Shown here piece by piece: positions 1 to 64,000 of a DNA stretch of 64,000 nucleotides (positions are counted from its first letter, which is position 1; every line of letters starts with the position of its first letter). The notes beneath the pieces were generated by a model. It had not been told where the DNA came from, searched no databases, and was given only the letters and a program-made list of their open reading frames with translations. Source of the stretch: Kappaphycus alvarezii (lineage: Eukaryota > Rhodophyta > Florideophyceae > Gigartinales > Solieriaceae). Made by a program: the position numbers and the translations under genes. The stretch is taken from NCBI GenBank assembly GCA_002205965.3, contig NADL03000547.1:185824-249823 (forward strand). The letters run 5' to 3'.

Positions 1-84
1 CTGTACTGTCAGGAGTGCAAGCGCAGCTTCGAGAGCCATTCGCATTTACAGCGCCACAAGGCAGGGAAAATCATCTTAAGGTAG
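1..84 (+). CDS. C-terminal end of a C2H2 zinc-finger protein, 5' part outside the window
   Basis: The frame is open from base 1 to a TAG at 82-84 (27 residues). It shows Cys-x2-Cys followed after 12 residues by His (CQEC...LQRH), the usual C2H2 knuckle, but no second histidine is found at the normal spacing before the stop. It is either the degenerate last finger of a host DNA-binding protein or the end of a transposon-carried zinc-finger ORF like the one at 22063-22778. A/T-rich sequence follows directly, as in a 3' UTR. Too little is present to name a gene. Confidence 0.5.
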   Translation: MYCQECKRSFESHSHLQRHKAGKIILR

Positions 85-430
85 TTTGCAATTAGATTTA
101 ATTAGATCCAATCTGGATGTTCGATCTTGTTCTGAGTAAATTAAAAATTGAATTATCAAATTAATCGTGATTCTTGCTTTAAAATTAAAAAAAGGGAAAT
201 TGAAAAAAACACAAATTGAAAAAAAAACAAATTGAAAAATCAAAAAAGTGTACAGTGAAAGGAAAAGCAAAAAGCAAAATAATATTAGGCCATTCAAAAC
301 AAAAAAGAACATACAGTGCTACAAAAAAAAGAACTAAAAAGGGGCCAATTTTTCGAAGCATTAAATCACCATTAATTTATACTTGCAAACCGGTATATTG
401 ATATGGTTTTCGGTCAAGGTATTAGACAGA
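85..430. other. A/T-rich non-coding stretch
   Basis: Strongly A-rich on the plus strand, with runs of 7 to 9 A around 185-240. The open frames here are low-complexity Lys-rich (+) or Phe-rich (-) and look non-coding. It could be the 3' UTR of the zinc-finger ORF or the degraded start of the copia element. It does not match the copia 3' LTR at 5126-5453. Confidence 0.5.
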
Positions 431-586
431 CACAGAGTTGCAACAATCTTTGGTGGACTGCGTCAAAGGTTATGTTGAGGATAGTTCCCTCGCTGGTGAT
501 GAATTAAGGGCTCGGTTACTTGAGGACTTCCCTATCCCAATGCTTTTCTCGGGATAAATTCTGAGTAATCCTCCATTATCCGCAAG

Positions 587-1760
587 TTGATTTTGTTTCT
601 CGCGGAACGCAATGTGCCAACTGTCCGCCATGAATCTGCTGTCCTTTCGAAGACTTTTGCGTCAACTATTTTTCGCAATGGTGACTTCAACAAAGCTTTA
701 AACCAAATTGATGCATATTTCAACTCTCTGCTTTCACCAACCGGATCACCGATTAGACTCGCCCCAAACCCGATACGTTCCACTCCAATGTCCACCCAAC
801 CCCTGCATCATCTGAAGACAAGGTCTCACACTACATGTCTATGCGCTTCAGAGAAGAAAATAAGAAATTTTCTGGAAGCCTAGCCGAATGTTGGAACGAG
901 TTCATAGCTGAGTACAAGTATGCTTGCCAAGATTACATGCTCAATGACGAAAAAAAGCTCAAGTATCTCCACCATATCCTTACAGGAAATGCGAAAAGAT
1001 TCTACATAACGAATATTGAAGGTGTGTATGAGCATTATTCTCAGCTCTAAAAGCTCTGGAAAGTGAGTATAACTCAGTCTCAAGACAAAACAGAATTGCT
1101 GCATACCTGCGCAATATTAGTGTCAGTCAGTATATTTCTCCCACTTGCACTGTAAATATGCTATCGAGAAAGTACACTAGGAGATCTCTAAGCTGACTCC
1201 CCAAGCACCACCTCACTGCCGCTCAGAAAGGCACAAGGCACAAGATTGAGTATCTTCAGTCCGCCGTTATTGGATTCTTCTGGGCTCGCGATCCTTGCAG
1301 CAGAGCAAATTCGGGTGACTTAAGTTATCAATCATTCTACAGTCAGCTCATTTCTGCCGCTCAATTCGAGCAGGAGGAGAAAGTTGGACGAATGAGAGAT
1401 CAGAGGAACCTACGTATGACATCAATCTCAGATGCAAGCCCTGCACTATGTAGCCGTCTTGCTGACACATTGTATACTGGACAACCTCAATACGGCCGTG
1501 ATCCGCGTTCTACCAAAACAATCGTCACGATGGTAACTTACGAAAAAACGACGCTTGCAGCATGAGGAAGAACAAACCTCGTGATGATATAGTTTGTTGG
1601 GGTTGTGGTAAAAGGGCCATATTCTTTCTCAATGTCGCCAATCAATGGCTGAGAATGTTGCTCGGAAGGTTCAATATTATCAGAGAAACTCATTTAGGAT
1701 CCGGCCAAGGCCACGAAACGTGTACTTTTCGAGCTCTGTCAGGAATTGGATCATGATGAT
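587..1760 (+). pseudogene. copia-1 gag with CCHC zinc knuckle
   Basis: The clearest gag-like segment is 835-1050, Trp/Lys/Tyr-rich and helical (KKFSGSLAECW... to ...NAKRFYITNI), as in UBN2-type copia gags. Downstream, near 1588-1640, a knuckle of form C-x2-C-x4-H-x4-C (CWGCGK then GHILSQC) is split by a one-base shift. Several stops lie between the two. Gag would form the retroelement particle and bind RNA through the knuckle. The start at 587 is uncertain; the frame from 587 to 883 may be only the N-terminal part. Confidence 0.6.
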
Positions 1761-1925
1761 CAATCAGTTGATGAAGAAATACTACCAGCTCAGGATTTTT
1801 CGGAGACATCAGTAGTGATGATGACATGGAAGAATCAGAAAATGGAAATTTGGACAATGATGACTCATTGTATGTTCCTGAACAGTTGTTTTCGCAAATT
1901 TCAGTTAGAGACCAACCGTTTTTAG

Positions 1926-3466
1926 ATGAAAAGGAATTTAACTAGGGGTACTCAAACAAGCCGAAGTGCTCCTAAAGTAAGGCAAACTGTAAGGGAACGC
2001 GACAAGCCTCTCATCTACAACATGAAACTGGTCCCTCTTCCACGGAAGCAAAGAAAAATGGAGAATGATTACATAAAGATACATAAGATTTTAACTGTCA
2101 AAAGCAGCAAATTGCCAAAACACTCCAATTCAGAGAAATTACACGGAATGTGTCTCGACACTGGTGCCCAAAAATCTGTGATCGGAAAATCACAAGCAAA
2201 GGCATATTGTAACCTAGCTGGGATTAAGATAAAACGTAAGCACGTGAAAACTGTTTACAAGTTTGGTGATGGAATCTTATTAAGTATTGCGCAGATTCCA
2301 ATTCGTATTCCAACGCCTGATGGCGCTTTTATCCCGCTACATGTCGATGTAGTTGATGCCAATATTCCATTTTTGATCGGATTAGAAGCTTTCGACAAAT
2401 TTAGACTTGTTGCCGCCAACGTTGACAACCTACTTGTCTCCGAAAGACACGGATGGACTATGCCTATCATACGCAAACACGGTCATCTTTACGTTGTATG
2501 GGATTTTTCTGAGATACTGTTCACAAAGTCTCAATTAAAGCGGCTCCATTTACATTTCTTCCATCCGTCTGCCTCAAAGCTCTACAATTTGGTTACCAGA
2601 GCTAGACCAGAGGAAGAAACGCCTGAGACGCGAGATTTAATTTAGGAAATATCCAAACAATGCCGTACATGCCAGCACTTTGAACCGAAACCCAGATTAT
2701 TCCAGGTTAGCACGCCCAATGGAATCATATTCAATCAATAGTTAGCTCTTGATATTATGTTTCTTGACAAAAACCCTGTACTTCATATCGTGGATACACA
2801 AACCCATTTCGGTATTGCTGTATTCTTACACAATCAAAGTACGGAATCTATTTGGAACTCTTTTCTTGAATGCTGGGCTACAATTTACACTGGATTCCCT
2901 GATTAAATGAAAGTGGACCAAGGCAGTCAATTCGTTTCCAAAACGTGGAAAATTTGGTAAAATCGAATGGAATCAAACTCAGTCTATCTGGAGTTGAAAG
3001 CCATAATTTTATTGGTTCCGGTGAACGTCACTATGATCCGTTACGCCGCATTTACCACAATATTCGCCATTCAGAGCCTGACGTTGAAATAGAACTCGCT
3101 CTACGTCTCGCTGTTAAGGCTATGACCGATACTATGAACCCAGAAGGACTGGTTCCATCGTTACTCGTCTTTGGGGTTTTGCCGAGGTTTCCGGCCATGA
3201 ATAGCGAACTTCCAAATCAAATGGAACGAATGAGAGCGCTCCAAATGGCAAGAGCTGAGATGGAAACTATCACCTCAGAACTCAGACTCAGAACCGCTCT
3301 GAACTCGCAGCTTCCAAACACTGCTCAACATGAACTTAATGTTGGAAGTAAAGTTTTAGTCTATCGTGAGAAGTCCAAACCTAAGTGGACAGGACCTTAC
3401 AAAATCACGAAAATTAATGACGGACAAGTCTTTATTGACAGAAATGGCGAGGAAGTGCAACACTAA
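1926..3466 (+). pseudogene. copia-1 protease and integrase
   Basis: The frame 1926-2645 begins with a linker and then an aspartic protease with LDTGAQKS near 2157. It continues into the integrase zinc-binding region: His-x3-His near 2555-2575 and Cys-x2-Cys (CRTC) near 2661-2674. After a stop at 2643 the catalytic core continues: first Asp (LALDIMFLD, about 2745), second Asp (KVDQGSQF, about 2915) and Glu (SGERHYD, about 3020) in a different frame (2945-3466). The C-terminal part ends in a small KPKWTGPYKI beta-barrel-like segment. Stops and at least two frameshifts make it a pseudogene. Confidence 0.8.
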
Positions 3467-3559
3467 CGCTCTCAAGTAAAACCTTATTTCGAAGATGCAT
3501 TTGAAACACTAGTCGAAGCTTTATATTCAACATTTTAAAGGGTATATTCTAAAAATCTC

Positions 3560-5087
3560 CAACTCATTGACGTCAATATCAATGAAGTTTTACACCCACG
3601 AGATCCCAGATCCAATTCTGCTGAGTTTCTGAAAGCGAAACAGAAAGAAATAGAAGGACTCGTTGAGAAAAATACCTGGAAAATCGTCGCTAAAGACGAC
3701 ATACCAAAGAATGCTAATATCCTCTCTGGAAGATTCGTTCTGTCAATCAAAAATAAGAATACTGACAAAGAGATGTATAAAGCACGGTTTGTAGTACAAG
3801 GTCATAGGTATAAAGAAATGAACTATCTCGTACATGACACTACGACTATACGCCAGCGTTCCACACCTTACTAGTTTCGATTGCTGCAATATTCGATTTC
3901 AGGATTTGGTCTCAAGACGTTAAACAGGCGTATTTACAGTCAGCACAAAGTCTGATGCGCAAAGTTTACCTTAGACCGACCAAGGACTTTGGATTACATG
4001 ATAATCAGTTACTCGAGTTACTTAAACCTCTTCACGGATTATCTGATTCAGGAGATTACTGGAATCGCACCATGAACTCCCACCTGAAGAAAGATCCAGG
4101 TATGACGCCAACTGACGGGGATCTCGCACTCTTCTCCAAGCACACAGACGGAGAACTTCAGGGATTAGTTGGAACATATGTGGACGATTCTCTACTCTGT
4201 GGAAACAATGAATTCGTTAAATTGTCCCAAAAGACTCTTGATAAGTTTGAATCGACAGAGAGGGAGTTCGATGACACTGTATTTGCAGGTGTCAGAGTCA
4301 AGAGAACTGATTATGGATTTGAGTTAAGTCAGGAACAGTACGTTAAGAAGTTACGCATTCTGCCGATGGACGCTTTATTTTCTGAATTCAGATCTTTAAG
4401 GCATAGATTGGCTTGGTTAACACATACAAAGCGTGAAATATGTTGTGCCGTTAATATGGCCGCGCAAGTAACTGATACGAAATTCTCAGTGGAAGCAATC
4501 AAGCAGTTGAACAAAGTTGTAAAGCATGTGCAGAACAACCCTAGTTCTTCGCTTAGGTATTACAAGTTGGATGAAGATTCTCTAAAGTTGAAAGTATACT
4601 CTGACTCGTCATTCGCAAAAAACGACGACAACACTTCTCAACTTGGTTACATTGTCTTGCTCACTGACAAGGCCGGGACTTGTAATGTGCTGAGTTATTC
4701 TAGTCACAAGAGTCGCAGAGTAACTAGATCAGTACTAGGCGCCGAAGTCTACGTTTTGCTGATGCCTTCGATATTGGATACATGATCAAGAACGACCTTG
4801 AATCCTTGCTTGGAATCAAAATTCCACTCTCGATGTTTACAGACTTCCAAAGTTTATTTGATGTTATCACCAAGTGTTCCTAAACCTTGGAAAAACGCCT
4901 CATGATTGATATTAGTTCCGTAAGAGATGCATATGCAAAGGAGGAAATATTAAATGTTGGATTTGTACGGACTGCGGAGAATCCCGCTGATGCCTTCACG
5001 AAGATCGCAAAGTGCCAGGCACTAACTTACGTACTGACAACAAGTAAGTGTGATCTACCTGTTCAGCAATGGGTAATTCGTGACTAA
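3560..5087 (+). pseudogene. copia-1 reverse transcriptase and RNase H
   Basis: An RVT_2-type RT starts near 3620 (KQKEIEGLVEKNTW) with the typical YKARFVVQGH block near 3780. After a break near 3840-3950 a long frame (3955-4785) carries the polymerase motif YVDD at 4176-4187. RNase H follows with YSDSS near 4591, the GAE block near 4740 and the third Asp near 4840 after a frame change. It ends in the copia-type tail ADAFTK near 4990. It would copy element RNA into cDNA. Frame breaks make it inactive. Confidence 0.85.
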
Positions 5088-5125
5088 GGATGGAGAAAAC
5101 AATAGGTCAGGGCAAAGAGAGGGGG

Positions 5126-5453
5126 TGTTAAAATACAGTGTACATATAGTTTATTTATGTACTATTTACAGTCCTTTAGGATAACTAATTTGCCCTTACT
5201 ACTATTTCTATCCTACGTAGTCTATATTTTCTCTATCCTATTGTACTGTTAGCGATGCCTGTTAGGACTTCTATAGTGTAAGGGTCACTAGGACCGTCCG
5301 CAGGACTATCCGCTTGGGAATGTAGCTAGTAGTGAGTAGATGTGCTAGAGAAAGTCGACGGCATCTACTGCCTATAAACGGCCTAGCGGCCTTGGGCACT
5401 GAAGTAAAAACCACAATCAACAATTTTATTCTCAACCTACCAACTGTTCTACA
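5126..5453 (+). repeat. 3' LTR of copia-1
   Basis: It starts TGTTAAAATA directly after a G-rich polypurine tract (5112-5125) and ends ...TTCTACA, giving TG...CA ends over 328 bp. A TATA-like CTATAAA sits near 5384 with a GC-rich stretch after it, as expected for the U3/R border. TGTTaAAATA is a common copia LTR start. The right edge is set by the CA dinucleotide only, because no 5' partner is available. Confidence 0.65.
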
Positions 5454-5490
5454 CTAGCAAAAACGTCTAACGTTTTTTTCAGACTCGCCG

Positions 5491-6555
5491 CTAACGCCGC
5501 CCGTCCGCTTTTTCTACTCTAACCCTTGAATTTTCTCGACAAGTAAAGTTACCCTTGCGTTGAATCACTTCTATACAGTGATTAGGCATAGACTTAGAAA
5601 GGCCATTATCGACACTTCTATTGATACGATTCCAGCAATCATTAATGCACTCTTCCAAGTCAGCGACACATGTAAATTGGCGCTGATTTCGGTAAACTTC
5701 GCGGGCCAAATTCCCCCAAATGTTCTGTATAGAATTCAAATCGGGAGATTTTGCAGGCCACGGTAAAGTATAGACATCATTGCCTTCTAAACAATCCTTT
5801 GTTATAATATTTCTATGCGTGGCTGCATTATCCCGCTAAAAAATAGATGTATCACCAACGTATTTGTCAGCAAACGGAAAAGACCTTCTTCTAGAACGTT
5901 ACAACACATTTTAGAATCCTGCTTCTCATTAATAAACACGATATTAGACATCACATAGTATAAAATAGCAGGCCAAAACATGGCAGATGATCTTCCTTGC
6001 CGATGTTTTGAAAAAACTTCCGGTTCTTTACGCAAATCGTACCAATATAAGGCAAATCTATCAGGGACATCTAAATTGAACTTCGTCTCATCACTAAATA
6101 TAACAACCTTCTAACCTGAGATGCCCCGAGTAAAACGTTCCTTAGGTTAATCATAACGTGCTTTTTTATGCTCCACAGTCATGGAAGGAACAGTTTTTTC
6201 TTCTTTTAATCCAAATGTACGCTTTCAGATATCAGCTGCTGTATGCGGCGAACGGAAACGGATAAATTGAGATTGGTTTGTAGCTCTGCTGGAGTGTATT
6301 TTCCTGTAGATGCATGCCTGAATAAAGCTCGCAGTTGAGTGTTCGATATCTCCTTCGGTCTGCTGAGCTTTCTAAAACTTTTTTCACTCCTTGGGCTGCA
6401 ATATAGTTGTGTACGGCTGTCATAGATTTTCCAATAAACTGTGCAATCTTTCGTTCTGGTTTCATTTGATGAAAAAGTGCCAAAACGCTTTCTTTATGGT
6501 TTTCAGTGAGAGCAGTAGATCTGTCCGTGGTTGAAGAGAGGTGGATGTTGGACAA
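5491..6555 (-). pseudogene. Tc1/mariner transposase, inactive
   Basis: Read on the minus strand, an N-terminal helix-turn-helix region (ALTENHKESVLALFHQM...AQFIGKSMTAVHNY, 6555-6380) is followed by the DDE core. The first Asp is in FSDETKFNLDVPD (near 6091), the second in DNAATH (near 5820-5836), and the last motif is SPDLNSIQNIWG. The usual Glu of IENLWG is Gln here (codon at 5725-5727), so the third catalytic residue is lost. The C-terminus (RINRSVDNGLSKSMPNHCIEV) is typical of the family. Several frameshifts lie between. Terminal inverted repeats were not found. Confidence 0.85.
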
Positions 6556-6559
6556 GGGT

Positions 6560-7229
6560 GCGAATAGAGAGGGGGCTACTGATTATGTCGGGTGGTTTTT
6601 AGAGGATGGTGTTTTTATATTGTATCAATCTGCTGTTGGCATTTTAATGTCTTGGCCCTACTTTTATTTCGTGCGAAAAAATTTGTGACCAAGAACAAGG
6701 GGTAACTACATGCTACGAGGTGTCGACTAGTTTCCTTCTTTGGCGTGGTTTGAAATGTTATTGGTAGTACTAAAAGTCCTCAAGTTTTATTATAAGCTGC
6801 GCGAAGTAGTTTTTGTGATGCGGTATACGAGGTGCTTGGTCCTATCTTTTTTTTCGGGGAGTGTATATAGGACGGTCAACCTTTTCATTACTCGCAATAA
6901 ACCAAACCAACCCTCAGTTGGATGGATTGGAACGATTTGAACTCTGAAGAAGTTAATGACATCAATGATGACATTGCTGACGCAGAGGGAGAGGAGGGAT
7001 GTGAGAAGGAGAACGGTGACGAGTAAGCGTAGGGTCAAGTGGGATTGGATTTACCAGGGTTATTGCAGTACCCATGTCTTAGGCAATCTAAGCACTGACC
7101 CAATTTACTCTATTTACCCAAATCAACCAACCCATTCAAGTGAACCAACCAGCCGCAATGTGCAAGTTAGTATGTTCCAGAGAACCTCTGTTCTCATGGT
7201 ATCTCCGTCCCTACGCAAGTTCGGCCTCT
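6560..7229. other. No recognisable gene
   Basis: Open frames of up to about 111 codons exist on the plus strand but read as T-rich or Pro/Ser-rich low-complexity sequence with no domain. The stretch separates the mariner remnant from a tandem-repeat tract. Confidence 0.5.
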
Positions 7230-7450
7230 TCCCTGTTATGTCTAGTTCCACCCTGTTCCCCCCATCTACCAGTCACCCATTTTATACCTAGTTCCACCCT
7301 GTTCCCACCAATCTACCAGTTATCCGTTTCAGTATAAACCCCTTTTTATACCAACCCATTCAAGTAAACCAACCTTGTTCCCCCCAATCTACCAGTCATC
7401 CGTTTCAGTATAAACCCCTTTTTATACCAACCCATTCAAGTAAACCCATT
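7230..7450. repeat. Short tandem repeats, units of about 50 and 75 bp
   Basis: Two units of about 75 bp (7308-7371 and 7384-7447) share a near-identical core from AATCTACCAGT through CCATTCAAGTAAACC. Upstream, a related unit of about 50 bp starting CTAGTTCCACCCTGTTCC occurs at 7239 and 7289 and ends in the same ATCTACCAGT. The array is C/T-rich on the plus strand and lies just 5' of the RT ORF, where a non-LTR element could have its 5' UTR. A promoter role is only an inference. Confidence 0.75.
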
Positions 7451-7529
7451 TTAACCAAACTATTCAATTTTTATGCCCACAAACGATACATGAGCTCAAC
7501 GGTTGGGAGTAAGATTCAAAATGGCCTTC

Positions 7530-9630
7530 ATTCCTACACATATCGGCCATGCCCGGAGTGCGGCGACAGGTTCTCAACCCCTCCTCGGTAGACTCCGCTC
7601 AAACCCACGCAACTTCGCTCCACTCCTCGAGCACCGTCTGCATCTCGTGTACCGAACGAGGTTACACCCCCTGAGGCAGCTTCAGCCTGAGCCAATCCAC
7701 CCGAACCACAGCCAATCCCGGATCCCACTCCTCCTCCGCCTTTGCCCACCACCGCTCCCTCATTGAGCGGCCCGGGGAGACAGCCGATTCCTCCCTTGCA
7801 CACAATTTGCACTACTTACATCCCGCTAGCGCAACACATACCGCGACGTGAACGTCAGCGGATTTCAAGGGAGCTAGCTCTTGTCCTTAGAGAATGCGGG
7901 GACGCACCACGTGTTTCTTCTCAAGCTGTGGAGGCATTCACCAAGTTGTTCCTATTCCCGTCCGCGATCCTTGCCAATCCCAAGCCCTCCACCCTCTCAA
8001 CACTCGTTCCGGGCACAGCATCAAATTCCTGTATTTTTTCTGAACGCATTCAACTGTGGCGTGATCGATAGTACGAAACTTTGATGCGAAGGGCAAACGC
8101 CCTGGCAACGTCCCGCCTTTTGCATAAGGCAACTGAAGAGGAGCAAGCGGAGATCAACAAATGGCGCGCTCTGAGGCTTGCAAAGGAGGGCGCTTACGGC
8201 AAGCCAGCGCGTGCGCTGGGATCTTTGGGGATCGCATGACCCTCCGCAGAGGTGGTTTCCATTCTTCGGGAGAAACACCCACAGCGCTCTCCGCCTACGG
8301 AGTCGTACCAACCCGCTTCCCCTGACTCGTTGCCGCCTTGCCCCCACTTCACTCCGGAACTTGTCCTCCGTTGCGTTCGGAGTTTTCCAAGGGGTAGCGC
8401 CGCAGGGGGATCCGGACTCCGCCCAAACCACCTCGTTGAGCTTTTACAGGTCCCACCAGTTGTCGATGGTGGACGAAGCTTGCTAGCTGCTCTAACTAGT
8501 GTGGTCAACTTGGTAGCCAACAGGAAGGGCCCCGGGGGCTATATCGGCATGGATCGCAGGTGCGCCGCTTACGGCACTTCTAAAACCGGACGGAGGAATC
8601 AGACCGATCGCCGTGGGCGAGAACTTACGTCGCTTGGTGGGAAGATGTGTGCTGACTCGCATTTCCGAAAAGGCTTCCGAATACTTTCAGCCACTACAGT
8701 TGGGAGTAGCAACGCCAGGAGGATCCGAGGCAGTTGTCCACGCTGTTCGGCGACTTCATGAGGAGCATGTCGAATTGGCAGAGTATGCACTGTTAACCGT
8801 TGACCTTCAAAACGCATTCAAACTGGTCATCCGAAGTGCGTTTTTGAAGGAGGTCGAGCAGAGGTTCCCGGAGCTCTTACCTTGGGTCAATTACACATAT
8901 GCGGTAAACCGGGGTCATCTGTGGTGTGGGGATGATATGCTCCGGAGCGTGGTGGGCGTGCAGCAAAGGGATCCTCTGCGACCACTTTTATTCTCCCATA
9001 TGCTGCAAAAGGTGAAGCGGGAACTAAAACCCCGCCTGGAAAATGTGGGCAACACCACAGGTAGCCCTTCTGTACTCCTTTAGCTGTGTTACTTGGACGA
9101 TGGGTACATAGTGGGTACCCAAGAAGCCATTCGAACGGCACTAAAGTTTCTCTGGTCCGCGGAGGTGCGCAGTTTGGGTTTACACCTTCGCATGGACAAG
9201 TGTGCCGTCTGGTGGCCAACCGCCCCCCCTCACCTGTTCAGCAGTCCCTCCTATGTGACCTTCGCCAGAACTATGACGCCGGGACAACAGTGCTCCGCGC
9301 GCCCATCGGGTCGGACTTATTCATGGAGCGCGAATTCTCAAAGCACGTCGCTTCGCTACAGCCTCTCCTCAAATCACTGTTAATCCTGGAGGACACTCAT
9401 GTGGCTCTCCACCTACTGCGGACCTGCTTTGGTGTGTGCCGGATCAACTACCTCTTACATTTAGTTCCTCCTCAGTCCACTCTGAAGGGAGCAACTGAAT
9501 TCGACACAATTGTTGAAGACACGCGGTGGGGGGTGATGGGCGGGGTTCTGGATGCAGACATTTCCGGGAATTACAACTTCCTATTGCGCCCAAAGGGCGC
9601 CCGAAGGGCGCACCTCCTGGCATGCCCTGG
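7530..9630 (+). pseudogene. Non-LTR-type reverse transcriptase, N-terminal and RT part
   Basis: An N-terminal half zinc finger (PCPECGDRF near 7550) leads into a Pro-rich linker (to about 7800), a helical segment (RRERQRISRELALVLREC), and the RT fingers (SAAGGSGLRPNHLVELL, RPIAVGENLRRLVGRC). The palm carries LTVDLQNAFK (near 8800), GVQQRDPLRPLLFS (near 8960) and YLDDGYIVG (near 9093). Conserved GD of the QQGDPLGP block is RD here. Frames change at about 8560-8620 and a stop lies near 9080. It breaks off near 9630 before the thumb and nuclease seen in other fragments of what looks like the same family at 37700-38396, 23180-23760 and 43679-44495. Confidence 0.8.
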
Positions 9631-9634
9631 TTGA

Positions 9635-10297
9635 CCAGTGCCTTACCAGTACCCTACCAGTGGCACTATATTTTCCGCAATTTCAGTTACTGACAATTGC
9701 CAAAGTTGCCATTATATTGCCACTACCATGCAATTGCCTACCAGTACTGGCCATTACTTCGTACTAGTACTGTACTGTACTGTACATTAGACCTTTGACA
9801 CAGTTGTTAGTGAAATGCGAGAATAATTAAAAGAATATTAAAAAAGACCATTTCAGTACCATAAAAGTAACTAGAAAAATACATTAAAACTACCAAACAA
9901 CTGTCCTATTAGAGGTATATGCTACCTTATCAAAATAAACTAAAGTCGAGTTCACGTGTCGAGTCATAGGAAAATGAACAGAATTTTCAATGAAATTTCT
10001 AAAAACATTTAAAGCATTATTTACAGCCGTCAAGTTAATTTTAAGATATTGGGTTAATGAATGTTAAAGATCTATTGGCATGATTCTTTGATATTTACGG
10101 GGTATTACGCAACAACGGACACCTATTGGCGCACTCGAATAGAAGAGAAAACGGCGAGAGATCAGATCCAGGAAATATTTTGCATGCCGCGATTTGCACC
10201 AATGAAAACTGACGTAATATGAAGCCGTTAAATGCTACGTAACGAGCACAAGCATACTTGTTCATTTACCGATAAACGGCTAGAAACCAAATCGGCT
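9635..10297. other. No gene; short-motif-rich sequence
   Basis: 9640-9780 is built of repeated ACCAGTA/ACTGTAC-type words and ends in a GTACTGTACTGTAC run. The rest is A/T-rich with no coding potential seen. It links the truncated RT to the hairpin before the IS630-like gene. Confidence 0.5.
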
Positions 10298-10351
10298 AGT
10301 ACTATTGTAGTTCTAGGCTAGAATCATCTAGCCTAGAACTACAGTAGTACT
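10298..10351. repeat. 54-bp near-perfect hairpin
   Basis: The left arm starts AGTACTATTGTAG and the right arm ends CTACAGTAGTACT. The 25-bp arms pair with a single mismatch around a 4-base loop (ATCA). It lies 61 bp upstream of the ATG of the IS630-like transposase. It could be a foldback end, a miniature element or a regulatory palindrome; only the symmetry is certain. Confidence 0.85.
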
Positions 10352-10411
10352 CTTAATTACCCTTAACGCCACATCCTTTCTATTGCATCTATCCCAAACA
10401 GCTCATTTACC

Positions 10412-11835
10412 ATGTCACGAGGACGCTCCAAGAAGACCATTCGCAAGACGGTAAGACACTCAAAAATATCTAAGCCTCTCCCGCAAATGATATGAGACGT
10501 TCAATGCTTTTTTGAATCAGGGAAGACCGGGAGAAACATGGTGGCGCAGGGAACGGCCACGACCACACGCGTTTCCGAAATGACTCGCGCAGTTGACATG
10601 TCAAGCCGATTTCAACAAGTTTCCTACTGACTCTACAATCATTTGAGAAAAACTCCCCACACTACTTGATACTTTCATTTCCATCATAAGGCTACTTATT
10701 CGAGATTTGATTCTAAACGAAGAACGATTAACTTCAATTCATTTGTTGAACGAGAGTCTTTTAAATGGACAATTTAACTGTAGGGAGGATTTAATTGAAA
10801 CTGATAGGCCAATTTGGACGTGGAGCCGGAGCTCGCGTCGACGGTTTATGAGGTCCTCAGCATTTACGTATGAAAAAAGAAGATCTCACTATGAGTATAC
10901 CAAGGAACGTCACGATATTATCAATATGAGGGATGAATATCCGGAATGGATCAAGAGGTAACGATCAAAAGGATTTCGCATATTCTACCAAGACGAAACA
11001 TGGGTCTTTAAAAACATGGCTGCGTCAAGAGTATGGCAGGGAAACGCTCTGAACGACTCGTATAATGTGGACTACAAAGTACCGTCAGGGCCGGAAGATA
11101 GGTCTATTTTGTCCCATCTGAGCTCATCTGAAACTGGACTTTTGTCTTGGTGATTACTATTGTTTACTGGACGAAAGCGGGAAGACCCAGACTTTCACTC
11201 TGGAATGAACTCTATTGCGTTTTGCGAATGACTTGAGCAAACTGTGTTTCCCAAACTGCAATCTGATGGGGCAAAGTGTGTGGTTGTGTAAGATAGAGCA
11301 AAGTATCATATGATTCTCATTGATGAAACGGGTCCCCTTTGGCTTCGGGAACAAGGGTTGAATAATTGAAACCGCTAAGCAATCGGAAGAAGTGCCAGAG
11401 GACTGGCTAATTGTTTGGTGGCGGAAGAAGACGAAGGACCAACTCTTGGCGCGCTTGATGACTGTTGCTACGACTCCTAAATATCAAGTGCAAGCCATTG
11501 CTGACAAATTTTCTGCCGATGGGTTTGAGATCAAGATCTTATTCCTTCCTGTTGAGCACCCAGATCTGAACCCTATTGAAATGGTTTGTGGAAGTGTCAA
11601 AAGGACGCTGTCGTGCGGTAATATGACGTTTAATTTGAAAGATGTTAAGCACACGACAAGGTTGGAAATGGATAACTGCACCCCGGAGTGTTTTCGACGT
11701 TACTGCTCCCATGCCATGCAGGAAGAGGAAAAGTACAGGAAAATAGTTTGCATTTTGGATGATGTTGGCAGTGAGAGTGACTCTGGTTTGGATGTTGATT
11801 ATGAGCTTTCGGATGGAAGTAGTTCAGATTTATGA
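10412..11835 (+). pseudogene. IS630/Tc1-like DDE transposase with a possible intron
   Basis: An ATG at 10412 opens a basic N-terminus (MSRGRSKKTIRKT), then GTAAGA at 10451 and TCAG ending at 10520 fit a 70-nt intron. The following exon does not run cleanly into the rest, so decay is present. The core shows FYQDETW (first Asp, near 10990), CVVV-stop-DRAKYH (second Asp, near 11280) and HPDLNPIEM (Glu, near 11560). The final intact frame 11392-11835 ends in an acidic Ser/Asp-rich tail. The motif set and the WWRKKTKDQL block are those of IS630/Tc1-superfamily transposases found in diverse eukaryotes. Confidence 0.75.
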
Positions 11836-12680
11836 AGTCGTTGTATCCAATAAAAGAGGATTAAGTTTCAGCGAGATTTTCTCAAATATGTCTTGATAGG
11901 CGCTAATGGATCCGTTATGATAATCCAAAAAAGGTTGTGCAAGTTTGTGAAATTGCGCTAAGTCATCCCTTTTAACAGAAAAATAGATCATGTTTTCGGA
12001 TTTGAACAAAAACTTGTGAAAAAAGCACGAACCTATGCGCTTTCACCTAAAAGTTGAACGAATTAATTTCGTTCAATAGTGTGGCAGATAAAAGTCATTT
12101 GTCGATGCTTAAACGTTGAATTTTGGTTATAATTTCAGGAGTTTTCAGATTACTCGACACTTGGACTCTACCTTAATAAAAATCTTATGCAGAACTGCAC
12201 AGAAATAAAATCAATTTCGAATTTTGGCGGTCTTTTCAGATACAGGGCAATTCATCTGAAATACGTGCGTCTTCCTGTCATCGCGCATGGATAAAATTCC
12301 AGAACTCAAGTAAAATTGGACAACCAAAAAGGACGATCACACCACCACCACCACCAGAAAGATTCTCAATCCCCGTCTCTCCCACTTTCCCATCAACAGC
12401 GTACTCTTCCAAACTTGCCCCCCACAGTTACCGGCATAGTCTCGGCCTATTCACTGCTAACTCCAAATCCGCCGACATAACGCAAGAATAGGCCAAGCAA
12501 TGCCGCATTCATCAATCATACTCAACAGCTCCCAGGCAACCGGGGTCTGGCACTTCTCGCCGAGGCCGCTTAAAAGCGCCGAGCAGAGTTTGATGCGTAC
12601 GATACCACCAGAGACAAGCCGAACTCTGATTAAAATACTTCAAGTCTTTTTACAGCGCTGGGGGGTCACAGAACATCCTT
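11836..12680. other. No recognisable gene; short CAC microsatellite
   Basis: A (CAC)n run lies at about 12340-12357. A 60-codon plus-strand frame at 12500-12682 shows no domain. It probably covers the 3' flank of the IS630-like element and the 5' flank of the Harbinger-like transposase; no inverted repeats were matched. Confidence 0.45.
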
Positions 12681-12682
12681 GA

Positions 12683-13738
12683 AATGACCAATTTTACGGC
12701 CCAAGAATTTTTTATCTATATGGACTACTTTTTTCGGCTTTGTGTCGACAAACTACAATGTTGGGAGAGGTCTCCGATCGCAGTTCACTGGCAAGGACGT
12801 CCTATTTATGAAACTGCGTTGATGAAGCACGGAGGTGCATAGGACTTCGTTGGGAAGGCATTTGGCATACGTGGCCCAACATTCGAGCGTGCGGTTTCTT
12901 CTTTTATTTTTTGCTCTCGCAGGAAGTCTATTGATTTTGTGTCAGTGATATTTCCACGCACTGGACTGTTGAAAAGTTACGAAGGAGCAAAAGGCAGTTC
13001 AAAAACTACTAGTATCTGCTATACGCAACCGATGTTACGTCTCAGCACTGTAACCGCCCCAGTGGAAATATTGAAGAAAAATAGAAGTACTTTTCAGGTA
13101 AACACAAGTTGTATGGCTTGAAGGTAGAGGTTTCTGTCCTCTCTATTGGTATTGCGGTGGGTTGTACGAGACCGTACCCCGGCTCTGTTTCGGATATTGG
13201 CATCTTCCATCAGAATTTAGAGTGGCATGAAAATCAGCTTGAGAAAACTGAAAGCTAGATTTCTGAAACAGATGATGGAATTGGTGGCTCTGCTTTCGAA
13301 AAGTATTGGGCTGTTTTCGCGGAGAAGGGTTACCAGGGTGCAATGGAGTTCATTAGGGTGGTGCATCCCAAGAAAAAACCACGCGGTTGCGATTTGACCA
13401 GGGATGAGCTGAGTTTTAATAAGTCTGTATCAAGTGATCAGATTATTGTTGAGAATTTTTATGGCCGTTTGTCCGGCCTCTAGGGTGTTTTGTCGCACAA
13501 TTATCGATGAAAAAAGAATTTTTACGGGGTTCTCTTTCGATTCTGTTTGGGTTTAACGAAGATGCATGTCGGGTGGCAGGCGTTACGAGCTGCAGATCAG
13601 ATATTTTTTATTAAGGTTAAAAATCGCCAGGACAGGATTGGTGAGGAGACCACTTTGAAGCGCACCAGAGCACAGGGGAAATACCGCAACAAGCGGAGGA
13701 GGCGAATGGAAGTTCAGCTTCCGTCCCGTGCCACATAA
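12683..13738 (+). pseudogene. PIF/Harbinger-like DDE_Tnp_4 transposase
   Basis: The frame begins near MTNFTAQEFFIYMDYFF and, after stops and shifts, shows the catalytic core. The first Asp is in YATDVTFQ (near 13020), then SGKHKLYGLKVEVSV, the second Asp in PGSVSDIGIF (near 13190), KGYQGAM (near 13330), and Glu in SSDQIIVENFYGRL (near 13435). It ends in a Lys/Arg-rich tail (13640-13738). This motif order matches DDE superfamily endonucleases of the Harbinger type. At least three frame changes and two stops mark it as dead. A second, different Harbinger-like DDE lies at 16901-17440 (-). Confidence 0.8.
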
Positions 13739-13759
13739 TCGCGCTTGACACCTACTATT

Positions 13760-15180
13760 GGCGACAGCACCAAATACAGATCTGTTTACCTGGCTAACAC
13801 CTTCATGACAGAACTTGAAAGTGTATTGAGTTAGTTTTGCAATGAATTATGTGGCCTAGACGATGAAGGCTACAAAAATGGGACTTTCATGACCGAAATT
13901 ATTGGCCCCAGCGATCTCAGGGCGTAAAGTTCTGAGATGAATGATGCAAAAAGGCAGAAATCAAATGCTTGCTTGAACGTGGGACTTTAAACGTAATTCT
14001 AAAAGAAAAACTTCCAAAAGATGGAAATGTACTTCCAGATCGATTTTTTTTGCTGTCAAGTCAACAGAAGATGGTAGAGTTAAACATAAGGCTTGATATA
14101 TCATTTGGGGACACCGATAAAAGTTTCAAGATCTAATGGCCTACTCTATATCGACCCTGCAGTATCACTCTGCATGGCTCCTACTTATACTTGCATCCGC
14201 CTTTGACTTTGACATATGGACATCAGATGTTCGTCACGCCTTATCTGCAAGCAGCTGAGCCTTAAGATGGGACATTTTCAAAAAATCGGCCGTCCCAGAG
14301 TTTGAGCTGGACCCTTCACCATGTCTTAGGCCATTTAAGCCTCAGCCTCTCTATGGTTTCTCTGTATCGGGGGATCTGTGGCACGAGAAAATCGCTAAAC
14401 TCCATCGCTACGATTTGGGAATGAAGGCGCTACGATCTGACCCGACTGTTTATGTCCTTATTGAACATTGAGTGTTGAAAGGCTTTTCAGGTGGATAAGT
14501 TGATGATTTAATTCGTGTGAGAGACAAATAATTCAAAAAATATCGAAAAGGACAAATGCCCGATTCGAAATGTCAGAGAACCAGATGCTTCCTTGCTCAT
14601 TCACCGTTTTCCCTGTCGCGATCGATAAGGACGGTACTCTAATTCAAGATCAACACGAGTACCTCAGAAACTCGAGCAGCTACCCCCGACTGCAAGTTTT
14701 CACAATTCAGATCAATGCGTATAAAGATATCAAGGCTCGAGAATACGCGCCCAGACTGCTTATTTGAAATTGCTCAGCTGGCTCAAGTGACAGAGGACAG
14801 GTTTACACAGGCACCGAAACATAATCTGAAACGGGTTAACAAGGCGGTAGCATTCGCTGTTGACAATCGCCTTTATTTGCGGATCCAGAAGTTCGATAAG
14901 AATATATAGGGGTCATTGGATTCTTCGATGCGTCTTTTTCAAATAATGCAGATTATCTACCCAGTTGGGCCACATATGTTTTATTGGAGACGATATTGGA
15001 CTAGTCGTCCCTATCTCATTCAAGTCATACAAAGCGAAGAGGTTAACTAGATCTGCTATGGCTGGAGAGGTTATTTCATGCAGTGACCTCTTTGATGTCG
15101 CTTCGGTTCTTTGGATAGAGCTTGGAGAACCGGTGGGAAGGTCGTTGGTGTAGGGAGAAGGAAGAAGTAAAACCACGGTT
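13760..15180 (+). pseudogene. Copia remnant (copia-2): RT and RNase H
   Basis: Spread over three frames are the RVT_2 N-terminal block (GTLNVILKEKLPKDGNVLP near 13980-14035), a GYVDD-like remnant near 14485-14505 where the frame shifts, and a stretch like copia-1 in which polymerase passes to RNase H (REYAPRLL...CEIAQLAQVTEDRF...LKRVNKAV, 14745-14850). The RNase H first Asp is in FFDASF near 14920. It is the same lineage as copia-1 but strongly eroded. No LTR was recognised. The left edge abuts the Harbinger-like transposase and the right edge approaches the left inverted repeat at 15380. Confidence 0.65.
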
Positions 15181-15379
15181 CGGTCACTTTCGTAAGCTGA
15201 GGTGCTCTGCCCAGCCCTTATCCTTAGCGTCAGTTCATGTCCTACCCATATACACCAACGGACTTCCCATCACCGCCAAGGACCTCCCCGCAAGACAGAT
15301 TGTACTCTCGTGTGGTCCTTGCCAGCCTAGGAGTAGTTTTCAACGGCAATACTGATTGTACTTTACTCACTTACTGTAA

Positions 15380-15408
15380 CAGTGGGTGCATGCAAAAATT
15401 TACAGATA
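15380..15408 (+). repeat. Left terminal inverted repeat of the Harbinger-like element
   Basis: CAGTGGGTGCATGCA followed by A-AAATTTACAG-A-TA. It pairs with 17741-17769. A TACTCAC word just outside may extend the repeat with an indel. Confidence 0.75.
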
Positions 15409-15574
15409 CCCAGGCCATTACATATCTAGAGCGCTCGTAAAGCGTTTCAGAAATTTCAACCATTTCAGAAACCCAAATAATGGCGCCACATGATCAACAC
15501 GAATACCAGTAAGTCGAGAGTCTTTGGACTGTCTTAACAGTTGAACGGTAATAGCTACACCTCGCACCGCCATC

Positions 15575-16340
15575 ATGTCTGCAGGCTCTAGTTCAAATGA
15601 ACCAGAAACAGAACAAATGTCTTCATCTGCAGCTCATGAGCTTCAAAATGTAGACGACGTTCCACCAACAGATTCACTTCAGACCAAGCCTGTCGCCTGT
15701 AACAAATCTCCTGCAAAGGGTGTTAAGGGCCGTTTTGGCTCCCAAGACTACAGTAAAGTCGTTACTAAAAGCTTGCTGAATATTATGGAACGAGTTGAAC
15801 CAATTGGCTCTAACATTTGGGCGTCCGTTGTAGAGCAGTTTGAACAGGTGAGCAAAAAAAATCTACGCCCACTACGAGATCAGACGTCGCTCAAGGCAAA
15901 TTTTGATAAACTTTGAAAGGCGAAGAAACCAAGAGGTGATCTTAAATGTCCTCAGACGTCCGTCGCGGGAAACAAATAGCAGGAAATATACGTGCAACTG
16001 TTGCTGCGAAAATGCTTGAAGACGACTGCGATGACGGTTCGACACACAGAGAAGAGGACAGAAGTGCTGTATGTGGAGAAAACGGTGTTGATGCTCGTGA
16101 GAAACGTCGCGCAATTGGCCAAAGTGGGTCGAATGGAAAGAAGTAAAGTACAGAGATAGCGTTAATATCCATTGCGGAGATAATTTCAGAGTTTATAGGT
16201 GTTATTGAGAGCTTCTTGACGTCCGGAAATGATTCTGACAACCTGACTGGTAACCAAAAAAATGTTCACTATGACTGTTGTGAAGAGGAAGGTTGCTGCG
16301 CTGAAGGAGGAAATGACGAAGAGCATGAACGAGACAAGGG
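15575..16340 (+). pseudogene. DUF6818/SANT-like DNA-binding protein, frame-broken
   Basis: An ATG at 15575 starts a 113-codon frame: Ser/Glu-rich head (residues 1-45), then a SANT/Myb-like block (YSKVVTKSLLNIMERVEPIG, NIWASVVEQFEQ, LKANFDKL). A stop at 15914-15916 interrupts it just before the conserved KAKKPRGDLKCP, which continues in the same frame. The later parts (15946-16146 and on) are in other frames and include acidic and helical coiled segments. DUF6818-type proteins are widespread in oomycetes and algae; the likely role is binding transposon ends together with the DDE protein encoded opposite. The single stop and the shifts could be decay or assembly errors. Confidence 0.6.
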
Positions 16341-16464
16341 ATATGAATGGAGGTATTAATTCTGCATTTGAGACGATATTCGGAACGCTCTCTGTCGGGG
16401 CTCTGTCAGCAAACGAACAGTAATGACATTTTTCGTGAAGTTTTTAGCGTCGCCGGGCTTCCTC

Positions 16465-16500
16465 TCGCGCGGGGCCTTGCCCTGCGGGGCAAAAAGCGCG
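16465..16500. repeat. GC-rich hairpin between two convergent genes
   Basis: TTGCCC and GGGCAA (16477-16492) form a 6-bp stem around a 4-base loop, flanked by CGCGC and GCGCG that can extend the pairing. It is an abrupt GC-rich island between the 3' ends of the DUF6818-like and DDE genes. It may separate the two transcripts; that is inference. Confidence 0.55.
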
Positions 16501-16900
16501 TAAATGCTCGCTGGCGCTCGCATTCGTGCACTTTGATCCTCGGGCTTCGACCTAACTACGGAGAAGATGAAGGGTTATACGTCCTTCCAATACTGTTCCG
16601 GCCCATGGTCCTGGTTCGGTAGTTAAGTAAACGAACTGCGAGTTCGATTATTATTCCTCTTCGTTCTGCATCAGTTTTCAATGTAGACTTCAAGCAGCCA
16701 AAGGGACCTTTGATCGCACAAATTACACATTCCGCGCTTTGCTGCGCTGCAAAAAAAGATCCACCGCAGCAAGTTCTTCGGATTTGGATAAGTCAGCGAT
16801 TTAGTTCAATTTCTTTGCGCGCAGTATCTTGCCATTTGTGCAAGAGGTATTACTAACAAACGCCTAGTCATCAAGAAGAGCATTTCCAGTAGTTTTAATT

Positions 16901-17440
16901 TCATCTGAAATTTTGACATGGATATCGCCGAAAAGAAACGTAGTCCTGCACCTTCAACCTTACTCGATCAGTTACTGCGAAAACGCCCTTAAAGAATGGG
17001 CCAAGCTTTCTGTTGTTTTCGAGGAGAGCAGCTGAGGCTTTTTGTTGTTCCACAGTAGGACAGACAACACGACATTTAAGTGCTTCAGGACATCTACTGG
17101 CTTTCAAAAGAATGATCAACGAGAATTCTAACCAAACAGAAAGTGTTGATGGTACGATGCCAAAAAAGGGCACATTTGATACGCAGTAGAACTTTTTTTT
17201 GAGGTAGTGCAACCCAAGAGCAAGAAGGTCGGTTAACATCAGGTTTGGTTTGCGCCCTTGAGTTGCGTTGTTTGGTGATACGGACTTTAAAGCACTTGTA
17301 GATTCTATATTTGTCAAATAATGGTAGAAAGTGGTTCAGGAACATGGTTTTTGTAAAGTTTTTTGTGATGATGAAATCGTTTTCTGCACCATTAAGCAGG
17401 AGACGCCACCAAAGCGTGTGTACAGCTGATTTTTTGGGAT
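16901..17440 (-). pseudogene. Harbinger-like DDE transposase, N-terminal half
   Basis: On the minus strand, HTLWWRLLLNGAENDFI and FLNHFLPLFDKYR (17430-17300) are followed after a frame change by GRKPNLMLTDLLALGLHYL, FFGIVPSTLSVWL, ALKCRVVCPTVEQQ and GVFAVTDRVRLKVQDYV (17260-16920). This is the N-terminal order of DDE superfamily endonucleases; the last block carries the first Asp (usually in a DG pair, here DR). The second and third catalytic motifs are not seen, so the gene is truncated toward 16900. It converges on the DUF6818-like gene inside the same inverted repeats. Confidence 0.65.
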
Positions 17441-17740
17441 GTAACATACCTTTTCTTGTATGCTGCGCTACTGTATGAGTCCTACGACGGCGTATAGGCG
17501 TCAAGAAAGGCAAAGCGAAACAGCGTAGGCGGCGGCACACACAACCGCCGCAGCTTTCTTGAGTTTTGTGCGCTTTTTGCAGGTTGTTTACAAGATTTCT
17601 AGCTACTGCAACCTGGCAAGCATTCTGGAAACATGGAAGAGCCCTCGGAGGGCCGTTTCTGATGTTCAAATGTGAAGAAGTGCACTTCAAAATCTGAATT
17701 GCTTGGCGTTTGTTTATTGGCTTAGAACTGGTTGACTGTA

Positions 17741-17769
17741 TAACTGTAAATTTCTGCATGCACCCACTG
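17741..17769 (-). repeat. Right terminal inverted repeat of the Harbinger-like element
   Basis: Reverse complement of the left repeat: on the minus strand it reads CAGTGGGTGCATGCA then G-AAATTTACAG-T-TA. The dispersed repeat at 17777 begins only a few bases outside it. Confidence 0.75.
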
Positions 17770-17776
17770 GGTGAGT

Positions 17777-17950
17777 ATGAAATGCTTGTTTTCGAATTCA
17801 CTCACTCTCTGCGGCCAAGCGGAACCTATATTCTCCTTTCTTTGGATTCCAGTAGCACTTTTGGCTTCTCATAGGGGCTACCAGTCGGGGTTTCTACGCG
17901 CATACAGTACCCGTACAATGTACAGTGGTTTTGTATACTGTACGGGCGAT
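17777..17950 (+). repeat. Copy 1 of a dispersed repeat of about 175 bp
   Basis: Similar along its length to 32635-32812 in the same orientation: ATGCTTGTTTTC, then GCGG-AAGCG-AAC, TTGGATTCCAG, CATAGGGG-like TATAGGGG, and a final palindromic CCGTACA...TGTACGGG. Similarity stops at both ends. The second copy lies between elements D and C, so it may be a piece of an LTR or leader of one of them. Confidence 0.65.
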
Positions 17951-18629
17951 TCGGTGCAATAAGACTGCGATGATTATTTTACTCTCGACAAAACAAACCC
18001 GCGCCGCGCCCCCCACTCATTGTGAGCCACAGCCGCCACAAAAGAAATAATGGACTACAGCACTCATCCCCACACATAGGGCGTACTCTTTTCTTCTACA
18101 TACACGTAAAACTATCTCCCAGACTACGTCGTGTACCCTCGTGTCAATTCACCACTAGAACACACCCATCGTCTCAAACAGGGTGGGGTAAGACGTGCCA
18201 GTGAATGGCTCAAGTACAAATGCATGAACTGGTACATTAGACTTGCAAATGTACTCAATTTTTTTAAAAAAGACAAGGGCAGTCCGTTCCATGTCCTTAA
18301 GAACATTTCATTCAAGAATTAACGGGAAGTACCGATTTCCTGTCCAGTCAGTGTGCAAAGAGGTGTAACGTACCAGTGATACATTACAGTACCACTGGAA
18401 CGTTATCTAATGTACTACAATAATCAACATGTACATGTTACGGACAAAACAAGCTCAGATTGAGATTGAACAGAGCATCACTCCCCAAAAAACCTCCCTC
18501 CCAAGCACAGCATGAAAAATCAATCATACACGAATCAGACCGCAGAGAAGCTCACTCTGGTTGACAGCAACTACATCCAGACCGGAAACAAAACCCCTAG
18601 CACTGAGTCCATTCTTGCAAAAAGTACAT
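17951..18629. other. No recognisable gene
   Basis: Short frames of about 60 codons only. Several GTAC-centred palindromic words occur at 18360-18440 (for example around GTACCAGTGATAC). It may include the left flank of the hAT element; no terminal repeat was matched. Confidence 0.45.
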
Positions 18630-20045
18630 GAAAATTTATCCCAAAACAAGCGGGAAGGGAAAAAAGCTGTACTTTTGGGTTTCTTCCAGAAAATAGACGA
18701 ACACAAATACGTATGTATTCTTTGCAATCCAAGTTGAGAATCCAAAACGTCAGCGAGCAATCGTGAATTTAAGGGAATCATATCACTTAACCCGAACATA
18801 GGCGCCAATTCATGTCGAAGTCATTTAAAGGGCAACTACCATGCGTTACTTAAGAAATTCAGCGATCGCTAAGAAGCCGAAACGCGCCTTCGAAAAAACC
18901 AGAGAACAGTTCAAAAATATTTGGATACACATCAAAACTACAGCTATACTTCTGAAATCGCTCATCAAGTGGTCAATAATTTCAAGATTCTGGTCGCTAA
19001 GGCATAATTGCCGTTCTTGATCGTTGAGCATCCGGATTTTAGAAAATTTGTCCACTGCCTCAATCCTCGTGTTTCGATTCTGGATACGAAGAAATTCTTC
19101 ATGAATCATATTACGAGTTTCACTGACGAAGTATTGAATGAAATAGTCATGCCTAAGTTGAAGTTCCTCGCTTCAGTTAGTATTTCATTCGATTTTTGGA
19201 TGATTCGAGGATGTGAGGATATATTTGATTTGATTGCCCATGTTTTCGATGACGAATATCAGCAAAAACGTGTACATCTGGCTCTGATACAGTGCGATAG
19301 TGCAAAAGGATATTAATAGAGTGTCCTCTTGGTTGAGCAACTAGAGAATTTCAAAATTCGAGATAGAGTGTTTGCTTGTGTGAAAGATTGGTTATCTAAC
19401 CTTAGAGCATGTAGAAACATCATTTGGACTGTAAAAGTTTTAAACATGCTTATATTAAAAGCTCCTTTAGAGGCCTGTATTTTGACCATAAAATATCTGG
19501 TGCATACAATTCTGCATTATCTACGAACGTGACAGAAGGGTTGTCCCTCCTTGGTTTTTCATTGGTGAGGTCTACGCTTCAGTAATGTATAACATAGACA
19601 AAAAAGTCTGCCAAGGGACGGAAGGAATGACTAGAAGCATTTAGTTCCTTCGGTATTAGTCCTCGGCTAATTACAACTCCTGTTCAGACAAGATTCATCA
19701 GTATTGTAGTTTTGTTTAGAATGATGCTGAAATACAAGGAGGTCGTCAAGAAGTGCTTTGGAGATCAGTAGGATCGAAACATTCGCAAACAAGTGCCTAG
19801 TCAACAGGTATGGGACATTTACCAATGCGTGGTTGAAACCTTGGAGCAGTTATTTTTCTCTTTTTTGGAGAGCCAGAAAAAAAAGTGGACGGAAAGCGAT
19901 GCAGTTGGACATATATCAAAGGTATTTGTTATTTATCAAGAGAACTGCAGAACTGTGAAAACCGTTACTACTCACGATTATGACGCTCAGCTTGATATGT
20001 TGAAAGACAGGGTTTCATCAGTTGTCGCGAAAGCATTTTGTAATA
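18630..20045 (+). pseudogene. hAT-family transposase with BED-type zinc finger
   Basis: A BED-like finger is made by VCILC (Cys codons at 18714 and 18723) and RSHLKGNYH (His codons at 18822 and 18840). A stop lies between. The hAT core follows: EHPDFRKFVHCLNP (near 19025), SISFDFWM (near 19185), the aligned HVFDDEYQQKRVHLAL, and after a stop the RDRVFACVKDWLSNLRAC block (near 19360). The C-terminal part (19793-20045) is helical and may be the dimerisation region, without a clear signature. hAT proteins cut and paste DNA; this one has several stops. Terminal repeats and the 8-bp duplication were not found. Confidence 0.7.
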
Positions 20046-20049
20046 TACT

Positions 20050-20426
20050 TGATATTGAATCCCTTCGTCATGCACACCGATTCTTGCGGAATTCATCCGT
20101 ACCGCGTTTCGCTTCAAGATTTCCTCGATCTCTTTGGAACTCACATTACGAACTATGTAATTCACTGCGTCAGTGACGAGGTCACGCTTGGGGACTCCTT
20201 CAAACTCGGTCTCACAGAATCTCAACCCGATCGGCGCATTTATGATGAGGTCCGAGACGGAGAATGTATCATCAGTACGGTTCGCTGGGACGACAAAACC
20301 AAAACTTGTCTCCTTACGGTAGAGTCTCCTTGGAGTGCGAAGGTCGACTCAGTGCTGTGTCTAGCGGTCATAAGTATTGCGGACTTCATCCCAGTTGTTG
20401 TTTCTAGTTGTTTTCGGTTCGTGTAA
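20050..20426 (+). pseudogene. Unidentified coding remnant
   Basis: The plus-strand frame reads like real protein (YRVSLQDFLDLFGTHI, IISTVRWDDKTKTC, LLTVESPWSAKVDSVL) and ends at a TAA at 20424-20426. I do not recognise the family. It directly follows the hAT remnant and precedes another coding-like frame in the same orientation at 20570, so the two may be pieces of one gene. Confidence 0.4.
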
Positions 20427-20569
20427 GGGAGCCATATGCTTCCTCCAGTCCTGTCTTGGCTTCCCCGCGCTCCGATGTGGTATTTCGTGACGACATCGAC
20501 ATATGAATTGGCTTCCCGATCTCAAACGCCCTCTGGCAGCTGGGTGCTCCTTCCATTAAAATAGAGTAG

Positions 20570-21040
20570 TTGAAGTACTATGAAAGTAACGATAGAAAGT
20601 TGAAGGCCGATGTCACAGGCAAGTATCGCATTAGAAGTTTGAGGGAAGCTCAAAAGCATGCCCCTCTACGTTTTTTAAATCTTCAACAACTCTGTAGTCT
20701 CAATCCGGGCTTCAAAGAGATTTTGAAGATTCCTAGTGGGGCTTACGTTGTGAAGATCCAGGGTTCCCGTGGAGTTCATAACTCTGTCACGATGAATACT
20801 GAGATCGGCTAGATATGGGACCCGTGCGAGCTTTTTGCTTTAAAACTCTCTCCACAAGCTCTCTGTGAATGTTTCGGTGATAAATCTTCAATTATATTCG
20901 GTCTAGAAGTCCAAAAGGTAGTGCTTGTGACTGCAGAAAAGCGAAGGAAGCGGCGTCCTGCTCGCAACTCCTTGTCCGTCCGTAAGCGCAAGCGGAGGAT
21001 GAGGGGAGAAAAGGGAGGCAACAGCGCCGCTCCCTGGTTA
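20570..21040 (+). pseudogene. Unidentified coding remnant, possible cysteine-protease-like C-terminus
   Basis: One frame (20570-20812) then, past a stop, IWDPCELFALKLSPQALCECFGDKSS and a Lys/Arg-rich tail (20940-21040, KRRKRRPAR...RKRKRRM). The pattern GAYVVKIQGSRGVHNSVTMN...IWD resembles the His...Asp second half of papain-like proteases found in some transposons, but this is a weak resemblance. The basic tail could be a nuclear-localisation signal. An AATAAA lies near 21110. Confidence 0.35.
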
Positions 21041-21149
21041 TTCCAGATTCAAGACTTCACCCAAAGCGTTTACGATGCCTCTCCATACTTCCTTTGTACT
21101 TATTCTTTTACAATAAATTATTCTTCGTCCTTGCTCTTCAACTCGCTCG

Positions 21150-21614
21150 ATTTCTTGATTCTACTCCTTTTTTGGTTTCAATTATTGCTTTTTTTCAGAT
21201 AAGTGAATGAGTATGTCTCGTCTTATATGGGACAATCTGGCGCGCATGAATTTTTTTCCTTGTAACGCGACCAATGGAGGACATTAAATCGTAGCGTGGG
21301 TGGTTCGCTTTAGTCATCCGGCACGGTCCGTAGAAATATGAATCGAAGGCCGACCACTTGCGCCCCTTACTGAAGGCCGCAACGTGCGCCACAACACTTC
21401 ATCTCTAACTCCGAACTCCCTGAGGTTTTCCTTGGCCTTAAGGGGTTTACTAGATTTCTCCACCCCAGCAGCTAGCGTTCCGGAATCGGCTAAGGTCTCG
21501 AAAAGCCGGTTATGGGCACCTGAGTTACTGCGAAATGATAGCAAATCACTGACCATCATCCTCAGATTAATCCTAAACATCAGTCGGAAAGGGGATTGAG
21601 CGTCGCTTCGATCC
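21150..21614 (-). pseudogene. Element D, integrase C-terminal part (3' segment beyond the nested insertion)
   Basis: On the minus strand the residues just inside 21614 (SPFRLMFRINLRMM) line up with the integrase segment SPFELMYGRAPRML of element A. In another frame 21195-21392 gives KWSAFDSYFYGPC...RKKIHARQIVPY, matching KWPAFQTKYSNPC...RRAIHARRLVPY of A. This is therefore the end of the minus-strand integrase whose front part lies at 28774-29364. The protein stops near 21197 with no counterpart of the duplicated extension seen in A and B. Stops and shifts are present. Confidence 0.8.
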
Positions 21615-21619
21615 CGTCT
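21615..21619 (+). repeat. Left target-site duplication of the chromovirus (CGTCT)
   Basis: CGTCT directly precedes the TG of the 5' LTR and recurs at 28769-28773 directly after the CA of the 3' LTR. Five bases is the usual Ty3/gypsy duplication length. Confidence 0.9.
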
Positions 21620-22047
21620 TGTAACGATTGTGCCCCCAAATCCACTAAGACATTACTGACAGTATCCCGCCATTAACCGTTACCAAGACAATCACATAAC
21701 GCCATTGTGGCGATCTCGCGTGGTTCTCGAAACTTTTCCCACCTCACCAATCAGCAATTACTTTATGTCTTCTTGCCAATTGGACCAATAGAACTTTGCT
21801 ATGATGTTTTCTGTTGTCAATCTCCCTGATAGTTTCTACGTGAACCTTCACACCCTTTTAGTTTCATGCCTTTAGGGCCGTTCTTCTAGAACACCTCTGA
21901 ATTTAGCATTGCTTATCTACAATTTATCATAGCCGTCGTTGAGTAATTCTTCCATATAAACCCTGGTCTCAAGCTCCGGCCTGTTTACCGGAAGCATCAA
22001 CCAACAGTTCAACCATCGATTACCTTGTGTGCGCCCAAACCCCCACA
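21620..22047 (+). repeat. Chromovirus 5' LTR (428 bp)
   Basis: Starts TGTAACGATTG and ends CCCCCACA. It matches the 3' LTR except that about 90 bp present at 28320-28410 are absent near 21687. Polymerase II transcription would start inside it. Confidence 0.9.
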
Positions 22048-22049
22048 TC

Positions 22050-22062
22050 TGGTAGCATCGCC
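22050..22062 (+). other. Probable primer-binding site
   Basis: TGGTAGCATCGCC begins two bases after the LTR end, where the CCA-ending 3' terminus of a host tRNA normally pairs. The tRNA was not identified. Confidence 0.6.
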
Positions 22063-22778
22063 AAAAGGTTTGTCAGTACTGCGAGTTCTTCCAATACGAC
22101 AGTAAGTTAAAATCTCTATTCGATTTGACGTTCTGTTCGATTGCAAGCAGAGACTAACCTTTTGTTTTTTACTCTGATTCTTTTGAATAACGCTCAGTGC
22201 CGAAAAACAAGACTTTCAGGGACCGCTTCTCGTCGCCGGACGAGTACAACACAGAAAACTTACAATCGTTCTTCGCCGAAAATTGTCAGGAGCTGACGAA
22301 GATCGAGTTTGGAGTTGAGCCAAGAACACCCACCAGAATCGTAATGGAGGAACCAAGGACACCAAGACCCTCCGCCTTCCGCCTTCCCGCTGCTTTATCG
22401 CCACTCGCTCTACCGCCGATTCCAAGAAGGCCCGCAGTCCCTCGCTCCAAGCCCTTGAAGCCTAAGAAGACCCTTCCTATTCTTCCTGACGCGGCTTAGA
22501 TCTTCATCCAGAGAACCGCCAACCACCGTATTCGTAAGAATACACGAAAGCCTCGACTGACCAAGGACCCTCGATCGTCGCCCTTCCACTGCCGTCACTG
22601 CGAAGTCACCTGCACAGATCGGGTGCAGTATCACGAGCACCTTCGATCCCGCAAGCACCAGCACAGCGCCGATAAGACAAGGCACGTCTCCAATATTTGC
22701 AAGATAGAAGTTCCGAGCAAGGCAGACCTTGAGCGACACCGTCTTGGCCGCCGTCATCGAGAGACTGCCCGTCAGTAG
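22063..22778 (+). pseudogene. Captured C2H2/U1-type zinc-finger gene fragment with an intron
   Basis: After a TAG in the primer site the frame runs KVCQYCEFFQYD, then an apparent intron (GTAAGT at 22102, CTAAC branch-like site at 22154-22158, CAG ending at 22197, 96 nt). Joining keeps the frame and continues with PKNKTFRDRF and a Pro/Arg-rich region (about residues 50-120). A TAG at 22497-22499 interrupts it; the same frame continues with a U1-type finger C-x2-C-x12-H-x5-H (FHCRHC...HEHLRSRKH, near 22580-22650) and a second, defective finger (NICKIEV...ERHRLGRRH) to a stop at 22776-22778. It has no start codon of its own and lies where a chromovirus should have only leader, so it looks like acquired host or transposon sequence taken up as DNA rather than as spliced RNA. 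Confidence 0.6.
22102..22197 (+). other. Predicted spliceosomal intron (96 nt)
   Basis: GTAAGT donor, CTAAC branch-like motif about 40 nt before the CAG acceptor, and a T-rich stretch between. Removing it keeps the zinc-finger frame open across both flanks. Confidence 0.55.
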
Positions 22779-23064
22779 TTAAAATTTGAATAAATTTAGG
22801 GAAGAGAAGCAAGAAACACTTCAAAAGTTGCTTTCTCAACCGACTTCGTTTGTGCTGTGTTCAACCTCCCGCCTTGGCTACCTTAAGAGCTCGCTTTCCC
22901 CAGTTCCTTGCAGTAGGACTTGTAAGTCCGTATCGCCGCCAGGTTCTAGACAGGAAAACAACCGTTCGGTAAAGCATCGGAAGGAGGGCTACTATGGCAC
23001 ACCCAACGTGACTGGCGTCAAACCCTTACATCAGAGAAAATCAACTTTCCCAAGTTATCGACTG

Positions 23065-23119
23065 GGATTCGAACTCGAGACCTCTCACTGGTGTTTTTCT
23101 GGTCTAGCCAACTCGGCCA
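23065..23119 (-). promoter_or_regulatory. tRNA-like internal pol III promoter (A and B boxes), possible SINE head
   Basis: On the minus strand TGGCCGAGTTGG (23119-23108) matches the A-box consensus TRGYNNARNNGG and AGTTCGAATCC (23075-23065) differs from the B-box consensus GGTTCGANNCC only at the first base. The spacing of about 32 nt is tRNA-like. Acceptor and T stems do not pair, so it is not a functional tRNA; a tRNA-derived SINE or an old tRNA pseudogene is more likely. Confidence 0.5.
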
Positions 23120-23179
23120 CAGTGCAGACCGATTCTTGCTGTGCAAATTGGAAAAATTTAATTCAAAGGAAAAAACCAA

Positions 23180-23760
23180 CCGCCCACGTGCTCGCGCCGC
23201 GGGCCTGGACTGCCAATACGAAGTCCCGCTCCTTGTCCCGGGAACGAATATCCGTCCTGCGGACATTCTCATACAACCCCCCCCCCTGCCCACTGGTCAA
23301 CAGGTCCGCCCCATAGCCTGCGACCTAACCATTGTCTCGCCGTTCAAACAAGGTGTGCGCACAAGGGCCACCCAAATGGCCGGCGGCGCCGCCGACATTG
23401 CCCATCGAGACAAAGTCACAGACCTGGAGCGCAAACTGGTACGCCGCATCCCGCCCCCTTCGCACAACACCCTCCAGGAACCGAACTTCAAGTTTCAGCC
23501 CCTGGCTTTCGACTCCTTGGGTGCCCCATCCCCCGCCTCTATCCTGTTCATCGAAGACTTCATCCCGCGCATCGCAGAGAAGTTCAACACAACCACAGCA
23601 GTGATCCGCAGACGAATTTTCAGCGCATTAGTTGCACACTGTGGTCTTCTATTGCAATGGCGATTCTATCGCGAGCCCCACTGCACGTGCCTGACGTGGA
23701 ACATCCGGTTAGTTCTTAGCCGTATAGTCAGTCCTGCAGTGTACACGATAGATACTCAAT
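23180..23760 (+). pseudogene. C-terminal nuclease-like region of the non-LTR RT family
   Basis: The frame reads VPGTNIRPADILIQ...RPIACDLTIVSP, then a His/Asp/Lys-rich helix, FQPLAFDSLGAPSPASILFIEDFIPRIAEKF and a final helix. It aligns with the minus-strand frame at 43679-44161 (SRDILLVQ...RPIACDVAITPP...FQPLFFDSLDAPSPETALF). The RPADxL...(A)CDxT spacing resembles the PD-(D/E)xK fold of restriction-like endonucleases carried at the C-terminus of some non-LTR elements; that assignment is inference. A one-base shift near 23655 moves the end into another frame that closes as SRAPLHVPDVEHPVSS. It lies inside the chromovirus leader. Confidence 0.6.
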
Positions 23761-23805
23761 GAAGTAAAGTTTCTTCTTCGACCTATCAACCAATAGGAAA
23801 AGACC

Positions 23806-24760
23806 GTGGAAACTCCTGAAATTACAGTAGAGGCTCTCGCTCAATCTGTAAGCGAACTTCAAAGTCAGATGACAGAAGCCCATAATCAGATCTGCGCGCA
23901 GCAGAATCAGCTCAATAATGCTGCTCAAAAGGTAGGAGCCCTCGAGAATGAACTGAACTATCTCTCGTCAGGATCAATACTGGTACCTCTAGTAGTCAAA
24001 ATGAGAACAAGGAAGCCTCTAAGAAGAACAAACCGGGATCTTTCGGTGGGAAAGGGTCCGTTGAAAGCTGGTGCGTGTAGATGGAGAATTACTTGGGTGA
24101 AGCAGATGGGCAAGCTACTATGAACATTGCTCTGAGCCATCTCTCGGTAAATGCTCATGATCTGTGGATGGTCTATTCAAATAGTGCGGCGGGGAAGGAA
24201 ATTCAAACATGGAAGGAATTGAAGGCTGCTCTCCTCAATCGTTTTGAGACGATAAACAAAGAAAAAATCACCCGAGACAAACTGGCTCGCTGGAAACAAG
24301 TCAAGGACGTTCCAACATTTAATGATGATTTTAACAAAATCTTATTGGACATCCCAGACATTTGAGTAAAAGATCAAATAGATCGATATTTACGCGGCCT
24401 GAAACCATACATTTGGAAAACCTTATGCACGAAAGAATACACCAAGCTTTCCGATCTTAGGGGAGATGCAGAAAGAATGGAAGCGGCGTATAGGCGTTCA
24501 GAACCCCTGAGAAATACCAAGTCTGGTGAAAAACTGCTGAATGGAAGTTCATCTGCCGGAAATAATGGCCCTGTACCAATGGAAATTGGAAACGTGGAAG
24601 TAAAGTCTGGTGTCGAGTCATCACATGTGAATCTACAGAAGCTTAATAAGGAAGAGCGAGACAAATGAATGCGTGAAGTACTATGCCTAAGATGCAGACA
24701 GAAAGGACACATAGCAAAGAACTGCCCAAAAGCCCGGAAGAACTGAACGACGGTCCTCAT
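23806..24760 (+). pseudogene. Chromovirus gag with CCHC knuckle
   Basis: A coiled-coil head (EALAQSVSELQSQMTEAHNQ...) starts at a GTG (23806); an in-frame TAG at 23794 blocks extension, so the original ATG is mutated or lies at 23869. A shift moves to the frame at 24081, which has the retrotransposon-gag core (WKELKAALLNRFETINKE, PTFNDDFNKI), a stop at 24363, then RYLRGLKPYIWKTL. The knuckle CLRCRQKGHIAKNC (C-x2-C-x4-H-x4-C) is at 24684-24725, after a second stop at 24666. Gag forms the particle and binds genomic RNA. Confidence 0.85.
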
Positions 24761-24789
24761 TCAGTTCGAGATCAAGGAAATCTCATTCT

Positions 24790-25447
24790 TTCAACGGTAA
24801 GATCCAAACAACCAGTTAGGGCCACACCGACCCCAACCTTCCAACGCTACCACCGCGGACTTCTTATTGTTAAAGGAGTAATTTCCAACGGACCAGCTAA
24901 AATCCTCATTGACCCCGGCGGTGAGGTTAATTTCCTCAGCAAATCATTTTGCGATCACCATAAGATTAAAACCGAAGAATCAGAAGAACTTGCCGAAATG
25001 GAGAATGGTGTTGATCAAAAACTAATGGAAACACCGCATCCTGTTATCTTCCAGATAAGAAAATACACTGAACCACTGTACTTCGCCATAAGCCCCCTGA
25101 AGAGGTATGATGCAATCCTTGGGAAAGAATGGTGTGGATCCCATAAAGCGATTATCGACACCGCCGAAAATCAAGTTTCATTCAATTATAAGGATGAAAA
25201 TTACGTTATTGCTGCCAATGAAAGGCTATTGAATTCTTTCGTTTCCGCAAATTCAATACTCACTGATTTAGAAAAAAATTATGGGACATATGCAGTACTT
25301 GTGAGACCCCTAAGTTCAAAGTCCTATTCTAAGGAAACCTATTACGGAGAGATTCAATACATACTTACCCAGTATGAGGATGTATTCCCAAACAGACTTC
25401 CAAAAGGCCTCCCCCGAAGAGGAAGTATGATTTCAAGATTTAATTAG
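24790..25447 (+). pseudogene. Chromovirus aspartic protease with altered active site
   Basis: AKILIDPGGEVNFLS near 24911 holds the catalytic Asp, but the D-T/S-G signature is D-P-G, which would remove the fireman's-grip hydroxyl. The flap and C-terminal half (YDAILGKEWCGSHKAIID, near 25100) are typical. A TAG at 25445 separates it from the RT. Confidence 0.8.
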
Positions 25448-25449
25448 AA

Positions 25450-26760
25450 AAAGAAGCAAAACCCCAGAAAAAGGGTCTCTACTGTCTTTCGGACAAAGAA
25501 ATGGGGGAACTTCGCACGCAGCTAGATGAGCCTCTGGAGAGTGATTTCATTAGACCAAGCAAGAGCCCGTGGGGAGCCCCAATTCTCTTCGTGACAAAGA
25601 AGGACAGCTCATTGCGGATGTGTGTGGATTACAGAGCACTCAATCGGCTTACTGTAAAGAACAGTTATCCACTGCCACGCATAGAAGATATATTTGATCA
25701 GCTCAAAGGATCAAAGTACTTCTCCAAAATAGACCTGAGGTCAGGCTATCATCAGATCAGACTGGATGAATCTTCAATACCCCTCACGGCATTTAGAACT
25801 CGATATGGACATTTCGAATTTCTGGTATTGCCATTTGGATTGACAAATGCCCCAGCGACTTTCATGGGCCTTATGAACGACTTATTTAAAGATGTACTTG
25901 ACGTTTTTGTTATCGTATATCTGGATGACATTCTTATATTTAGTAAGACATGGGAAGAACATTTGAAACACATCGCTGAAGTATTGGAGATCCTTAGAAG
26001 GGAAAAGGTATTCGCGAAATTGTCAAAGTGTGTCTTTGGTGTCAAAGAAGTGGAGTATCTTGGGCATATCATATGCCAGGAAGGAATTTCTGTGGATCCC
26101 AACAAAATTAAAGCCGTTATGGAATGGCCGACGCCTCGGAACAAACAACATATTTAGTCATTCTTAGGGTTTGTAAATTATTGTAGACGGTTCATTAAGG
26201 GTTGTTCCTTAATTTTGAAACCACTTACCGAGTCGACAAAGAACGTTTGTTTTCATTGGACAGAAACTTAAGAAAAATCATTTCAAACCTTGAAAAAAAT
26301 ATTGTGCAACGCTCCAGTCCTTCGAAATTTCGAGTCAAGTCTACCGATCTATGTTACTACAGATGCTTCCAAATACGCAATTGGTGCTGTATTGGAACAA
26401 GGAACCGCGAAGGACAAAAGACCAGTCGCTTTCGCATCCAGAACTTTAAATGATGCCGAACGGAATTATGCAGCCCACGAAAGAGAGCTATTGGCCATTG
26501 GGGACTGCCTAAAGTGGTGGAAAGCATACTTGTATGGGAATTTTTTCACTGTTCATTCTGACCAATCCCCATTGAGATACCTCGAGACACAAGATAATCT
26601 GTCACAGAGACAGGTTAGATGGTTGGAAAGATTAGTTGACTTTGATTTCAAGATTATACCCATCTCCGGGAAATCAAATATAGGTGCCGATTCCCTCTCA
26701 AGACAACCCCATAATGTACCCTCACCCCATCATCGAAACAAAGGGCTACTCGAAAAAGTA
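25450..26760 (+). pseudogene. Chromovirus reverse transcriptase and RNase H
   Basis: RT (25501-26157) has [52 protein letters not shown] and the YLDD box at 25918-25929, followed by VEYLGHII. After a TAG at 26155 the connection SFLGFVNYCRRFIKG continues. RNase H (26290-26700) has TTDASKYAIGAVL (Asp), HERELLAI (Glu) and HSDQSPLRYL (Asp). The motifs are complete, so only the stop and shift near 26200-26290 prevent function. Confidence 0.9.
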
Positions 26761-26899
26761 ATAATGAAGACATGTTCGGAATCAAACAATATTTCTGTTC
26801 CGTTTTTTGAATCATCCGATCTTGAAGAGCTTGTAAAAGACTACCATCGAGATGAAAGCTTCAAAGACGAGTACAAAGATCCGAAAGCACCTTTCGAAA

Positions 26900-28240
26900 G
26901 AAATGGATCGCTTTTGTTAAGACAAGGAAAAATTTGCATACCAGAAGGAGCGTTTAAAGTCAAGTTGTTGCATGACTACCATTCGACTCCAAATTTTGGA
27001 CTCTTGGGAATATCCAAAACAATCAATAGAATATCACCGAAGTTTACTGGAAAAACTTACGTGCTGATGTCCTTTGGTACCTTCGTTCTTGTCACTGCCA
27101 AACGGACAAACCATTTAACCAGAAACCTGCAGGTCTTTTACAACCTCTTGATCCACCGAAAACCAAATGGACTCACATAACGAGGGACTTTATTACACCA
27201 CTTCCAAGGTCAAAGGAAAGAAACAATGGCATCTTAACTGTCGTTGACAGATTATCAAAGATGATCAGAATTATACAAACCAAGCCTAAAATAGATGCTC
27301 CTTCAACTGCCAAGCTGTTCAAGGACCACATATACAGAAACCAAGGAATTCCGACGAATATCATTTGTGATAGGGATTCTATTTTTATGAGCAAATTTGG
27401 AAGAGTCTGTTCCACCTTCTGGGTACCAAGATATCCCCTTCTTCAGCGTATCACCCACAAACAGATGGACAATCTGAGATTATAAACAGAAAGATCGAAG
27501 AAATGATTCGTTCTTTTGTTAGCTTCGACAAGTTGGATTGGGACAAATACTTGGTAGACTTCGAAGTTGCTTACAACTCATCCATTAATGCTACTACAAC
27601 ATTCTCTCCGTTCTTCCTCAATTATGGAGTACACCCTAAAACTGTCCCTTTGGATATACTCTCCGCAGACAACCCTGCCGCAACACAGTTCCTGAAAAAC
27701 ATGCAAGGATCACTGAAAAAAGCCCAAGAACAAATCAAAAAATCAAATGAATCCACTGCCTTGTATGTCAATAGAAGTAGAAGACCCTCTTCGTATAAAG
27801 TTGGTGACAATGTCTGGTTGTCCACAAGAAACCTAGCTTTTGAAGATGGTGCAGGATCTCGAAAACTAAACCCGAAGTATTGTGGGCCATTCGAAATATC
27901 TGAGGACTTAAACGGAGTTACGTACCGTTTAATTCTTTCCAAACCAATGATCGATAGAGGAATTCACAATGCTTTCCATGCTAGTCTCCTTAAGCCGTAC
28001 TTTGAAGATGAGTTTGATCAAAAAACTCCGCCGCCACCACCTATACAAGTTAAGAACGGACAAGAAGAATACGAGGTCGAAACCATTCTCACTCACAAGA
28101 GACAACACGGAAAAACCAAATATCTCATTAAATGGAAAGGATATGCAGACCACGAGAACTCATGGCTATCAAAGAAGGATCTCAAAAATTGTGAAGATCT
28201 GCTACACAGATACAAGAATCGGGGCAATTCTTCTTCGTAG
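26900..28240 (+). pseudogene. Chromovirus integrase and chromodomain
   Basis: The zinc-binding part starts at LLHDYHSTPNFGLLGISKT (near 26965); the Cys pair is displaced by a shift near 27030-27080. The core shows the first Asp in ILTVVDRLSKM (27235), the second in IICDRDSIF (27365), and Glu in the SEII segment near 27475. The frame 27503-28240 holds the rest of the core, the GPFEISEDLNGVTYRL barrel and a chromodomain (YEVETILTHKR...YLIKWKGYADHENSW, 28065-28230) with the aromatic residues that read methyl-lysine. Frameshifts at about 27170 and 27420. Confidence 0.9.
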
Positions 28241-28250
28241 GGGGTAGTGA

Positions 28251-28768
28251 TGTAACGATTGTGCCCCCAAATCAATTAAGACATTACTGACAGTATCCCG
28301 ACAGTAACCGTTACCAAGATTTACACTGTACCAAGAACATCAGTGCAACTCGTGCACTGTACCCAGACAACGGTGTAAAACACAAGACCCGTACCACCCC
28401 GTGCCGAACCAATCACATAACGCCATTGTGACGATCTCGCGTGGTTCTCGAAACTTCTCCCACCTCACTAATCAGCAATTACGTTATGTCTTCTTTCCAT
28501 TTGGACCAATGGAACTTTGCTATGATGTTTTCTGCTGTCAATCTCCCTGATAGTTTCTACGTGAACCTTCACACCCTTTTAGTTTCATGCCTTTAGGGCC
28601 CTTCTTCTAGAACACCTCTCAATTTAGCATTGCTTGCCTACAATCTACCATTGCCGTCGTTGAGTACTATTTCTATATAAAACCTGTTCTGAAGCTCCGG
28701 CCTGTTTACCGGAAGCATCAACCAACAGTTCAACCATCGATTACCTTGTGTGCGCCCAAACCCCCACA
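28251..28768 (+). repeat. Chromovirus 3' LTR (518 bp)
   Basis: Begins TGTAACGATT right after the purine-rich TAGGGGGTAGTGA (28238-28250) and ends CCCCCACA. About 90 bp not in the 5' LTR (28320-28410) include CAGTGCA...TGCACTG and TTTACAC...GTGTAAA inverted pairs. Confidence 0.9.
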
Positions 28769-28773
28769 CGTCT
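28769..28773 (+). repeat. Right target-site duplication of the chromovirus (CGTCT)
   Basis: Identical to 21615-21619. Confidence 0.9.
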
Positions 28774-29364
28774 GCACTAATCATATAGGAGTTTAGGGAG
28801 GGCTTCTGCCCAATCTCCCCCACTGCATGACATTTTGAGCGCGTGCTTGATAGTTCCCGCCATCCGCTCCGCGCGACCGTTCTCCATCAGCGCGTAAGCA
28901 AGTACCGTCTTTCACTCGACGAACTTCTCTTTCGTGTACTCATATACCGATCACGCCATAAACTCAGTTGATTTATCCGAGGTGAGCCTCTTTGGCGGTC
29001 CAAACGTTGATATTATCCCTTCCCTGATGAATCTTATCACCGTATCGGCAGTAGAATATTTCGCGGCCCAAGCCATGGGCAACCCAGTAATATGTTCCAC
29101 GTAAATCAGAATAAATCTTTTTCCAGTATTCGAAGGCTTGTATAGACCAGCGAAGTCCATTTAGATGGTCTCAAAGAGTCCAGTGATGGGAGCTCTCAGA
29201 CTCGAGTGATACGTCTGGAACCTTCTCGCAAGTTGAAATCTATAAGAACCGTGTACGTACCCGGTGACGTCAAGGTACACTCTAGGCCACCACAATTGGT
29301 CTCTTAAGAAATTTATTGACGAATTGACGTCCCAGTGGCCAATATCATCGTGAAAAGTCGCCAT
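28774..29364 (-). pseudogene. Element D integrase, N-terminal and core part
   Basis: FHDDIGHWD with the His pair (29360-29330) is followed by a segment in which the Cys-x2-Cys of A (CDNC) is not present. Then RAPITGLFET, a stop, and MDFAGLYKPSNTGKRF (first Asp), RLTSDKSTEF (second Asp), and NGRAERMAG (Glu) near 28860. The last residues before the junction, LPKLLYD, match LPKVLYG of element A, and A's following residues reappear at 21614. Confidence 0.85.
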
Positions 29365-30600
29365 TATCTTCGAACGTTGACCAATTGGAAGAAAACCACA
29401 GATTCAGTCCTTCTTGCGACGAAAAAAAGTGTCTTTCCAGAGCATGAAACGCTTTGCACTGTTTCTGACTGCGACCTTATTCTTCGTATCCGAATTTGGA
29501 ACTCGTTCTTCGGCTAGGGACCATCATGTGTCTAGCAGGTGCGGTTCCAAGCCATCAAACTTTGGGTGTGCCCAATCCACTGTTGCTACCAATCCTTCTG
29601 TTATGTTCTCGTTGTTTCTTCTTTCCGATTCCTTGTAAGTTCTTCGCGAAATAGAATCGGCCGCTCCATTCTCCGGCCCCGAAGATTCTTCATCTCGAAG
29701 TCGTATTCCACCATCAAGGTCATTCACTTTGCCAATTGACCGTGAACATCTTTCTTTTTGAACGCAGTTTGAAGGGATTGGTGATCAGTATAGAAGACAA
29801 CATTCTTATCAAACAGAAGGTACAATCGGAACTTCTTAAGAGCGAAGGCCACCGCAAGTCCTTCTCGTTCAATTGTGGAGTAGCGGCGCTCCTTGTCCTT
29901 CATCGCTCGAGAAGCGAACTGAATTTACTTTACAGTCCCCTTTCTTCTGCGATAGTACCAATCCAAAATCCCTTAAAACCCCTAAAACCCCTATATGACC
30001 GATAAAGTTCACTTCTGATAGCGCAAAGCTGCACTTGGTTACCTTCAGATTCAACTTCGTTTCTTGAATACTCCTGAAAACCTCTTTGCTATGAGTTATG
30101 TGTTCCTCAACGTCTTCGAGAAAATTACAACTTCGTTCACGGAGCAAACGGTAACCCGCGAAGGACCCAGTCCATCGTCCTCTAAAACGTCCCTGGAGCG
30201 TTCATGAGTCCAAATGGCATCACCTCGATTTTATTTGTTCTATACTGAGATAATAAAAAAGTCATCTTTTCCTTGCACAGCTCGGACATTCTAACTTGCC
30301 AGCATCCTATGTAAAGGTCCAACCTCGTGAAGAACTCTGTGGCAGAGAGTTCGTCGAATATTTTTCTATTTTCGGTAGCGGTAAGCAGTCTGGCTTCATC
30401 AACCTGTTCAACTCACAGTAGTTGACACAGAACCAGGACCTTCCGTCTTTCTGCATAGCTATCACTACCGAAAAGGACCAGGCAGACCTTTACGGCGTAA
30501 TGATTTCAGCTTCCAATAATTAATTCACTTCTTTCCTTACTAGTTCAGTATGCCTTTGCGGCATTCGACAGGCTTTCTAATGTATCGAAGCCTCGTCTGT
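29365..30600 (-). pseudogene. Element D RT and RNase H, strongly decayed
   Basis: RT blocks recognisable on the minus strand include QVRMSELCKEKMTFLLSQY and MPFGLMNAPGTF near 30290-30190, and the LKVTKCSFALSEVNFIGHIG segment at 30060-30000 (frame 29869-30147). RNase H remains are scattered at 29930-29700 over three frames. No intact catalytic Asp pair was seen. Confidence 0.65.
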
Positions 30601-30603
30601 GAA

Positions 30604-31359
30604 CTACAACGAATGTATCACCGGCACCTGAGCAGGCATCAGATCGTGAATGTCCCATTCGATGACATCCGTATCCTTGAGAGCATTCGCCAGCCCCTTC
30701 TGGTTCTTCTCTTCTAGGCGGTCCAACTTTGAGGCCGCTAAAGCCGAGCGATTCACCTCCACTTTTACCTCTCTCTTAACTTCACTCTTCGCGGAGCGAA
30801 GTAGATTAGTTTCGTACGGTTCCTTGTTAAAGATGGCTAAGACCAGGTCTTGTTGGGTATCCGATCCGCTATCGTTTTCACTGGAGGGCGGCAAGGGTTG
30901 GAGAGTTTCCTCATTGTCCGAACCTTTGAGAGACTTAAAGTCCTCACTGTTCGTCTGAGCCCTATTTATTCTGGACAAATGATTGAAGATTGGTAACAAA
31001 ACCTCTTCTTCTCCTATATCCAAAACGACGGGCTGGGGTGCATAATAGATGCGCGTCTGGAGGGCTTCCAGAGTCTGATTTCCAACATTAACGTCGAACG
31101 GGGCATTGCTGACCACCAGGAACTCTTGGCGCACGACCATTGACCCGTAAGACACCGGCAATCCTCTGAGACAATAAGAACCCCAGCAATAGTTACGTCT
31201 GCTACCATCACCCGAGGATCTATCTCCGTCGGGATGGGTAACAGCTTTTGGCAGAGGTCCCAAGAGATCAGGTTGGGAACTGCACCCGTGTCCAGAAGTG
31301 CATGAGTCTTTGATACATACAACCACACGGCTACTACCTTGAGTCAGCATGGAAACCAT
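30604..31359 (-). pseudogene. Element D protease and protease-RT linker
   Basis: HALLDTGAVPNLIS (near 31300-31260) is a retroviral-type aspartic protease signature in the frame 31014-31328; the overlapping frame 30604-31359 gives the C-terminal half (VVSNAPFDVNVGNQTLEAL) and an acidic linker (TNSEDFKSL...NDSGSDTQQ) leading to WDIHDLMPAQVPVIH, the start of RT. The same linker with NSEDF/DSEDF is found in C, A and B, which ties the four elements together. Confidence 0.75.
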
Positions 31360-31546
31360 AAATAGTTAACGATCGATTTCTATGTAACCGGCAGCCTCTT
31401 GTGTAAAAGTTTCCTTAATATATTCTGGCCTCCTCGGCATCCCCGCGCAATATTTGTCCGAATTTCACCCGCGTGGTAGCGAGAGCCAGTTCACCGACCA
31501 CGTTATACTCCCCTATCTGATCCTTGAGTCCAACGGAGTTCTTCTT

Positions 31547-32460
31547 CTACTTGCTGTTTCCTATTTTATTCTTCTTCCTTGGGACATGGACAATCATGGG
31601 CGGACGATTAACAGGGGCATCGTTCTTGATGGCATCAAGATACATGAAGTTTTCTCTCCTCTGATTCGGGAGTTCCTGCCTGTCAGCTTTTCTCTTGGTG
31701 GCAGAAAAAACGTACCATTTGCGATATTCCTGAGCAACAGCGACCTTTTCATCATCCCTCGGCTTCTTCATTTGCAACTATTCTCCAGAGATAGACCGTT
31801 TCCTTGCAACTACTTCTCGCTGATTATCACCAAGAGAAATATTGGACCAGCATGTTCCCTCCGAATGGCTTCTTCTCCGCAAATCGTGCAAAGTGTATCT
31901 CTATGCGGGATATGCGGGCAACAGCTGGTCCCATGGCCTTTCTGGTTGCAATAGCTGCAAAAATACTCTGCATCCGTCTTCACTGGCGTCTTCTTTCGGT
32001 CGAGTTTTTTCCTCACGATCAAAAACAGTTTAGCGAATTTTTCGGCCAACTTATCCACCCTGTTTTCTTGGTGCTGAGAACTACGAGCATCGGGCCGTTG
32101 GAAAATCTTCTACGGCGTTCCACTCGATAATTTACGTTGACTTTCTTCTCTGTAGAATGTCTTTTACCAACTTTTGAAGTCCGTGATTCCCTTCTTGAGC
32201 CCCTTGTAGTCCGTAGAGGCTCTAAAAATCACAAAATGCGTCATTTATTGATTTTATGGCAGTACAGACCGAACGAGGCTGTATCATTTAATCCATGCTA
32301 GGTAGCCCGATAAGTCCTTCGGGCCCAACCTATCGTTAATGGTCTTCTGCAGTTCTTTTTCCGGCTTTGGGGTTTCCCCAAACTCCTAGATGAGCTTATC
32401 ATTTACGGTCATATAGTCCTTCGCCCGCTCAGTCAACGCTACATCGCGCGCAAAAGCCTC
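31547..32460 (-). pseudogene. Element D gag and nucleocapsid
   Basis: On the minus strand CSYCNQKGHGTSCC (C-x2-C-x4-H-x4-C) and a damaged second knuckle CTICGEE... lie near 31965-31890, preceded by a helical Lys-rich segment (MDKLAEKFAKLFLIVRKKL). The pair of knuckles with HIPHR between parallels NPHRN between the knuckles of element B. Upstream gag is scattered over frames. Confidence 0.65.
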
Positions 32461-32634
32461 GTATTAACGCTCAAACGATGCGCCATCAAGGTTGAAGAGG
32501 AGCCCGCCTTTATATTTTCTTTCGCGCATAACTACGCTCTCGTACGCGAAAAGGAATCGAGCGATGTCAAATATAGGGTACATTTGAAGAAAAGGTGTGG
32601 TTTCGTGGTAATAATTTGACCTTGGAGGCGGTAC

Positions 32635-32812
32635 TATGACATGCTTGTTTTCTGTTAAAATCTCTTTGTGCGGCGAAGCGAAACTTATCCTCTCCATTCC
32701 TTGGATTCCAGCAGCCCTTTCTGCTTCTTATAGGGGAATCTAGCCCAGGGTCTCTATGCACGTACAGTAACCGTACAGTGTGCAGTACCACGGTACACTG
32801 TACGGGTCCTCT
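32635..32812 (+). repeat. Copy 2 of the dispersed repeat of about 175 bp
   Basis: See 17777-17950 for the first copy. This copy lies between the 5' ends of the divergent elements D and C, the position of an LTR. It ends in a CCGTACAGTG...CACTGTACGG palindrome (about 32771-32811). Confidence 0.65.
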
Positions 32813-33060
32813 TCCCGCTTGTACAGTTTGTGGGCTGTGCGAGCTCACCTCTGGATCTGGGGAGGTACTGTACTGTATCTCCCCAATTGATGTAGGTTTT
32901 GGCACTGTATACCGATTAACAGGCACAGTAATGTATTTATATACGTACCCACCGATACAGTACAGTACATAAGTACTGCATCGTAACAGGGGGTACGCGA
33001 AAAAGAGAGGATAATAGCTTAGGCCTGGCCGAGGTACTAGAGGAAAGAATAAAGGAAACT

Positions 33061-33960
33061 TTGAAGCATTTCATGGTAGCACATCCAAGGTTTGACGACG
33101 AAATGACAGACACCAACGCCTCTCATCTCTTTTTTGATGATTGGCTTCTTCCGATATTGCTTATTTATGTTTTGCGTCCGAAAAAGTCGTTAGGCACAAA
33201 AAGAAGGGCAGCGAGAAGATCCTCCAGATTATGTGCCATCTGGAGGGGGCTGTTTTCGACTTCTACAAGTTGTTTGCCCAGAATGGGTCCCTTACCGAAG
33301 ACGCAGACACGTACGATGTCTTCAAGAAGAAGCTCTTCACTAAGTTCTCGAAGAAGGCGGAGCCGGAGGAGGAAGTACACGAAGCCGATACCGCAGGACT
33401 GGACGCTATAGACATAGGAGGGTATTCGGCGCGAAGTAATTCACTCCACAAATGTTTAGGCTTCAAATAGGCGGCTTCCGTATGTTAACTTCGGAAGGTA
33501 GAGTCGGGACACTCGGAGTTGGCTTAGTTTGTCATGTACCGAGCGCTGTTGGACTACAAGGAACGTGAGAAGGCAATTGAAGACTTTCAGCTGGGAGAGA
33601 AGGCATTCATTACCAACAGGGAGCCGGTTTGAGCGCCTTTGGTCGCTTCGAGGAGAATTCTGCAGAGGCCTGACGTGCACGATGCTAAGCCGCACCAGCT
33701 GGAGGAGAAGTTTGACCAGCTAGTGGTGCAGTTTGCATAGTTATCCCTATTCGTGAAGTAGCAGTTTGAGAATGGAGGACCAGACTATGGGCGATGACGA
33801 CTTTAGTTGCAGTTTCTGTTGTCAAAGAGGACACTGTGCCACATAGTGCCCGCATAACCCCAACAGGAACACTTGGTGCTCTTTTTGTGGGAAGAGAGGT
33901 GACTCAGAGGCAACTTCATGGTTAAAGGGACAGCAATATGGATTCCATCGTGTAGGAATT
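33061..33960 (+). pseudogene. Element C gag and nucleocapsid
   Basis: Frames 33061-33411 and 33141-33470 give FDDEMTDTNAS...FFDDWLLP then KKKGSEKILQIMCHLEGAVFDFYKLF, the counterpart of MREKGDEEKAASIFAYLHG in A. Knuckles near 33810-33930 read CSFCCQRGHCAT-stop-C and CSFCGKRGDSEATS, in which the second His and last Cys are lost. Confidence 0.65.
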
Positions 33961-34429
33961 GCCGGAGCAAGCTCGGAGTCGAAAGAAGAACTTAAACTGA
34001 GGGAAAAGAATGACGAAGAGCCCGTAATAGTCCCTCAAGAGTCTCGCCTGGGCGATTTAGCTGCCGCTGCAAAAAAAAAATGACGGCCAAGCTCTTCCGA
34101 ATCAATACGGGGACAATGTCATGGACATCTGTGTACAGATAAGCAAAGCCCCTCTCGTTCGCCCGCCGATGGTCGTGTCGGAGCCAAAGAAGAAGAAAAC
34201 GAAGACACAGAACACTAAAAAGGCATCAGGAGCCTTCCAAGATCACGTAGGAAAGTATAATCTGGTTGCGGAACTGGCATCGGCCTCGTCGTGAATGATA
34301 TTCGGGCGGCTCTTGCGTAGAGATGCCGATGAAGCAAAGAAGCAGGTGAACTGCCTGCATTCCAAAACTTTCACGGTGGCTAAGGCGTCTATGAAAAGTC
34401 ACTCCAAATTCTTTCTTCGGTTGTAGGTC

Positions 34430-34876
34430 AAGGCCGTGAAGGGTTATGGAACGGAGACGCACGCCCTGTCGGCCACGGGTGCAGTTCCAAACTTTATTTC
34501 CTGGGTTTTTTTCGAGAGGCTGTCAATCGCCTAGATGGCTATGGATAGCCAGGTCGTTTTCGCTGACGGAAAGTTGGCTGAAATTATTGGGTGTGTATAT
34601 AGGGTTTCAGTCTCCTTTGGAAACTTGGTGGTGCCGCTGAGCTTGTTTGTGCTACGGAACGCTCCATTCGAGACTATTATTGGCAGTTCTGCATTTGAAT
34701 CTATGCTCAAAAATCTGGATTATGGGCGGCAAAAAGTGACCCTGGTCGTTGGAAGGAAGAAGGCCTTTACACCTCTACTCGGTGAGCCCATAATGATTAA
34801 TGGGGTGCAGACTGATAGTGAGGATTTCACATCCCTTGAAGAGTCTTGTGGAGAGCAGTTTCCTGCTTCGTCCTAA
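34430..34876 (+). pseudogene. Element C protease with lost catalytic aspartate
   Basis: LSATGAVPNFIS near 34470 aligns with LFDSGAVPNLIS of A and LLDTGAVPNLIS of D; the catalytic Asp codon is GCC (Ala), a single base change. After a stop the body continues from 34535 (MAMDSQVVFADGKLAEIIG...FETIIGSSAFESML). It ends in TDSEDFTSLEES, the shared acidic linker. Confidence 0.75.
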
Positions 34877-34912
34877 TCAGAGTCAGGCGGCAGCGAAGGG
34901 GGGTCGGACACC

Positions 34913-35990
34913 GTGGATGAATTGGTGCTGGCGATCTTAAAAAAGGAACAGTATTTGCCCGATCTAGAAGGTCTGATGTTGGAAGAGGGATCCACTGAGG
35001 AAGACGAGGAAGCGGATCACGCGGCGTTTCTCGTCTTGATGGTGGAGCATCTCGAGGAGAAGAACCAGAAAAAGGTGTTGAATGCGCTAAAGGAAATGAA
35101 AGTGATAGCGTGGGACATACATGATCTGGAGCCGGCTTGGGTGCCGGTAGTACATTTTTTCGAGTTTAAAGACGAGACCCCGATAAAATTGAAATCCAGC
35201 CGAATACCACCGAGGCATACCGAACTGATAAGGAAAGAAGGGAATGAGTTATTGGAAGCTGGAATTATCACGCCTTCTAGTTCCGCCTGGTCCATTCCGG
35301 TAGTCATTGGCAAGAAGAAGGACGAAAGGCCCTGGTTCTGCGTCGATTACCGTCAGCTGAACTGGGTGATGGAGCCATAACGCTGGCCGCTACCGGAAAT
35401 AGAAGAAATCTTCGACGATCTCTCCGGCGCGGAGTTCTTCATGACGTTGGAACTTTACAAAGGATACTGACAGGTTAGAATTTCCGAACTGTGCAAGGAA
35501 AAGAAGACGTATTTGTCTTGATATGGAACATACAACCTCGAGATGATGCCTTTTCGACTTAAAAATGCTCCAAAAACGTTTCAAAGGATGATGAATGAGG
35601 GCAGTTTGCCATAATTTACGTGGACGATGTTATAATATTCTCTAAAACGTTGGACGAAAACATAATTCACTGCAAAGAGGTCTTCAGGAGGATCGAAGAA
35701 GCGAAGTTGAAGCTGAAGCCAACCAAGTGCAGATTTGTCCAGTTGTAAGTGATGCTGCTCAGTCATATTGCCAATTAGAGCAGTGTGAAGGTGGATTCCT
35801 ACAAGATCAAAGATGTCGTGGAGGCCCCTGTGACGGAAAATATGACTGAGCTGAGGAGCTTTCTCGGGTTGATAGGGTACTATTGACTCTTCATACGGAA
35901 CTTTTCACATAGCTCAGCAGTGAGGCACGCTGTAAACTCCGTTAAGTAGGCATTTGAGTGGACCACGGGAATGCAGGAGGATTTCGAGTA
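34913..35990 (+). pseudogene. Element C reverse transcriptase
   Basis: Acidic linker, then WDIHDLEPAWVPVVHFFEF, SSSAWSIPVVIGKKKDE, FCVDYRQLN (to 35380, stop), then WPLPEIEEIF...MTLELYKGY (usual SIDL is TLEL), MMPFRLKNAPKTFQRMMNE and YVDDVIIFSKTLDE near 35620-35660 after a deletion. Later blocks are in several frames. Confidence 0.8.
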
Positions 35991-35999
35991 CTTTTAGGA

Positions 36000-37275
36000 G
36001 AAGCTGACGACGCCTCAAGTGCTCGCGTTTCCGGATTTCGACTCCCCTTTCGTGGTGGAGACAGATGATTCTTCGACTGCTCTAGCATTAGTTATCTCGC
36101 AGAACAAAGAATATGGAAAGATACATCCGGTACAGTTCGCATCTCAGACAATAACGGAGCAGGAGCGTCTTTACACCACGAGCGAACGGGAAGCAGTTCC
36201 TGTAATGTTCGCTCTCAAGAAGTTTCTTTTGTATATGTTTTCTGATAGGCCGTTCATGGTATAGAAAGACCATCAGGCCCAGCAGAAGGCTTTCAAGAAG
36301 AAGAATATACATGGAAGGTTTTGCGAGGTGGATAGATTGGATGGACGAGTACGACTCCGAAATCAAGTAAAGGCCTGGAAAGGCTGATGATGCGGCCGAT
36401 TATCTCTCCCACAGACCCTTCGTGGAGTTTGAGGCTCCAAGGGAAGAAAAAGACACGAAGGGACTTAAGGCGATAATTCAGTGGGATGGACCTAAGAACT
36501 GCAAGACATAAAGAGGTTTCTGACCGGGGAAAGGGTTCAACGGAGAGACCCAAAGAACAAGACTGCCATCCGAAGGAAAGCGAAAAAATTCATGATTTGG
36601 AACGAAACTATGTTCCGACGGGAGAAGGATGGGCTGCACGTTGTTCCGCCCATCGGGCAGCTTGCCAAAATATTGACAACGTACCACGATTATATCTGTC
36701 ATGGGGATGCTGATTTTACAAGAGAGTTCGTAAGGGACTGGTTTTTGGCGACCTGGGGTGTATCGGGAGTTGACAGAACATGTAAAGGCATACACGGGTT
36801 GTCAAAACGCTCGAAGGGTACCGATTTATCATAAAATTCTTAGAGCACCCATTACCGGGTTGTTCGAAACGTTTTAAGTGGACCTTGCGGGCTCTTTCCA
36901 GCCATCTCGGAGAGGAAAGAGGTTTGCTTTAATCGCGGTGATGCATATGGCGGGCTGGACAAAAGCTTAGGCAACGGAAAGATAAACCTCTAATGTTGTC
37001 AGCAGGTTCCATGAGAAGGAAGTTATCGAACCGTTCGGGTCCCCGAAGAGGAAAAGTTCGGAAAAAATCACGGCTTTTATGGCAACGTCCGCCAGGATTT
37101 TATAAAGAAGCACGGGGCCGATTGGAGTGCTGTCCTTCAATACGCTCCTATGGCAAATGGAAGGTCTGAGAGGATGTTGGGGGCTACAAAGCACAAAATC
37201 AAAGATTCAGTCCTTCAAAGTAGGGAAGAATGGGCGGAAGCTATACCGAAAGGCTTGTATGGCTATTGCCGTACA
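36000..37275 (+). pseudogene. Element C RNase H and integrase part
   Basis: RNase H: ETDDSSTALALV (36058), SEREAVPVMFALKKF (36183) and a stop then KDHQAQQKAF (36267). Integrase: YHDYICHGDADF with His residues (36685), CQNARR for the second Cys (36797), ITGLFET (36850), VDLAGSFQ (36882), a weak second Asp region near 37060, and NGRSERMLG (Glu, about 37165). The frame ends at YGYC near 37270 where unrelated A/T-rich sequence begins. Confidence 0.75.
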
Positions 37276-37699
37276 TTACAGTGTAATAATACTGTAGTTT
37301 AGTGTATTAGCCCTATGCTCTGATTTGTAGACTGTGATTTTATGGCCCTTTCGGGTTCTTTTTTCATAACTCTTTTTCTTCAACGAATTAAAAAAAGAAA
37401 GACATGCCGTTCGACGCAGTTAAATGATAAGATGACAATGACGTAAAGGTGAGCAAGATTCGACGTCTTTACGGCCTTTGAAAGTTCTTGGAAAACACCG
37501 CTTGGACCTTTTTGTACCATCGGACCAAAGATCTCAAAAGGCCACCAAACTAGTGACAAACATCTATATATGGAATAAGACGGACCTTACAGAGGAGAAT
37601 CTGCAAAATTTTTGAAGCGCATTAGGATAACGTAGTAGATAATCAATTTAACAGATCTCAGACAATATGTTTCATGTCAACATGTTCACTCGAATGCTG
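37276..37699. other. No recognisable gene
   Basis: A/T-rich sequence after the broken integrase of element C. A short mirrored word at 37280-37295 (TACAGTGTAATAATACTGTA) marks the breakpoint region. Confidence 0.4.
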
Positions 37700-38396
37700 C
37701 AGCTGTGCAGCATTCCAGTGTATACAGTATTACTTCTGTACTCTTTGATACCCAAACTCTCCTCACCGTCCTCAAGTGCCTCACCCAGCACATACAACCA
37801 ACAGAGCAAGAGTTTATGTTGCAACAATCTGACTATGGCCCTTTCGAGCCCGACTCGCTCCTGCAACGTCCTGACCCAATGAATAAAATCATATCTCAGG
37901 CAATGCAGACAGCCGCAGTGGATCGGTACTGGGAGCAAAGGCTCTTTTATCCCGTCCCAGATCTTCCACTACACTCTGCTGCCTCAATCAGAAAATGGGC
38001 GAGGTTCAACTCGCTCCTATCCCTGGGCGCATGCGCCTTCCTCAGTGCCACCCGTCAAATTCCACTAACGTCTCATCAACACTGTAGTCTATCGTGCACC
38101 TAAGGCATCTTGACATTACTGTATCTCGATAATTGGGCCCCGTAAGATGATGCACGATAAGAAATGCGGCGATGGACGCACAAGGCGACCATGCAGTGAA
38201 CTGCAAGTCAGTTTATGGAACAACGCACAGACACAAAAATGTGAGAAAAATGCTCGCGCGACATCTGTTAGACGGTGATGAAGCGGACGAAGTTGGCGAG
38301 GGGGAGGTGGTGGAGCAGATAGAGCATTGTGCAACCACCAGATTTGAATCTGATCCTGAGCAAGCTCGCTCTTCTCCCAATGTTTACGATGAGTAG
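37700..38396 (+). pseudogene. Thumb/zinc region of the non-LTR RT family
   Basis: Frame 37705-38103 gives helical sequence ending ARFNSLLSLGACAFLSATRQIPL, the segment that follows the RT palm in this family. Another frame (38172-38396) gives AQGDHAVNCKSVYGTTHRHKNVRKML, a Cys/His motif (GDHA-x2-C ... H-x-H) found between thumb and nuclease. It complements the truncated RT at 7530-9630 and the C-terminal pieces at 23180 and 43679. Confidence 0.6.
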
Positions 38397-38585
38397 CATC
38401 TCGGAGATACCATTGCCTTTCGCTTTACAAAATTACATTACAACTGGAATACACCTTTAGTCTCGGCGCGAACGGAAATGATCCTTCTGCTTGTGAGCAG
38501 GGTTTCGGTTACTTATCTCTATTTATTCAACTCGTTGCCTCACACGCAGACTCATTAAAAAATTCTCTGCTTGGTTCTGTACGCT

Positions 38586-39450
38586 TCAATTTCGATTTTG
38601 TATGCTAGTCGATCCAGCATGCCGAAAGTATTGCCTGTTTGCAAGAAAGACACCACTGGGTCTGTCGTGACCCCTTTCGTAAAACGTTTGGCTTGCTCCC
38701 TGATTTTCTCGTTGTATCCATGAGCAAAGTGTGCAGTATGTTGGCTGATCTGATATTTGCAGATGTTGAAGACGCTTACTAAGTATCTTTGCACAAAGAG
38801 TACCTAAATTATGCTTATTTGCAGCATCTCCGCAGAATATGGGGGTCACCTTTGTTTTCCTTGTGACTACCACCAACACACTCTTTATTAACTCTTTTTG
38901 ATTCTGTCCGTGCCCGGGCTAGGATTTTCGCAAAATGACCAAAGGTTTCATTCTGCGAGACTTTATGCCGTAAATAAGCATAAACCATACTTTCTCTACC
39001 GGAAAGTTCATCGACCAAGGCAACATTTTGTAGCTCTCGCTAGGTATGGCCTATAGGCAACAATAGCGTTGCTTACCTGCATAGAGATGAGTCGGCCGAT
39101 CATAGATACAACAGGGCTTTCTCTTATATTGCAGAGGGTAATTGTTTTCATCTGCCTAGACAATACGTCCACTCCTCCTTCCAAATGGTTCCAGTACTCT
39201 TTCGGAGTTAACCGTATCATTGTACATTGAGGTATGGGAGACCCTCTTTCTACAGTGGTGCGACGTAGAGCTGGCTCAGGTTGTAGTAGTACATAAAGCT
39301 GTGGATGACAGAGGCATGTGGGTGCTTGAGCAGAGCATCGTAGTCCCTTGGTATATACTTGGTATTACCAAAATCCACTCAAAAGCAACTCTCCGTACAC
39401 AGTCCAGGGCATATGTATATTTGTGTCGGAAACACTCTGCAAACTGAACT
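38586..39450 (-). pseudogene. Possible piggyBac-like transposase C-terminus
   Basis: The minus-strand frame 39008-39220 reads TPKEYWNHLEGGVDVLSRQMKTI, RESPVVSMIGRLISMQVSNAIVAYR, which fits the GVD...Q...RW...F...+NA++Y pattern of DDE_Tnp_1_7. Downstream, over two frames (39018-38815 and 38879-38586), ECVGGSHKENKGDPH and IFCGDAANKHNLGTLCAKIL resemble the Cys/His-rich C-terminal domain of that family, with a shift between. Catalytic Asp motifs were not identified upstream, so the call is tentative. Confidence 0.45.
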
Positions 39451-39452
39451 AT

Positions 39453-42290
39453 TCATGAATGTAAGGTATGGACTTCCATCATTCTTCCACCAGTTCCGAT
39501 TACAAACAGCACTTTTTTGGTACCCAAAGTTGCCGAATTATGAAGCACTTGAGTGCGGTACTGTGTCGTAGGTACAAAATCTCTGAACGAATCACTAGAT
39601 GAATCATCTCGTCCAACATCTTTCACACAAATTAATGGGCCGTACTTATGTCTTATCTCCGTAGCGGTACAGATAGTTTTAATTGCTTTCATTGTCTCTA
39701 TTTCAACTGGAATTGATACCATCACTGTCACTAGAGAGAGAAACGATAGCAGTTAGACTGTCGGCTAATATTTCAGAGCTTTTGTTTTCTACAAGTCCAA
39801 CCCCGTGTACATGCAGAATTTTGAAATATTTTGTAAAGTATTTCGCACATATAGAAGATACCTGACGCCTAGCATACGCCCATTATTGCTCTGAGAAGAA
39901 CACTGGCAGGGTGATCAGAATTTCAATATCATTTCTCCTACCTTCCTTCATTCCCATAGTTGACATGAGCGGCTTCATTACCCAAGCAGAAAGGGATGCT
40001 CCCTTAGTGCCTTAGACACAGATTTTTCATCACCTGTATACCCATTTAATTCTGAATTAACTATATCATCCCCGCCATCTATGATTACCGTATTGTTCCG
40101 AACCCTTCCTTTCAACATGTTAGCCGCCTCTACAAGCTGGTTCTTAGTTGCTCGGGGATCAAATGGCTGGTGAAACATGGTGAGCATGTGATGTAATTCC
40201 ATTTTATTGAACGAAGAAAATCTGCTTGCTGAGTAGCCCATTAATCTGTTTGCAATGTCTCCTCCATTATTTGGTTCTAATATCACCCCTTTATTATTTA
40301 CAATACACTTAAAGCAGTATTGCATCGATCTTTGATATAATGTCGGCTTCTATGGCCTTGGATGTGAGAAACGATATGCGGGGTGATACTTTTGTTCCAT
40401 ACAACCCGGAATAAATCCATTTGATGTAGTACTCAAATTTTCTTGCTACAGCAGCGATAAAACTATGAGCAGCTCGGTAAGTGAGTCTAAAAGCTCGGAG
40501 CAAAAACCAGACAAGATCCTCTGATTGCAAATATGTTAACATAGTAACTCTACTTAGCATTTGATGAACAGTTTGCATACCAGTGAAGCCCAAAACTGCG
40601 GACAGTGTAACTGATGCTACCAATCTTGTACTGGTTTGGCTTTCATCAAATATCTCTATTGATTCATGAATCTTTGAGATTGAACCACGTGTTCGATAGG
40701 GATCCGTTAGGACAACATTAAAACTGCATGAAGAAAACAGAGCAGAACGATTATGAACCAAAGCATCAATGCCCCAGAGCAACTCTCTCTGTAAGGACAT
40801 GCTTCTGCTGTCCTTCAATGCCTATTGGAACCAGCGGTCCGCAAAAGAGCAGAAAAAACAGTTCTACATCCACGTTCAGAAAAAAACATACCCCTGTGAC
40901 GTCTTGAAATGACACAGTCCCTAAAAGCAAAAGGATACCGCAAATCCAGTTTGTGAGTTCTAAGGAGGCTGCCCCAATACATTGGATATAAAATATATCG
41001 TCCCATTTGGTTTGTAGCCAAGGTCAGCAGCAATTTCTGCGTCAGACATCTGCCGGAGAGCCCCAGTTGTAGATTCTCTCTGTAATAATTGCACTAATCG
41101 TTTCCGTGTATGGTGTAGTTTCTTGCCTGATCGCATGGAATGACAGGCGATGAGAAAAAGAATCAGTGCAGAGCACAGTGCGCTACTAACTGGCCCTAGG
41201 CCCTCTTTCAGATTAATTTGCTATTGTAAGTAAGTCAGTTCATTTACAGCTCTAGAAGCCATTCTAAGATGGCCGTCTTCAAGGGACAGAACCGTAGCGT
41301 GAGGAAAATTTTAAATATCCCTGTTAATTGCTGCAGTCTCAGTATTCATTTCAGTTATCATTGCTGTAGTCCTGTTTGCGCTTCGGCACCAGCCCGTTCC
41401 AGAGTAATCATGCATATTTCGGCGCTCTTTAACCAACTAAAAGATCTCTATACATCAAGATATCGAACCGCAGCGATTCCTATCTGATTTAAGTTTTTTG
41501 CTTTTCTCTTCATCACAAAATGTAGTTGTTGATTCGTTATACGCCGCACACAAGACAAGTTAAATAATTATACCAAGTATTTCATCAGCGGTTGTAAATA
41601 TTTTACCTTGTTGATGCAAACCAAGGTTTTGCGAAGAACTTCAACTTCTCCAGTAGACACTCAGCAATAAACTTTTGTACTAGACTTAGCGGTGTGATCT
41701 GGTCAACATAATCTCCCTGATTGTCATGAGTTGAGGAGTATTGTCTTGAAGAAACTTCTTCAACGACATTATAGAGGACATTATTTGCTTCAAGAACAAA
41801 ACTCTACTCAAGAGTTTCATTCACATCATCAATTTACACTGATACATTACAAAATGGGTCATCGCGAATCTACTCTTCTAAGCCACCTTGCTACTGAGAC
41901 CGTGTCCTTTTTTCAGTTCTATGTCTGTATCAGGCTCATCGGAATTTATATTGAATTCTTCAAATAAGTCATCCCATATGATTCTTGTGTACCTCTCATC
42001 GTCAAAATCGTCAAAAATTCGACTATGAATATCCTCACATAATGTGCTCGATGATGACGCTCCTTCCTTTCATCGCATAATGTTTCATTCAATTTCGAGT
42101 ACAAATATCGTATCTCTGAAGCCGGTATGTCATGTAGATCGCCAGCTGTATCATTGCTATCAATTGAAAGGTCAGATAAATCACCAACTTGAATACACGC
42201 CTCCGCTAGTTCCTGAGAAAACGCCATATCACCAATGTCTAAAGAGTGACGCCCTTGCTCTAGGCTTAAACCGAAGTCCTGAGTATCATT
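39453..42290 (-). other. Coding-like minus-strand frames of unknown identity
   Basis: Minus-strand frames at 39453-39731, 39978-40325, 40309-40818 and 41946-42227 look protein-like. The 40309-40818 frame (169 codons) is rich in hydrophobic helices; the 41946-42227 frame has an acidic head (GDLSDLSIDSNDTAGDLHD) as transposase N-termini often do. Adjacent frames at 40309-40325 overlap, suggesting one gene with an indel. They lie upstream of the piggyBac-like piece in the same orientation and may belong to it. I recognise no domain. Confidence 0.3.
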
Positions 42291-43678
42291 GGGGATGAAT
42301 ATGGTAAGTGAGATCCCTCGACAAAGTCAGTGCTAATTTCTTCCTCGTCCCTGTCATAAACCTTTGGAGAGGGTGAATCATCCACTTTTCGTGCAAAATC
42401 AGTAATTTCATTCATGGAATGGTTTGCCTGTTTTAATGAAGGTTTCCCGTTCGACTGCGATAGTTTGGTGAAGATGTCAATTTCAGATACGAGTGGACGT
42501 TTTCTGTTAGGGATACTTAATTGGCTAAAGTTAGCAGTGCGTTGACTTGAAAGCTCTTCAAAATCTTGGGGTATTTTGTGTAGCTCGACCCCATAAAAGC
42601 CCCACAGAGAGGGAGTAGTGGGTTAGATTATTGGTCAGTGTGTAATCTGTTAAAGAAACCCTTGATCTCAAATAACGTGTTCTATTTCGTTGTAGATGAT
42701 GTTGATGGTTTTTGGTAAGGTGAGATGATGGCCACTCTCCCAGGGCCAAAGTAGCTGGTTTTGAGATCGACTCAAAGCGGGCAGGCACAAAAATCTACGA
42801 TTGTTAGTGTAATGCAACTTCTTGTTGTGTGCAGTCATCAACTACTGTGAAGTATGTGACAACGTACGGTAGGTGTCATGCACCAGTCAATACCATAAAA
42901 TATCTACAAAATTTGAGACCCCCAAATCTTATACAACAGGAGCATAGGGTTAGTATCCGGGGTCCAGTGCAGGAATAGTAGTCATGTTACGCAAACAGAA
43001 TTCTGAAAACAGGATTTGATTTTAAAAAATTCAGAAATGAAATTAAAGTCTGTAGTTCAATTGCAGAATTCTGCAATTTAGCGAGAAAAATTGCTGAGCT
43101 ATTGCAAGATAGTGAAGTACCTCATGACTCGGCCTCATTATCAGAATCTCTAGTACATAGGCCTCACCCCCAATCATCTGGAAATAACCGTCTTTCATCT
43201 GTAATCAGGGGAAAACTGGGGGAGGCTTTATTGAGATGTATGGAATGGCTGGAACCCATTTGAAGTTCCAAATCCTAATGTCATATTAAAGGCACGCTGC
43301 AGCAGCCATCATGTCCAATGCGGCCTGCTTGATGGCTGGCCTGAAGGTAGCATTTTAAAGAGCGTAGTTCCTTCCCCCTTACGGTGTCGGCATACCCTTT
43401 TTGAGTCGATTATGGTTGTCTGGAAAACCATGGGATAGATCGGATATACCTTCCAAGAGTAAAACACTCAAACGTTTCCCTATTAAATACATAAACCGAT
43501 GGTCGAAGCAATGTAGAAATCATTGCTGTCGAATTCTAGCACCAGCAACAGTCTAGCAGAAAGTCGATTGGATGCCAGCCAGCAGACACGCAGCGTTAGA
43601 AGTTACTGCCAACGCCGAGTAAGTGCGAAGAATATTTACTTACAACTTAATTTGAGTGTACACCAATTGACCGAATAT
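42291..43678. other. No recognisable gene
   Basis: Only short frames; 42558-42788 (-) of 76 codons has no domain. The right end adjoins the RT C-terminus read on the minus strand and may include that element's 3' UTR. Confidence 0.4.
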
Positions 43679-44495
43679 TCAGTTAAGAACTAACTGGATG
43701 ACCAAATCGGTCACGTGCAGTGGGGCACGCGATATGAGGGCCATTGCCACTGCCGACCACAAAGCGCATGTGATACGCTGGTAGATGTGTGTGCGAATGG
43801 TATCATCCCAGGTTTGGCATTTCCTGGCTACACGTGGTACAAACTCTTCCATGAATAATGCTGTCTCCGGAGAAGGGGCATCGAGGGAGTCAAAAAACAG
43901 CGGCTGGAATCGTAAAATTGGGTCGCAGGAGGCATGGAGGGGGGCACCAGGCGCCTTGACAGCTTGTACAGGAGGTCCTGGACATTGCGTTGGTGAGTGA
44001 GGGCGGCAGACCCACTGGCGACTTGCGTCGCTTTGGTAATTGAGGACTGCTTCAACGGGGGGCGTTATTGCGACGTCGCATGCGATGGGTCGGCCTAGCA
44101 GGCCAGCTTCAGTGTCACGGGGGTGTTGCACGAGGAGAATGTCGCGCGACCTGTAGTCCATACTGGGGAGGAGATTCTCAACTTTAAACTCTTAGTCAAG
44201 GCCTGTGGAGCGGAAAAACGTGACAGGCGAACATTTTGTGAACATTTTGTGAACGTATGTGTCGTGGTGAATGCGTTTAGACTCTGAGATGCAGCTATCG
44301 GTTGCATGGTCACCGTGGAAATCCAGGTCCTTCTGGCAATGGTTTCATTTCAAAGGCATCGACGCTGTGTAGACTGAGAGACCGAGGTGCCTGTGCAGCA
44401 TGATTCTCTAGTGCTCCGATGGCACATTCGTCTGAGTGGTGGGATGGGCATATAAGAACGCTGCGGCACCGCTGTGGCGCAAGGCCAAGCCTCAA
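43679..44495 (-). pseudogene. C-terminal part of the non-LTR RT family (zinc motif and nuclease-like region)
   Basis: Minus-strand 44495-44310 shows RLGLAPQRC...ICPSHHSDEC, the Cys/His segment before the nuclease. 44313-44095 and 44161-43679 carry SRDILLVQ, RPIACDVAITPP, a helix with HSPTQ, FQPLFFDSLDAPSPETALFMEEFVPRVARKC and a terminal SRAPLHVTD helix. It aligns along its length with 23180-23760. Two frame changes are present. The 3' end (near 43679) shows no poly-A or simple repeat. Confidence 0.6.
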
Positions 44496-44925
44496 ATTTG
44501 ATGACTTGTGGATATCTCAGAGTGACAGCTGGGACGGGGCACTTTCTTCCATAGTTCTTCTTTCCAAAACTTCATTACCGTGGAATCTTGCTGTGTTTGA
44601 TTTGGGTTTACGGGAATTTCGGCAAGGTAAGTGGGGTCAAAAGCGCCTAGTTCGTTGAAGAACGGATCCCCTTGGATTTGGCGGACGAAATTGCGCAGGT
44701 TATATCATCATCGTCGTCATCGCTGGCTATATGAGCATGAAGCAGGGCAAATCATATCCTTCTTTGTACTATATTCTTTAACAGGACATGATTATTGGTT
44801 TAAGTGGAACTTACGGCGAAGATATTCTACGAGAATAATACGATAAGTTCGAATATTTTACTGTCGTTATGAAATAGAAGTTTGATATGACGAAAGACTC
44901 ACTGCCTCCCTTTGAATATACAGGA
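44496..44925. other. Left flank of element A, no gene recognised
   Basis: Part may continue the RT family toward its thumb on the minus strand, but no motif is clear. The five bases before the LTR are CAGGA and do not match the bases after the 3' LTR of A (GTCTA). Confidence 0.4.
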
Positions 44926-45642
44926 TGATGTGCGCAAATTCGCACACGAAAAAAATCTAGATGAGGACCATGATTGTATACAGTATCGGAATTGGGAAAT
45001 ATTTTTACAGTTTTTGAATTTGCAAGATATTTTTAATTTGGTGAGTGTGGCAAATTCGTCGGTTGATTTTTTCATTTTAGGACACGCTGTCATAGTAGAT
45101 GTCAGTACAGTTCCAGGTTGTGGGTGATACTACAAGTAGCTCTGAAAGGTCTATATAATGGCCACATCAATTCCCACCCCTGGCCGATGGGTGGCTGGCA
45201 TGGGTATGGCACCTAGATATTTACCTTGAGGAAATATCTTCTAATAGTCTCTCTGGTTCACACGATTACCGTGAATACATTTTATGGTTATTAGTATGTT
45301 TGTTTGAGACTTTTAGGGTAGCCAAAAGTCTATATAAGCCGAGTAAACTGCTTCCTTTAGTGGAGGTGAAGCAAGTTGGCAGACAACTTCAAGCCAAGTC
45401 CCGAGTAGTAGGAAGTTGAGAGTCAACTTCAGACCCAAGAAAACTTTTTCTTACGCTGTCGCAGAGCGTCAGTGGTAGACCCTGCCCCTTTTATACTTGC
45501 TTGTAGCTTCTCAACTCTCTTCTATATACACTCCCTTTTGTTCGTTCAACAATACCACGGTAGCACTTTTGTCGCTCGCAACACCTCCTTCTCAGGGTAA
45601 TTGGTTCTGAGGATCTCTTCCCCCGCCGATTTACCCCTATCA
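44926..45642 (+). repeat. Element A 5' LTR
   Basis: TG...CA, 717 bp. The first bases contain the inverted pair TGTGCG...CGCACA. TATA boxes: TCTATATAATGG (about 45150) and TCTATATAAGCC (about 45331). Two hairpins of the type AAGTTG...CAACTT lie at 45373-45389 and 45412-45430. Differs from the 3' LTR by substitutions at 45315, 45471 and 45561 and a few 1-base indels. Confidence 0.9.
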
Positions 45643-45644
45643 TT

Positions 45645-45662
45645 TGGTACTCTTGTGGAGGG
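45645..45662 (+). other. Element A primer-binding site
   Basis: TGGTACTCTTGTGGAGGG starts two bases after the LTR and is identical in element B (57971). The primer would be a tRNA ending ...AGAGTACCA; which tRNA was not determined. Confidence 0.65.
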
Positions 45663-45730
45663 GGTTGCACCCGAGGTATTCGAGTTGAGCAGTAGTAAGG
45701 AACACTTCGGGGGGATTTCTTTTCGTAATC

Positions 45731-46655
45731 ATGGATCTCAATGCTGCTCGTATAACGTTCACAGGGGCAAGACTGAAGACGTTGAGGAGTTTCTTTACAC
45801 ATATGTCAACGTTGTGATGCGAGAGAAGGGCGATGAAGAGAAGGCCGCAAGTATCTTCGCCTATCTTCATGGTGACGCAAAGCACAAATATAAGTCCAAG
45901 TTTATCGACGGGTGGTCTCTTAACGGGAATGGGCGTAACTTCGGTGAGGTATGTGAGTGGCTTGTGAAAGAGTATGCTAAGGAGGTAGAACCAGATGAGA
46001 TGATTCGTACCGCCATAGAGGCCCGGCTCAACTTCGACGATTTGTTAAGCTCATTGGTGTACTTGTGTGATCTTTATGAAAAGGCTGGGTTCAACGCCCA
46101 AGCCAAGTACGGAATGCTGCGTAAGGCGGCTATGGGGATAAGCGGCTCTCCGATTTCCTCCTCATCAAGGGCCCTCACACTTTTGATGAACTGAAGGGTA
46201 CCATAGTAGAATTTGTCAAAAATTCGGAGACGTTTCAGTCACTGAGTGAGGTACCGAGGGAAACCCGCACATCGATGTCTATCGTACATCCTGAAAAGAA
46301 TTATCAAAGGCCGGCTACTAGTGCAGCGGCATTAGAATCTGTCAGGAGCGATGTCAAAAACTTGGAAGAAAGGTTGGAAACCCGATTCGATAATCGACTT
46401 GACATGATAACCTCGCAGTTGGAAAGCCTTACTCTTACCATTAAGAAGAACCAGTCTGGGGCCCCTAAGCCGCAGAAGTCTGTTCTTACTGTCACAAGCC
46501 TGGACACTTTGCAAACAGGTGTCCTGATAATCCACATAGAAACACTCGTTGTGCAAAGTGCGGTCGATATGGGCATCATGAAAGTAACTGCTGGTCTAAA
46601 GACAACAGAAGAGCAAATTTATCGGAAGCAAGGAGTGAGTCAGGACCAGAGGTGA
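45731..46655 (+). pseudogene. Element A gag and nucleocapsid
   Basis: The ATG at 45731 gives MDLNAARITFTG; after the G4 run at 45764-45767 the gag frame continues one base out of phase (KTEDVEEFLYTYVN...), in A and in B alike. The core (MREKGDEEKAASIFAYLHGD, WLVKEYAKEVEP) follows to 46135, where A has one G less than B. A second missing G near 46469 puts the two CCHC knuckles (in frame in B) out of frame. A coiled-coil (SDVKNLEERLETRFDNRL) precedes the knuckles. Confidence 0.85.
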
Positions 46656-47670
46656 AAATCTTACAAAATAGAAGGGATCAAAGGTTGACGGATGCCGGTA
46701 ACGTATCCATCGCTGAAGAGATTAGTCAAGTCAATGTGACAAAAAGGGATGGGGAAGGGAACATTTTATCGAAGAAACCTAGGCTAGAGTATGGAATGCT
46801 GGAGCATATCCCAGCACCTGTACCTCCTCGAACCAAGAGGTCTGATCAAGTTGTTCCAGGAGTGGGAGTCACTCCGGCCAAGAAGACGAAAAAGAGTAAG
46901 AAAGTTAAGAGTATCTCTAAGGACGTACTAGAGTATGTGAAGAGGTACAATTTGGTGGCTGAGCTTGCATCGGCCCCAACTGGGATAACGTTTGGTCAAC
47001 TTTTGAGGGGCGACGCAGAGGATGCGAGAAAAGAACTCAAAAAATTATCAGGTCTAATAAGTCCGCTAAGGGTAAGAAACTGTTTCTTCAATCGGCCTCG
47101 ACAGCACCAAGACGTCTTAAGCTGGTACCAGTCAAAGTATTGGGTATGAAAACCCAAGCTCTCTTCGATTCGGGTGCTGTTCCAAACCTCATTTCAGAAA
47201 CTTTGGTGACAGATCTAGGTCTCGAAATTACTCCAACGACTCGAAAAATAACTGTAGCGGATGGAACCGTCTCAAAATGCATGGGCACTGTTGACAAGGT
47301 TTCCGTGTTCTTTGGGGACTCTAAAGTTGATGTAGACTTTCTGTCATGCCGGATCTCCCTTTCGATGCAATCATTGGCTGCCCCACAATGGAAAGACTAG
47401 GGACATGCATTGACTTGGGCAACCAAATGGTTTCAGTTAATATTGACGGCAGAACCGTGAAGATGCCCCTGGATTTCGACAAAAGCACGCATCCTGAAGA
47501 TTTAAAAGAAACGGACAGTGAAGATTTCACTTCTAGCTATGACAGCGAAGATTCGGAACCAACTAACACTTTCGGAAGTGGAAAAGGGTACCCTCGGGGG
47601 TAATGAACATGGCATGGGACGATTATGATTCCGGGTTTGAAACAGATGACGACTGGATTCTAGGATAAGT
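46652..47670 (+). pseudogene. Element A gag-pol spacer and aspartic protease
   Basis: A Lys-rich spacer (AKKTKKSKKVKSISK, near 46880) leads to LFDSGAVPNLISE, catalytic Asp at 47167-47169, and DLPFDAIIGCPTMERLG near 47350. Indels versus B at about 47043, 47341 and 47399 break the frame. The acidic linker ETDSEDFTSSYDSEDSEPTN (47509-47568) follows. Confidence 0.85.
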
Positions 47671-49100
47671 TTGAAACCCGAATGTGTTTCTTTTTGCGAT
47701 GATATCGAATCAAAGGACAGAATTCGGAGCATGAAAGAAGATTACCTTTGCAAAGAAAATAAGAATACGTCGAATTCCATATATGAAGATGTGAGCACGA
47801 CGGAAGAGGTCCTTCAAAATATTGAGGTTGAGGATCAAGAAGAAAAAGGGCGCCAAATGGCAGAAATCCAAGGAAAAGTGCAGCACCTTCCCGCCCCCGC
47901 CTCACTGAAAATATCCGACATGTTAACATCTTCCGAAGTAATTGCATGGAGCGTTTCAGATTTAAGACAAGCAAGTGTACCGGTTACTCACTCGTTCGAA
48001 CTTACCGACACTCAACCGATTTACCACAAGCCTAGACGTCAACCGCCAAAATATGACCAATTTATCTCAGAAAATGTTACAAGTATGCTGAAAAATGATA
48101 TTATTCGACCAGTTTCATCCCCATGGTCGTTTCCAGTTGTGGTCGCACCAAAGAAGGATGGAAAGCTGCGTTTTTGCGTCGATTACCGACAACTGAACCA
48201 GAGAATGATACCCGATCGATTTCCGATTCCGAACATGGAGGAGATCCTCGAGGACCTGAAGGACGGGAGATATTTCACCTCAATTGACCTTTACACTGGC
48301 TATTGGCAGATTCCATTGGATGAAAAATGTAAGGAAAAAACAACCTTTACCAGCAAAGCCGGTACGTTCAGGTTCGAAGTGATGCCTTTTGGTCTCATGA
48401 ATGCACCAGCTACATTCCAAAGAATGATGAACGAGGTTTTGAAAGGACTTCCATTCGCAAGAGTCTATATCGATGATGTCGTCATATTCTCAGAAACATT
48501 GGATCAGCACATCTCGCACGTCAAGACAGTTGTGGAGAGGATATCGGAGTATAGCTTGAAAATTAAGTTGAGCAAATGCTTCTTTGCGAAAACTTCTATC
48601 CAATTACTCGGTCATATCGTCGACCAAGAGGGAATTAGAGTGGATCCAGAGAAAACGAAAAAAATAAAGTTGGCACCAAGGCCCGCTTCAAAGACGGAGG
48701 TCCGAAGCTTCTTAGGACTGGCCTCATATTACAGAAGATTTATCAAAGATTTCGCCAAGACTGCAGCACCGTTACATGCCAGCACTACGAAGAACGGAAA
48801 ATTTTACTGGAACAAGGAAATGGAAACTGCATTTCAGGAGCTTAAAGATAAGCTATGTGTCCCCCAGTTCTCATGTACCCAGATTTCAAGAGACCATTCG
48901 TTGTGGAGACAGATGCCTCAGAACGGTCTTTGGGTGCCGTTTTGTCCCAAAAAGATGAAAACGGAAGACTACACCCTGTTCAATTCGCAAGCCGAACTCT
49001 GAATGATGCGGAAAGAGATACTCAGTCTGCGAGAAAGAAGCGCTAGCTGTCGTCTTCGCGCTGAAAAAGTTTCGCGTATACCTTTTATCACTCGAGAAAT
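47671..49100 (+). CDS. Element A reverse transcriptase and RNase H
   Basis: One 443-codon frame carries the linker, SSPWSFPVVVAPKKDGKLR, FCVDYRQLNQRM, SIDLYTGYWQIPL, MPFGLMNAPATFQRMM, VYIDDVVIFSE (48462-48494) and IQLLGHIVDQEGI, then the connection SFLGLASYYRRF. RNase H follows: ETDASERSLGAVLS (48903), EKEALAVVFALKKF (near 49035) and ITDHQALK (49107). The frame shifts at about 48840-49015, where A and B differ by single bases. All catalytic residues are present. Confidence 0.9.
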
Positions 49101-49105
49101 TTGTC

Positions 49106-51688
49106 TTGATAACTGATCACCAGGCACTTAAAACAGCATTCCAAAAGAAGGATGTACATCACCGCTTGGCCCGATGGCTCGACATTTTCGCAGAATATCG
49201 GTTTGAAATTGTGTATAGACCCGGACGCAATAATCAGCCTGCCGATTACCTATCCCGCTTGAGGGACGCACTGATTCCAAATGAAAAAGCTTCGGAGGAC
49301 ATCGTCGGAGTCGCCGAGTTGCAGTTGCCGAACGATAACGAGTACGAAGCTAATATTCACGGACTGATCAAATTCCTCGATGGACTAGAAATGAGAAAGG
49401 TTGATCTTGAACACCGAAATTGGGTACGCAGGAATCAAAAGGCTTTTACATTGTGGAATGGGAAACTCTTCCGGCACACTAAAGCCGGTCCCCGACTAGT
49501 GGCCCCTTTGAAAGAAAGAATGAAGATCTTGAGGACTTTCCATGATGAGCTAGGGCATTGGGATCTCGAAACAACCAAAAAATTCGTAACTGAGAGATTC
49601 TGGTGGCCCGGTATCCATAAGGACGTCTATAATTTCGTGAAAAGCTGCGACAACTGCCAAAAATTCACTCCAATACGGAAGTATAAGACAACTCTAAGTT
49701 TTCCAGTTTCCGGTCTCTTTGAAACCTTCTCAATTGACTTCGCGGGCCCGTTCAAGGAAACTTCTTCCGGAAACAAATATCTCCTTATAGGGGTGGAACA
49801 TCTTACTGGATGGCCAATAGCAGTTGCAGTCGAGGAGGCAAATGCTGAGGTGGTACTGAGATTCATCGAAAAAGAAATAATTGAACCGTTTGGTCTTCCA
49901 AAAAGGATCATCTCGGATAACGCCCTTTGTTTTACTGCAACTTCACTGCTTCGTTTTTTGGAAGAGAAAGGGATTCAGCTGAAGACCGTTCTCGCATACG
50001 CTCCTATGTCCAACGGGAAAGCGGAGAGGATGGTTGGAACCATCAAACGAGCAATATCGAAAACTATGTCGGAGAATGAAATCCAGTGGGAAGATGCCTT
50101 ACCAAAAGTGTTATACGGCTACCGTCGAAGAAGAGGAAGAAATGGACGCTCACCATTCGAGCTAATGTACGGAAGGGCTCCTAGAATGTTACAGAGAGAC
50201 ATGGAAACAAATATTATCGATGAAGAGAGTAGGGAAGTTGAACTACTGGCCACCGAAGGCTGGAGATCACACCGCGCGCTAACACAGACAAGAAATAAGG
50301 ATGCAGAACCTGCAGTCAGAACCTTTTCAGTTGGCTCTAAAGTACTTGTAGTACATGGAAAAGCAATGCAGCAGGCTGTGAAGTGGCCGGCCTTCCAAAC
50401 CAAGTACTCGAACCCTTGCATCGTCACGGAGGAAAGACACCCGCACTATCAGCTCTGTTCAAGCTCAGGGAAGAGATCAAGGAGGGCCATCCATGCACGT
50501 CGTCTGGTCCCTTACCATCAGAGGCCTGAAGAATTCCTTCTCACACAGGACTATGCGCAACCACGGGGCATACTCATCTTTAACTATAGAATGATTCCTA
50601 TGGGAGGAAAAAGGGCCTGGGAATGGATCATCTCGGTTACGCGGGACTACTACGAACTCCACGTAATCATCCATTTCTACATTAATATATGCCTATGTTT
50701 TCGTACGTTGAACGGACCATTGCTACCTGAAGAAGATTTCCGACTATTAATAAGAGTTCTATTTTCATTCCAAAACGGAAGGTTCACGGAAGCAGGTCCA
50801 GAGTTTGTGGAGGTAATATATCATTACTCTATAGGAAGATATGGAATGGTAGCTGCTGGAGACTTGTCGCAAACGTATCTGAATATTATCCGTCCAATTT
50901 ACGTATTTCTCAAGAACAACCAAGACGTGCGACTGAGAGGTTACGCCTTACCCCCGGATATGGAATACAGGCTGGTCCCGTATCCTCTATGGGAACCTTA
51001 CGTTTCTCCGCCACAAATTGGGAACGTTGGAGGCGGCGAGGATCCTCCTGAAGCAGTGATGATGACCAGAGGAGGACCTTCAGGAGACAACAACCCGCCC
51101 AGAAGAGGTTCCGGTCGTCCCCCGAGAGGACCTCGTGCAGGTCCCAGTACGTCAGGAGCTGGTCGCGGCCATTCATCGGGACCGTCCACCACAACTTCAT
51201 CTCTAGCTCTCCTTCACAACCATGCACAGCATACAGTCGGAAGAAGAAGATTATCTTTTTGGCTGCGCAATATCTCCGAGGATGCGAACGATGCGCAGGT
51301 CATTTCTTATTTCATGATAAGCATCTGTTTATGTTTTAGGGCGCTACATGGACCGCACTTATCTTACGAAGATTCGTTCTTGATGATGCGCGTCTTCTTT
51401 TCTTATCGACATCCATTCCTCCGGCATCTTCCAGAAGAGTTTGCATATCACATATATTTTTTCACTCTTGGAAGATTCGGAAGAGTCACGGAAGAAGAAT
51501 GTATTCAACCCCACCTCGATGTTATCAAACCAATATATGAGGCTATGCTACAAAGTGAGGTACCAGTAATGCGAACCTACTTTTTAGAGCATCATATTGG
51601 TAATCAGTTGCATCCGTACCCGTTTGAGAGACCATACATTTTATCAATAAGACAGCGAACACTAACGGAAGCAGAAGAAGAGCAGTGA
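49106..51688 (+). CDS. Element A integrase with duplicated C-terminal extension
   Basis: An 860-codon open frame. Residues 1-60 end RNase H (PADYLSRL). The integrase zinc finger is at about residues 147-190 (FHDELGHWD...CDNCQKF), and the core has FSIDFAGPF, RIISDNALCF and NGKAERMVG (residues 207-315). The C-terminal barrel ends RRAIHARRLVPYHQRP near residue 470. The protein then runs on to residue 860: repeat 1 (503-633), a Gly/Pro/Arg/Ser linker (634-715), repeat 2 (716-850) and an acidic end. No chromodomain, signal peptide or clear membrane anchor is seen. The start at 49106 is an artefact of an upstream frame break; the protein is part of Pol. Confidence 0.85.
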   Translation: MITDHQALKTAFQKKDVHHRLARWLDIFAEYRFEIVYRPGRNNQPADYLSRLRDALIPNEKASEDIVGVAELQLPNDNEYEANIHGLIKFLDGLEMRKVDLEHRNWVRRNQKAFTLWNGKLFRHTKAGPRLVAPLKERMKILRTFHDELGHWDLETTKKFVTERFWWPGIHKDVYNFVKSCDNCQKFTPIRKYKTTLSFPVSGLFETFSIDFAGPFKETSSGNKYLLIGVEHLTGWPIAVAVEEANAEVVLRFIEKEIIEPFGLPKRIISDNALCFTATSLLRFLEEKGIQLKTVLAYAPMSNGKAERMVGTIKRAISKTMSENEIQWEDALPKVLYGYRRRRGRNGRSPFELMYGRAPRMLQRDMETNIIDEESREVELLATEGWRSHRALTQTRNKDAEPAVRTFSVGSKVLVVHGKAMQQAVKWPAFQTKYSNPCIVTEERHPHYQLCSSSGKRSRRAIHARRLVPYHQRPEEFLLTQDYAQPRGILIFNYRMIPMGGKRAWEWIISVTRDYYELHVIIHFYINICLCFRTLNGPLLPEEDFRLLIRVLFSFQNGRFTEAGPEFVEVIYHYSIGRYGMVAAGDLSQTYLNIIRPIYVFLKNNQDVRLRGYALPPDMEYRLVPYPLWEPYVSPPQIGNVGGGEDPPEAVMMTRGGPSGDNNPPRRGSGRPPRGPRAGPSTSGAGRGHSSGPSTTTSSLALLHNHAQHTVGRRRLSFWLRNISEDANDAQVISYFMISICLCFRALHGPHLSYEDSFLMMRVFFSYRHPFLRHLPEEFAYHIYFFTLGRFGRVTEEECIQPHLDVIKPIYEAMLQSEVPVMRTYFLEHHIGNQLHPYPFERPYILSIRQRTLTEAEEEQ
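50612..51004 (+). other. Extension repeat 1 (unknown domain)
   Basis: About 131 residues, predominantly helical and rich in aromatics. Key conserved positions shared with repeat 2: ICLCFR-x-L-x-GP, a following ED, RV-x-FS, P-E-F, IY, GR-[YF]-G, PIY and a closing PYP...PY[VI]. I recognise no family. Confidence 0.75.
51251..51655 (+). other. Extension repeat 2 (unknown domain)
   Basis: About 135 residues with the same ordered motifs as repeat 1 (ICLCFRAL-HGP, YED, RVFFSY, PEEF, IYFF, GRFG, VIKPIY, PYP-x3-PYI). By eye roughly a third of positions are identical, so the duplication is old relative to the A/B copies. Confidence 0.75.
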
Positions 51689-51708
51689 CGAGTCGGGACG
51701 TTCGTCTT

Positions 51709-51721
51709 GAGCGAGAGGGCG
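51709..51721 (+). other. Element A polypurine tract
   Basis: GAGCGAGAGGGCG directly before the TG of the 3' LTR, the expected plus-strand primer position, interrupted by two C. Confidence 0.6.
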
Positions 51722-52439
51722 TGATGTGCGCAAATTCGCACACGAAAAAATCTAGATGAGGACCATGATTGTATACAGTATCGGAATTGGGAAGATATTT
51801 TTACAGTTTTTGAATTTGCAAGATATTTTTAATTTGGGTGAGTGTGGCAAATTCGTCGGTTGATTTTTTCATTTTAGGACACGCTGTCATAGTAGATGTC
51901 AGTACAGTTCCAGGTTGTGGGTGATACTACAAGTAGCTCTGAAAGGTCTATATAATGGCCACATCAATTCCCACCCCTGGCCGATGGGTGGCTGGCATGG
52001 GTATGGCACCTAGATATTTACCTTGAGGAAATATCTTCTAATAGTCTCTCTGGTTCACACGATTACCGTGAATACATTTTATGGTTATTAGTATGTTTGT
52101 TTGAGACTTTTGGGGTAGCCAAAAGTCTATATAAGCCGAGTAAACTGCTTCCTTTAGTGGAGGTGAAGCAAGTTGGCAGACAACTTCAAGCCAAGTCCCG
52201 AGTAGTAGGAAGTTGAGAGTCAACTTCAGACCCAAGAAAACTTTTTCTTACGCTGTCGCAGAGCGTCGGTGGTAGACCCTGCCCCTTTTATACTTGCTTG
52301 TAGCTTCTCAACTCTCTTCTATATACACTCCCTTTTGTTCGTTCAACAATACCACGGCAGCACTTTTGTCGCTCGCAACACCTCCTTCTCAGGGTAATTG
52401 GTTCTGAGGATCTCTTCCCCCGCCGATTTACCCCTATCA
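51722..52439 (+). repeat. Element A 3' LTR
   Basis: 718 bp, TGATG...TATCA. At the three substitution sites that separate it from the 5' LTR (52112 G, 52268 G, 52358 C) it agrees with the 5' LTR of element B (57652, 57798, 57888). Confidence 0.9.
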
Positions 52440-53000
52440 GTCTACATCGCCTATTTGAAGTATAGAAGGGTGAAAAGGTTCTGGAAATGACGAGCGAGCA
52501 CAAGAAAACTCGATGGCAGTAGTCTTGCCGACTTTTGTCAGAAGTTAACATTTTCTGGACGCATGTAGTCTTTTCGGACTAGAAGAAATATAACATCGCT
52601 GGGCCGAAGTATTCGCGATGTACTGGCATGACTTGTGCAAGGAACCACAGCGCTTCCAGACGAGGTAAAATGGCGGCAGCGGTGTGATGGTATTGGCGGC
52701 TATTTCTTTATGGAACGTCACATTTGATTTTTTATCAGATAAGCAGGACTACAGCAAGTAATGCACGACTCCAGAAAGTGGGTTGCTACACTGTACCGCT
52801 GAAGTTTTTGGCGAATCGACGACCTGGACATTTCGGTAAGACTAGCATTCACCGTTCCCAACGGACCCATTCTTTTCTCTCTCAGCGCATCGTCATAGTG
52901 CTACAATTTTCACCTAAATCTTCATATCTAAATATAATTAAAAACGTACGGGGCTTACAGTTTTGTGGTTATATCCGCGGGGAGGCGCTACGATAATGTG
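52440..53000 (+). pseudogene. Tc1/mariner-like transposase fragment
   Basis: Spread over three frames: VFSD-stop-KKYN (first Asp, near 52570), YWHDL-like CTGMTCARNH region, GGSGVMV, FDFLSDKQDYSK, FGESTTWTF, SIHRSQRTHSFLS (52850-52880) and SSYLNIIKNVRG (52915-52950), where the usual SPDLNIIENVWG Glu is Lys. It begins exactly at the right edge of element A, so its N-terminal part is missing here. It is a different copy and subfamily from 5491-6555. Confidence 0.65.
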
Positions 53001-53858
53001 GCTGCTTTGTGCATCTATTGATAGTGGATACATACTGAACCTCTAGCAGAGCCTACACAAGCGCATGCTCGCAGTAATTGATGAGTAATGGCGAGCGTAC
53101 GAAGTACTCTATTGTTTAAGTAAAGGGAGAAATGTTTTATTGTGTTGCTTGTAATTTCGTCACTTTCGGACTACTATTTTTTATTTTCAGCTTCTCTTTT
53201 TTTTCGGTATTTAAACTTTACAATTCCGGTAGCTTCTGCGCTACTATAGAGCAGGTGTAGCCCTGTATTTATAGTCTGCTCAATTTAGAGATGGTTAGTG
53301 GCAATGGGGTAATTTTTGAGGACTGACCAATTTCATATTTGCACACTATGTTCCATAATGCATCAAATAATTGATACAAATAGTCGTCATGTGGGAATCA
53401 AGAAACAGTATATCCACCTAGTCAAGAACGGCAAAATTTGGCCCTAACGCGCTTGTAATGTAAAGTTTGTGTATAATTTGCGGGCAACAGTGCCACTTGT
53501 TGCAGTAAGCAGTAGAATCTAGCTAGGACCTTGTAACTCTCAGCAGTAATGTACAGTAAATTATGTGCGATGTTAATGACGTAAACTTTGATGGCACTTT
53601 TACAGTACGGTACGATGGTAGTAATCCTTACGAGTTTTAAAGCAAGAAAGTTTGCTGATAGTATTCAGAGCTCCATGCAGTCATGCGGCTCATGCAGCGG
53701 GTGGAACCTAGCGCGCCTGCATCACTAGAAGGGTACATGCAAATGGGTAAGAAAGTCGCGAAGTTTTTGCTCAAGGGAGAAACCACGACGGGAAGCAGCG
53801 AAGGAATAGAGGCATCGGGAAAAACCTCTGGCCTTCGTCCCCCAAGGGGTCACAGATG
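53001..53858. other. No recognisable gene
   Basis: A/T-rich with GTACAGTA-type words near 53550-53610. The minus-strand frame 53725-53952 is Arg/Pro-rich without a domain. Confidence 0.45.
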
Positions 53859-54549
53859 TTAATCCTGGGGGGAGAGGAGTATATAGTTTTGGTCGTTGTA
53901 ATCTCCGTAATGAAGATGTCTCTCGCGGCTTGCGATTGTCGCTGCATCGCATGCGATGACTATACTTGGCGACATGTGGCGGCTAGCAGAGGGCTGGGCA
54001 ACGGTACTGTCGAATGCGATATAACTTGTGATATCCCAGTTCGGCATAGTACGTACGTAGAGCGGCAGGGAGTGCCAGTGTCAAGAAAGAAAGGGAAGTT
54101 CTACAAGGCAGCTAACATGCTGTGGACGCCACGACCGTCTTTGACTCGCTGCAACGGGGAGTTCTACGAAAAAATCAAAGATCCTGCCATGATCGGTGAA
54201 CTGGAACTTCGCGTGCTCAACTTCTTGGATTTCCCTCGGTGCAAGCTCCTGTGCTAATTGCAACCCTTTGCTTTCAAATATTTTGTGGCCCCCTTTGTCG
54301 AAACAACCCAGTTTCTCAAAGAGATCTTCCCGGCTATCGCTCACCGCCATCATAAACTCCACGCAAGTTATTCATTGTCGCCCCCACCAGCGCCTCGGCG
54401 CTGTCATTCGGTCTGCTGCTGCTATCGCTAAAATTGCCTGTTCTCGGCTGCATATAACTGACATGGACACACAGTTTGCTCGTAACTGAGAGCTCAGACC
54501 CATTCCTGTTTCCTGAAACAAAAGTGACCTGAACAAACCAATGCCCCAA
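53859..54549 (-). pseudogene. Unidentified minus-strand reading frame, possibly broken
   Basis: Three overlapping minus-strand frames (54549-54334, 54362-54081, 54047-53859) give plausible protein: GNFSDSSSRPNDSAEALVGATMNN, then SREDLFEKLGCFDKGGHKIFESKGLQ, then PNWDITSYIAFDST and SRERHLHYGDY. The first two overlap and would join with a small indel. A plus-strand frame (53856-54257) competes, but the minus strand reads more like protein. No family recognised; perhaps a transposon-encoded DNA-binding partner, which is a guess. Confidence 0.3.
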
Positions 54550-54739
54550 CAGAATAAAGACTTTTAAAGGCCTAGGAGGGAAAAACGTTTTTCACCAATG
54601 AATTTAACAAATGGTAATAGTGTAAAGAAAAAAAGCAAATACACACAGGGAAGGACGGGCACACGTCAAAGTGCGAAAGCTCTCTGTGCTTTGTTCTTCA
54701 AACTTGGTGGTGCTGCCACTTCTTTATTCTCAACTAGAA

Positions 54740-54979
54740 GTTAGATATGTACTTATATAGTGTAATTGGAGCAATGAAATTGATGCCCTAGTCGAATGAT
54801 ATTTCGAGAGTAAAGGCAAGATTAAGATTCCAATTAAGTATCGATCCGAATTGATATCATCAAGAAAATTCCAGTTTTGGAATAATTCAAGTTGACGCAT
54901 GAAATGATGCACTTTAGTATCAATTAAACCATATTACAACTAATTATCAATTAAACAATAGCCTTCCTAATGTTTAACA
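54740..54979 (-). repeat. Partial 3' LTR of copia-3
   Basis: On the minus strand it starts TGTTAAACAT at 54979 and includes CTATATAAG near 54763-54752, the copia-type LTR start and a TATA box. The far end near 54740 was not resolved. Confidence 0.4.
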
Positions 54980-55019
54980 TACATTCACCTCTTATGTCGG
55001 AGTACAACTCGATTATAGC

Positions 55020-56560
55020 GATTAATTCCTAGTAGGGCTCATTACCCATTGTTCGACACTGTGACTGACCTTATTTGTCTCAAGGTGTCTTTTCATAGCA
55101 TTATTACTTCTTTTCTCGGTCGGTGAGTCGGTAATATTGTCCTTAGACTTTATAACTCTTATAATTATTCGTTCCAAATGTACTAACTTCAATACATACC
55201 ATAAGTCGGCGCTCAGTATTTTCCCTTGATTGCTGTAAGTAGAAATTAATAGGCGGATTTTTTTTGCCTATAATTCTCTCCAGATCATGTCTAATCAATA
55301 GTACAGAGCAGAAACCATCAAAAAATGAAAGAGTATCTCCATCCGCACTGGATCGGGAGATACAACAAGACTTATATGAACAAAAGTGAATAATTTGTGC
55401 AGCTATTAGAGCCATCAGCCAACAGTATGATGAAGCCAAGTTGAACATTACTGTCAGGGTGATTATTGTGAGATGAGGCAGCATAGACAAGAAGGTAGTG
55501 TGATTCCTGATCTAGCTTCGAAAAGCGAGGTTTCAAATGAACTTTTTTGTTCAAATACCTGATTATTGAATGCAATTTGCGATTTTCTTCCTTTATGTGG
55601 GTATATTCAGCGACCTGAGCCGCAAAGAACACAACACACGCAATATCTGGACCGGTATGTATAACCCATGAAACTTAGCACGAACATATCTACACTCGGC
55701 AAAGGATGCATTAATATGGAGAAAAAGTAGTTTCATGATGTACTGAGCTTGTGAAAGTCGACTTTCGGCCTTGTCAGAAATGTTGCAGTCCATCCCAAGA
55801 TATGTAAACATCTCTGCGTCAGACAGCTTGATATCGAAATCTTTGGCAAATATCTGTTTTATTCGCTTCTTCTGATCGGAGTACCAGCCTGCAAAATGTC
55901 ATCCACGTATGATTCGGATAGAGCACTAAGCTTATTATATAGCTTTCTAAAGAAGAAGTCTGTGTAAAAGGTATGTAAATCACTAGTCCTTTGCTGCATC
56001 CGGAGCTTAGCAATTTGAAACTTGTTTTTTTTCTCGCACCAATAGTCTCCATTGCCCGTTAGGCCTTGCAGCGGGCGAATGGCTTGTAGAATCTCCCAAA
56101 GTGCAAGGTCAATACATTCAGGATTGACTAATGTCCTACGTTTTAAGCCGAAAGCAGATTGTAAGTAAGCATATTTCACATCAACGGACCAGATATCAAA
56201 ACCAATGATGGTTGGAAGTGGTAGTAAGAGTCTTATAGAGGATTAGTGGAGATCATAATTATTTTGAATAATGGAATGATTGTCCTTATCTCTACTGCCG
56301 CGGAAAAAGACCTGTGCTTTGAAGATAGGCGAGTCAAAATCATTTTGAATGAAGGAGCTTAGAAGCCTTGAGGGATGTATCTTTCTATTTTGGCCAGCTT
56401 CTTCAGCAAATGCAATGCGAAAAATGCCATGATCCACCAAAGCAATAATTTCATTGCTCTTTGCCTCATCGAACTGACTCTTCCGTGGATCCTCATGGTG
56501 AGTTTTTTATGCATGTAGGATAATGCAGGTATGGTTGGCTTTTGATTACAGCTCATTTTA
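55020..56560 (-). pseudogene. copia-3 reverse transcriptase and RNase H
   Basis: RT: KYAYLQSAFGLKRRTLVNPE, IRPLQGLTGNGDYWCEKKN, and SYVDDILQAG with YVDD at 55909-55898. MFTYLGMDCNISDKAESRLSQAQYIMKLL corresponds to the copia-1 segment FAGVRVKRTDYGFELSQEQYVKKL. RNase H: YAASSHNNHPDSNVQLGFIILLAD (55520-55450, the usual first Asp is not conserved), LIRHDLERIIG, and the tail near 55200-55030 (RRLMVCIEVS..., HSVEQWVM), matching the end of copia-1. Confidence 0.75.
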
Positions 56561-57252
56561 GGTAAGATGCCTTTCGACTGGTGACGAACAGGTCCCGATA
56601 AATAATCGAGGACCTGTTCGTCACTGGGAGTACTGACCGGATGCCCCGTTGAAATAGATATTTAGAAACGAGCTTCTCGTACAAATCTCTGGCCGCTTGT
56701 GCGGTTCGCATTCTCTCTCGTTGATTTGGGCATTCTTTGGGGGAAACATGGAGTAACAACGGTTACACGCCAAAAAAAAAGCAGTTATAGCACCAAAATA
56801 AGGTTGCAAACTGTGTTATTAATGTCTTGCACAGATTTAGCCAATGTGATGTCCTCAAGCAAGCGAGGTTGAACGCAGAGAATCTTTTCGTACATAGTGC
56901 ATAAAGTAGAATGGTATTTCTCTCCAGTCCGCAAGGAGTTATGGCTCTCCATACCATTGGTGGCTAGGCGAATACCTGCCTGTTCGCAGTTGTACTACCA
57001 TTCCTTCGGAAGGAACAAAGAACCTTGATCAGTGAGCACGGATTCCGGATTGCCAATGTACGTAGAGGACCAAACCTGCATTAAATTATTCCACAATTTG
57101 TTAGTGTCGCAAGCACGCAAAAATGCAAGAGCACTAAACCTAGTAACAGCGTCGATAATATGGAGTACAAGTCTCGCCTTCCGTCCCCGTCTGTGGCTTT
57201 TTAAGGTAAATGATATCGAGAATAATGCGATGATTGAATTTGACCTTGTCTG
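56560..57252 (-). pseudogene. copia-3 integrase core
   Basis: The frame from 57252 reads KSHRRGRKARLVLHIIDAVTRFSALAFL (first Asp) and ESVLTDQGSLF (second Asp, near 57030); after a break GMESHNSLRTGEKYHSTL (Glu, near 56930) and ECPNQRERMRTAQAARDLYEKL follow. The upstream zinc finger, protease and gag would lie beyond element B. Confidence 0.7.
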
Positions 57253-57968
57253 TGATGTGCGCAAATTCGCACACGAAAAAAATCTAGATGAGGACCATGA
57301 TTGTATACAGTATCGGAATTGGGAAGATATTTTTACAGTTTTTGAATTTGCAAGATATTTTTAATTTGGGTGAGTGTGGCAAATTCGTCGGTTGATTTTT
57401 TCATTTTAGGACACGCTGTCATAGTAGATGTCAGTACAGTTCCAGGTTGTGGGTGATACTACAAGTAGCTCTGAAAGGTCTATATAATGGCCACATCAAT
57501 TCCCACCCCTGGCCGATGGGTGGCTGGCATGGGTATGGCACCTAGATATTTACCTTGAGGAAATATCTTCTAATAGTCTCTCTGGTTCACACGATTACCG
57601 TGAATACATTTTATGGTTATTAGTATGTTTGTTGGACTTTTGGGGTAGCCAAAAGTCTATATAAGCCGAGTAAACTGCTTCCTTTAGTGGAGGTGAAGCA
57701 AGTTGGCAGACAACTTCAAGCCAAGTCCCGAGTAGTAGGAAGTTGAGAGTCAACTTCAGACCCAAGAAAACTTTTTCTTACGCTGTCGCAGAGCGTCGGT
57801 GGTAGACCCTGCCCCTTTTATACTTGCTTGTAGCTTCTCAACTCTCTTCTATATACACTCCCTTTTGTTCGTTCAACAATACCACGGCAGCACTTTTGTC
57901 GCTCGCAACACCTCCTTCTCAGGGTAATTGGTTCTGAGGATCTCTTCCCCGCCGATTTACCCCTATCA
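57253..57968 (+). repeat. Element B 5' LTR
   Basis: 716 bp, TGATG...TATCA. A 3-base difference in the GTTTG region near 57630 and one missing C near 57948 separate it from the 3' LTR of A; otherwise it is closer to that LTR than A's own 5' LTR is. Confidence 0.9.
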
Positions 57969-58055
57969 TTTGGTACTCTTGTGGAGGGGGTTGCACCCGA
58001 GGTATTCGAGTTGAGCAGTAGTAAGGAACACTTCGGGGGATTTCTTTTCGTAATC

Positions 58056-59788
58056 ATGGATCTCAATGCTGCTCGTATAACGTTCACAGGGGCAAGACTG
58101 AAGACGTTGAGGAGTTTCTTTACACATATGTCAACGTTGTGATGCGAGAGAAGGGCGATGAAGAGAAGGCCGCAAGTATCTTCGCCTATCTTCATGGTGA
58201 CGCAAAGCACAAATATAAGTCCAAGTTTATCGACGGGTGGTCTCTTAACGGGAATGGGCGTAACTTCGGTGAGGTATGTGAGTGGCTTGTGAAAGAGTAT
58301 GCTAAGGAGGTAGAACCAGATGAGATGATTCGTACCGCCATAGAGGCCCGGCTCAACTTCGACGATTTGTTAAGCTCATTGGTGTACTTGTGTGATCTTT
58401 ATGAAAAGGCTGGGTTCAACGCCCAAGCCAAGTACGGAATGCTGCGTAAGGCGGCTATGGGGGATAAGCGGCTCTCCGATTTCCTCCTCATCAAGGGCCC
58501 TCACACTTTTGATGAACTGAAGGGTACCATAGTAGAATTTGTCAAAAATTCGGAGACGTTTCAGTCACTGAGTGAGGTACCGAGGGAAACCCGCACATCG
58601 ATGTCTATCGTACATCCTGAAAAGAATTATCAAAGGCCGGCTACTAGTGCAGCGGCATTAGAATCTGTCAGGAGCGATGTCAAAAACTTGGAAGAAAGGT
58701 TGGAAACCCGATTCGATAATCGACTTGACATGATAACCTCGCAGTTGGAAAGCCTTACTCTTACCATTAAGAAGAACCAGTCTGGGGCCCCTAAGGCCGC
58801 AGAAGTCTGTTCTTACTGTCACAAGCCTGGACACTTTGCAAACAGGTGTCCTGATAATCCACATAGAAACACTCGTTGTGCAAAGTGCGGTCGATATGGG
58901 CATCATGAAAGTAACTGCTGGTCTAAAGACAACAGAAGAGCAAATTTATCGGAAGCAAGGAGTGAGTCAGGACCAGAGGTGAAAATCTTACAAAATAGAA
59001 GGGATCAAAGGTTGACGGATGCCGGTAACGTATCCATCGCTGAAGAGATTAGTCAAGTCAATGTGACAAAAAGGGATGGGGAAGGGAACATTTTATCGAA
59101 GAAACCTAGGCTAGAGTATGGAATGCTGGAGCATATCCCAGCACCTGTACCTCCTCGAACCAAGAGGTCTGATCAAGTTGTTCCAGGAGTGGGAGTCACT
59201 CCGGCCAAGAAGACGAAAAAGAGTAAGAAAGTTAAGAGTATCTCTAAGGACGTACTAGAGTATGTGAAGAGGTACAATTTGGTGGCTGAGCTTGCATCGG
59301 CCCCAACTGGGATAACGTTTGGTCAACTTTTGAGGGGCGACGCAGAGGATGCGAGAAAAGAACTCAAAAAAATTATCAGGTCTAATAAGTCCGCTAAGGG
59401 TAAGAAACTGTTTCTTCAATCGGCCTCGACAGCACCAAGACGTCTTAAGCTGGTACCAGTCAAAGTATTGGGTATGAAAACCCAAGCTCTCTTCGATTCG
59501 GGTGCTGTTCCAAACCTCATTTCAGAAACTTTGGTGACAGATCTAGGTCTCGAAATTACTCCAACGACTCGAAAAATAACTGTAGCGGATGGAACCGTCT
59601 CAAAATGCATGGGCACTGTTGACAAGGTTTCCGTGTTCTTTGGGGACTCTAAAGTTGATGTAGACTTTCTTGTCATGCCGGATCTCCCTTTCGATGCAAT
59701 CATTGGCTGCCCCACAATGGAAAGACTAGGACATGCATTGACTTGGGCAACCAAATGGTTTCAGTTAATATTGACGGCAGAACCGTGA
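58056..59788 (+). CDS. Element B gag, nucleocapsid and protease
   Basis: The ATG at 58056 gives the same MDLNAAR head and the same phase break at a G4 run (58089-58092) as A. From 58142 a 548-codon frame holds gag, coiled-coil, two intact knuckles (CSYCHKPGHFANRC and CAKCGRYGHHESNC, 58808-58918), the Lys-rich spacer and protease LFDSGAVPNLIS (Asp at 59494-59496). It ends early at 59788 because of one missing G near 59727 that is present in A. Confidence 0.85.
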
Positions 59789-61904
59789 AGATGCCCCTGG
59801 ATTTCGACAAAAGCACGCATCCTGAAGATTTAAAAGAAACGGACAGTGAAGATTTCACTTCTAGCTATGACAGCGAAGATTCGGAACCAACTAACACTTT
59901 CGGAAGTGGAAAAGGGTACCCTCGGGGGTAATGAACATGGCATGGGACGATTATGATTCCGGGTTTGAAACAGATGACGACTGGAATTCTAGGATAAGTT
60001 TGAAACCCGAATGTGTTTCTTTTTGCGATGATATCGAATCAAAGGACAGAATTCGGAGCATGAAAGAAGATTACCTTTGCAAAGAAAATAAGAATACGTC
60101 GAATTCCATATATGAAGATGTGAGCACGACGGAAGAGGTCCTTCAAAATATTGAGGTTGAGGATCAAGAAGAAAAAGGGCGCCAAATGGCAGAAATCCAA
60201 GGAAAAGTGCAGCACCTTCCCGCCCCCGCCTCACTGAAAATATCCGACATGTTAACATCTTCCGAAGTAATTGCATGGAGCGTTTCAGATTTGACAAGCA
60301 AGTGTACCGGTTACTCACTCGTTCGAACTTACCGACACTCAACCGATTTACCACAAGCCTAGACGTCAACCGCCAAAATATGACCAATTTATCTCAGAAA
60401 ATGTTACAAGTATGCTGAAAAATGATATTATTCGACCAGTTTCATCCCCATGGTCGTTTCCAGTTGTGGTCGCACCAAAGAAGGATGGAAAGCTGCGTTT
60501 TTGCGTCGATTACCGACAACTGAACCAGAGAATGATACCCGATCGATTTCCGATTCCGAACATGGAGGAGATCCTCGAGGACCTGAAGGACGGAGATATT
60601 TCACCTCAATTGACCTTTACACTGGCTATTGGCAGATTCCATTGGATGAAAAATGTAAGGAAAAAACAACCTTTACCAGCAAAGCCGGTACGTTCAGGTT
60701 CGAAGTGATGCCTTTTGGTCTCATGAATGCACCAGCTACATTCCAAAGAATGATGAACGAGGTTTTGAAAGGACTTCCATTCGCAAGAGTCTATATCGAT
60801 GATGTCGTCATATTCTCAGAAACATTGGATCAGCACATCTCGCACGTCAAGACAGTTGTGGAGAGGATATCGGAGTATAGCTTGAAAATTAAGTTGAGCA
60901 AATGCTTCTTTGCGAAAACTTCTATCCAATTACTCGGTCATATCGTCGACCAAGAGGGAATTAGAGTGGATCCAGAGAAAACGAAAAAAATAAAGTTGGC
61001 ACCAAGGCCCGCTTCAAAGACGGAGGTCCGAAGCTTCTTAGGACTGGCCTCATATTACAGAAGATTTATCAAAGATTTCGCCAAGACTGCAGCACCGTTA
61101 CATGCCAGCACTACGAAGAACGGAAAATTTTACTGGAACAAGGAAATGGAAACTGCATTTAGGAGCTTAAAGATAAGCTATGTGTCCCCCAGTTCTCATG
61201 TACCCAGATTTCAAGAGACCATTCGTTGTGGAGACAGATGCCTCAGAACGGTCTTTGGGTGCCGTTTTGTCCCAAAAAGATGAAAACGGAAGACTACACC
61301 CTGTTCAATTCGCAAGCCGAACTCTGAATGATGCGGAAAAGAGATACTCAGTCTGCGAGAAAGAAGCGCTAGCTGTCGTCTTCGCGCTGAAAAAGTTTCG
61401 CGTATACCTTTTATCACTCGAGAAATTTGTCTTGATAACTGATCACCAGGCACTTAAAACAGCATTCCAAAAGAAGGATGTACATCACCGCTTGGCCCGA
61501 TGGCTCGACATTTTCGCAGAATATCGGTTTGAAATTGTGTATAGACCCGGACGCAATAATCAGCCTGCCGATTACCTATCCCGCTTGAGGGACGCACTGA
61601 TTCCAAATGAAAAAGCTTCGGAGGACATCGTCGGAGTCGCCGAGTTGCAGTTGCCGAACGATAACGAGTACGAAGCTAATATTCACGGACTGATCAAATT
61701 CCTCGATGGACTAGAAATGAGAAAGGTTGATCTTGAACACCGAAATTGGGTACGCAGGAATCAAAAGGCTTTTACATTGTGGAATGGGAAACTCTTCCGG
61801 CACACTAAAGCCGGTCCCCGACTAGTGGCCCCTTTGAAAGAAAGAATGAAGATCTTGAGGACTTTCCATGATGAGCTAGGGCATTGGGATCTCGAAACAA
61901 CCAA
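59789..61904 (+). pseudogene. Element B RT and RNase H, broken by single-base indels
   Basis: Same content as A. Breaks at about 59727, 60293 (two bases), 60593 (one G) and 61160 (one C) are all absent from A, while A's breaks near 47341 and 49015 are absent here. YIDD lies near 60790-60801; RNase H and the integrase zinc region read openly at 61180-61914. Confidence 0.85.
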
Positions 61905-64000
61905 AAATTCGTAACTGAGAGATTCTGGTGGCCCGGTATCCATAAGGACGTCTATAATTTCGTGAAAAGCTGCGACAACTGCCAAAAATTCACTCCAATA
62001 CGGAAGTATAAGACAACTCTAAGTTTTCCAGTTTCCGGTCTCTTTGAAACCTTCTCAATTGACTTCGCGGGCCCGTTCAAGGAAACTTCTTCCGGAAACA
62101 AATATCTCCTTATAGGGGTGGAACATCTTACTGGATGGCCAATAGCAGTTGCAGTTGAGGAGGCAAATGCTGAGGTGGTACTGAGATTCATCGAAAAAGA
62201 AATAATTGAACCGTTTGGTCTTCCAAAAAGGATCATCTCGGATAACGCCCTTTGTTTTACTGCAACTTCACTGCTTCGTTTTTTGGAAGAGAAAGGGATT
62301 CAGCTGAAGACCGTTCTCGCATACGCTCCTATGTCCAACGGGAAAGCGGAGAGGATGGTTGGAACCATCAAACGAGCAATATCGAAAACTATGTCGGAGA
62401 ATGAAATCCAGTGGGAAGATGCCTTACCAAAAGTGTTATACGGCTACCGTCGAAGAAGAGGAAGAAATGGACGCTCACCATTCGAGCTAATGTACGGAAG
62501 GGCTCCTAGAATGTTACAGAGAGACATGGAAACAAATATTATCGATGAAGAGAGTAGGGAAGTTGAACTACTGGCCACCGAAGGCTGGAGATCACACCGC
62601 GCGCTAACACAGACAAGAAATAAGGATGCAGAACCTGCAGTCAGAACCTTTTCAGTTGGCTCTAAAGTACTTGTAGTACATGGAAAAGCAATGCAGCAGG
62701 CTGTGAAGTGGCCGGCCTTCCAAACCAAGTACTCGAACCCTTGCATCGTCACGGAGGAAAGACACCCGCACTATCAGCTCTGTTCAAGCTCAGGGAAGAG
62801 ATCAAGGAGGGCCATCCATGCACGTCGTCTGGTCCCTTACCATCAGAGGCCTGAAGAATTCCTTCTCACACAGGACTATGCGCAACCACGGGGCATACTC
62901 ATCTTTAACTATAGAATGATTCCTATGGGAGGAAAAAGGGCCTGGGAATGGATCATCTCGGTTACGCGGGACTACTACGAACTCCACGTAATCATCCATT
63001 TCTACATTAATATATGCCTATGTTTTCGTACGTTGAACGGACCATTGCTACCTGAAGAAGATTTCCGACTATTAATAAGAGTTCTATTTTCATTCCAAAA
63101 CGGAAGGTTCACGGAAGCAGGTCCAGAGTTTGTGGAGGTAATATATCATTACTCTATAGGAAGATATGGAATGGTAGCTGCTGGAGACTTGTCGCAAACG
63201 TATCTGAATATTATCCGTCCAATTTACGTATTTCTCAAGAACAACCAAGACGTGCGACTGAGAGGTTACGCCTTACCCCCGGATATGGAATACAGGCTGG
63301 TCCCGTATCCTCTATGGGAACCTTACGTTTCTCCGCCACAAATTGGGAACGTTGGAGGCGGCGAGGATCCTCCTGAAGCAGTGATGATGACCAGAGGAGG
63401 ACCTTCAGGAGACAACAACCCGCCCAGAAGAGGTTCCGGTCGTCCCCCGAGAGGACCTCGTGCAGGTCCCAGTACGTCAGGAGCTGGTCGCGGCCATTCA
63501 TCGGGACCGTCCACCACAACTTCATCTCTAGCTCTCCTTCACAACCATGCACAGCATACAGTCGGAAGAAGAAGATTATCTTTTTGGCTGCGCAATATCT
63601 CCGAGGATGCGAACGATGCGCAGGTCATTTCTTATTTCATGATAAGCATCTGTTTATGTTTTAGGGCGCTACATGGACCGCACTTATCTTACGAAGATTC
63701 GTTCTTGATGATGCGCGTCTTCTTTTCTTATCGACATCCATTCCTCCGGCATCTTCCAGAAGAGTTTGCATATCACATATATTTTTTCACTCTTGGAAGA
63801 TTCGGAAGAGTCACGGAAGAAGAATGTATTCAACCCCACCTCGATGTGATCAAACCAATATATGAGGCTATGCTACAAAGTGAGGTACCAGTAATGCGAA
63901 CCTACTTTTTAGAGCATCATATTGGTAATCAGTTGCATCCGTACCCGTTTGAGAGACCATACATTTTATCAATAAGACAGCGAACACTAACGGAAGCAGA
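61905..64000 (+). CDS. Element B integrase and duplicated extension, 3' end beyond the window
   Basis: After a missing A near 61905 the frame is open to the window end with no stop. It has the integrase core (FSIDFAGPF, IISDNALCF, NGKAERMVG), the barrel, extension repeat 1 (from about 62937), the linker and repeat 2 (from about 63576). Only two substitutions relative to A were noticed (a silent change near 62155 and one near 63848), so the extension is kept open in both copies. Confidence 0.85.

Follow-up and report, generated by a model that had tools for sequence, protein, structure and literature searches.

A library-orphan, tandemly duplicated domain behind the integrase of a Ty3/gypsy retrotransposon in Kappaphycus alvarezii: a possible integrase-linked interaction or tethering module

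Why does the Pol frame of a Ty3/gypsy retrotransposon stay open for almost 400 residues after its integrase, and what could such an extension do? The question is raised by a stretch of 64,000 nucleotides from the red alga Kappaphycus alvarezii (the window), in which one LTR element is present in two copies of the same orientation, element A (44926–52439) and element B (57252 to the window end). An initial annotation had proposed a post-integrase extension with a duplicated domain, and in element A such an extension is indeed real: it comprises 388 residues (50522–51685) in the same frame as Pol, and Pfam places Integrase_H2C2 and rve upstream of it in its own frame (Table 1). Between the LTRs the Ty3/gypsy order of protease, reverse transcriptase, RNase H and integrase was found with Pfam, reverse transcriptase and integrase being matched in both copies, protease and the full RNase H in element B and a partial RNase H in element A.

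Table 1. Positions of the features of elements A and B within the window.
Feature	Position	Strand	Remark
5' LTR of element A	44926..45642	+	starts TGATG, ends TATCA; 99.2% identical to 51722-52439
Reverse transcriptase of element A	48148..48621	+	PF00078, E 1e-35
Open Pol frame of element A, RNase H to integrase to extension end	49007..51688	+	stop-to-stop, 893 aa; stop 51686-51688
Integrase zinc-binding domain (Integrase_H2C2) of element A	49505..49669	+	PF17921, E 9.9e-19
Integrase catalytic core (rve) of element A	49730..49996	+	PF00665, E 4.9e-9
D1, first orphan-domain copy, directly 3' of the integrase barrel	50522..51028	+	matching core from 50573; 35% identical to D2, 144 columns
Gly/Pro/Arg/Ser linker	51029..51208	+	pI 11.6
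D2, second orphan-domain copy	51209..51685	+	homology to D1; D2' of family 2 53% identical
3' LTR of element A	51721..52439	+	match to 5' LTR begins at 51722
5' LTR of element B	57252..57968	+	99.3% identical to 3' LTR of A
Integrase-D1-linker-D2 frame of element B	61875..63998	+	cut by window end; A vs B 99.66% identical

As had been claimed, element B keeps both domains open to the window end, but as independent support for the extension it fails, since the identity of the two copies amounts to 99.66% in an alignment of 6758 columns. As the extension contains a single substitution, the dN/dS between A and B, which had been proposed as a check, is uninformative. From the 23 columns differing between the two copies 18 are gaps, mostly at base runs, which look like long-read error, so that this assembly gives no basis for assessing frame breaks in other parts of Gag-Pol. 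The flanks of element A (44914–44925 and 52440–52449) show no matching target-site duplication, and element A may for this reason be the product of recombination between copies. The window also contains a second Ty3/gypsy element (21620–28709), a chromovirus with Asp protease, reverse transcriptase, RNase H, SH3_Tf2-1 and a clear chromodomain, standing between repeats about 6.6–6.7 kb apart that look like its LTRs. Long inverted repeats at 30255–30771 and 34997–35514 (411 and 109 bases, 73% and 83% complementary) have about 4.2 kb between their inner arms, and a Ty1/copia-type reverse transcriptase fragment is located at 3955–4785 (PF07727, E 1.2e-8).

D1 and D2 are homologous: 50 of 144 residues are identical without a gap (BLAST E 4e-30), and their local score of 243 compares with a mean of 30.6 and a maximum of 54 in 1000 shuffles. 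The two domains around a Gly/Pro/Arg/Ser linker noticed in the initial annotation are therefore confirmed, with a repeat unit nearer 145 than the 130 residues given there. Between D1 and D2 the synonymous sites have reached saturation (dS 3.9), which points to an old duplication; it may have taken place within the element, as had been supposed, or already before the element captured the domains. The linker has 60 residues, 67% of them G, P, R or S, and is the sole basic part of the extension, as D1 (pI 6.35) and D2 (pI 6.31) are slightly acidic and both aromatic-rich, which speaks against the earlier lean to nucleic-acid binding. The usual Kyte–Doolittle cut for a membrane span is about 1.6, and in this one crude hydropathy test it is reached nowhere in the extension, the best 19-residue mean of 1.44 being not far under it; this leans against membrane fusion, as had been argued from the start. 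Acidic, aromatic-rich domains with a basic linker and no span reaching the membrane cut let us prefer a protein–protein contact over a grip on nucleic acid or membrane fusion.

Structure prediction of the two domains, made from overlapping alignments, resulted in low-confidence models (pLDDT 56 and 41) with no usable fold, which agree solely in a mostly helical content and near-equal helix limits. Such predicted helices would be expected of a capsid domain, and the extension might be a structural module, a duplicated capsid-like or assembly domain. We regard this as highly improbable, as a comparison with the Gag region of element B gave a hhalign probability of 0.3% (a weak test with a 4-row profile) and the low-confidence models gave no significant structural match, which is again a weak test.

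Is the domain known from elsewhere? In Pfam, NCBIfam and PHROGs no match to the extension domains was obtained up to E 10 except for one PHROG of unknown function (E 0.23). Pfam found nothing up to E 10 in the extension, D1, D2, the database protein P0127 described below or D2', the D2 of a second family, and there is in particular no Chromo match that would make the element a chromovirus. The same library detected Chromo in the chromovirus of the window itself (27503–28240, E 2.8e-15) and in P0062 and P0077 as well as PWWP in P0037, so that the method does see such modules where they are present. The claim of novelty was therefore upheld by profile and library searches, and searching each repeat separately, as had been suggested, gave no family match either, with the predicted structures adding no fold that could be compared.

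No PDB sequence match was significant for the extension, D1, D2, D2' or the profiles. The best match for the whole extension, D2 and two profiles was the DNA-binding domain of Sap1 (E 0.5–1.7), a protein which according to the accessible text of one paper directs the integration of the Tf1 retrotransposon in fission yeast (PMC5741268), and together with the basic linker this would agree with D1 and D2 being nucleic-acid-binding, perhaps Sap1-like DNA-binding domains. We consider this reading improbable, because the E-values are not significant and the match is unstable over the members of the family, D1 alone having SNF8 and D2' alone NOP5/NOP56 as best and likewise not significant match and the two-row profile A1 having none at all. 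Moreover, the profile match weakened from 0.5 to 0.99 when one member was swapped for D2', the profile comparison gave a probability of 4.9% over 46 columns, and D1 and D2 are slightly acidic.

Among 5.8 billion proteins the extension searched as part of Pol found nothing, and as a stand-alone profile it found three proteins, P0125–P0127. These offer no firm evidence from outside, as P0127 is 100% identical to a place in this genome and P0126 matches one at 89%; P0125 may or may not belong to it. No homologue of the extension was present in phage records, viral contigs or prokaryote genomes, and in the databases searched none was traceable to another species. By these searches the domain appears to be an orphan, and a relative that lacks shared five-residue words or belongs to an unsearched genome may exist. 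A literature search over titles and the beginnings of abstracts, mostly without subscription journals, gave no description of such a module. What is new to the libraries used is the domain itself, while a Ty3/gypsy integrase with a C-terminal module is of an already known kind.

To the origin of the module the Pol relatives give a first answer. The nearest named one is P0015 from Chondrus crispus (44% identity over 57% of the query). Among the best 120 of 146 relatives none aligns beyond query residue 540, and nothing resembling the extension turned up in them (best E 0.58); 32 of these 120 have more than 150 residues after the aligned end. In a tree of 61 rows the element falls into a clade of 18 (support 100/99), consisting, besides the window's element, of L031, which is another family in this genome, and of 16 proteins from databases, Chondrus among them. 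In twelve of these 16 the alignment reaches the barrel end of the integrase, and each of the twelve ends at most 11 residues beyond it, whereas the other four stop aligning earlier; some of these protein ends may be contig ends and not stops. Mapping presence and absence, as had been suggested, shows the extension in none of these twelve. D1 and D2 are also absent, in every frame checked, from L031 and from L060, which lies downstream of it, and a separate downstream ORF was found nowhere in the relatives among stand-alone proteins of about 173–551 residues. As the relatives, that of Chondrus too, end at the integrase and L031/L060 have neither domain, the module was probably gained, likely once, on the branch leading to this family in the algal lineage.

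The assembly examined (336 Mb, 884 contigs) contains the whole extension in near-identical form at at least 106 places; these are the best-scoring 106 of 5890 candidates, and the absence of stops there is no evidence of intactness. The genome also has three matches to the phycobilisome family, as fits a red alga. A second set of 20 loci was picked by hand from integrase matches missing from the 106 places, and since one of them breaks off inside the integrase at a contig end, 19 were usable. In 17 of the 19, integrase, D1 and linker follow one another in this order with D2, or at least its first part, behind them, several of these loci having frame breaks; L050 ends at a contig end inside D2 and L057 loses D2 after its start. 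The two remaining loci are deletion derivatives. Four loci (L032, L033, L041, L054) share a single junction that joins residue 219 of the integrase (counted in the query piece) to residue 122 of D2, which tells us that a shortened, non-autonomous derivative has spread as well. The D2 tail of this derivative is saturated or nearly so in its synonymous sites compared to the D2 of the window. Two forms of the LTR were noticed: L001–L003, L005, L008 and others have only the 3' half of the LTR in common with element A, and more than 1 kb separates the extension from this common half in copies with the other form. For the insertion sites we collected 36 distinct 3' flanks, dropping 5' LTRs that precede a primer site and repeated flanks, with some flanks taken from diverged LTR matches. 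Insertion is dispersed in them, with no more than a weak preference (at position 2 for A, in 20 of the 36, and at position 6 for C, in 22), which gives no support to strong site-specific sequence targeting.

D1 is not always joined to the same type of D2. The loci L064 and L036/L059 match the window with 85–88% through integrase and D1, lose the nucleotide likeness at window positions 51013–51081, which is the border of D1 and linker, and resume it within the 3' part of the LTR, as seen in L059. Beyond the border they have D2' instead of D2. For L064 the synonymous change amounts to 33.5 of 110 sites in D1 vs 87 of 97 in D2 (Fisher p 1e-18 with rounded counts), a contrast as recombination would leave it. 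Compared with D2 and D1, the D2' piece L069 reaches 53% and 34% identity, respectively, and its DNA is 82–86% identical to the D2' of L064 and L059. As D2' is identical over 113 residues at all of the 150 places listed (from 5246 candidates), in frames of up to 1316 residues, this genome has no fewer than two young families with a D2 of this domain family. L064 and L036, which have D1, are probably old members of family 2 and suggest that D1 may be present in this family too. In an older third type (C519) D1, linker and D2 are present in this order too.

Is the module under selection? Ratios of dN/dS were calculated from Nei–Gojobori codon counts in ungapped pieces, comparing the element of the window with diverged copies. 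For D1 they are 0.20 (L038), 0.26 (L036), 0.29 (L064) and 0.62 (L037, with just 24 differences), for the integrase of the same loci 0.22, 0.31, 0.28 and 0.50, and in L034 both D2 and integrase show 0.16. Four of these five loci thus have 0.16–0.29 in D1 or D2 and the fifth 0.62, the value following the integrase of the same locus; in L056 D2 gave 0.65 on only 7 differences. When all pieces of more than 40 residues with an identity of 90% or above are taken together, the ratios are 0.41 for the integrase, 0.30 for D1, 0.72 for the linker (14 differences) and 0.09 for D2. Overlapping pieces entered the pools twice, and for L036 the integrase pool (393 codons) is larger than the query piece (375). 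The diverged loci represent old copies; some contain stops (4 in the D1 pieces counted in L064 and 2 each in L036 and L038), and part of their change is post-mortem, which would raise dN/dS and not lower it. D2 and the D2' of family 2 share 53% of their residues with 94% of the synonymous sites changed, and their pN/pS is 0.33 in frame vs 0.86 and 1.44 in the shifted frames. Constraint on the coding sequence is borne out by ratios resembling those of the integrase and not near 1, the value that for the initial annotation would have spoken against function, and the codon comparisons indicate that the orphan domain is a real protein, constrained about like the integrase.

These values bear directly on the idea that the extension is a passive passenger, a captured host segment without function. 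It would fit the missing homologue, the missing known fold and the spread of non-autonomous derivatives without most of the module (L032, L033, L041, L054), but integrase-like ratios of 0.16–0.29 in four of five loci as well as D2 and D2' staying open in two high-copy families after synonymous saturation had already turned the balance, and we hold it to be extremely unlikely.

What, then, might the module do? Our preferred, still tentative reading, to which we would give a little less than an even chance, is an integrase-linked accessory interaction or tethering module. We infer this from its position, in frame and directly after the barrel, where chromodomains are found in other elements. The two domains, an ancient tandem duplication held together by a flexible basic linker, would serve as accessory to the Ty3/gypsy integrase; still fused to it, D1–D2 would contact either other integrase subunits or a host protein of nucleus or chromatin. 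Through this contact the integration complex would be tethered or helped, a role that chromodomains and CR motifs may play from the same position, with D1 as constant and D2 as exchangeable part. Counting against tethering are the 12 relatives that do without the module, the weak site bias of the flanks, the models without a usable fold, the stops in the diverged loci and the ratios of 0.62 in L037 and, on 7 differences, 0.65 for D2 of L056.

Alternatively, the extension could be freed by the protease of the element as a separate accessory protein with a role in RNA export, particle assembly or host silencing and merely share the Pol frame. A cut may take place between integrase and D1, and the length of 388 residues, the start right after the barrel and the basic, disordered-looking linker would suit it. 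There is also a precedent, as the accessible text on Cer1, an LTR retrotransposon of C. elegans, describes the accessory protein CERV as needed for the nuclear export of its RNA (PMC10309623). Since the fusion to the integrase is kept in 17 of the 19 usable loci mentioned above, we think that release by the protease is rather unlikely and prefer the tethering module. A constant D1 with an exchangeable D2 further suggests to read D2 as putative recognition cassette. A bolder and distinctly doubtful version would be a new class of tethering module, in which a constant D1 is paired via the flexible linker with a swappable cassette, D2 or D2', and recombination between co-resident families would exchange this cassette, so that close elements of one genome might target, or be anchored by, different partners in the host.

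In any case a highly successful young retrotransposon has an integrase extension with a library-orphan domain under purifying selection. If the module tethers the integrase, it would be a new answer to the problem of site choice or tolerance without a recognisable chromodomain, and the two co-resident young families, which differ in their D2 type, allow the question of targeting to be tested by a natural comparison within a single genome.

Compared to known systems, the extension shares features with several and equals none of them. Some Ty3/gypsy elements have an env-like third ORF, which likewise is coding sequence between integrase and 3' LTR, but the extension lies in the Pol frame and has no segment at the membrane-span hydropathy cut. 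The PWWP family consists of chromatin readers, and in P0037, a Ty3/gypsy Pol from a public assembly, a PWWP follows the integrase at residues 1352–1433 after rve and p58_C; this is a known family, whereas D1 and D2 are without any Pfam match. Like the chromodomain of chromoviruses the extension stands in frame after the integrase barrel, but its length is about sevenfold that of the Chromo profile (53 positions), and it is duplicated and without a Pfam match up to E 10. In the plant CRM clade, as far as the accessible text of the CRM paper describes it, the C-terminus of the integrase varies between close families, which have a CR motif, a type II chromodomain or none of them, CR motif and chromodomains are grouped as putative targeting domains, and most LTRs have the ends TGATG and T/CATCA (PMC3059260). 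A duplicated domain of such size is not described in that text. The likeness to CRM lies in the related families that stop at the barrel, in the different D2 types and in the LTR of element A, which begins with TGATG and ends with TATCA.
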